Source: Marinobacter sp. MDS2
Lineage (GTDB): Bacteria; Pseudomonadota; Gammaproteobacteria; Pseudomonadales; Oleiphilaceae
DNA: 37,976 nucleotides
Direction: 5' to 3'
Assembly: GCF_030718085.1 (NCBI RefSeq)
Contig: NZ_JAVAJF010000006.1
Coordinates: 1-37,976, forward strand
Part shown: piece by piece, positions 1 through 37,976 of the stretch
Layout: each line of letters begins with the position of its first letter
Position numbering within the stretch: the stretch's first letter is position 1
Program-made: the position numbers and the translations under genes
Notes under the pieces: model-generated
Databases searched by the model: none
What the model was told of the DNA's origin: nothing
What the model saw: the letters and a program-made list of their open reading frames with translations, nothing else

Positions 1-3000
1 CGGCATCGTCTTCAGTGACTGCGGCATCAGCAGCGGTCACCGTTATGTTGGTCGCGTCATCCTTGCCCGTAATAGTGACGTTAACCACCTGAGTCGAACC
101 GTCAGCACTGGTCGCGGTGAAGCTGTCAGTCAGGGTTTGCCCTTCAGCCAGCGCTTGTACCGTCGCGTTGCTGTTATCCAGGCTGTACGTCCAATTGCCA
201 GCACTGTCGAGATCAACCGTGCCGTAGCCGTTGGTAGACGCTGAAGAAGACTGCGCCAAAAACACCGCTTCACCGCTCTCGGCATCGCTGATGGTCAGCG
301 CACCGCTGTCTGTCAGAGTACCGTCCTCACTGACGGCAGCCGAGGCATCACCACCAATCACTGCTGCATCGTTGGTGCCGGTAATGGTGATGTTTTGAGT
401 TTGGGTGCTGCCGTCATCACTGGTGAAAGTGATGGTGTCGGCCAGCGTCTCGCCAGCCGCCAACGCTTGCACCGAGGCGTTGCTATTATCGAGCGCGTAA
501 GTCCAGTTGCCGCTGCCATCTACGGTGACCGTGCCGTAAATCGCGGCGCTGCTGGCTAGCGTGCCTTGGCCAGTATCCGGATCGGTGACAGTCACCGTGC
601 CATTGGCGGTGTTGTTACTCGCATCATCCTCGGTCACCGCCGTGTCCGCGGCGGTTAGGTTGATAGTGGTTGCGTCATCCTTGCCCGTAATAGTGACGTT
701 AACCACCTGAGTCGAACCGTCAGCACTGGTCGCGGTGAAGCTGTCGGTCAGGGTTTGCCCTTCAGCCAGCGCTTGTACCGTCGCGTTGCTGTTATCTAGG
801 CTGTACGTCCAATTGCCAGCACTGTCGAGATCAACCGTGCCGTAACCGTTGGTAGAAGGTGCGGACGTCTGCGAGACAAACACCGCCTCATCGCTATCGG
901 CATCGCTGATAGTCAACGTACCGCTGTCGGACAGAATGCCGTCTTCACTGACAGCAGCCGTGGTATCACCGCCAATCACTGCTGCGTCGTTGGTACCCGT
1001 AATAGTGATTGTTTGGGTTTGCGTGGTGCCGTCATCACTGGTGAAAGTGATGGTGTCGGCCAGCGTCTCGCCAGCCGCCAACGCTTGCACCGAGGCGTTG
1101 CTATTATCGAGCGCGTAAGTCCAGTTGCCGCTGCCATCTACAGTGACCGTTCCGTAGTTTGCGGTGCTACTGGCTAGCGTGCCCTCACCCGTATCCGGAT
1201 CAGAAATGGTCACTGTGCCAGTGGCGGTATTGTTGCCGGCGTCGTCTTCGGTGACTGTTGAATCAGCAGCGGTCACCGTTATGTTGGTCGCGTCATCCTT
1301 GCCCGTAATAGTGACGTTAACCACCTGAGTCGAACCTTCAGCACTGGTCGCGGTGAAGTTGTCAGTCAGTGTTTGCCCTTCAGCCAGCGCTTGTACCGTC
1401 GCGTTGCTGTTATCCAGGTTGTACGTCCAGTTGCCAGCACTGTCGAGATCAACCGTGCCGTAACCATTGGCAGACGCTGCAGAAGACTGCGCCACAAACA
1501 CCGCTTCACCGCTATCGGCATCGCTGATCGTCAGCGCACCCGTGTCGGACACGATACCGTCTTCACTGACGGCAGCCGTGGTATCACCACCAATCACTGC
1601 CACATCGTTGGTACCCGTAATAGTGATGGTTTGGGTTTGCGTGGTGCCGTCATCACTGGTGAAGGTGATGGTGTCGGTCAACGTCTCGCCTGCTGCCAGG
1701 GCTTGTACCGCAGGGTCGCCGTTATTCAGCGCGTAGGTCCAGTTGCCGCTGCCATCTACAGTGACCGTTCCGTAGTTTGCGGTGCTACTGGCTAATGTGC
1801 CCTGGCCAGTATCCGGATCGCTGACAGTTACGGAACCGTTCGCAGTATTATTTCCGGCATCGTCTTCTGTGACTGCGGCATCAGCAGCGGTCACCGTTAT
1901 GTTGGTCGCGTCATCCTTGCCCGTAATAGTGACGTTAACCACCTGAGTCGAACCGTCAGCACTGGTCGCGGTGAAGTTGTCAGTCAGTGTTTGCCCTTCA
2001 GCCAGCGCTTGTACCGTCGCGTTGCTGTTATCCAGGTTGTACGTCCAGTTGCCAGCACTGTCGAGATCAACCGTGCCGTAACCATTGGCAGACGCTGCAG
2101 AAGACTGCGCCACAAACACCGCTTCACCGCTATCGGCATCGCTGATTGTCAACGCACCCGTGTCGGACACGATACCGTCTTCACTGACGGCGGCCGAGGC
2201 ATCACCACCAATTACTGCTGCGTCATTCGCTCCAGTGATGGTAATAGCCTGGGTTTGCGTGGTGCCGTCATCACTGGTGAAAGTGATGGTGTCGGCCAGC
2301 GTCTCGCCAGCCGCCAACGCTTGTACCGAGGCGTTGCTATTATCGAGCGCGTAAGTCCAGTTGCCGCTGCCATCTACAGTGACCGTTCCGTAGTTTGCGG
2401 TGCTACTGGCTAATGTGCCCTGGCCAGTATCCGGATCGCTGACAGTTACGGAACCGTTCGCAGTATTATTTCCGGCATCGTCTTCAGTGACTGCGGCATC
2501 AGCAGCGGTCACCGTTATGTTGGTCGCGTCATCCTTGCCCGTAATAGTGACGTTAACCACCTGAGTCGAACCGTCAGCACTTGTCGCGGTGAAGCTGTCA
2601 GTCAGGGTTTGCCCTTCAGCCAGCGCTTGTACCGTCGCATTGCTGTTATCCAGGTTGTAAGTCCAATTGCCAGCACTGTCGAGATCAACCGTGCCGTAAC
2701 CATTGGTAGACGCAGCGGAAGACTGCGCCAAAAACACCGCTTCACCGCTCTCGGCATCGCTGATAGTCAGCACTCCGCTGTCGGACAGAATGCCGTCTTC
2801 ACTGACAGCAGCCGTGGTATCACCGCCAATCACTGCTGCGTCATTCGCTCCAGTGATGGTAATAGCCTGGGTTTGCGTGGTGCCGTCATCACTGGTGAAA
2901 GTGATGGTGTCGGTCAACGTCTCGCCTGCTGCCAGGGCTTGTACCGCAGGGTCGCCGTTATTCAGCGCGTAGGTCCAGTTGCCGCTGCCATCCACGGTGA

Positions 3001-3165
3001 CCGTGCCGTACGTCGCAGTGCTGCTGGCCAAGGCGCCCTCACCCGTATCCGGATCGGAAATGGTCACGGTGCCAGTGGCCGTATTATTGCCGGCGTCGTC
3101 TTCGGTGACCGCCGTATCCGCGGCGGTCACGCTGATCGTGGCCGCATCGTTGACGCCGGTGTAAC
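1..3165 (-). repeat. Tandem 618-bp VCBS double repeats inside the giant gene
   Basis: About five copies of a 618-bp (206-codon) unit run head to tail, in frame, and continue past the left edge. Equivalent points recur near 231, 849, 1467, 2085 and 2703. Each unit encodes two different VCBS-type subdomains of about 101-105 residues. One starts with an NITVTAADAAVTEDDAG-like segment and ends ITGANDA. The other starts AVIGGD and ends ITGKDDAT. Copies are near identical at the DNA level, with differences in scattered blocks. For example, 1373-1546 and 1991-2164 match almost base for base while the next block differs, as expected from recombination or gene conversion between copies. Copy number may vary between strains and be mis-assembled from short reads. 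Confidence 0.93.
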
Positions 3166-6100
3166 TAATCGTCGCCGCCAGGATGTTGGAATCCAGCGCC
3201 CCGTCATTGACCGTGACGTCGAACGCCGGCATCACTTCGTTTCCATCGTCCACAAACTCCACCAGACCACTATTGAGTTGGGCACTGGTGAAGCTGGTGA
3301 TCGGTACGTTAGCGTTGTTGCTGAGCTGGAAATATCCGCCGTTGAGGCCGCTGATTGTGAAGGTAAATTCTGTGTCGTCAGGATCGGTGATACCAAAGTT
3401 CGCCGCAGACAAACCGACAGTCTGACCTTCGATCAGAGTTAAGGCCGCGCTGTCCAACACCGGCGCTTCATTTGTATCCGTTACCTGGATAGTGAATATC
3501 TCGTCGTAACTCAATCCACCGGCATCAGTGACTCTAACAGTAATGTTATGTGATGCCGCCGTCTCATAATCGATCAGGGAAGCATCCAGTACGGTGATAT
3601 CGCCGCTTACTGAATCAATGTCGAAACGGCCACCCGCGTTATCTACGAGTGTGTAGCTGAAGCTGTCACCACGGTCGGGATCTATCGTCGATAAAGTGCC
3701 GACGACAGTTCCATTGGGGGAGTTTTCCGGAGAGGAAAGGATTAATTCCGGATTGCTCGGCGTGAATCCAGTACCACTTGTGTGCTGCACGGTCAGGTTG
3801 TTACCACCGACGCTTTCCACAATCGTGCCACTAGTGGACAGGTTGTCGAATATCCAGTTCGCGACCATGCCCGGTTCATTACTGGGCAGCGTCTGAGTGT
3901 AGTTCGTCGCAACTTCAGTAGCTGTGCGCACATCATCGAAGAGCCGGATATCATAAAGCTCTCCGTTGAAATATTCTTGGGACTCAAAAGTGCCACCGAC
4001 ACTGTCCTGCTCGAGGCCGAACATCAGCGTCCCGCCAGTCGGGATCGTCTGGCCAGTCGATAAACCGGTATTACTGTCAATCAATGCGCCATCGATGTAT
4101 ACGCTCCAGTCTCCCGCGCTGTTGTCCCAGCTCACAGACAGGGTGTGGCGTTGCCCATCCATCAGGGTCGCGTTGTAATTAATGGCATTCGAAAAAGCGG
4201 CGGCGCCTGTTCCGATATCCAGCTCAAGCGTATTATCTGCCATTGTATTAATAGCTAGCACGTCGCCGCCTGACGCAGTGTTGTACGATATGAAAGGCAC
4301 CTCGTTGGAGAAGTTGTTGCCTTCGAATTGTACCTCCACAGTGAACTGGCTAAGTGGGCTTGGCAGTCCGTTGTCGGCAACGAGATACGAATCGTTACCG
4401 TCTTCATTGAGGCTGAGGCCGCTCTGCGAGGTCGATGTGGTTATCAGATCGGTCGGTGCGTCGTTGACGGGGGCAACGTTGACAGTGGCGACCGTAGTGC
4501 CCCCACCCAACCCCGCATCGCTGTTGGATGTAGAGGCCTGTATCGTAAAGGTTCCGCTGCCGTTAAAGTCGGCCGTCGGGGTAAATTTCAACCCGGCACT
4601 ACCTTCGGCAACAGTAATGAAATCGCCGTTAATTATTTGAGTGACGCCGTCGTTTTTATATAGCGTTCCATCAGTGATGCCAGTGACTTTGTAATGAGTC
4701 ACTTCGGAACCATCTGCAGGGTTTGGTGTAATCACCAGACCACTTGTCGATTGCGTGTCCTCAGTTGTGCTTGTATTGGTAACGGACGGAGTGTCGGCCA
4801 TAGCGTTGACAACCACACTCGCGCTCGCCGTCGTTGAGGAGAATGGAGAGCTCCCTCCCCCCAGCTCCGTATACTCAACCTGAACATTGTCGATAGACAG
4901 ATTGTTTATTCCGGCACCCGTCTCTCCACCACTTACATAAAAACGAACCAGCGTGTTTGACGAGAGATGAGAGCTGAGGTCAATCGTTTGGGTGCCAACA
5001 CCTTGGTTTATAGTCGAGTTAAATGTTGCCACCGTGTCGTAGGTGGTACCGCCATCGCTCGAAACCTGAGCGAGAAGCGTGGCTGAACCGCCCAGCGCGT
5101 TATCGTAAGAAAACGAGAGAGTCGCGCCGGTCGCATTTTCCAGATTAACTTCACGGGAAAGACTATTCCCTGCGCTGGCGACCTGGAATTTCAATTCATT
5201 ACCCGATACCCTGATACGGCCATCTGTGGGATCAGACCCAGCGCTGTTTGAATCGACTTCGGCCCAGTCAGTACTCCACGCGTTCGTACCATCATTGTTG
5301 CTATACGAGACACTGCTGAATTCGTCCAGTGTAAACCTGGTACCTTCATCGATCGCCATAGAGCTGCCATTAGCACCGCTTGTCTGATCCCAGGCACGGA
5401 AGGTAATGCCGTTCGTGACAGTACCGTTCCAGTCTGCATCGGGCACGAATCGCACGAGCGTGTTCACATCGCCAGCCAGCAAGCGCGCAGCCGCGGTACT
5501 TGGCGAACCAAACGCCGTCCAAATGCCACCGCCGTTGGTGGTGAACTCCCAAGTACCGTTGGTGTTATCGACTCCGACCACAGCAATACCGCCACTCGAT
5601 CCACTATCGGCATCGGACACCTGCCCAGCGATCAGGCCCGAGACAAGGGTGCCTGAATTGTTAACGTCGTCTTCGTTAATTGAATTAAGGTCATTAGCAC
5701 CGCTGAGTACCGGGGCATTGTTTCCGTTAGCGATCACAACATTCGCTGCAAACTCCGAGGTATCCCCATACGCAAGCTGGTCATCACTGCCCACTTGGCC
5801 GGCGTCGTCAACCTTGGTGGCGGTAGCAGTGACGTAATCACCCTCGTTCAATGTAATACCGGTCAGTATTACGTCATTAAAAGAGCCATCGCCGGTACCG
5901 TTGGTGGTTACAGTCGTGCTTCCCAGGAAGAAGCGACCTTCGCCATTGGTTGCGTCCTGAGTGCCTGCCGTGTTGCCGAAAAACTCAATACGGTATGAAG
6001 TGGTTGCCCCATTGGTGTCGAGAGTGCCGCTCAGGGTCAGGTTCGAGCCAGTAAGAAGGGCCGTGGTGATTGCAGGGTAGTTTTGAAGATTATTTGCACC

Positions 6101-8569
6101 GGTATCGCCGTCGTTAGCGTCGTTGCTGGTAACGCCAGTGGTCCCCAGGTCGATTCCCATGTCGCTGTTGGAATGAATCTGGTTGCCGAGCACCGTATTA
6201 CCACTGCCGTTTACAATGTTGACACCATCGAGCGCATTAAACGCAATCAAGTTACCTGCGCCGGTTTCCGTGCCGCCGATCAGGTTGCCAGTCGCATTAC
6301 CCTGAATCTCGATGCCGTCATCAGAACGATTACCGCGATCGAGAGTACCGGTGATATCGGTACCAATATAGTTTCCTTGCACCGTATTGTTATTGGAATT
6401 TATTTCAATTCCTTCGAAATTATTAGAAATGACATTGCGGGCTGAGGCGGTAGTGCCACCAATGGTTGTATTGTCCGCGCCAGACAGTACTGCTATCCCA
6501 ACATCTGTATTTCCCGACCCCGTCGAACCATCAGGGTCCAGTCCGATAATGTTGCCCTGAATAATCGTCCCTGTTGCACCGGAGCCGGTGATATTGATGC
6601 CTTCGTTATTGTTGTTAGTAATCACATTACCTTCGTTTGCGCCAGTGCCACCAATAACAGTGTTGGCGCCTTGTACATTGATACCACTGTTACTATTACC
6701 AACTCCGACTGCTGTTCCGGCTCCTGCTGTGCCGATCCAGTTTCCCGAAAGAGTAATGCCATCAGCACCCGAATCAATCTGAACACCATTCCCCGAAAAG
6801 TTGGTAATCATTAATCCGCGTAAAATACTGTGGTCTGAGGTGGCCGAAAATTTGAGGCCGTCCACAGTGCCTGTGGCAGAAATCCCATCGATCCGGATCA
6901 CCGGATTGCCGGAAAAATCTGGCTCGGAGGTGCCGTCAAGGATCAACGTATCAGTAATTGTCGGCAACGCACTGCCGAGCGTGATGGTGTGCGCACCATC
7001 GACCAGAGGATCAGTGATATTGAACCGAATGGTATCTGCGATAGCGCCATTGGGTGTGGCGTTCGCAGCTTCAATGGCCTCACGCAGTGATATCTTGCCA
7101 TCGGCACCTTTATTCAGGTGTAACGCTTCAATGGATGAGGTATCACCATCGGCTTCATCGCTGGTGGTATCAACCGTCAGAGGAACAGATTTTATCGACA
7201 ATGCAAAAGCAGTCCAATTATCGGCCCCTGCCCAACTCCAGGCCATATCCACAGAAGGCGCTCCCGCCTTAGTGCTGCCGCCGGCATTGATTTCGTACCC
7301 GTAAGCATCCCAATTGTTCTCTTGCCCTGCGCCGGCTCCGGCAATCAGGTTATAGTCGGTCGGGTCATCCACTGACACCCCACCGTAGACAAGTTCGCCA
7401 GCGGCGGAAGCAACCGTTATTGCGGCCGTACCGGAAATGCCCGAATTGAACTGACGTGCAGTGATAGGGTTCGCCTGATCGACGCCGGTAAAGGTGGTGA
7501 CACCAACTGCTGCACCGTCTGAGTTGCCGCTAAACGTTACGTCAACATTATTGGTCCCAACATCCGGCGCAACCAGCGTCCAGATTTCGATACGGCTGTC
7601 ACCGTTTTTCTCGGCGCCGACAAACGTAGCACTTTGACTGCCGTAGGTAATAGAATCTACTGAATCCGTGGCGAGCCTGTGGTTCAACGTAACGACGATT
7701 GTCATCAGCCGATCGGAACCGGAGGTGGTGTGCGATACGAGAATGTTCCCACCGGTGCTTACACCAGTAGAGGTCACATCAACGGCCGCGGCCAGCGTAT
7801 GATCCCAAGAATCTAGTGTTGCATCGCTGAAGAGAGCGCCGGTTTCAATCAGACCGGTTTTATATTCCAATTCCCAATCACCACCCATATCCCAATTGCC
7901 CGTCAGGTCATCCGATGCCGCAATGTCGGCGGCCGTTAAGGTGGCGATTTTATCGATCAGGGCCTGGCCATCGGTTGACGCTGCCAGCTCACAGCCATAG
8001 AACAAAATATCGGCGTCGGCATTCAGGTGTTCACCCCAGGATTGCAGCTGGGCTTGGTAGGTAACTAGGTTCTGGTTATTGAGCTGGGTATTACCAAGAT
8101 CAACCACGCCATCCTCGCCATGCGAGATCAGGTGAATGGCATCAATTCCATGGTAGTCTGGCAAGGCTGCTGTGATCTGCTCAATGCCATCACTGTTATT
8201 GTCGAGCAGGATCACTTCAAAACAACGGCTGTTGTCGCTGTTGGATAACAGGTCATCAACAAGTTGCTGGTAATCCGGGGTATCGGTATCGACAAATACC
8301 AGTTCAAGACGGGGCGAGGCTTCTTCCAGAGGCGAGGTTACATCACCCTCTGAGGACAACGGTTCTGCAAGCGCGGCATCGGTTTGTTCTTTGTACAGCT
8401 GAGCGGTCTGTTTTTCCAGAACGGCGGCGGTGTCATCCAGCAGAGAGGCCAGAGGATCGTCTGCAGCGGGGTTATCAACCGCTCCGCCAAACATATCTGC
8501 GGAGAACATCATCCGGGGCTCTAGAGCTTCGATGACTGGCGCCGTACGTTTTTTGTCTTTCCTGTTCAT
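1..8569 (-). CDS. Giant LEPR/DUF4347/VCBS-repeat surface protein (5' part; C-terminus beyond window)
   Basis: Open from ATG 8569 to the window edge, about 2,856 residues, with the end missing. GGAG lies about 11 nt upstream of the ATG. There is no ordinary signal peptide. Residues 13-25 read IEALEPRMMFSAD, the LEPR-type N-terminal motif of giant proteins. Domains in order: DUF4347 at about 88-250, with His150 in ISHG and Cys193 in YGCELA; a beta-rich domain at about 262-463; a SLREAI motif near 492 lacking the usual preceding Cys; a right-handed beta-helix of GN/IG-rich turns at about 570-820; a jelly-roll-like domain at about 1077-1234; a LamG-like domain at about 1385-1575; a cadherin domain at about 1600-1700; a CSPG-like domain at about 1700-1800; then VCBS repeats to the edge. 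Probably an exported adhesin or biofilm protein (inference). It lies 44 bp after an HlyD-type adaptor gene, so the upstream genes probably export it. Confidence 0.9.
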   Translation of the reverse strand, partial: MNRKDKKRTAPVIEALEPRMMFSADMFGGAVDNPAADDPLASLLDDTAAVLEKQTAQLYKEQTDAALAEPLSSEGDVTSPLEEASPRLELVFVDTDTPDYQQLVDDLLSNSDNSRCFEVILLDNNSDGIEQITAALPDYHGIDAIHLISHGEDGVVDLGNTQLNNQNLVTYQAQLQSWGEHLNADADILFYGCELAASTDGQALIDKIATLTAADIAASDDLTGNWDMGGDWELEYKTGLIETGALFSDATLDSWDHTLAAAVDVTSTGVSTGGNILVSHTTSGSDRLMTIVVTLNHRLATDSVDSITYGSQSATFVGAEKNGDSRIEIWTLVAPDVGTNNVDVTFSGNSDGAAVGVTTFTGVDQANPITARQFNSGISGTAAITVASAAGELVYGGVSVDDPTDYNLIAGAGAGQENNWDAYGYEINAGGSTKAGAPSVDMAWSWAGADNWTAFALSIKSVPLTVDTTSDEADGDTSSIEALHLNKGADGKISLREAIEAANATPNGAIADTIRFNITDPLVDGAHTITLGSALPTITDTLILDGTSEPDFSGNPVIRIDGISATGTVDGLKFSATSDHSILRGLMITNFSGNGVQIDSGADGITLSGNWIGTAGAGTAVGVGNSNSGINVQGANTVIGGTGANEGNVITNNNNEGINITGSGATGTIIQGNIIGLDPDGSTGSGNTDVGIAVLSGADNTTIGGTTASARNVISNNFEGIEINSNNNTVQGNYIGTDITGTLDRGNRSDDGIEIQGNATGNLIGGTETGAGNLIAFNALDGVNIVNGSGNTVLGNQIHSNSDMGIDLGTTGVTSNDANDGDTGANNLQNYPAITTALLTGSNLTLSGTLDTNGATTSYRIEFFGNTAGTQDATNGEGRFFLGSTTVTTNGTGDGSFNDVILTGITLNEGDYVTATATKVDDAGQVGSDDQLAYGDTSEFAANVVIANGNNAPVLSGANDLNSINEDDVNNSGTLVSGLIAGQVSDADSGSSGGIAVVGVDNTNGTWEFTTNGGGIWTAFGSPSTAAARLLAGDVNTLVRFVPDADWNGTVTNGITFRAWDQTSGANGSSMAIDEGTRFTLDEFSSVSYSNNDGTNAWSTDWAEVDSNSAGSDPTDGRIRVSGNELKFQVASAGNSLSREVNLENATGATLSFSYDNALGGSATLLAQVSSDGGTTYDTVATFNSTINQGVGTQTIDLSSHLSSNTLVRFYVSGGETGAGINNLSIDNVQVEYTELGGGSSPFSSTTASASVVVNAMADTPSVTNTSTTEDTQSTSGLVITPNPADGSEVTHYKVTGITDGTLYKNDGVTQIINGDFITVAEGSAGLKFTPTADFNGSGTFTIQASTSNSDAGLGGGTTVATVNVAPVNDAPTDLITTSTSQSGLSLNEDGNDSYLVADNGLPSPLSQFTVEVQFEGNNFSNEVPFISYNTASGGDVLAINTMADNTLELDIGTGAAAFSNAINYNATLMDGQRHTLSVSWDNSAGDWSVYIDGALIDSNTGLSTGQTIPTGGTLMFGLEQDSVGGTFESQEYFNGELYDIRLFDDVRTATEVATNYTQTLPSNEPGMVANWIFDNLSTSGTIVESVGGNNLTVQHTSGTGFTPSNPELILSSPENSPNGTVVGTLSTIDPDRGDSFSYTLVDNAGGRFDIDSVSGDITVLDASLIDYETAASHNITVRVTDAGGLSYDEIFTIQVTDTNEAPVLDSAALTLIEGQTVGLSAANFGITDPDDTEFTFTISGLNGGYFQLSNNANVPITSFTSAQLNSGLVEFVDDGNEVMPAFDVTVNDGALDSNILAATISYTGVNDAATISVTAADTAVTEDDAGNNTATGTVTISDPDTGEGALASSTATYGTVTVDGSGNWTYALNNGDPAVQALAAGETLTDTITFTSDDGTTQTQAITITGANDAAVIGGDTTAAVSEDGILSDSGVLTISDAESGEAVFLAQSSAASTNGYGTVDLDSAGNWTYNLDNSNATVQALAEGQTLTDSFTATSADGSTQVVNVTITGKDDATNITVTAADAAVTEDDAGNNTANGSVTVSDPDTGQGTLASSTANYGTVTVDGSGNWTYALDNSNASVQALAAGETLADTITFTSDDGTTQTQAITITGANDAAVIGGDASAAVSEDGIVSDTGALTISDADSGEAVFVAQSSAASANGYGTVDLDSAGNWTYNLDNSNATVQALAEGQTLTDNFTATSADGSTQVVNVTITGKDDATNITVTAADAAVTEDDAGNNTANGSVTVSDPDTGQGTLASSTANYGTVTVDGSGNWTYALNNGDPAVQALAAGETLTDTITFTSDDGTTQTQTITITGTNDVAVIGGDTTAAVSEDGIVSDTGALTISDADSGEAVFVAQSSAASANGYGTVDLDSAGNWTYNLDNSNATVQALAEGQTLTDNFTATSAEGSTQVVNVTITGKDDATNITVTAADSTVTEDDAGNNTATGTVTISDPDTGEGTLASSTANYGTVTVDGSGNWTYALDNSNASVQALAAGETLADTITFTSDDGTTQTQTITITGTNDAAVIGGDTTAAVSEDGILSDSGTLTISDADSDEAVFVSQTSAPSTNGYGTVDLDSAGNWTYSLDNSNATVQALAEGQTLTDSFTATSADGSTQVVNVTITGKDDATTINLTAADTAVTEDDASNNTANGTVTVTDPDTGQGTLASSAAIYGTVTVDGSGNWTYALDNSNASVQALAAGETLADTITFTSDDGSTQTQNITITGTNDAAVIGGDASAAVSEDGTLTDSGALTISDAESGEAVFLAQSSSASTNGYGTVDLDSAGNWTYSLDNSNATVQALAEGQTLTDSFTATSADGSTQVVNVTITGKDDATNITVTAADAAVTEDDA

Positions 8570-8613
8570 CACGCGCCTAACTCCATTTCAGATATCGCTT
8601 CGTCAGAGTTTCC

Positions 8614-10035
8614 CTAACGCCGAGCCAATTCAGGGTAACAAGCCATTGGCTTTAAGGTGGGCGCCGTAGATAGGGTGGCGGCGATTTGTTCGATCTGGTC
8701 GGGGCTATCAAGCTCACTCGTTAAGGCGACATCCAGCCAGTATTGTTCTATGTCTTTTCTATGAGGCAGAATCTCAGTAACAAACCCTTTTTGGGCAAGC
8801 GATTCCTGGCGTTTGTTTGCAAAATAAGGCTTTCGAAAATAACCTAAAGCTATGCGGCCCTTACTTTCGCCCTGGGCCAAAACGAAGCGATCCGTAATAC
8901 CTGCTTCATCAAGGCGAGCGAGTAGCTGCTTCTTTTCTACAGAGTTAAAGGGCTCTGCGGCCAACACGCGGTAGCCCACTTCTACACTTTCACTAACAGC
9001 ACGCAGCAGCAGACTTTCACTTTGTTGCTGAAGCTTATCAGCCAGTTGCTCGGCCGTGCTTTTGTCTTCAACAGGGCCAACGCTATAACAGCGCCCCAGT
9101 GGTGCTTCGTCGGCTGTTTCCATGGCAGTTGCAGCATCCGACTGCACCGCAACTGTTTGGGGTTTCTGCTGCGTCTGCGGCAAGAAAGTTAACTGACACC
9201 GCAGACCTGCAGGAATCGTGTAATCAGGGTTTGGAAGGCTTAAACGAACGCCGTATGTTCCGCTGGCTGCATCGGCAACACGGTCCACACGCTCAACGGT
9301 AGCCCGGTACTCGCCCGAATTTGCTAACCCCGTGCGCACATCCGCCTGCATACCCGGAACGATGCTCCCCAAGTAGTCCACCGGCACAATCACTTCCACA
9401 TGAAGAGGGTTGAGCTGAGCAACGCGTGCCACGGGTTCGTCTTCAACAAACTCCCCCACCGATTTGAAGCGTTCCATGACCACACCATCGACAGGGCTGC
9501 GGATGCGGCGCTGTTCTAGAACCAGCTGCGCCCGGCGATATTCAAGCTCGTAAATCGCTTTATTATCCTGTTCTTGTTTCACCTGTAATTCGGCAATGCG
9601 GGCTTCAGTTTTCGTTTTGTCCCAGTCATGCTGAGATATCGCAGATTTGCGTAGAAGTGCCTGCTCTCGATTTTGAGTAAGCGTGCCGAAGCGAGCGCTC
9701 TCCTCTCGTAGTTCTATCGCTGTATTTTGATTTGCCCGGGCTCTGGCCAATTCCAGGGACGCTTGCTCAACACTTGATTCAAGCTCGACGATAACCGCGC
9801 CTTTCTTTATCAGGTCGCTCCGATACACGTGAATAGCGTCAACCACCCCGGGGACAACACTGCCAACATCAACGATTTCGCTAGGCTCCATGACACAATC
9901 CTGCACGGGGATTTTGACATCCATTTCTCCCATCAAGTGCTCTTCTGATTGGGCATGACCAACAAACAAAACCATGAGTATCAGCGTCAATGACGTCCGT
10001 GTTTTCATTCTCATAGATATACTCTTAAGCAACAT
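8614..10035 (-). CDS. Periplasmic HlyD/RND-type adaptor with C-terminal SPOR-like domain
   Basis: 473 residues. An N-terminal signal peptide (KTRTSLTLILMVLFVGHAQS) indicates export to the periplasm. Residues of about 50-215 form the barrel-sandwich and coiled-coil hairpin of membrane-fusion proteins: VVPGVVDAIHV, a charged helix pair, then RIRSPVDGVVMERF. A beta-barrel segment follows (LHVEVIVPVDYLGSIVPGMQ). Residues of about 310-430 look SPOR-like, with two half-repeats (CYSVGPVEDKSTAEQLADKL; GRIALGYFRKPYFANKRQE). SPOR domains bind denuded septal peptidoglycan, so this may position the adaptor in the wall (inference). The annotated ATG lies beside a small hairpin. Met8 (10014) or Met10 gives a cleaner signal peptide and is an equally good start. 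The gene lies between the M50 fusion gene and the giant gene, so it probably serves export of the giant protein. Confidence 0.85.
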   Translation of the reverse strand: MLLKSISMRMKTRTSLTLILMVLFVGHAQSEEHLMGEMDVKIPVQDCVMEPSEIVDVGSVVPGVVDAIHVYRSDLIKKGAVIVELESSVEQASLELARARANQNTAIELREESARFGTLTQNREQALLRKSAISQHDWDKTKTEARIAELQVKQEQDNKAIYELEYRRAQLVLEQRRIRSPVDGVVMERFKSVGEFVEDEPVARVAQLNPLHVEVIVPVDYLGSIVPGMQADVRTGLANSGEYRATVERVDRVADAASGTYGVRLSLPNPDYTIPAGLRCQLTFLPQTQQKPQTVAVQSDAATAMETADEAPLGRCYSVGPVEDKSTAEQLADKLQQQSESLLLRAVSESVEVGYRVLAAEPFNSVEKKQLLARLDEAGITDRFVLAQGESKGRIALGYFRKPYFANKRQESLAQKGFVTEILPHRKDIEQYWLDVALTSELDSPDQIEQIAATLSTAPTLKPMACYPELARR

Positions 10036-10039
10036 GTTG

Positions 10040-10057
10040 ATGGGAGATACTTCCCAT
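10040..10057 (-). repeat. Short inverted repeat beside the adaptor start codon
   Basis: ATGGGA (10040-10045) and TCCCAT (10052-10057) form a perfect 6-bp stem with a 6-nt loop, 5 nt upstream of the first possible start codon. It covers the only purine-rich stretch there. It may hide that ribosome site, or it may mean the real start is the later Met8 or Met10. Confidence 0.4.
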
Positions 10058-10094
10058 ACTCACTCCAAGCCGACACTCTATATATGCAGGTATG

Positions 10095-10121
10095 TACTTG
10101 AATATGGCACATAATCAAGTA
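10095..10121. promoter_or_regulatory. Inverted repeat between the M50-fusion and adaptor genes (operator or mRNA hairpin)
   Basis: The arms 10095-10105 and 10111-10121 are complementary over 11 bp with one mismatch, around a 5-nt loop. The outer 7 bp (TACTTGA/TCAAGTA) are perfect. It sits in the 95-bp gap of the secretion locus. On the minus strand an AT-rich TATATA stretch follows it, which could be a -10 element for a separate transcript of the adaptor and giant genes. It has no T-tract, so it is not a classic terminator. Confidence 0.45.
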
Positions 10122-10130
10122 TCCACAACA

Positions 10131-12293
10131 TCAAAATGAAAGACGACTTAAAAAAAGCTGCCGACCACTTCGCAGCCATTGGCTCGCTAACGGCTCAGCG
10201 CCATGGTCGAAGCGCACATAAGCACGCTCGCCTACGCCCGCCAAATCCAAACTCACTGGCAATGACAAATCCACATGAAAGACTTCTTCAACCGCCGTGG
10301 TTCCACCGGTATCGCTCATTTTCACTGCGATACTTCCACCGCCGGCCGTTCCCAACGCTCGGCTGGGCAAAACGGAATTGCCCGCCGGTGTCTGACGGCT
10401 AATCTGTGCGGGAACTGTTTCACCCAGCCGTTCAGCCAAACGAACTTCAACCTTTGCCACTTGTTGGCGAACCAAACCTATTTTCGATTGCGGTACTACT
10501 GCCCTCACAATCAGACTTTCCGGGCTAATCACGTACCCGATCAATTCACCTTTGCCCCGGTAGCGCCCCACGAAGCGGCTTACATCGGGCAACACAAATA
10601 CACCTGGCACTTTGCTGCGAACAACCAGCGAGGCTTTCTGTGCTTTTAACAAAGCCAACTCAGCCTCAACCGATTGCAGCTCGGCATTGGCCATTTCAGA
10701 TTGCACTCGTCGTTTCATACGTTCGGCGGCGCTGCGAATTTCCAATTCTCTGCGGCGCGCTTCAAGCTTAGAAATTTGTGCATCCAACGTCACGGCACGC
10801 ATTCGTATAAGGGGCGTTTCAGCTTCCACCAAAGTACCGGGCTTCACCAGCACCTCTTCCACAAACCCTTCGGCACCGCTGTACAGCACTGCCTGTTCCT
10901 TCACCCAGACCACGCCCTCGGTATGGCTGGTTAGAGAAACGGGCACCCACAATAAACCGGAGCTTACCGCACCAATCGTCAAGACGATCACTGTCACCGC
11001 CCGAGCGCGCCGGCCAGCCAGTTTTTGCCCTTCGAGTAAAAATCGAATGCCTCGATAAAGAGGCAACAAAAGCTGCATTCCGACAGCCCACACCCCCAGC
11101 GCCACTCCAATAAAGAGATATTCTTCCGCCAGAAACAGTACGATCACGAACAAAATGAACAGTCGGTACAGAAGTGCGGCCAAACCATAAACAGCGAACC
11201 ATATCGTTTCACCCTCAGCCGTCGCCGGTGACCGTGCGGAGTGAATCCCAAACAAATAACGCTGTATCAGATAGAGGTAATAACGACTGGCACGGGTGTA
11301 CAGATTGGGGATCTCGGCCAGATCCTGCAGGACGTAGTAGCCATCGAAACGCAGCAGCGGATTGGCGTTAAACAGGAAGGTCGATACCGTACCGATCAAC
11401 AGAGCATTGAACGCCAGATCACGCACCAGGCCCGGCTCGACCGCCAGCCAGACAAACAACGCCATGGCAGCGATGAACAGCTCCACCAGAACCCCCACTG
11501 CTCCGACTAACGCCCGCTTATACTTATCGGGCATCTCCCAGGCTGCGGAGGCATCCACATAGGGCACGGGGGCAAGCACCAGGAGTGTAACTCCCATTTC
11601 ATGGACTTCCCCACCCCACATCTTGACTGTGAAGGCGTGCGCGAACTCGTGAACAACCTTGATGACAACAAACGTCATCAGCATCAGAACAAGGTTCGTG
11701 GGCAAGAGGACATCCGCGTTAACAGAAGCGCTGATTTCCGGAATGTTCACCAACCCCAGCAGGCCGGCCAATCCCACCACCAGTAGCCAAACGGCCGCCC
11801 CCATGGGAGAAAATGCGGGGCGCACCCAAGGCAAGAAGCGATTGAGTATGGCGTCTGGGTCCAGCAACGGGATCCGTATTGCCAATGGGTTCATGACCGC
11901 GCGCTGCTTGCGGATACGGCGCTCATTCTGAAAACGGCTAAAAAACTCTTTCGCGTCGCTGGGCAACTCACTTCGCAGCAGATCCATTGCGAATAGCTGA
12001 GTCAGAATCAGCACGATATCGTCTTGGCTTGGCGCATCCTCGCCGAGAGTTGCGTGCGTTTTGCTGAAGATTTCTTCAACACTGTGTTCGCCATCGAGGC
12101 GGCCAATAAATTCGTAGGCTGAGGCATTGAACCGGAGGTGGCGTCCACTGACCTGATCTCGAAGGAGATACCAACGTTCGCCGCGGTACTGTCGAGGATA
12201 GGTTCGCACGTGCTTACGCAGCCTGGGGCAAAGCGAGGCAAGCAAAGGCCAATTGGGGTTTTGAGATGCAGCGGTCATATTTTCTGCTACCAT
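10131..12293 (-). CDS. PqqD-like domain / M50 zinc metalloprotease / HlyD-type fusion membrane protein
   Basis: About 720 residues. Positions below count from a GTG at 12311, the longest reading. Residues of about 44-115 resemble the PqqD winged-helix fold, the RiPP recognition element that binds leader peptides (LRFNASAYEFIGRLDGEHSV). Several membrane helices follow. The S2P/M50 zinc site is intact: HEFAH at 221-225 and NPLLRFDGYY with Asp323. From about 460 the chain becomes a barrel-sandwich and coiled-coil adaptor (GFVEEVLVKPGTLVEAETPL). It may bind, cut or hand over an exported substrate, plausibly the giant protein's LEPR leader (inference). Starts: GTG 12311, ATG 12293 (overlapping the upstream TAG, chosen here) or ATG 12278. 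None has a strong Shine-Dalgarno, so translational coupling is likely. Confidence 0.85.
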   Translation of the reverse strand: MVAENMTAASQNPNWPLLASLCPRLRKHVRTYPRQYRGERWYLLRDQVSGRHLRFNASAYEFIGRLDGEHSVEEIFSKTHATLGEDAPSQDDIVLILTQLFAMDLLRSELPSDAKEFFSRFQNERRIRKQRAVMNPLAIRIPLLDPDAILNRFLPWVRPAFSPMGAAVWLLVVGLAGLLGLVNIPEISASVNADVLLPTNLVLMLMTFVVIKVVHEFAHAFTVKMWGGEVHEMGVTLLVLAPVPYVDASAAWEMPDKYKRALVGAVGVLVELFIAAMALFVWLAVEPGLVRDLAFNALLIGTVSTFLFNANPLLRFDGYYVLQDLAEIPNLYTRASRYYLYLIQRYLFGIHSARSPATAEGETIWFAVYGLAALLYRLFILFVIVLFLAEEYLFIGVALGVWAVGMQLLLPLYRGIRFLLEGQKLAGRRARAVTVIVLTIGAVSSGLLWVPVSLTSHTEGVVWVKEQAVLYSGAEGFVEEVLVKPGTLVEAETPLIRMRAVTLDAQISKLEARRRELEIRSAAERMKRRVQSEMANAELQSVEAELALLKAQKASLVVRSKVPGVFVLPDVSRFVGRYRGKGELIGYVISPESLIVRAVVPQSKIGLVRQQVAKVEVRLAERLGETVPAQISRQTPAGNSVLPSRALGTAGGGSIAVKMSDTGGTTAVEEVFHVDLSLPVSLDLAGVGERAYVRFDHGAEPLASQWLRSGRQLFLSRLSF

Positions 12294-14203
12294 CCCGCGG
12301 CCCAGGCCCACAGGCGAATACGATCAACAATGGAATGAGTCCAAATCCAGAGCAAACTTTGTTGCCCCATATCGACCTTGGCCACCCCTCTCATGCCAGG
12401 GCGCAGTGATGACGCGGGCTCATCCAGCGAAGCTTCAACCCGGAAATAGTTTCGGGTGTCTTTGGAAACCGCCACGGGAACCACTTGGTCAATTACAAAA
12501 TCGAAGGTCGTCCTTGGAAATGCAGCTATGAGCAGATGACCCGCCTTACCTTTTTCCAGACCCGCCGCGTCTTTTTCATCCACCTCCAAGACCACTCGAT
12601 AGCTTTCCAGTGGCGCAATTTCGTACAGCACCTGACCGGTCTCTACCGGAGCCCCCAAAGACTGGCTGAGATCACCACTTACCACCACGCCATCAAAGGG
12701 CGCATACAGCTCAGTGCGTTTTAGCTGTTCTTCAACCAGCCTGATTTCGGCACTGACCTGATCCAGCTGTGCTCGCAGCACACTGAGCTCAACTCTTTCA
12801 CGCTTCGCCAGTGCATCCTGATACTCGGCTTGAATTTTATTGTACTCGCTCTGCCATTTCTGGCGTTCAAGCTGCAGGTTTCTGTCATCCAACACTGCGA
12901 TCCTTTGCCCCGCTTCAACCAAGTCTCCTGCCCTGACGTCTGCCTGTTTGACATAGCCGTTTTGCGGTGCCGCCAACACCTGACGAACGGCACCTTCGAT
13001 ACTGGCCGCTGAAGTCATCTCATAGGTCCCATCTACAACGGCGAGTACCGCCAATAGCAGCAAACCCGACAACAAACCCACCTTCAACTTCATATAAGCC
13101 GGGCCGAACACTCCGGCGGCAAGCTCTCTTAACGCTTCGATACCTTTAGACCAAGACGAGCGCTCTTCTCGTTGCTTCAACTCCAACGCCGGGCCCACTA
13201 AGTTTGCCAAGGCTTGGCACACAGCTATCGTTTCTTTATTGAAGGGCTCACTCCCCCTTCGCTCCAGGGTAACCGCACCGATGATGTTTGAACCGCCCCG
13301 CAACGGGATAGTGCATACGGCCATGCCCTGCTGCTCTTCCGCCAATTCGGCATGAGCTCGAGAGACCGCGGATTCCCGTTGTTTAATCGAGGGATAAACC
13401 ATGGTGATTCTTTGGTCCACCGCCTCTTCCATAGCGGCTTCAATCTTTCGCACAAGCTGTGTACGGGGATCAAAGCTCGCCATGTGGGAAATCGCTTGAA
13501 GGCGGATGGGCAAGCCACATCGAAACCCAATATTGACTCGTTCACACCCGAAGTGATCCGCCAGCTGATTAGCCGTTTCCATGGCTGCAGCATGGGATGA
13601 GGAGTGTCCGAGAATGGCGGTCATGGCTGCTAAAGAAAAAGCGCCGGTTTCCTGATCAGCCGCGAGTTGCTGCTGAAGCAAGGTTTCCATCCACAACCCG
13701 CCCCACTGCAGCAACTGCAACACAGCGCGCTGTTGCGCCTCGGAGCGAGGCGAGATCATAACGGCAACAACGGCCACCGGCTTCTGGTCCACCAGCAATG
13801 GGCAGGCGATCAACTCGCAAGCACGCTGCTTCTCAGGGCCATAACGCTGGTGCGAGCGAACGATACCTCTGTTTTTCAGAAGTGCGTGGTTAGCAGTTTC
13901 AATCAGGAGTGAATCGCCCTCACCGACGTCCGGCCAGATTGAGAGCGCTTGCCATTGGCGCTGGGCATCCGCTGGCAGATAAAGCGCCCCACGAATAATC
14001 CCGGTGATCATGCGGCACTGCCACGCTAACCATCGTTGCGCCATGGCGGCCGATAACGGGGGTGAATTCGTCGAGTTTAAGGCAGTATCCGAGCGAGTGT
14101 CTCTCGCTCGTTTTATGACGGCACCTTCAACTGGCCCAACAACATGACCATCAGATGGAGCATCTGATCCGAAGGGTGGTGGTACCAGCGAACTGTTTGA
14201 CAT
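12287..14203 (-). CDS. GAF-GAF-HlyD inner-membrane adaptor
   Basis: 638 residues, first gene of the secretion locus. The first ~50 residues are Pro/Ser-rich. Residues of about 60-180 and 185-350 look like two GAF sensory modules (LLIETANHALLKNRGIV; CTIPLRGGSNIIGAVTLERR). One transmembrane helix follows at about 375-392. Then comes a periplasmic HlyD unit: NGYVKQADVRAGDLVEAGQ, a coiled coil at about 445-500, and LYAPFDGVVVSGDLSQSLG. HlyD proteins bridge an inner-membrane pump and an outer-membrane channel. Cytoplasmic GAF domains would let a small ligand or redox state gate export (inference). GAGAG lies 7 nt before the ATG. The stop overlaps possible starts of the next gene. No ABC ATPase or TolC-type gene is adjacent, so the energy source is unknown or encoded elsewhere. 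Confidence 0.85.
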   Translation of the reverse strand: MSNSSLVPPPFGSDAPSDGHVVGPVEGAVIKRARDTRSDTALNSTNSPPLSAAMAQRWLAWQCRMITGIIRGALYLPADAQRQWQALSIWPDVGEGDSLLIETANHALLKNRGIVRSHQRYGPEKQRACELIACPLLVDQKPVAVVAVMISPRSEAQQRAVLQLLQWGGLWMETLLQQQLAADQETGAFSLAAMTAILGHSSSHAAAMETANQLADHFGCERVNIGFRCGLPIRLQAISHMASFDPRTQLVRKIEAAMEEAVDQRITMVYPSIKQRESAVSRAHAELAEEQQGMAVCTIPLRGGSNIIGAVTLERRGSEPFNKETIAVCQALANLVGPALELKQREERSSWSKGIEALRELAAGVFGPAYMKLKVGLLSGLLLLAVLAVVDGTYEMTSAASIEGAVRQVLAAPQNGYVKQADVRAGDLVEAGQRIAVLDDRNLQLERQKWQSEYNKIQAEYQDALAKRERVELSVLRAQLDQVSAEIRLVEEQLKRTELYAPFDGVVVSGDLSQSLGAPVETGQVLYEIAPLESYRVVLEVDEKDAAGLEKGKAGHLLIAAFPRTTFDFVIDQVVPVAVSKDTRNYFRVEASLDEPASSLRPGMRGVAKVDMGQQSLLWIWTHSIVDRIRLWAWAAGW

Positions 14204-14205
14204 AA

Positions 14206-14262
14206 GGTGGCTCTCGAAGTGGACTCCTTCGCATATGCAATTAAAATTAGCACGAAGCCACC
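14206..14262 (-). promoter_or_regulatory. Leader region with inverted repeat ahead of the secretion locus
   Basis: The 116-bp gap between the ceramidase stop and this locus should hold its promoter. GGTGGCT (14206-14212, 3 nt from the start codon) is exactly complementary to AGCCACC (14256-14262). If transcribed, this pairing would enclose the ribosome site. The region is AT-rich upstream (14280-14320), but I could not fix -35/-10 boxes. Confidence 0.35.
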
Positions 14263-14319
14263 CTATCGCCAGCTATTAAGTGTTATCTTTTGTACAATTT
14301 CCGCACTATTAAAAGAAAA

Positions 14320-16803
14320 TTAAGGGCAAATCGCCGGTGAACCGACCACTTCGACCACCCCGCTCACACCTTCCCAGGCACCACCCGGCTGTGCCACCCC
14401 CTTGGTTCTCAGACGATAAGTACCGGGCTCCAGATTACGTGGCAAGTGCCAGTTCACCGACGCTTCCGATGCGCCGGTATAAGGCAGCTCCATAGTGAAC
14501 GCGGGCAAGAACCGCGGGTGCCAGGTATACAACAGGTTGGGCGAACGATCTGTCGCTACGACTTGCCAATTGCCATCCTCATTGAGTCGTTCCGCATAGG
14601 CATAACTGTCGTTCAGCATCAGATCGTTACGAGGGTGACTGGCCTGAAACCGAGCGGAGATCTCATCCCCCTGCACGGCTATCGCAGGCACATCCTCCAG
14701 CACCGTTCCGAACGCTTGTTCACCGGGGCTGTCGCTTGGAATATACGGCAGCCTGCGCAGCACAGGCTTCACCTTAGGCAGTTCTGGCCCAACGGGTAAA
14801 ACCGTACCCTGCACCATCGAATCCGCTAACTTACGGAGCTCCTGGGTCACGGCGGCGAGGCTCCAGGGGCCAAACGCGTTTGAAGCGCCCTCATACTGCT
14901 GGCTGGCGTACTCCTCTCGAGTGGTCAGATAATGGATATACCCATTCACAAGCCCGGCAATGACCACTGTATCAACGCCCACCGGTGCCAGCTCTTCCTG
15001 AATCATGTCCCGTAAACGCCGGGCCGACATGGTTGTGACTTCCCATGGCAAACCTACCAAGGCCAGATTGCCAAGCTGGAAGATCTGCAACGGATGTATC
15101 GCCGGCTCAAAGTTTGACGTTAACCCGAGCAACCCCGTTACCTTATTCGGCAACCCACCGGCAATTTCCCCTAGATTGGTGGGGAGCAAGATAGGCTTTT
15201 CCGCATGGCATCCCAACCCTAACACCGTTAAATGCTGCACATTGCACAACAACAGGTCACTGACCAACTTCAGCGGCATAGCCATCTCGGTCAGCCCTGC
15301 GAAGTCCGCAGCGGCACTGCGCAGGAGATCGGGCGAGGCGCTACAGGTCAGACCTTCCTGACTGATGGGCCCCGGGCCATCTTCTGCACCCGCCGGGAAC
15401 GACACGCCAAGGGCTGCATTACAGGTTTGCTTTTCAGGTGTATCCAGCTCTGGCGGATGCTCAAGCCGAGAAAGAACGTTCGGGTCTGTAACGGTGACCT
15501 TGTTCATCTGCACGTGCATCAACCGATAATCCACCCCACCCGATAACGGCTGGCCGTCCTGCCAAAGTTCAAGCGCACGAGCCAGTTGTTTGGTGCCGGA
15601 AATGGCATTCGAATCCATCGGGGCTTCCCCGCCTCCGCGGCGAGGGTCCGGATGCGGAAATTTGTTAATAAAGATATTCGGGGAAGCATCGCCCTCATCC
15701 GCTTGAGCAAACGCCGCCACGAAGCTGTCTTTGCCCGGTTCAGCCCGATACTCCGTGGCCATGATCTGCTCGAAGCCAAGCGATGCAAACCCTTTCACAT
15801 CCGAGCTCACGTAGGGCACTTCTGGCCCCATAACCGTTGGGTGCACACCAAACCAGTTAATCACACCCACCGGGCTACCACTCTTGCGGCGAAGATTCAG
15901 TTGCACCATGGTTTTGGCCACATCCACTTCTTCGCCCCGGATATTCAGGTACTGCCGGCGTTCTTGTTCAGGGTTCATCGCATAAGCGGGGCGCGAGCGG
16001 TTGATGTTGGTGTTCAACAACTCCCCTACGGCCATTTCGATCGGAGCGGTATGCTCGTTGGCTTCGATATTCCGATGTGCGCGAGCGATGGCATCAACAA
16101 TGCCATTGACGTTGGTTTTGTAGACCAGCGAATCAAATCCCAAATGCAGCGCGTTGCCGGCTTCGTGGTGTGCATAGCCAGCAGGCCCATTATGGGTATG
16201 AGTTGCCGACAACATGAGGTTGTCAGCGGTATATTCGGCCGCCAGCTCAGGATCTTTTGCCAATGCGGCCAGAACACCATTACGGACGGAGCCCCACATC
16301 AAACCAATATCGGCCGACACAAACATCACCCGCTTGTCGTTGCAGGGCGATTCTATGGCGAACGCCCGCGCATACTGTCGCTGGTGAAGGCCGTGCATCA
16401 CCTGCCCGGAGTCTTCCCAGCCCGCGCCACTTTTCAGGGCGACGGGGCCGGTAATATCTGACAACCCACTACCAAACCGGAATTCCCGGTTAGCGGCGCA
16501 CGATCCCACACCCTCCTGCGCTACAGCCTGAACACGCTTCGCAGCAGGCTTTGCCATCGAAGGCGCATCCATGCCTTTGCCGACCTCTCGCAGCGGGCTT
16601 TCCATCACACACTGGGCCAGTTCAGGATTGGCAAAAGCCGCCACGTTTGGCTCAACGTCAACGGACGGACCGGGCTCATTGGGCGCCGGTGATTGGGAAA
16701 CAACATCGGAGCTGCCTTGATCGCCGCCACAGGCCAGCAATAAAGCACTGGCAAACGCCAGTCCAAAATGACGAGACACCAAACCTACTTTGTTATTTTT
16801 CAT
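14320..16803 (-). CDS. Neutral/alkaline ceramidase, lipoprotein
   Basis: 827 residues. Neutral ceramidases cleave ceramide to sphingosine and a fatty acid using zinc. A lipoprotein signal ends LLLAC with Cys25, so it is envelope-anchored. A ~80-residue low-complexity linker precedes the catalytic domain, which begins GSGLSDITGP (about 111-120). THTHNGPAG (201-209) and GVHP (His321) supply likely zinc ligands. NRSRPAYAMNPEQER (about 268-282) and EGDASPN (about 370-376), holding the likely active-site Ser374, are family hallmarks. The C-terminal ~150 residues form the usual beta-sandwich. It is longer than the ~670-residue Pseudomonas enzyme, mainly through the N-terminal linker. It lies 36 bp behind the beta-propeller lipoprotein gene, so the two are probably co-transcribed. 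It may attack host or environmental sphingolipids, or native ones if the organism makes them. Confidence 0.92.
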   Translation of the reverse strand: MKNNKVGLVSRHFGLAFASALLLACGGDQGSSDVVSQSPAPNEPGPSVDVEPNVAAFANPELAQCVMESPLREVGKGMDAPSMAKPAAKRVQAVAQEGVGSCAANREFRFGSGLSDITGPVALKSGAGWEDSGQVMHGLHQRQYARAFAIESPCNDKRVMFVSADIGLMWGSVRNGVLAALAKDPELAAEYTADNLMLSATHTHNGPAGYAHHEAGNALHLGFDSLVYKTNVNGIVDAIARAHRNIEANEHTAPIEMAVGELLNTNINRSRPAYAMNPEQERRQYLNIRGEEVDVAKTMVQLNLRRKSGSPVGVINWFGVHPTVMGPEVPYVSSDVKGFASLGFEQIMATEYRAEPGKDSFVAAFAQADEGDASPNIFINKFPHPDPRRGGGEAPMDSNAISGTKQLARALELWQDGQPLSGGVDYRLMHVQMNKVTVTDPNVLSRLEHPPELDTPEKQTCNAALGVSFPAGAEDGPGPISQEGLTCSASPDLLRSAAADFAGLTEMAMPLKLVSDLLLCNVQHLTVLGLGCHAEKPILLPTNLGEIAGGLPNKVTGLLGLTSNFEPAIHPLQIFQLGNLALVGLPWEVTTMSARRLRDMIQEELAPVGVDTVVIAGLVNGYIHYLTTREEYASQQYEGASNAFGPWSLAAVTQELRKLADSMVQGTVLPVGPELPKVKPVLRRLPYIPSDSPGEQAFGTVLEDVPAIAVQGDEISARFQASHPRNDLMLNDSYAYAERLNEDGNWQVVATDRSPNLLYTWHPRFLPAFTMELPYTGASEASVNWHLPRNLEPGTYRLRTKGVAQPGGAWEGVSGVVEVVGSPAICP

Positions 16804-16839
16804 GACACTTCCTGTTGATTGCTGTCGGTGCTTCGCGTA

Positions 16840-18147
16840 TCAGAACGGCGTTGTCCAGCCGTCTGGCACACTGCCTTCCCGGATACGTTGCGGATGATCT
16901 CCGACATCGACTCGAACCACTTCTTCTGCCCGCTCGATGTTGATCACCGACATCTGATCCGTGCCACTCCAGGACACAAAACAGTTCTCGCCGGACGCAT
17001 CACGGGTGATCCAATAAGGCTTCTCACCCAAGCCTTCCAACAGTTCATAGTCAAAGGTTTTGCGATCAACAATGGCCACGTAGTCGCTCATGGTGCCGGC
17101 AACACACAGCTTTTCATCATCGGCACCCATCGAGATACCATGGTGTGCTGAATCGTTTACGTATAGTTCTACCGGTAAATCCGGCACCCGGTTCGGAAGA
17201 TTCGCGACTCGCGTAATTTTGTCGTTCTCCATATCGTATTCGACAAAACCATGGAAGAATGAAAGCTGGAAGTAGAAGAACTTTTCATCCTCGGTGTGCG
17301 CCATCGGCCGAATGGCCGGGCTCATATTGGGATAACCCGCTTCCGCCAGCTTTTCGCTGATATCAAAGCTTTTGATGTCTTCCCAGGTTTCCGTATCCAC
17401 CACTTTGAAGATACGTTCGCCCTTGGTGTCTTTGAGCAGACCCCGGTCTGCCGGTGTGAACACGTGCCCGATACTGGCGTGATAAATTTTCTTTCCGTCT
17501 TTCGAGTACACGTTTTCGTGCGGAGAGTTACCGGTCGGGAAGCGTGCTTTTTCTTCACCGGTCCAGACATCCAGAATATGCACCACCTTGCCGGTTGAAG
17601 CTGAAACCGCCACCTCCGACCCATCCGGTGACAACGCCATATGGTCTGAGCGAATACCGTCAACTTCGAATCGCCAGACGATGTCGTTAGAGGCAATATC
17701 GATGGCGACCACATCCGCAAAACTCGGCCGGGACACAATCAACAGCTCTCCGTTACGGGTGCTGTACATGTCATCGACATACTGGTTGTGGCCCTCACCG
17801 ATCAACAGCGCGATGCCGTGAAACGCTGCCAACTTGATGGGGTCAAGACGAATCTCGTTCATCCGCTCTTCTAAATCCGGGATACCATTAATCCGCCCGA
17901 TCTTTACGTAGCTTTCGCCATCAATAACATCGATAACGCCGTCCCAGTTGCTGCCGACAAACACCACAGGCTTGGCGCCGTCCTCGACAGGAACGGTGAC
18001 CGGGGGTTCGCTCTCGGGCTGAGTTTGTACCGACGAATTCTCAGGCTCCGCGGAGCCGGCATTCCCACCAGAGCTGTCATTTTCACCCATGCAACCGGCG
18101 AGGATCAGCGTCATCAACAGAGGAGTAAGGGGGGCAGTAAAACGCAT
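16840..18147 (-). CDS. YVTN-type beta-propeller lipoprotein
   Basis: 435 residues. The lipoprotein signal is MRFTAPLTPLLMTLILAGC (Cys19), followed by a Ser/Glu/Pro-rich spacer to about residue 55. The rest is repeated four-stranded blades with the pattern of surface or periplasmic YVTN propellers: MALSPDGSEVAVSASTGKVV, VYSKDGKKIYHAS, WITRDASGENCFVSWSGT. It lacks a CxxCH haem motif and any obvious catalytic residues, so a binding or scaffold role, or a quinoprotein-like fold without cofactor, is possible. It heads a two-gene unit with the ceramidase and may present or sense lipid substrate; that link rests only on position. GGAG lies about 9 nt before the ATG. Confidence 0.8.
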   Translation of the reverse strand: MRFTAPLTPLLMTLILAGCMGENDSSGGNAGSAEPENSSVQTQPESEPPVTVPVEDGAKPVVFVGSNWDGVIDVIDGESYVKIGRINGIPDLEERMNEIRLDPIKLAAFHGIALLIGEGHNQYVDDMYSTRNGELLIVSRPSFADVVAIDIASNDIVWRFEVDGIRSDHMALSPDGSEVAVSASTGKVVHILDVWTGEEKARFPTGNSPHENVYSKDGKKIYHASIGHVFTPADRGLLKDTKGERIFKVVDTETWEDIKSFDISEKLAEAGYPNMSPAIRPMAHTEDEKFFYFQLSFFHGFVEYDMENDKITRVANLPNRVPDLPVELYVNDSAHHGISMGADDEKLCVAGTMSDYVAIVDRKTFDYELLEGLGEKPYWITRDASGENCFVSWSGTDQMSVINIERAEEVVRVDVGDHPQRIREGSVPDGWTTPF

Positions 18148-18405
18148 CGAAAGGGCTCCATTGTTATCTTATTGTTTTTTTGACCACACGAAAAAACGTG
18201 ACAGTCAGTCGTATTACATTATGCGTACACCGTCACATTTTCGGCTATGGCAGAAATGACAAAACAGCTGGCAGAATCGTCAACTCGGCCAATCGATGTT
18301 GTTGGGAGCCGACCAAAGGGCTTTGAAAGCGCGCCCTTATGCGAGAAAAACCGGAACTGCTATCCTTTGCAGAAAGCACACAACCTTCCACCACTGGAGA
18401 AGACT
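18148..18405. other. Divergent intergenic region, propeller-ceramidase versus mgtC
   Basis: This 258-bp region must hold both divergent promoters. GTGAC and GTCAC half-sites flank an AT-rich core at about 18197-18236: GTGACAGT on one side and ACCGTCAC on the other, differing at one of eight bases. That could be a regulator operator. A CTGTCAC heptamer on the minus strand resembles one Pho-box half, but its partner half is poor. An upstream in-frame extension of mgtC from 18247 is unlikely to be coding. Confidence 0.35.
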
Positions 18406-18858
18406 ATGGACGAGAGCGAAATTTCCCTGCTGGACATGACCATTCGACTTCTTTCGGCGGCCGGGCTTGCGTTTTTGTTAGGTCTGGAGCGGGAATTGAG
18501 AGGAAAACCTGCAGGGCTGCGATCTCACATGTTGGTCTCTCTGGGGGCTTCGGCTTTCATTATGATGGGGATGCACATTTTGTTGGCAACAGCGGAAGGC
18601 GACCCTTCAGCTCGAATAGATCCAACCCGCATCGTGGAAGGCGTGGTAGGCGGCATTGGCTTTTTGGGTGCGGGTTGCATCATTCAAAGCCGCGGCAATG
18701 TTCAGGGCATTACCACCGGAGCGTCTATCTGGATCGCGGGTGCAATCGGAGTTGCTTGTGGGCTTGGCACCTTGGTGCTGGCCGGATTACTGACAGGATT
18801 TGCACTTATAACCGTGGTTATTCTGGGACGGTTTGAACGGGAAGTCATCGAGGACTAA
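18406..18858 (+). CDS. MgtC/SapB family inner-membrane protein
   Basis: 150 residues from ATG 18406, chosen because GGAG lies 8 nt upstream and because MgtC-family proteins start just before the first membrane helix. An in-frame ATG at 18247 would add 53 non-conserved residues. The hallmark LGLERELRGKPAGLRSH follows the first helix. Later helices carry GGIGFLGAGCIIQ and TTGASIWIAGAIGVACG. This is the SapB-type membrane domain without the cytosolic ACT-like tail of Salmonella MgtC. MgtC proteins help growth in low magnesium and in hosts and modulate ATP synthase or phosphate uptake. The exact role of short versions is unknown. The stop is 8 nt before the dehalogenase gene, so the two form an operon. 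Confidence 0.88.
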   Translation: MDESEISLLDMTIRLLSAAGLAFLLGLERELRGKPAGLRSHMLVSLGASAFIMMGMHILLATAEGDPSARIDPTRIVEGVVGGIGFLGAGCIIQSRGNVQGITTGASIWIAGAIGVACGLGTLVLAGLLTGFALITVVILGRFEREVIED

Positions 18859-18866
18859 GGTGCAGC

Positions 18867-19577
18867 ATGATTAATAAGAAAGCCCCGCCCGTCATCGTTT
18901 TCGATGTCAACGAAACCTTGCTCGACATTACCACCCTTGAGCCCTTGTTTGAGCGCATGTTTGGAAATCCTGTCATGCTCAGGGAGTGGTTTGCACAGCT
19001 CGTACTCTACTCCCAGACGATGACGTTATCGGGCCTTTATACGCCCTTCAACAAACTCGGCGCAGCGGCACTAAAAATGACCGCATCGATTCATCAAATT
19101 GGCTGCACCGATAACGACATTGAAGAACTTGGGGAACGAATGCGGCGCATGCCGGCGCACCCGGATGTTGTTCCGGCTCTCACCCGGTTAAAAACCGCCG
19201 GCCATAGATTGGTCACGCTCACCAACTCCCCTGTTAGCGCTTCCCCCACTCCGTTGGATGAAGCCGGTTTACGCGATTATTTCGAGCGTACGTTCAGCGT
19301 TGAAGCAACAGGCAAGTTCAAACCAGCGCCCGAGACCTATCAACACGTTGCACAAGCGCTCTCGGTTAACACGTCCGATTTGTGCCTTGTCGCCTGCCAC
19401 CTCTGGGACACCATAGGCGCACAAGCTGCGGGCTGCCAAGGCGCTTTTCTTACCCGCCCACATAACGCATTTTTGCCCGCGCCCGGTGTTCCGTATCCCG
19501 ATTTTATGGCCTCAACGTTGGGCGAGCTGGCCGAGCAAATCATCCGGCGAGCGCCCGTGGAGGCTCCCAACCCATAA
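18867..19577 (+). CDS. Type II haloacid dehalogenase-like hydrolase
   Basis: 236 residues. HAD hydrolases use an Asp nucleophile; type II members release halide from 2-haloacids with inversion. Motif I is FDVNETLLD (Asp13), motif II TLTNSP, the motif III Lys lies in KFKPAPETY, and motif IV is CHLWDTIGAQAAG. The cap helices lie between motifs I and II (about 30-110). Motif I has NE where characterised L-2-haloacid dehalogenases have GT, so the natural substrate may be another phosphate or halo compound. AAGG lies about 7 nt before the ATG. It is the second gene of the mgtC unit and ends at the terminator at 19581-19611. Confidence 0.85.
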   Translation: MINKKAPPVIVFDVNETLLDITTLEPLFERMFGNPVMLREWFAQLVLYSQTMTLSGLYTPFNKLGAAALKMTASIHQIGCTDNDIEELGERMRRMPAHPDVVPALTRLKTAGHRLVTLTNSPVSASPTPLDEAGLRDYFERTFSVEATGKFKPAPETYQHVAQALSVNTSDLCLVACHLWDTIGAQAAGCQGAFLTRPHNAFLPAPGVPYPDFMASTLGELAEQIIRRAPVEAPNP

Positions 19578-19580
19578 AGC

Positions 19581-19611
19581 GAAAAGCCGCACGGTGATCG
19601 TGCGGCTTTTC
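19581..19611. terminator. Strong bidirectional intrinsic terminator
   Basis: A perfect 12-bp stem: GAAAAGCCGCAC (19581-19592) pairs with 19600-19611 around a 7-nt loop. The A/T-rich stem ends supply U-tracts in both directions. It lies between the convergent dehalogenase and hupE genes and can serve both. Confidence 0.93.
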
Positions 19612-19635
19612 GAGTTTTCAGGGTCAGATCCTTTA

Positions 19636-20220
19636 TTAACCGGCAGCCAATACACCACCAACCACTGCGACCACACCACCTAATGCGCGCGTGACCCGGT
19701 TGTCTGCACGGAGCATCAATTCCCCCAGACGACGACCAACGAACGTGATAGCCAAAGTTGCAACCACGAAACCGGCCAAGTAGGAGAACAGGCTGGCACC
19801 GGCAGTCATTTCAGCGCCGTGAGCGTATCCGTGGGTGATCATAAACAGAGTCACCAATGTGCCGCCTACGACCGTAGGCAGTTTCGCCATAGTGGCAATC
19901 AGCACACCTGCCAGCAGCACAGACATGGCGATACCCGTTTCCACACCACTCAAATTCAATCCACTCCAAGCCAACACTGCACCAAGAATCATGCCGCCAA
20001 CAACAAACAGCGGTGCGCCATTTTTCATTACCGTGCTCTGTCGAATACTCCAGAAGCCGATGGCAGCCATCGCCAGCAAGTGGTCAATGCCCAACATTGG
20101 GTGCAGCAAGCCGCTGAGGAAATCGCTGTGGGTATGCACGCCGTGGCCGGGGTGAGCTGCAGCTGCACCGGCGATCAACATCAGCCCAACGCTCATCAGT
20201 AATTTAGTCATTCTGTTCAT
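19636..20220 (-). CDS. hupE: HupE/UreJ family nickel permease
   Basis: 194 residues from ATG 20220, chosen because GGAG 6 nt upstream is a proper ribosome site. An in-frame ATG at 20232 overlaps that site. A signal peptide ending AGAAAA is followed by a metal-binding HPGHGVHTHSD stretch and about six membrane helices. HPMLGIDHLLAMAAIGFW and THGYAHGAE are the conserved HupE/UreJ motifs. Family members import nickel for hydrogenase or urease. It is the last gene of the urease cluster, 72 bp after ureG, and so most likely feeds nickel to UreE/UreG. The name ureJ would be equally valid. Confidence 0.88.
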   Translation of the reverse strand: MNRMTKLLMSVGLMLIAGAAAAHPGHGVHTHSDFLSGLLHPMLGIDHLLAMAAIGFWSIRQSTVMKNGAPLFVVGGMILGAVLAWSGLNLSGVETGIAMSVLLAGVLIATMAKLPTVVGGTLVTLFMITHGYAHGAEMTAGASLFSYLAGFVVATLAITFVGRRLGELMLRADNRVTRALGGVVAVVGGVLAAG

Positions 20221-20292
20221 GGTGTTCTCCATCTGTTCTTGGTAATTATGTCAATTTCAATTCATGCTGTTTGCACAGCTTTGGCTGCTGAC

Positions 20293-20931
20293 TCAGGCGC
20301 TTTCGTTCAGTTTTTCCGGCCGACGTTCAGGCAACATTCCCTGCTTCAAAATGAAGCTGATGATTTCTTCCAGGCCAACGCCGTCGTATAAGTTCGCAAA
20401 CACGAACGGCCGTTCACCACGCATTTTCTTGGAGTCCCGTTCCATAACATCCAGTGAGGCGTGCACGTATTCGGCAATGTCGATCTTATTTATGATCAAC
20501 AAATCCGATTTGGTGATGCCCGGGCCACCTTTGCGCGGAATCTTGTCACCGGCTGAAACATCAATGACATACAGGGTCAGATCCGACAGTTCCGGGCTGA
20601 ACGTGGCCGAGAGGTTGTCACCTCCGGATTCCACCAGCACCAGTTCCAAACCCGGATGACGGGCTTGCAAGTCATCAATCGCCGCCAGATTCATGGACGC
20701 GTCTTCGCGGATGGCCGTGTGAGGGCACCCCCCGGTTTCCACGCCGAGAATACGATCTGCCGGCAGGGCTTCGTGCTTCAGCAGAAAATCCGCATCTTCA
20801 CGGGTGTATATGTCGTTGGTGACCACCGCGATGTTGTAATGGTCTTTCAACGCCTTACACAGCTGGCGCAACAACGCGGTTTTTCCAGACCCAACAGGAC
20901 CACCAACACCTACGCGTAAACAATGAGTCAT
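20293..20931 (-). CDS. ureG: Urease accessory GTPase UreG
   Basis: 212 residues from ATG 20931; AAGGA lies 8 nt upstream. UreG is a SIMIBI GTPase that drives nickel insertion into apo-urease with UreD, UreF and UreE. The P-loop is [14 protein letters not shown] near the N-terminus. The metal-binding CPH motif lies in [13 protein letters not shown]. The NKID guanine-specificity motif and the [14 protein letters not shown] segment are intact. Length is typical. The longer in-frame reading to 21072 runs back into ureF and is not credible. The gene starts 32 bp after the ureF stop. Confidence 0.97.
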
Positions 20932-20962
20932 TGCAAAGTTCCTTCTGTTAATTCGAAGCCTC

Positions 20963-21670
20963 TTAGCTTCGGAATAATCTTGAATATTGGGTTTCATGCT
21001 GAGCACTGCCCAGAGCCAGGCCGGGTAGAATCGGGCCCAATCTCTCGTCGGGTAGTACCAGGGCGGTTTCAACCGCGGCGACGAGCTGCGGGCGCAACTG
21101 CTCGTTCAGGCGCTGCGCGGCGGTGTGCCCCAGAGGCATGGCCTTACAGGCCACTGCCAGCTGGTTCTCCAACCAGCCCCAGGCAAAACCCAGCAGGGCT
21201 TGACGCACCGGCACCTGTCGCTGATGTGCAACCCAGGCAAACACGGTGACGTAACCCGGCTCTTCCGGCAGTTGGGCATCGCCCTGCTCTGCCTTGGGTT
21301 GCAACTCCAGACTCGTCAGCAGGCGCTTCAGCGCCAACCCCAAGCGGATGTCTTCGTCGCTGAGTTCGGCGGTTTCACGATTGGCGTGCAGCCAATCGTT
21401 CCAGAACGCGAGCCCTTTGCTGTCACCGTTGGCCCAGCAGTTCTGCAACCGAGCCAGCACCGGCAATTCACAGCGGCTCAAGCCATCGTCGAGAACACCT
21501 TCCAGCCACTCCCCCAGCTCGCGCTCGTTGCTGACCCAACCCAACTCAAAGGCACTTTCAAGGCCCTGTGACCAAGCAAAGGCGCCAATGGGCAACGCAG
21601 GGCTGATCAACTGCATCAAACCCAACAGCGCCAGATCGCTGACCCCGGCGCTCTGGCTGTCAGTGCGCAT
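20963..21670 (-). CDS. ureF: Urease accessory protein UreF
   Basis: 235 residues. All-helical UreF joins UreD and UreG and acts as gatekeeper of GTP hydrolysis during nickel loading. The family start region [22 protein letters not shown] is clear near residue 20. The conserved C-terminal region includes [11 protein letters not shown] 21670 overlaps the end of ureE by 11 nt and gives the usual length. In-frame starts further upstream would translate the out-of-frame His-rich tail of ureE. No strong Shine-Dalgarno is seen, so coupling to ureE translation is likely. Confidence 0.93.
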
Positions 21671-22172
21671 GACTATGACCGTCGCTATGGCCGTGTTCAT
21701 GGCCATGGCTGTGCGCATGTTCACGCCCGGCGTGCGCATAGGCACCCGATTCAGGGTCAAACGGTGCTTCGTGATGGCTGAGACTAGCCCCCAATAATTC
21801 GGCCAGTTCCTCCAACACATGATCAGGAGGGAAACGCACCCAGTGCCGGCCATCATCGTCGGAGCCAATGGCCAACGACACGTGGCGGTTTCCCAAGTGG
21901 TAGCACAGCCGTGCCAAAGGCAGGCCGCTACCAATGTAAGCGGTCGTTACCGGCTCATTGGCAGCACAAATGCGAATCGCCTCGCCCGTTCGGGCTTGTA
22001 GCAGGTCGCCATGACGTAGCACCGGACCGCGATCCAGAAACAGGCCGACATCGCGGCCGCTATCGGTCACCGCTTTCAGGCGACCGCGAATTCGCAGCTC
22101 GTAAGGCAAAGTCAGCGTGTCCATTGCGTTTACGTCAGAGCTGCGGTCCATTCTCTTAATCAATTCAAGCAT
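21660..22172 (-). CDS. ureE: Urease accessory nickel metallochaperone UreE
   Basis: 170 residues from ATG 22172, chosen because AAGGA sits 6 nt upstream. A GTG at 22193 directly abuts the ureC stop but lacks a site. The N-terminal domain (about 15-75) has the UreE beta fold (LKAVTDSGRDVGLFLDRG). The C-terminal domain contains LGNRHVSLAI with the dimer-interface nickel-binding His. The protein ends in a very His-rich tail ([18 protein letters not shown]), a nickel store like that of Klebsiella UreE. It delivers nickel to UreG. Confidence 0.96.
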   Translation of the reverse strand: MLELIKRMDRSSDVNAMDTLTLPYELRIRGRLKAVTDSGRDVGLFLDRGPVLRHGDLLQARTGEAIRICAANEPVTTAYIGSGLPLARLCYHLGNRHVSLAIGSDDDGRHWVRFPPDHVLEELAELLGASLSHHEAPFDPESGAYAHAGREHAHSHGHEHGHSDGHSHAH

Positions 22173-22193
22173 GTACTTTTCCTTCCAAGCCAC

Positions 22194-23897
22194 TCAGAAC
22201 AAGTGATAGCGCTGCGCCAAAGGCACTTCCGAGAGCGGAGCACAGGTCAGCAATACGCCATCGGCGTGTACTTCGTAGGTTTGCGGGTCTACCGTCAGTT
22301 TCGGACAGGCCTCGTTCAGTTTCATGTCGCTCTTGCGTACTTGCCGGACGTTTTTCACCGCCACCAGCGGGCTCTTCAGGCCCAGCTTTTCTTCAAGCCC
22401 GGTATTCATGGCCGCTTGGCTGACGAAGGTCATTCGGGTGGCCGCGGCAGCTCGGCCGTAGGCACCAAACATACGGCGGTAATGCACCGGCTGTGGCGTG
22501 GAAATGGAGCCATTAGGGTCACCCATGGCCGCGCCCGCGATCATCCCGCCTTTTAGAATCAGCTCAGGCTTAACGCCAAAGAAGGCGGGCCGCCACAACA
22601 CTAGATCTGCCAGCTTACCGATTTCGATCGAGCCAACTTCATGGCCTACACCGTGGGTAATTGCCGGGTTGATGGTGTACTTGGCGACATAGCGCTTCGC
22701 CCGGAAATTGTCTGTGCCCCGCTCCTGGTCTTCAGGCAGCAAACCTCGCTGCAGGCGCATCTTATGGGCGGTCTGCCAGGTGCGGCACACCACTTCACCA
22801 ATGCGCCCCATGGCCTGAGAGTCCGAGGAGATCATCGAAATCACCCCCATGTCGTGCAGGATGTCTTCGGCGGCGATGGTTTCGCGGCGAATGCGAGAAT
22901 CCGCAAAGGCCACATCTTCCGGAATATTCGGATCCAGGTTGTGGCACACCATCAGCATATCGAGGTGCTCATCGACGGTATTGATGGTGTACGGCCGGGT
23001 CGGGTTGGTGGACGACGGCAACACATTCGGCAACGCACAAGCGGTGATGATGTCGGGTGCGTGGCCGCCACCGGCGCCTTCGGTGTGATAAGTATGAATA
23101 CACCGATCCTTGAAGGCCGCCAGAGTATCTTCCACAAAACCGGATTCATTCAGGCTGTCGGCATGAATGGCGATCTGTATGTCATAACGGTCAGCCACAT
23201 CCAATGCGTTACTGATGGATGCAGGTGCAGCGCCCCAGTCCTCGTGGATTTTCAGGCTCATGGCGCCGGCTTTCACCTGCTGCTCAAGCGCTTCCGGCTT
23301 ACTGGCACTGCCTTTTCCGAGAAACCCGATGTTGATCGGCAAATCGTCCACGGCCTGCATCATTTTACCCAAATGCCATGGGCCAGGCGTATGGGTGGTT
23401 GCAACGGAGCCCGTAGCTGGCCCGGTGCCGCCGCCAATCATGGTGGTCAATCCACTCATCAGCGCTTCGTCCACCTGCTGAGGGCAAATGTAATGCACGT
23501 GGGTATCAACCGCGCCAGCTGTGATGATGCGGTTTTCTCCCGCGATAATCTCAGTACCGGCACCGATCACGATGTCCACGTCTGGCTGGGTGTCCGGATT
23601 ACCCGCCTTACCAATCGCGGCAATGCGACCACCCTTGAGGCCAACATCGGCTTTCACAATGCCCCACCAGTCCAAAATGATGACGTTGGTGATCACGGTA
23701 TCCATTACCGCATCGTCACAGCGCTGACTCTGGCCCATGCCATCTCGAATCACCTTGCCACCACCAAACATAACCTCTTCACCGTAGTGGGTGTGGTCGT
23801 GTTCGATTTCGATCCACAATTCTGTATCGCCCAATCGAATGCGGTCACCGGTGGTCGGGCCGTACATATCCGAATAGGCTTGCCGGGAAATCTTCAT
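22194..23897 (-). CDS. ureC: Urease alpha subunit UreC
   Basis: 567 residues, the standard length. It hydrolyses urea to ammonia and carbamate at a bi-nickel centre. All key residues are visible: His133 and His135 (DTHVHYIC), the carbamylated Lys216 ([10 protein letters not shown]), His245 (AIHADS), His271 ([15 protein letters not shown]), Cys318-His319 of the active-site flap (MVCHNLDPN) and Asp359 (SSDS). Its ATG overlaps the ureB stop in an ATGA arrangement. AAAGG lies about 16 nt upstream, so coupling to ureB is likely. It looks fully functional and cytosolic. Confidence 0.99.
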
Positions 23898-24235
23898 GAG
23901 CGCGCGCCCCCTTTATCATTCTGATCCAGTGGCCCCATCACCTCGCCGCGGAAACCGTATATGCGGCGCAGGCCGGAATACGGGATCAAAGGCACTTTTC
24001 GGGTTTGGCCTGGTTCAAACCGGATGGCCGTCCCTGCCGCAATAGCCAGCCGGTGTCCGTATGCCTGTTTGCGATCAAATCGAAGGGCTGGATTGGTCTC
24101 GGCGAAATGGTAGTGAGAACCTACCTGCACCGGCCGGTCGCCCGTGTTGGCAACCTCGACATTGACGATGGAATCTGCGCGGTCCACGCACAGCTCAATA
24201 TCGCCGCTTTGGAGTTGATACTCTCCTGGGGTCAT
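23894..24235 (-). CDS. ureB: Urease beta subunit UreB
   Basis: 113 residues from ATG 24235, chosen because GGAGG lies 6 nt upstream. A TTG at 24250 would extend it slightly but lacks support. The family start MTPGEYQL and the core [26 protein letters not shown] are intact, as is the C-terminal [10 protein letters not shown]. It is a structural subunit of the (ABC)3 urease. It lies 11 bp after ureA and overlaps ureC by 4 bp. Confidence 0.97.
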
Positions 24236-24246
24236 GACGAGCCTCC

Positions 24247-24549
24247 TCAAACAATCGGATTGTGAACGGTGACCAGTTTGGTCCCGTCCGGAAAGGTTGC
24301 CTCGACCTGCACGTCTTGAATCATCTCGGGCACGCCATCCATTACATCTTCACGGGTCAGAATTTCCCGGCCGGCACTCATCATCTCCGCCACGGTTCGG
24401 CCCTCTCGGGCACCCTCCATAATCGCGCAGCTGATCAGCGCAACCGATTCGGGATAATTCAACTTGAGCCCTTTCGCTTTGCGGCGCTCAGCCAGCAAAC
24501 CTGCCGTAAACAGGAGCAACTTATCTTTATCTCTCGGTGTTAATTCCAT
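24247..24549 (-). CDS. ureA: Urease gamma subunit UreA
   Basis: 100 residues from ATG 24549 ([14 protein letters not shown]), with GGAG 6 nt upstream. In-frame ATGs at 24567 and 24561 lie upstream of that site. [20 protein letters not shown] and the C-terminal [20 protein letters not shown] are the conserved gamma-subunit segments. It is the first structural gene, about 100 bp after ureD. Confidence 0.97.
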
Positions 24550-24649
24550 CGCTAACTCCATCGTCATCGATGTTTTGTTTTAAAACCTGTGCGTGTAAGC
24601 AACACAGGCGGTGGGTCGTCGCCAAAGTCAGCGCTTTGGCGAAAAATTG

Positions 24650-25558
24650 TCAGGTAAGCCAAATGCGTGGCACGGTGGCCTCGTGTCCGGTCAGGCGTGG
24701 GCGCAGGATCGCTCGGGCTTGCTGGAAGAGGTCCCAGACTTCGTTTCGTTCGATACCAAGATAGCGAAGCAGTAGCACGCCCCGGCGGAAGGTAACCGCC
24801 CAGCGTTCATTCGCCGGCAGTCGTTCACGTAAAACAGCCACAGCCTCGGCTGGATCGGCCAGGCCAATCGCCCAGAGCGTAGCGTGTACGGTGGCTCCGC
24901 CCTGCCCCCATTTGCCGGCGAACCGCCGGTGTGCTGGATCTAGCGACTGGCGCTCTATCCACAAGGGCCGACCGCCTTGGGAGACGTGGAAACGTTGTTC
25001 TAGGTGCCCACTGGCAAAGGGCAAGTCGCTGGCTGGGCGGCCCAGGCCAAGAATTTCCCAGCCCAGACATTTGGCGTTTTCTTCCAGCTCGATCAGAAAG
25101 GTTTGTTCACCACGAGAGCCATCAAAAGCGAGGGTTTCCTGGGGCAGCCACTCCAGCGTGGCACCGTTCGCAACTTTTAGGTGAGTGGTCTGGGTCCAGG
25201 CAACGCCATTGCTATCGGCACGGTAAAGTTTGTTGGCAGCCGGGGTGGTCAGGAGCGTATGCGCGCCCGCCGAAACCGTGACATCAACGTTGAGAGCATC
25301 ACCGCTCACCAAGCCCCCGGGAGGATGCAAGAGGTATACGTGACAGCAACCGTCACGACCTTCCGGATAAAACGGCCGCTGAACTCGCAGGGGCCCATAA
25401 TGGTGGGATTTGTTCATTCTGGTGATACTGAGATCACCGTCCGCGTAGGCGCAAAAGCCCAAGGTCAGAGAAGCTGCCCAATGGCGATTGGCATCAAAAC
25501 GATGCCCGGAATCCGAGGCTGCCCGTTGTTGAACAGGCATAAAGGGTAGAATCGTCAT
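24650..25558 (-). CDS. ureD: Urease accessory protein UreD
   Basis: About 302 residues from ATG 25558; an ATG at 25594 adds 12 residues and cannot be excluded. Neither has a good Shine-Dalgarno. UreD binds apo-urease and forms the nickel tunnel with UreF and UreG. Family segments: HWAASLTLGF, the GPLRVQRPFYPEG loop, CHVYLLHPPGGLVSGD, HTLLTTPAANKLYR and LEWLPQETLAFDG. It is the first gene of the operon, so the promoter should lie in 25560-25950. Confidence 0.95.
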   Translation of the reverse strand: MTILPFMPVQQRAASDSGHRFDANRHWAASLTLGFCAYADGDLSITRMNKSHHYGPLRVQRPFYPEGRDGCCHVYLLHPPGGLVSGDALNVDVTVSAGAHTLLTTPAANKLYRADSNGVAWTQTTHLKVANGATLEWLPQETLAFDGSRGEQTFLIELEENAKCLGWEILGLGRPASDLPFASGHLEQRFHVSQGGRPLWIERQSLDPAHRRFAGKWGQGGATVHATLWAIGLADPAEAVAVLRERLPANERWAVTFRRGVLLLRYLGIERNEVWDLFQQARAILRPRLTGHEATVPRIWLT

Positions 25559-25594
25559 GCGATCGTGTACCTTTGTAATAGCCCAGCGCAGCAT

Positions 25595-25989
25595 CTTCCG
25601 CGGATTCCACAGCAGATTTTCCTGACAGGCAGGGCTATAAGCTGAAAATAGCAGAACGATCTGGAACGTCCACGCGCACGGGTACGGTCAGATTGACGGA
25701 ATTGGCTTTAAAGCCGCCGTTGGCGATCAGCTTGCAAGTATTGCTTGAAATGAAAAACGCAAACTGATGCAGAAAACTAGATATACAGACTCAGGGCTGA
25801 GACGAACGTCTCTGGGTGTGTGTGCCGACTTGAGGAACTCAAAGGCCTAAAGTTAAGACTTTTTGGAACCACCAGCTATGCCCTAGCGCAATTATACTCT
25901 TATGGAATTTTTATAGTCAACAAAATTCTAACTCGCTTGCCGAAAGTTTTAGCTCGAGCCGGGCAAACACCCGGCTCTTTAACTGTGAC
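25595..25989. other. Intergenic region upstream of the urease operon
   Basis: The 395 bp between the phosphatase stop and ureD hold the hairpin at 25956-25977 and must include the urease promoter. The middle is AT-rich (about 25880-25940). I looked for a sigma-54 -24/-12 pair on the minus strand, as expected for NtrC-controlled urease, and found no convincing match. Short open frames here overlap the terminator or the 3' end of the phosphatase gene and do not look coding. Confidence 0.5.
25956..25977 (-). terminator. Likely terminator after the phosphatase genes
   Basis: GAGCCGGG (25956-25963) pairs perfectly with CCCGGCTC (25970-25977) around a 6-nt loop, 13 bp past the phosphatase stop. 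The following T-tract is weak on the minus strand, so termination may be partial, allowing some read-through into urease. Confidence 0.65.
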
Positions 25990-27159
25990 TCACGCAGGCA
26001 CGGGTTCCTTTACGGAAACAGGCTTAGTCTCTTCTCTCGAATACCCCAAGCGAAACTCGCCGGTCTCCTCGTTCACCAAATAAAATTCCAGCAACATACG
26101 TTCTTCAGTCAGGTTGACCCAGACGAATCCCAACTCATTTTCCGCCTGATAGTGCGTAGCGTTGCGCTCCGGGTCCTGAAACTTATCGGTTTTGCCAGCG
26201 GCCCCAGACACGATGATGTGCGCAGGGCCCATGCTTTCTACCGGCTTAATCCACTGTAACGAGTGGTCGTGGCCGGTCACCAACATATCCACCTTGTTGC
26301 TGAACGCCTCTTCGAGGAACAACTTATAACGCTGACCATCAGCATCGGGGTTCGTAAAGATCTGCCGCATGCCTTCATCCAGATTACCGGCATTACCATG
26401 CTTACCGTTCGAAAGGTACGGCACATGACTCATGGCAATTTTCCAGTGGGCCTGACTTTCGTTAACCGACTCTTTCATCCATAACTGCTGCGGGTAGCCA
26501 TAATTTTGCCAGTTGAACCGCTCATCGTAGTCGGTATAAAAGCTGGTCAACGGATTGGAATCCACCACAAACAGGTCGAGAAACGGCTTTTCCTGCGCCA
26601 ACTGCCCAAAGGACTCCTTATAAAAACGTGCCGGCATACGCCACTTTGTGGAATACTTTTTGTCGCTGTAGTGGTAATCCACCTGATAATCACCACGCTG
26701 GTTATCGGAACCACCGCCGAATATGGTGCTCGCACAATCGTGATTGCCCAGGCACATATAGAAGGGAACGTCCAAGTTCTGATACGGATATTCAAAGCTA
26801 TCCAAAAATCCGTTGTCATCGACTGAGGTGACACCGTCTTCGTAGATGTTATCCCCGGCACCAAGCACGAAATCGCACCCCTGATCTCGGATAATCTGTC
26901 GCATGGCCTCTGCCACATGATACTGGCCAATATTGCCGGTACCCATGTCTCCGATAGCAATAAAACTCAGTGACTCCGTTCTCGTTTCACTCTCGGGCTC
27001 AACAGGCGGCACATCCGTTCCGGGGCTCACCTTTGGCGGATCGTTAGGCTGATCTTCTCCACCATCGGAACCACCTTGCCCTCCACACGCGGCCAAAGCG
27101 GAAACACTGGCACCACCAATCAACAACTGGCGCAAAAAAGCGCGGCGATCATTACTCAT
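25990..27159 (-). CDS. Purple-acid-phosphatase-like metallophosphoesterase, Tat lipoprotein
   Basis: 389 residues. The N-terminus combines a twin-arginine motif (DRRAFLRQ) with a lipobox (ALAAC, Cys25), so it is exported folded with metal and then lipidated. Metallophosphoesterase motifs appear in order: AIGDMGTG, GAGDNIYEDG, LGNHD, MSHVPYLSNGKHG and VTGHDHSLQW. These are the di-metal ligands of tartrate-resistant (purple) acid phosphatases. Substrates are probably phosphomonoesters outside the cell. It overlaps the phoD gene by 4 bp (ATGA), so the two form an operon and are probably induced together. Confidence 0.9.
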   Translation of the reverse strand: MSNDRRAFLRQLLIGGASVSALAACGGQGGSDGGEDQPNDPPKVSPGTDVPPVEPESETRTESLSFIAIGDMGTGNIGQYHVAEAMRQIIRDQGCDFVLGAGDNIYEDGVTSVDDNGFLDSFEYPYQNLDVPFYMCLGNHDCASTIFGGGSDNQRGDYQVDYHYSDKKYSTKWRMPARFYKESFGQLAQEKPFLDLFVVDSNPLTSFYTDYDERFNWQNYGYPQQLWMKESVNESQAHWKIAMSHVPYLSNGKHGNAGNLDEGMRQIFTNPDADGQRYKLFLEEAFSNKVDMLVTGHDHSLQWIKPVESMGPAHIIVSGAAGKTDKFQDPERNATHYQAENELGFVWVNLTEERMLLEFYLVNEETGEFRLGYSREETKPVSVKEPVPA

Positions 27160-28904
27160 GCCAGAGCCTCCTTTTGTACTTTATGTTCGGGCGCCAACGG
27201 GGGCGCATTGCGCTTGGGCGCGCAGGGAACCTTGCTAGACTGGATATGGTTATCACCACTTGCGGTATACCAAGCCATCGCAAAATGCTCTTGGTTACTA
27301 GGCTCGGACACGGTATCCAGATGGAACCAATCGGCTTGGCACCGCTCTGGCGTGACATCCAGAACCATGTAGCCGCGATGGTAAAAGTCGAGCCATTTGA
27401 TGTGCGGGTTTGCCGGAATCAGATAAGCCTTCGCCAAGTCCGAGATTTCTTTGGAGGGCGCTCCAGGCGAGGTAACAGCCGGGGTAACGAACTCAACCGC
27501 TAAGGAACCCTCGCCGGTGAACCGGTTATAGGCAAACCAGTTACCGGGATCGAGGCTTACATCCATCGCCCATGAGGAATGAATATCACCGGTCAATACC
27601 ACTGCATTATCCAGGCTCATCGCCTCGATACGCCCTAACAAAGCACGGCGACTGGCTTCATAGCCATCCCATTGGTCGTAATTCACTTGCGCACCACCGC
27701 CCAAATCCAGGTTGGGCATATCGGGCAAAGCGCCCAACGTTAGCGGAGACAACATCACTTGCTGGCCCAGCAAATGCCAATGGGCACCACGGGTTTGAGA
27801 ATGTTCCAACTGTTCGAACAACCACGTCTGCTGGTCATCGCCCAGCAGAGAGCGGTTTCGGTCACGAGCCGTGACCGGGGAATCGGTTTGTTGATCGCGG
27901 CCGATCAGACGGGTATCCAGCATCATCAGCGAAGCAAGCTGGCCAAACTCGAACGACCGGTAGATACGAACTTGCCGGTCAGGCAACACGGGCCTTATCG
28001 GCATCCATTCATAGTAGGCCTGCACCGCAGCCCGTTTGCGGTCCGCATAGCTGCCCTCTCCCTCATTATGGTTCTCTGCACCTCCAGACCATGCATCGTT
28101 GGTGATTTCATGGTCGTCCCAGACACAGATAAACGGGTGCTGTCGATGGCACTCCTGAAGATCTTCATCGGTACGGTTTAACGCATATCGACGCCGATAA
28201 TCGGACAAACTGACAATCTCATGGGGAGGGTCGAGCGGGCGAAGTTTTTCAACCTCGGGATCGCCGTATTCGCCGGGACCGTATTCGTAGATGTAGTCGC
28301 CAAGGAAAAGCACGGCGTCTAGGTCACGGCGAAACGCCACTTTTCGGTACGCGTTAAAGAATCCGTACGAATAATTCGCGCAGGCCATGACAGCCAGGCG
28401 CACATGCTCAACAGACTCATGAGCGTGGGCCGTTGTTTTGGTCCGCCCTATCGGCGAGAAGTAACCCAGAGACTCAAACTGATAGAACCAGGTGGTATCC
28501 GCATCAGGAAGCATAGCGTCGATTTTGACGGTGTAGTCGGCTTGTGAGCGCGCATAACCAACGCCTTCGTATACCACATCGTTAAGCTCGGGATCTCGCG
28601 AGACACGGACAATAACCGGCACTTCATCCAGCCCGTCAGCCGTAATCCGGGTCCACAAGATCACCTGTCGGGCCAAGGGATCGCCGCTTGCAACGCCATG
28701 CTGAAACGGCGAAGGGCCACCCCATTCCGGCATCGCCGGCTTTACGAAACCTTGCCCTCCAGCGCCGTCAGAAGAGCCACTATTACCGTTAGGGGACGCT
28801 GCAACAACGTCAGTTCCGCCAGACCCCGCTCCGTTACAAGCAGATAAAGCCACCAGCGATACGCCGGCAGTGCTGCTTTTCACCAAAAAGTCCCTACGCT
28901 TCAT
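27156..28904 (-). CDS. phoD: PhoD family alkaline phosphatase/phosphodiesterase, Tat lipoprotein
   Basis: 582 residues. The Tat signal KRRDFLVK is followed by the lipobox ALSAC (Cys23). PhoD enzymes use iron and calcium to release phosphate from mono- and diesters outside the cytoplasm. Family motifs: FQHGVASGDPLARQVILWTRI (first strands), LFLGDYIYEYGPGEYGD, CVWDDHEITNDAW, and LTGDIHSSWAMD with the metal-binding Asp and His. It is the first gene of a two-gene unit with the purple-acid-phosphatase-like gene. A Pho-box-like site lies 50-67 bp upstream, consistent with PhoB control. Confidence 0.93.
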   Translation of the reverse strand: MKRRDFLVKSSTAGVSLVALSACNGAGSGGTDVVAASPNGNSGSSDGAGGQGFVKPAMPEWGGPSPFQHGVASGDPLARQVILWTRITADGLDEVPVIVRVSRDPELNDVVYEGVGYARSQADYTVKIDAMLPDADTTWFYQFESLGYFSPIGRTKTTAHAHESVEHVRLAVMACANYSYGFFNAYRKVAFRRDLDAVLFLGDYIYEYGPGEYGDPEVEKLRPLDPPHEIVSLSDYRRRYALNRTDEDLQECHRQHPFICVWDDHEITNDAWSGGAENHNEGEGSYADRKRAAVQAYYEWMPIRPVLPDRQVRIYRSFEFGQLASLMMLDTRLIGRDQQTDSPVTARDRNRSLLGDDQQTWLFEQLEHSQTRGAHWHLLGQQVMLSPLTLGALPDMPNLDLGGGAQVNYDQWDGYEASRRALLGRIEAMSLDNAVVLTGDIHSSWAMDVSLDPGNWFAYNRFTGEGSLAVEFVTPAVTSPGAPSKEISDLAKAYLIPANPHIKWLDFYHRGYMVLDVTPERCQADWFHLDTVSEPSNQEHFAMAWYTASGDNHIQSSKVPCAPKRNAPPLAPEHKVQKEALA

Positions 28905-28953
28905 CCATTACTCCCGCGATGATTTCGATTGGCCGCAAGCATGACCTGAATAT

Positions 28954-28971
28954 GTGTCAGCTTTATGACTC
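28954..28971 (-). promoter_or_regulatory. Candidate Pho box upstream of phoD
   Basis: On the minus strand GAGTCAT-AAAG-CTGACAC has the Pho-box layout: two 7-mers with a 4-nt spacer. Each matches the CTGTCAT consensus at 5 of 7 bases. It lies 50-67 bp before the phoD start, an expected distance. The match is modest and no clear -10 box follows, so this is a candidate only. Confidence 0.4.
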
Positions 28972-29075
28972 GAGCGGAGCTAATGTGAACTTATGTCACG
29001 TTTTTCGAAATGGTAATAGAAACGAAGACAGCGTGCGCCTTGGCCAATTATGTCGAGCAGGCAGAAGTCCTGAAG

Positions 29076-29693
29076 CTATTCCCAGCGGGACGGTGAATAA
29101 CTGAATACCGGCAGTGAAACGCTCCAACGAATGGCCGCCATACGCATCAAAAGACCAACGCTGAAGGCGGCGAGCAGCGTAATGTTCTCACTTACACTCT
29201 CGTGAACCAGAAACAGGTAGAGCAAAGCGACAATTAAGGAAACACTGGCATAAAGTTCATGACGCAGTACCTGAGGGGTGCGGTTGCACATAATGTCTCG
29301 AATAATACCGCCAAAGATGCCGGTGGTAATGCCAGCCATCACAACGACAACGGTGTCATACCCCAACCTCAGTGCGACATTGCAACCGATCACAGTAAAG
29401 GCCACCAGGCCCACAGCATCCAGAATGAGAAAAAGCTGGTTGAGGTGCCGCATGAAACGCGCAAGCACAACCGTCACCAGACCTCCGGCAATGGTCATGT
29501 AGATATAGCGCGGATGCTGGGTCCAGGTCACCGGAAAGTTACCCAGAAGAATGTCTCGGACGGTGCCACCGCCCAAGGCAGTAAAAAAAGCAATCACCGC
29601 CACGCCGAACAGGTCCATATTTCTTCGACCAGCGGCAAGGGCGCCGGACATAGCTTCAGCGGTAATGGCAATCATATAGATAGAGGTCAACAT
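29076..29693 (-). CDS. TRIC/UPF0126 family membrane protein under glycine riboswitch
   Basis: 205 residues from ATG 29693; AGGA lies about 6 nt upstream. About seven membrane helices are arranged as two homologous halves. Each half carries the family glycine motif: ALGGGTVRDILLGNFP in the first, GIFGGIIRDIMCNRTP in the second. Prokaryotic TRIC proteins form trimeric cation-selective channels; physiological substrates are poorly known. The leader is a tandem glycine riboswitch, which ties the protein to glycine handling, perhaps efflux or an ion flux coupled to it (inference). Any extension upstream would run through the riboswitch and is rejected. Confidence 0.9.
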   Translation of the reverse strand: MLTSIYMIAITAEAMSGALAAGRRNMDLFGVAVIAFFTALGGGTVRDILLGNFPVTWTQHPRYIYMTIAGGLVTVVLARFMRHLNQLFLILDAVGLVAFTVIGCNVALRLGYDTVVVVMAGITTGIFGGIIRDIMCNRTPQVLRHELYASVSLIVALLYLFLVHESVSENITLLAAFSVGLLMRMAAIRWSVSLPVFSYSPSRWE

Positions 29694-29721
29694 ACAGGGT
29701 CCTGCATTTCTGTTGCCTCTC

Positions 29722-29900
29722 CCCCTGTCCCTGATACCTGAGAGTTTACAGAACCCGGTTCTGCTTGCCCCTTCGGTGGACTGCCTCGGCAGCCTCTCTC
29801 CAGACGGCTTTGAATGGTGCCCGCAGTACATGTGCCTGAGCGTTTATGGGAGGTTGCGCCTTCGGCGGGGCTAACAAGCCCACTCTCCTGCGGAGCGCGG
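29722..29900 (-). promoter_or_regulatory. Tandem glycine riboswitch
   Basis: Two glycine aptamers lie in series on the minus strand. Aptamer 1 (about 29898-29822) has P1 strands CCGCAG/CTGCGG, the GGAGAG box, GCCGAAGGCGCAA and GCTCAGGCA. Aptamer 2 (about 29812-29722) has CTGGAGAGAGG, CACCGAAGGGGCAAG and AACTCTCAGGTA. A short linker joins them. These are the conserved elements of the cooperative glycine riboswitch. At the 3' end CAGGG (29729-29733) can pair with CCCTG (29695-29699) beside the Shine-Dalgarno and start codon. Glycine binding would lock P1 and free the ribosome site, giving a translational ON switch (inference). Confidence 0.93.
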
Positions 29901-29901
29901 C

Positions 29902-29907
29902 ATTATA
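29902..29907 (-). promoter_or_regulatory. -10 element for the riboswitch transcript
   Basis: A consensus TATAAT lies 2 nt upstream of the mapped aptamer start, placing transcription initiation at about 29895-29897, at the first base pairs of P1. The -35 region is not clear: TTGCTC is present but too far upstream, at 21 nt. Confidence 0.6.
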
Positions 29908-29960
29908 AATAGACACCGGCAGGGCGTCGAGCAACTCAGAGAGGAACCCGCTTTTTTCGC

Positions 29961-31574
29961 TCAGGCTTTTTGAACTTGAAAACGCGCAATCAGGGTTCTT
30001 AATGATTCGGACTGTTCCCGTAGCTGCTCACTAACCGCCTTGGTGCTGCCAATATGCTGCTGCAGCGACTCCGAACTTTCACCCAGCGCAGTCGCTCGCC
30101 GTCCCACACGACCTATCTCATCACGCTGAACGGCAATCGCTTCATCAACGTCACTTGTAAAGTGATTCAGCTCGTCAAAGGTCTTTTTGAGCTCCAGAAG
30201 GTGATTTTTCAGAATCCCCAAGGTTTCCCGGTTGGAGTTACCCGCCTCACGGGTCGCGCCCAGCAACCCATGAGCGCCATCAACCTGGCTAATCAACTCG
30301 CCAACCCATTGACGCACCTGAGTGGTGGATTCCCCCGTTCGGCGGGACAGATTACGCACTTCATCTGCAACAACAGCGAAGCCCCTTCCCTGCTCCCCGG
30401 CACGAGCAGCCTCAATGGCAGCGTTCAAAGCCAGCAAATTTGTCTGCTCGGCAATGTCAGCAATCACACCAATGACGTTCTCTATTTTTTCGCTGGATCC
30501 ACGAAGCGCTTCAATGGCGCCTGCCACTCGGTTAATCACCTCAACGGCGTGTTCAGCGGCCTGCTCACTCTCCCGCAGCAGAGCCTGAACATCCTGATTG
30601 CCCTTGACGGCATCCGTAACCTGAGCCCGGGAAAACTCGGCGGAGCGCTCAATCTGACCAGCACTCTCCGTGATAGCGCTCATAGATGACACCACATCAT
30701 GAATTTGCCGGTTGTTATGCTCTGAAGCCGTCTGAACGTCATCAGCCTGCGCATCCAGATTGCCAGAACGCTGCTGCAGAGCGGCAGCGGCGTCGGTGAC
30801 GTCCTCTACAAACACGGAGAATTTGGCTATTAACCCATTGATAGCCTGCGCAACGGCCGTTACCTCGTCGCGCCCGGAAATTGGAAGTGGCCTGGAAAGG
30901 TCTGACGTTGCCTCCATGATCCTGAGGCGCTCCACGATCAACTGAAGCCTCGTGGTTACCGTCCGGCGGAGCCAATAGGTGAGAAGCAAAGCGCCAAGCA
31001 AAACAAAAAACGAACCGGCGAGTATCAAATACTGTTTCTGTTCGAGAAACTCGATCAAGGATACTGACCCTGCATGCGCCTGCTGACGACCCACCGAGCG
31101 TTGGCTATTTATGCCTGCCAGCATAGGATCAACCGCTTTGTGCAGTTGAAAATCGACAACTTTCCCGGCGGAATAGTAGCTCTTCTCATCAATAGGTTGT
31201 TTCAGCGCCACAAGAAGATCCAGAACCACCTGATGTGCCGCCATGTTCTCCTCTGCCCAACTCTGCAAGCGGGGGTTATCAAGCGCAGACTGCCATTGCG
31301 ATCTTATAGCGCCGGAAGTTTCCTCGAACTGTTCGTTGATCTCGTTCCACAATAAAAGCTGAGCTTTTATCTTATAAGCAAGGTCTTTGAGTTGACGATG
31401 GCTACGATCAAGATCCGTCAGCAACCACACATCGGACATTTGCTCCCGAACCAGACGGTCCGTTGCCTTTTGAGCCTCCCCCACCACTGACACAGAAAGC
31501 CATGCCAGGCCAGAGAGCGCAATCAAACAAAATCCGGAAAACACCACCAACCGCTGACGGACCGTAAGACTCAT
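29961..31574 (-). CDS. Methyl-accepting chemotaxis protein
   Basis: 537 residues. The first membrane helix lies at about 10-32, followed by a helical periplasmic sensor of about 145 residues resembling four-helix-bundle receptors. The second helix is at about 182-204 (YLILAGSFFVLLGALLLTYWL), followed by HAMP (about 205-260). The signalling domain has the highly conserved hairpin tip EQTNLLALNAAIEAARAGEQ then GRGFAVVADEVRNLS. It transmits ligand binding to CheA/CheW. The ligand is unknown. It lacks a C-terminal CheR-binding pentapeptide and ends ARFQVQKA. No chemotaxis genes are adjacent. Confidence 0.95.
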   Translation of the reverse strand: MSLTVRQRLVVFSGFCLIALSGLAWLSVSVVGEAQKATDRLVREQMSDVWLLTDLDRSHRQLKDLAYKIKAQLLLWNEINEQFEETSGAIRSQWQSALDNPRLQSWAEENMAAHQVVLDLLVALKQPIDEKSYYSAGKVVDFQLHKAVDPMLAGINSQRSVGRQQAHAGSVSLIEFLEQKQYLILAGSFFVLLGALLLTYWLRRTVTTRLQLIVERLRIMEATSDLSRPLPISGRDEVTAVAQAINGLIAKFSVFVEDVTDAAAALQQRSGNLDAQADDVQTASEHNNRQIHDVVSSMSAITESAGQIERSAEFSRAQVTDAVKGNQDVQALLRESEQAAEHAVEVINRVAGAIEALRGSSEKIENVIGVIADIAEQTNLLALNAAIEAARAGEQGRGFAVVADEVRNLSRRTGESTTQVRQWVGELISQVDGAHGLLGATREAGNSNRETLGILKNHLLELKKTFDELNHFTSDVDEAIAVQRDEIGRVGRRATALGESSESLQQHIGSTKAVSEQLREQSESLRTLIARFQVQKA

Positions 31575-31651
31575 ATCGTGAACTGCCTTTCGAAATGTTC
31601 ATGACGAGCCTAGAGAGCAATGATGACAATTTTGCTACAAAACACCTGAAT

Positions 31652-32488
31652 CTAACCGGGTTCAGTAGCACTTTCTTTATGATTCAGAGGTGTACGACGA
31701 GCCGCCGCGGGCTCATACTCTTCACGCAAAGTCACCAACCCTTGGCTGACTTGCTGGTGGAACAATTGGGCCAAGTCGGCGGGATTGTCACTGGCGGAAA
31801 CTGTCACCGGTGGGTGGTACAGAACATCCATTCGCACCGCAGGCTTTTTTAACAGGCGGCATAGGTGTGCAACAAAGTCATCGTCACCCGTAAACGGCAC
31901 CAACCAGTCGCGCTGCCCATCCCGGTGGTAAGCAATCGTAATCGCCTGCACCGGGCACTTAGCCTCGATGGCCGCCCCGAGCATGTGCGGGTGAAACCGT
32001 TTCACGCCTGCACCGGTGGTGGTGGTTCCTTCCGGAAAAACCACCACTGAACTTCCGCCCTCCAGAGCCGACACCAGTGTTTGCCGCACCTTTGCGGAAT
32101 CCCCTGCCCCCCTCCGCACAAAAATCGTACCGATTTCACGAGCAATCCAGCCAATGATGGGCCAAGAGGCCACCTCGCGTTTGGCCAAAAATCGTAAAGG
32201 AAGGCCCGCAGCCAGAATGGGAATGTCGGTCCAAGAAACATGATTGCACACACGCAAAGCCGGGCCTTCCATCACCAAACCGCGAGTCTGAATGCGCATG
32301 CCCAACAACCGGCATAAACCAGCAGAATACACATTCACCAGAACGGTTCGGTCGATTCGTTGCCGGCTGCAAAATTCAATAATTCGAACCAAACCGAGGG
32401 TTGCCATACTGAGCAACAAAAAAACTAAAAACGCACTCAGGCGCGTGAAGAACCGAACTCTCTCGACCATCCGCTCTAGTTTGCTCAA
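31652..32488 (-). CDS. olsA: 1-acyl-glycerol-3-phosphate-type O-acyltransferase, probable OlsA
   Basis: 278 residues. A membrane helix near the N-terminus (FFTRLSAFLVFLLLSMATLGLV) precedes the PlsC/LPLAT catalytic block. That block has NHVSWTD (NHxxxxD, about 82-88), a conserved Arg in FVRRGAG, and VVFPEGTTTTG. In ornithine-lipid synthesis OlsA adds the second acyl chain to lyso-ornithine lipid. The assignment over plain PlsC rests on the 4-bp ATGA overlap with the OlsB-like gene, the usual olsBA arrangement. It may also acylate lysophosphatidic acid. Confidence 0.85.
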   Translation of the reverse strand: MSKLERMVERVRFFTRLSAFLVFLLLSMATLGLVRIIEFCSRQRIDRTVLVNVYSAGLCRLLGMRIQTRGLVMEGPALRVCNHVSWTDIPILAAGLPLRFLAKREVASWPIIGWIAREIGTIFVRRGAGDSAKVRQTLVSALEGGSSVVVFPEGTTTTGAGVKRFHPHMLGAAIEAKCPVQAITIAYHRDGQRDWLVPFTGDDDFVAHLCRLLKKPAVRMDVLYHPPVTVSASDNPADLAQLFHQQVSQGLVTLREEYEPAAARRTPLNHKESATEPG

Positions 32489-33243
32489 GCGATCTTGGCC
32501 TCCAGGTTGTAGCGCCGCGCATAACGGGCGGCCAGATTATCTACGTTCAACAACACCAGCAGATCCGCACAACGGAAAGCAGGATCCCAGCAGGGATCAC
32601 CACACACCTCAGCACCCAAGCGCATATAGCTGCGGATCAGCGGCGGAATCACAATTTTGTCGGTTTGCGTGTTCTGGCTGGCAAGATGCGGCAATGTACG
32701 CCTGGGCGTGACTCGGAACGCCTCTGCGGCCAGGTATTCCTGTTGAATCTGTTGGGTGACTCGCCATGCCTTGTAACCGCCATCAAGCATACTGATGCTG
32801 GCGCAGCCCAGCAGGTAATCGATGCCTTCCTGAACCAGATACCGCGCCACTTCGGTCCACAGCATGCTCAGCGCCGCTCCCGAGCGGAAATCGCTGCGAA
32901 TACAGGTTCGGCCTAGCTCCGCAAATACGCCGGGATTCTGTTTCAGTCGATCAAGATTAAATTCGTCTTCCGAATAGAAACCACCAATTTTTTCAGCTAT
33001 CTCACCGTGCAGAAGCCGCGTGGTTGCCACCACCTCGCCGTTTTGGTTCATAACCACGAAGTGTTCGCACCAAGGGTCAAAGCGGTCTTCGTCAATACCG
33101 GTATCCGTCTTCATATCCGCGCCATATTCGCTGGTGAATACCTCATACCTTAGCTGTTGGGCTGCAATAATTTGGGCCGACTCCTTAGCTACACCGGAGG
33201 TAAGCTTTCGGCCGCTGCTGGATGCTCTGGACTGACTCTGCAT
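32485..33243 (-). CDS. olsB: OlsB-type ornithine N-acyltransferase
   Basis: 252 residues of the GNAT-like acyl-ACP acyltransferase family. OlsB makes 3-hydroxyacyl-ornithine, the first step to phosphorus-free ornithine lipids. Family features: QQLRYEVFTSEYGADM near residue 30, DEDRFDPWCEHFVV, the EVVATTRLL strand, GVFAELGRTCIRSDFRSGAALSMLW with the acyl-donor loop, and PPLIRSYMRLGAEVCGDPCWDP in the C-terminal half. It is co-transcribed with olsA. One perfect CTGTCAT half-site lies upstream on the minus strand (33355-33361), but its neighbours fit a Pho box poorly. Confidence 0.88.
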   Translation of the reverse strand: MQSQSRASSSGRKLTSGVAKESAQIIAAQQLRYEVFTSEYGADMKTDTGIDEDRFDPWCEHFVVMNQNGEVVATTRLLHGEIAEKIGGFYSEDEFNLDRLKQNPGVFAELGRTCIRSDFRSGAALSMLWTEVARYLVQEGIDYLLGCASISMLDGGYKAWRVTQQIQQEYLAAEAFRVTPRRTLPHLASQNTQTDKIVIPPLIRSYMRLGAEVCGDPCWDPAFRCADLLVLLNVDNLAARYARRYNLEAKIA

Positions 33244-33383
33244 TCGTTAACCCCTTCAATGGCTGACTCGCCGCCCGCTGACCAACAGCAGACCGATTTA
33301 AGCCGAGATTAAAGACGGAGCTTTACAGGCAGATGAAGAAATTACGATGAAGCGATGACAGTTCCGTCAGTGCGAGCCTGGAC

Positions 33384-34121
33384 TCACTCATCGACTGGAA
33401 AGTAGGCATTCAATTGCTCGATCAACCACGGTGAGTCGTCCAATGGTAAGTCATGACCTGCGTCAGGGTGCAGCTCCAGAGGACACTCAAGCGCCTTGGC
33501 CAAATCCCGGCTGCAACGCCAGTCTGTCAGGCGATCGCGATAACTCGCCAGCACAAGGGTGGGCATTTTTGGAACTTTAAGTGGTGGTTTATAGCAGGAG
33601 GCCGCATAGAGCTGACGAATCACATCGCCCCGCCGAACCGGTCGCTCACGCTGAATTGCCTGCCATTGCTGAGCAACCTCTCCACGAATGGGGCGGTTAC
33701 TCGTAAGAGCCAGAATCGCGCGTTCCCGCGTATCACTGTCGGCTTGTGCCAGCATGCGCATAACGGGCGCCCATTGAGCTGGGCGCATGCGCCGCCAGGG
33801 CGAGCTCAATCTGGAACTGGAAGAAATCAGCACCAGACTCGCGCAATCTGCAGGCCGATTGAGTGCCCAATCCAGCGCCACCATACCGCCGAGAGACAGC
33901 CCAATCAGCCCAACCGGGCGCGGCAACCAGCGAGTTACCCGGTCAGCGAACTGGCGAGCCTCCGCAATGGAGTTCGGCGAGCGAAAATCCCGAGCCAGCC
34001 CAGTGCCAGGCAGGTCAACAGTATGAAATGTATCTCCGGGGCGTGCCCGTCGAAGCTGCTCTGGCCAGTCACCCCAATGAGCACTTTCCCTTGCCAGCCC
34101 TCGAATTAGCAACCAATCCAT
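33384..34121 (-). CDS. Alpha/beta hydrolase
   Basis: 245 residues of the alpha/beta-hydrolase fold without signal peptide. The nucleophile elbow is GLSLGG with Ser76. A likely acid is the Asp in SYRDRLTDW near 195, and the catalytic His lies in DAGHDLPLDD near 226. The oxyanion region is at the N-terminus (LLIRGLARESAHWGDW), with R where many relatives have HG. The overall pattern resembles BioH/esterase-like small hydrolases, but no substrate can be named. Its ATG overlaps the stop of the carboxypeptidase gene (TAATG), so the two are translationally coupled. Confidence 0.85.
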   Translation of the reverse strand: MDWLLIRGLARESAHWGDWPEQLRRARPGDTFHTVDLPGTGLARDFRSPNSIAEARQFADRVTRWLPRPVGLIGLSLGGMVALDWALNRPADCASLVLISSSSRLSSPWRRMRPAQWAPVMRMLAQADSDTRERAILALTSNRPIRGEVAQQWQAIQRERPVRRGDVIRQLYAASCYKPPLKVPKMPTLVLASYRDRLTDWRCSRDLAKALECPLELHPDAGHDLPLDDSPWLIEQLNAYFPVDE

Positions 34122-35227
34122 TACAGGTTCTCGCCCTTACTGTACCAATGCGCTCTGGCAGCAGCCCGCAGCCACTCACCTTCAGAAGGGGTAGGCAGCC
34201 AGCTGTCGTAATTCGCACTTGCATTGAGCAGGAAATCAAACAAAAGCATATGGCTGCGAAGAACCCGATGATGACGGTGAGTCACCAGCGGATTGAACAG
34301 CCCTTCCCGGCTGAACAACTGGCGGGGACGCTTGCGCAACCAGCGCCACGAGCCCATCTCGAGAGTCAGCGGAAGCCACGGGGCACTGGCCTGCCGATTG
34401 TGGCGTTTATAAAAGTAGTCCCACAAATCCCCATGGGTAACGTAATGCTCCGATTGCGGCTCGAACTGATAGTCGTGATGGGGGTAGGCTTGCTCCCAAA
34501 GCAGCTTCAGCGCCATAACAGACGAGATGTTACGCATTGGCCGGCGTCGGTAAGCGTAGGGAAACCAGATCTGATCACGCCAGCCGAAGCCTGAGTGACA
34601 GTCGAGCGATACGCTGAATGGCCGCCCCGGCAACACTTCTTCGATAATACTCTGCAAAGCCAGGTTCTCGGGCTCCATCCCTTGATCGAGTTTGCCTCTG
34701 TACCAAGGCAGTAACGGTGATATTCGCTGTCCGCCCACCAGAAAGGTGCTCGGGCTTTGCGCCGAAATGGGCGCATTGCGCATAAGGTCCACACCGGCAG
34801 GATTGCTGCGCCGGCCGAGATACATACCGCCAGGATTGAGCAGGGGCACAACCACCAACCGTACCTGCTGTAGAAGTTCTGCCAGATGCTCATCCCAGCG
34901 CAGCCTGTTGGCCAGGTTTTTCAGCCATGCCGTAACCACCTGGGTGCCGATGCGCTCCAACCCGTGCACGCCGCCCAGCAACAGCAGCGCAGGACGGTCC
35001 GCTGGCGCATCGCCGACGTCGACACGGTAAATTGGCAACTCATGTGAACCCACCTGAATGCTTGCGCTCACCTGCACTGAAAATTGCTTTGGTGATTCAG
35101 CGAGGGTGCGCTCCAACTCGATCAACTCAGGTAAGCGCCTGCGCAACTGCCTCCGCTGCTTTCCATCACGCAATCCCTGTTGTTCCGGCACCGCCTTGAT
35201 GTGAGTGAGGTCGCTAAGTTCAGTCAT
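34121..35227 (-). CDS. M14 family zinc carboxypeptidase-like protein
   Basis: 368 residues, no signal peptide, so cytosolic. The M14 zinc and catalytic residues are all present: HGLE (His88, Glu91), the NPGG turn (about 131-134), DCHSG (His211) and LTLEMGSW (Glu290, the general base). Members trim C-terminal residues or act as deacylases/amidases on peptidoglycan fragments and other small amides. The substrate here is unknown. Coupled translation with a serine hydrolase suggests a short salvage or degradation route (inference). It could also be of the succinylglutamate desuccinylase/AspA-like branch. Confidence 0.83.
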   Translation of the reverse strand: MTELSDLTHIKAVPEQQGLRDGKQRRQLRRRLPELIELERTLAESPKQFSVQVSASIQVGSHELPIYRVDVGDAPADRPALLLLGGVHGLERIGTQVVTAWLKNLANRLRWDEHLAELLQQVRLVVVPLLNPGGMYLGRRSNPAGVDLMRNAPISAQSPSTFLVGGQRISPLLPWYRGKLDQGMEPENLALQSIIEEVLPGRPFSVSLDCHSGFGWRDQIWFPYAYRRRPMRNISSVMALKLLWEQAYPHHDYQFEPQSEHYVTHGDLWDYFYKRHNRQASAPWLPLTLEMGSWRWLRKRPRQLFSREGLFNPLVTHRHHRVLRSHMLLFDFLLNASANYDSWLPTPSEGEWLRAAARAHWYSKGENL

Positions 35228-35471
35228 GAGCCCATCTCACATCACTCGGTGCGCGCCTGCAGCCGGCGAACGGCGTCATTGCGGACATCATCAAACTTAC
35301 CTCTGGCAATTTCGTCAAAGATAACGGAACCAGATGAAGTCCAGGTGTCAGCACTGCTACAAATAGGTGACAAACCTCGCCATGAATTGCACAAGCCCGG
35401 CGCAGCAGTTTGTGCCCTCTGGGAAACTCGGGCGTAGACGTACAAAGAGGAATCTCAAGACGCAGAAAGCA

Positions 35472-35510
35472 AAAAAGGCAGACCAGTAAGTTACTGATCT
35501 GCCTTTCTTT
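35472..35510 (-). terminator. Rho-independent terminator of the interrupted tRNA gene
   Basis: On the minus strand a long stem (AAAGGCAGATCAGTAA with TTACTGGTCTGCCTTT, one mismatch) is followed by a run of six T. It lies just 3' of the tRNA CCA end and is a textbook tRNA terminator. Confidence 0.88.
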
Positions 35511-35514
35511 TATA

Positions 35515-35551
35515 TGGTAGCGGGGGCTGGATTCGAACCAACGGTTATGAG
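35515..35551 (-). tRNA. Truncated tRNA 3' end (likely attachment-site copy)
   Basis: On the minus strand GTTGGTTCGAATCCAGC forms the T-arm with its invariant loop, followed by the acceptor strand CCCCGCT and ACCA. Upstream of it CTCATAA resembles an anticodon loop with CAT (Met/Ile2-like), but only 2 nt separate it from the T-stem instead of the usual ~10. No D-arm or 5' acceptor strand follows. The gene is therefore broken at this point, as expected where an integrated element has left a copy of the tRNA 3' end. Confidence 0.75.
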
Positions 35552-35564
35552 AAGGACACCAAGG

Positions 35565-35583
35565 GCGACTAATAAATAGTCGC
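35565..35583. repeat. Inverted repeat beside the tRNA fragment
   Basis: GCGACTA (35565-35571) and TAGTCGC (35577-35583) form a perfect 7-bp inverted repeat with a 5-nt spacer, 14 bp inside the presumed island. It could be a recombinase-binding site or a small hairpin upstream of the island gene. Confidence 0.4.
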
Positions 35584-35661
35584 TATTTGGCCTAAAGTTG
35601 CATGAAATCACATGATAAGAGATGATTGCTCATAATTTCGCCATGGTATTAAGAGCGATCA

Positions 35662-37872
35662 ATGACAAAAAACGTCGTGCAGGATTGGCACAGATCTTCA
35701 GCGACTACTGCGGACAATATGACCTTAAGGCTCGGAGAGCGCTTTGGTGACCTGTGTCATTGGGCGGTGGACCAAGGGCTGGAGTTTCCAGTCGAGCTGA
35801 GTTTCCACATCCTCGGCTTAGACGAGTTCACGGTTGGCTTTGAAAACCTGGTCCAGGAGTTACGGCATCCTGAATCCGAGTCCATCCTCGCAGACTGGTC
35901 ATTCAACCCAGTTGTCCACGAGCTAAAGAAATTCGCTGACGGGTTTGCTGCTGATTCAAGGTTGCCCAAACTCTACCCCAGCATTGGGCACGGCGGGGGT
36001 GCTAAGAGAAACAAGCGACAGTTCAAAGATCTCGCAAGCCGAACTTTTTTGTTGAGCTTGATTGTTAACCCGCTGGCCGTTAACACGGATGAAGAGGTCT
36101 TTTGTAATCGACGGCGCTTGCGTATCTGGCTCATTGTTCAGGCAGCTATTCGACTCATTGAATTCGGTTGTGTTTCCGATACCTCCGTTAGCAGTGCGGC
36201 CAGGTTCTTACAAGCCGATTCGCTCGACAGTCGTTGGGCATTGATCGACGAGTTGCTGGGTAGAACAAAGAAGCTGATCGGCTCCGCTCCACATTCCTTT
36301 GAGAACTTCACCTCTGCAATGGAGAATGCGGCAGGTGTGATGAGGGAAGTAAAGTCTCGCCCGAAAAGCCATAACGAATTTCTCAATGCGATACTCTCCA
36401 TCGCAAGTGGCTCGTGTCGCCAAATCGAGTCGCGAACTTCAGCAAAAACTCCGGCGATTCCCCTTCATTTAAAATCCAAGTCCTCCCCGATTGATGAGTT
36501 GCCGTTCGAGTCTGGAGACTCGGCGTACAGTGTTATCCCCTCGGTTTCTGATGACGGTGAGGGCGAAGCCATTTCGTACGTCACCGAAGTTGACCCAACG
36601 GATAGTGCGGCCCAGCAAACTCTTAGCTCCGGAAGTGTGTTCATGCAGACGATGGAGTTGGCCCATTATCTGCCGTGGACCTGGGATAGCCTTTTGCCTC
36701 CTGAGGTTCAGTTGGTCGAGTCCTGGGTTGAGCGCACATTGCAAACGATGGACAGGAGAGACCGGTTTGGCGGTGTTCTGGTTTGGGCAGCCATACAGTT
36801 ATCTCGGTCACTTCAGCTGGTTGAGCGAATACCAATTGGGACCGAGATGGCCGATGAATGGAGCCTGAGTCCAGACTTCATGTTTCTGAAGCGGCGATCG
36901 CCGAGACGACACAGTGCGTGGCGTCCTGATGAGGTTAGTCGGAATCTCGTCGAGCCATTCCGTGACGATCTAACCATCATCGTTCCAGAAAAAGTTAAGC
37001 AGTCCCTGGAATGGGTGGTTGATGCCAACGAGTCTGGCGGGGAGCTCACCCTGGGGGCGGTCTGGAATAAGCTGTCGGAGATCAAGCTGGAAACCTGGTT
37101 CAATGGCCAGGCTGAGAAGCACTTTCCTCGGGTCACCAGCGCAAAGTTGGCGCAATGCAAGGGGCAGCAGTTATTCGGCCGAAGCGGAGACTTCAGCTTT
37201 TCGCGTTTGTTGGCGTCACATCCGAGAAGCGCACTTCCGGGAGCTTGTAGCTATGCCACTTGGGACGTTAAAGCGATTGAAAAAGGCTTACAGCTAGAAG
37301 TAACGAAAGGGCCCAGCGAGCAAGATTCCCTTCATGTCATCGGAAGTCTTCTGGCCCCGCTTGAGTCGGTTCTGTCCGAGGAAATTCAGCAAGCCACGCA
37401 AAATCTCGAGCAAGCAAGAGGACGAGGGCTTGTTTTCTATCACAACACGTTGGCCCAGTACGTTGTAACGGCACTTTACGCAGCAAGCGGCGCCCGCCCG
37501 TTGAGGGATCCGTTTGAATCGATTCATCACTTCTCGTTCTCACGCCGGTGCGTCTACATCAACGACAAGAATGATGACGGGCTTCATAACGGTCGTTTGG
37601 TGCCATTACCGCAGGCTGCGATGGGGTTGCTGACGCTCTATCTTAATCATCTGAACCACTTGAGTCAGGCTGTTGGTACCCATCGCCCAGAGTTTGCGGA
37701 ACAAATAGCTGAAACGGCCCAAGGGCGTCCGGCCACGCCAAGCATACCGTTGTTCTTTCTTCTTGATGATCATCTTCGCTGGCACTCAATGGCTGATGCC
37801 GCTGACCTGAGTTGTTCGCTGTTCGACTGGGGGCTGCCCAACAATTTGTGGGTATACGGATTTAATGGTTGA
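35662..37872 (+). CDS. Large island protein, possibly a degenerate tyrosine-recombinase relative
   Basis: 736 residues, not confidently recognised. No signal peptide or membrane helix. The N-terminal ~270 residues are helical. Residues of about 270-320 are Ser/Asp-rich and look like a linker, and the rest is mixed. Residues of about 590-660 recall a tyrosine recombinase catalytic domain: YVVTALYAASGARPLRDPF resembles the helix with the first catalytic Arg, and VYINDKNDDGLHNGRLVPLP the beta-hairpin with the Lys. No HxxR or C-terminal Tyr motif follows; the protein stops at LPNNLWVYGFNG, about where that motif would begin. It may be truncated, degenerate or one of a multi-protein recombinase set. 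AAGAG lies 8 nt before the ATG. It is the first gene inside the tRNA junction and convergent with the next gene. Confidence 0.6.
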   Translation: MTKNVVQDWHRSSATTADNMTLRLGERFGDLCHWAVDQGLEFPVELSFHILGLDEFTVGFENLVQELRHPESESILADWSFNPVVHELKKFADGFAADSRLPKLYPSIGHGGGAKRNKRQFKDLASRTFLLSLIVNPLAVNTDEEVFCNRRRLRIWLIVQAAIRLIEFGCVSDTSVSSAARFLQADSLDSRWALIDELLGRTKKLIGSAPHSFENFTSAMENAAGVMREVKSRPKSHNEFLNAILSIASGSCRQIESRTSAKTPAIPLHLKSKSSPIDELPFESGDSAYSVIPSVSDDGEGEAISYVTEVDPTDSAAQQTLSSGSVFMQTMELAHYLPWTWDSLLPPEVQLVESWVERTLQTMDRRDRFGGVLVWAAIQLSRSLQLVERIPIGTEMADEWSLSPDFMFLKRRSPRRHSAWRPDEVSRNLVEPFRDDLTIIVPEKVKQSLEWVVDANESGGELTLGAVWNKLSEIKLETWFNGQAEKHFPRVTSAKLAQCKGQQLFGRSGDFSFSRLLASHPRSALPGACSYATWDVKAIEKGLQLEVTKGPSEQDSLHVIGSLLAPLESVLSEEIQQATQNLEQARGRGLVFYHNTLAQYVVTALYAASGARPLRDPFESIHHFSFSRRCVYINDKNDDGLHNGRLVPLPQAAMGLLTLYLNHLNHLSQAVGTHRPEFAEQIAETAQGRPATPSIPLFFLLDDHLRWHSMADAADLSCSLFDWGLPNNLWVYGFNG

Positions 37873-37894
37873 TGGGGCACCTTCACCCCATCAA
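37869..37894. terminator. Bidirectional hairpin between convergent genes
   Basis: TTGATGGGG (37869-37877) pairs perfectly with CCCCATCAA (37886-37894) around an 8-nt loop. It overlaps the stop codon of the 736-residue gene and lies 13 bp past the stop of the convergent gene. No long T-tract is seen. Confidence 0.6.
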
Positions 37895-37907
37895 TCTGAT
37901 ACCACCC

Positions 37908-37976
37908 TCAGATGGTTGATAGATCGACTCCGTAGTTGAGTTCCTCTGCGAAGTCCGGCAGTCCGTAACCGATGGT
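37908..37976 (-). CDS. C-terminal end of an unidentified gene (partial)
   Basis: The last 22 codons of a minus-strand frame run from the right edge to TGA at 37908-37910, ending GLPDFAEELNYGVDLSTI. The frame is open throughout the visible part and is followed by a shared hairpin with the convergent gene, the usual layout for a real gene end. Too short to identify; it would be a second island gene. Confidence 0.4.
   Translation of the reverse strand, partial: TIGYGLPDFAEELNYGVDLSTI

Follow-up and report, generated by a model that had tools for sequence, protein, structure and literature searches.

A PqqD-M50-HlyD fusion protein as a candidate component in the export of giant proteins bearing a LEPR-type tag at the N-terminus

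What is the role of a single polypeptide that joins a PqqD-like domain, an M50 protease and an HlyD arm, encoded beside a giant gene with an N-terminal LEPR motif? The locus lies at a contig end of Marinobacter sp. MDS2, in a stretch of 37,976 nucleotides that we refer to as the window, and homologue comparison places its nearest named relatives in Marinobacter. On the minus strand the order of transcription runs from a ceramidase gene through a GAF-HlyD gene, the fusion and an HlyD gene to the giant LEPR gene. The fusion (10131..12311, minus strand) is one open frame of 726 codons from a GTG at 12311; its closest homologues have 715 residues as against these 726, which fits a start at the ATG at 12278. 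Domain scans identified its upstream neighbour as a 638-residue GAF and HlyD protein (12287..14203, minus strand) and its downstream neighbour as an HlyD/RND-type periplasmic adaptor of 473 residues with a sub-threshold SPOR match (8614..10035, minus strand). Two genes downstream of the fusion is the giant gene, which encodes a LEPR-XLL, DUF4347 and VCBS-cadherin protein (2..8572, minus strand); 2857 residues are seen before the contig end cuts it, with the 3' part lying beyond. A genome-wide profile search (3.45 Mb) found one fusion and one LEPR-XLL match, adjoining each other. There was no ABC ATPase of the type I secretion (T1SS) kind among 24 Pfam-scanned window ORFs and no TolC gene in the operon, and genome-wide no T1SS ATPase exceeded the cut-off of the LssB model, the one model searched (HlyB and PrtD models lay outside the search). 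A neutral/alkaline ceramidase-like gene (14320-16803, minus strand) lies just upstream of the operon with a beta-propeller-like gene further up, and a urease cluster (ureF, ureE, ureC, ureD) occupies 20963-25594 with HupE/UreJ near.

The amino-terminal region of the fusion (residues 29-112; 11976..12227, minus strand) is PqqD/RRE-like. It matches PDB entry 3g2b in a profile comparison (E 1.1e-5) and is predicted to form three strands followed by three helices, the arrangement of PqqD. In a fold search with the whole model the HlyD arm fills the list of matches, so the search speaks neither for nor against a PqqD fold, and because it did not reach this domain the assignment rests on the profile comparison. 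An M50 (site-2-protease-like) membrane domain was located by domain match and predicted structure at residues ~150-430 (11022..11864, minus strand), and residues 29-424 match the daptide metalloprotease model NF041824 with an E value of 2.3e-50, below its cut-off (171.8 vs 300 bits). In an alignment of the fusions, His221, Glu222 and His225 of the HEFAH motif (residues 221-225; 11637..11651, minus strand) are kept in 155/155 proteins with a letter there, and Asp323 of NPLLRFDG (residues 317-324; 11340..11363, minus strand) is kept in 154/154, in a loop modelled with low confidence. The HExxH and the downstream N-P-x-x-x-x-D within the membrane domain are the features of a site-2-type enzyme, which makes the fusion a putative protease. 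The remainder forms a HlyD/MacA-like periplasmic adaptor arm by fold and domain match (residues 457-710; 10182..10943, minus strand). A sequence-only reading had proposed the three-part polypeptide and an intact S2P zinc site with its Asp; domain matches, the 3g2b profile and the model agree with the former and the invariant residues with the latter, while the modelling check left the PqqD assignment standing.

At its amino-terminus the giant carries the tag LEPRMMFSAD (residues 17-26 as translated; 8495..8524, minus strand), within a match to NF012209 (LEPR-XLL) at 8471-8536 that scores 30.3 bits in the genome search and 22.2 bits in the model scan, where the cut-off is 17. Planctomycetes proteins carry a similar LEdR-type motif. 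Tagged N-termini are mostly without a strong hydrophobic stretch: the median best hydrophobicity is 1.39 (n=68, 62 different), and the highest, 2.28, overlaps the range of three secreted-looking controls (2.19-2.57). The largest tagged giant open frames reach 14,112 residues. Five complete tagged giants related to that of MDS2 gave no match to the T1SS C-terminal target model, and one tagged giant, L098, scores 292 bits with the model for BapA/Bap/LapF large adhesins, a family of type I substrates, where 180 bits is the cut-off. Behind the tag of the MDS2 giant lies a DUF4347 domain (residues 91-260; 7793..8302, minus strand), which is modelled with a caspase/CHAT-like fold and keeps a conserved His and Cys in model comparison; among solved structures the closest is a chain from the T6SS Hcp3-Tce1 complex. 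In the literature DUF4347 appears in a T6SS effector study and in a proteome table, and LEPR-XLL is mentioned in passing. Three complete tagged giants (L088:14357-18070, L100:11340-15299 and L288:6536-12064) share a carboxy-terminal pattern of hydrophobic stretch, DPLP/DPLA motif and charged tail, possibly a membrane anchor. In one genome (G053:C1:429854-484400) a single GAF-HlyD/fusion operon is preceded by two tandem LEPR giants, with frames of 13,848 and 3,186 residues.

We surveyed 369 gammaproteobacterial genomes, taking NF012209 at E≤0.001 as LEPR and a fusion match of at least 360 bits as close; this line was drawn after the scores were seen, and 23 further genomes of the 55 matched more weakly. 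At most three candidates per genome were scored in the fusion, SecA-like and LssB profile searches. LEPR occurs in 29 genomes and the close fusion in 32: both are present in 25, LEPR only in 4, the close fusion only in 7 and neither in 333. The close fusion is thus found in 25/29 LEPR genomes vs 7/340 others (Fisher p 1.8e-28; p 1.7e-27 when the MDS2 genome itself is left out), and by family in 19 of 22 LEPR families, with 24 fusion families among 182 (p 2e-18). Two of the LEPR-only genomes (G224, G319) have more distant fusions, and in the other two (G076, G213) none appears at E≤1e-20. A tagged giant is in fact present in six of the seven genomes that have the close fusion only. Two (G265, G094) have LExR tags missed by the LEPR profile search; in three the giant in the same stretch starts with a variant tag (AMEPRVLFS in G360, SVEPRLLFS in G264, SQERRILFSAD in G258); and the contig of G179 is identical to locus L179, whose genome has an over-cut-off LEPR match at E 0.004. 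No tag was seen in the seventh, G008. Fusion and LEPR share a contig in 13 of the 25 genomes, always on the same strand and in 12 within ~4.3 kb. When genomes were reached from 50 named fusion loci (47 genomes, as L151 was left out and two genomes have two loci each), 35 of the 47 had LEPR-XLL at E≤0.01. In 148 genomes of Desulfobacterota, the phylum of G412 (locus L180), the association is weak: LEPR occurs in 5, the fusion (E≤1e-20) in 10 and both in 3 (3/5, p 0.002; 2/4, p 0.02 without the seed genome). As a control that type I export would be expected to pass, an LssB ATPase over cut-off occurs in 8/29 LEPR genomes vs 53/340 others (p 0.08), so there is no clear link of the type I ATPase with LEPR proteins.

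The neighbourhood of the fusion is conserved as a recurrent set of GAF-HlyD, fusion, HlyD and tagged giant, joined in some loci by OEP/TolC and DUF3467 genes. Counts cover loci where at least 2.2 kb flanks the fusion on either side (84 close of 109, 14 distant of 28), some of which share genomes with other counted loci, and tags are under-counted there because the giants run beyond the DNA stretch examined. A GAF-HlyD relative lies within 3 kb in 82/84 close-fusion loci and 11/14 distant ones, making it the constant upstream partner, and a further HlyD relative within 6 kb in 68/84 and 10/14. Using a profile built from 8 seeds, an OEP/TolC gene was found within 8 kb in 10/84 close and 9/14 distant loci, and all nine outer-membrane candidates scanned match the OEP family. 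The small DUF3467 gene lies within 4 kb in 20/84 close loci (for example L133, L134, L292, L299 and L300) and in 0/14 distant ones; as a SecB-like chaperone it was rejected, the profile comparison giving a probability of 0.1%. ABC-like frames, recognised by two sequence motifs, occur within 8 kb in 11/168 fusion loci; one stands directly behind the fusion in just two loci with distant fusions, L218 and L223, and these are ABC-F-like by letters alone. In 6 of 80 named loci the fusion is overlapped by an opposite-strand frame, and all frames were kept in later labelling. Plasmid operons repeat the set. That of Thalassospira marina is annotated with a LEPR-XLL giant, DUF3467, HlyD, fusion, adaptor and TolC. 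In Methylosinus the order is giant, DUF3467, adaptor, fusion ('PqqD family protein'), 'prepilin peptidase', adaptor and TolC, where the 'prepilin peptidase' matches the SecA-like profile at 857 bits, and in Alisedimentitalea it is giant ('calcium-binding protein'), HlyD, 'peptidase M50' and 'SecA'.

This SecA-like gene is found no more than 3 kb from the fusion in 44/84 close loci and 1/14 distant ones. It encodes a paralogue of ~660 residues; two scanned members have the SecA_DEAD, preprotein cross-linking and P-loop domains, and the Walker residues (G-x-G-K, D-E) are kept in 16/16 aligned members. The best match of the profile in the PDB is 3jv2, which we take to be Bacillus subtilis SecA (E 3e-200), covering only residues 14-609 of 783, and SecA_SW gave no match in three scanned members. 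The missing part is presumably the helical wing and two-helix finger of SecA. A match of at least 749 bits occurs in 22/369 genomes, all with a close fusion (22/32 vs 0/337, p 5e-28); the line uses the gap from 749 to 644 bits and was chosen after the scores were seen. Below 644 bits the matches listed are mostly SecA-length frames, with one cut frame of 414 residues in G343, itself one of the 22. In G366, outside the 22 counted, a cut SecA-like frame adjoins the fusion, and in G081, G310 and G354 the paralogue lies away from it. MDS2 has one full-length SecA and no SecA-like paralogue, and in the 36-row clade of its fusion all 28 loci that extend at least 2.2 kb downstream (27 plus the MDS2 window) lack the gene there. 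The motor in this lineage would therefore be the housekeeping SecA or something unrecognised. No SecY-type gene was recognised among the recurrent clusters listed. Beside a distant-type fusion, L216:7598-9313 encodes a divergent SecA-like ATPase of 571 residues, perhaps an old or independent recruitment.

The form of the tag differs between the two kinds of fusion. After LExRxx(L/M/F/Y) the next residue is S or A in 30/30 rows (29 different loci) with close fusions, here at least 417 bits, and D in 9/11 with distant ones (at most 301 bits), the others having S (L100) and A (L278). Tags were collected with a regular expression that demanded LExR and accepted S, D, N or A in the position following the hydrophobic residues, so the invariance of LExR in these counts and in alignment A6 reflects selection; among others, the tags of L063, L077 and L094 escaped it, and the counts leave out L123 and L231 as false matches and treat L070 and L162 as one locus. 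On a quick tree of the fusions, which has long branches, the 8 placeable D-type rows lie on one side of one branch (97% SH-aLRT), apart from all S/A-type and SecA-bearing rows counted. One genome, G303, has both kinds: a close fusion and an LLLSAD giant lie on separate contigs, and a distant fusion has an LMFDAA protein next to it. That tag form tracks fusion clade fits recognition of each tag by its own fusion, as far as sequence comparison goes, and co-inheritance of operon genes alone would give the same pattern.

Taken with the PqqD domain, the invariant M50 site, three adaptors, OEP genes, the SecA-like ATPase and the tagged giants, these observations are most simply read in terms of dedicated export. 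We consider it more likely than not that giants with an N-terminal xExRxx(L/F)(S/D) tag have an export system of their own, with the fusion as its core component in the inner membrane. In such a system the cytosolic PqqD-like domain would bind the tag and a motor, which in many lineages may be the short SecA-family ATPase, would drive the chain N-terminus first. The M50 site would remove the tag at the membrane, and the HlyD arms of the fusion, the GAF-HlyD protein and the third adaptor could together build a duct through the periplasm that leads to an outer-membrane protein of the TolC type. Counted against this reading are the MDS2 clade without a SecA-like gene, its operon without TolC, the presence of an OEP gene near the fusion in only 10/84 close loci, the adhesin-model match of L098, the LEPR genomes G076 and G213 without a fusion, G008 with a fusion and no tag, the weak replication in Desulfobacterota, and the ABC-F-like gene behind the fusion in L218 and L223. 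The sequence-only reading had likewise pictured leader-reading export, with a LEPR motif two genes downstream of the fusion and no visible ABC ATPase. That reading is supported in part: its domains, its LEPR link (the association across genomes) and its operon without an ABC ATPase (Pfam scan of window ORFs) hold, and the genome survey that it called for did not find the fusion widespread without LEPR proteins. Missing from that picture were the SecA-like ATPase and the OEP/TolC genes, as well as the constant GAF-HlyD partner and the giant's caspase-like domain near its N-terminus.

Other explanations have to be weighed, and each is weakened by a test. Export of the giant may depend on a classical type I system encoded at another place in the genome, with the M50-HlyD cluster as an accessory module for retention, release or regulation. 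As in the LssB/LapB giant-adhesin branch of type I secretion, the loci have HlyD-type adaptors and in part OEP/TolC genes, and the candidate cargo consists of giant VCBS/cadherin adhesin-like proteins, L098 over the BapA/Bap/LapF model among them; GAF domains, and a GGDEF-type gene in 13/80 named loci, suggest regulation. One published LEPR giant has C-terminal RTX and serralysin domains (PMC10868602). Unlike in type I secretion, the fusion loci lack a recurrent ABC exporter, the giant is tagged at the N-terminus, the M50 protease is fused to an adaptor and many lineages have a SecA-like ATPase. Although 8/29 LEPR genomes have an LssB ATPase, 21/29, like MDS2, have none over cut-off (p 0.08; HlyB and PrtD models outside the search), and the T1SS C-terminal target model is unmatched in the five complete giants, so we regard type I export as unlikely.

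It is also conceivable that the housekeeping SecA/SecYEG machinery moves a giant with an atypical N-terminus, the role of the fusion being limited to trimming the tag or passing the chain on to the outer membrane. This would suit MDS2, with its one full-length SecA, and the view that a SecA paralogue was added in many lineages; the N-termini of a few tagged proteins match the controls in hydrophobicity (best 2.28). We consider it improbable, since the median is 1.39 against 2.19-2.57 on this hydrophobicity measure and the paralogue departs from SecA: it shares the SecA_DEAD, preprotein cross-linking and P-loop domains with SecA and accessory SecA2, yet its match ends near residue 609 of 3jv2, SecA_SW is absent in the three members scanned, and the candidate substrates mostly show no evident signal peptide by hydrophobicity. 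The fusion could instead be a RiPP-type maturation or export enzyme, as for daptides and epipeptides, with the giants nearby incidental. Its PqqD match and its likeness over ~395 residues to the PqqD-like and M50 parts of the daptide (NF041824) and YydH/LiaK (NF058609) metalloproteases are in keeping with this, but it falls under the curated cut-offs (172/300 and 28/225 bits), bears an HlyD arm and has a giant protein as partner rather than a small peptide. Given the very strong association with tagged giants, and since the product lists of four plasmid regions name neither a RiPP precursor nor a modifying enzyme, we hold this to be highly improbable.

Returning to dedicated export, we raise more tentatively, at slightly less than even chances, the possibility that it constitutes a new type of secretion system, with an HlyD/TolC duct, a PqqD-M50-HlyD tag reader and cutter, a cut-down SecA motor in place of an ABC ATPase, and giants as cargo. 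If so, one system present in several phyla would combine an efflux-type conduit with a motor of the SecA family, a reader of the RiPP kind and a protease of the site-2 type. The MDS2 giant is like LEPR-XLL (NF012209, LEPR-8K) in scoring over that model's cut-off; the model names the tag only, and the tie to the fusion and the SecA-like gene comes from this analysis. We found no paper linking these parts and no description of an export route for LEPR-XLL giants in the open-access literature, the scope of our search (subscription journals and preprints lay outside it).

The GGDEF-type gene follows the adaptor in L114-L117, L119-L121, L123, L126, L162, L163, L169 and L174, and a homologue in L070 has a PAS-GGDEF-EAL arrangement, hinting at cyclic-di-GMP control of the system. 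The records in which relatives of the fusion occur, many being metagenome bins, carry the labels Pseudomonadota, Thermodesulfobacteriota, Myxococcota, Campylobacterota and Omnitrophota. Plasmid records matching the fusion number 72, counting Escherichia (17) and Citrobacter (8).
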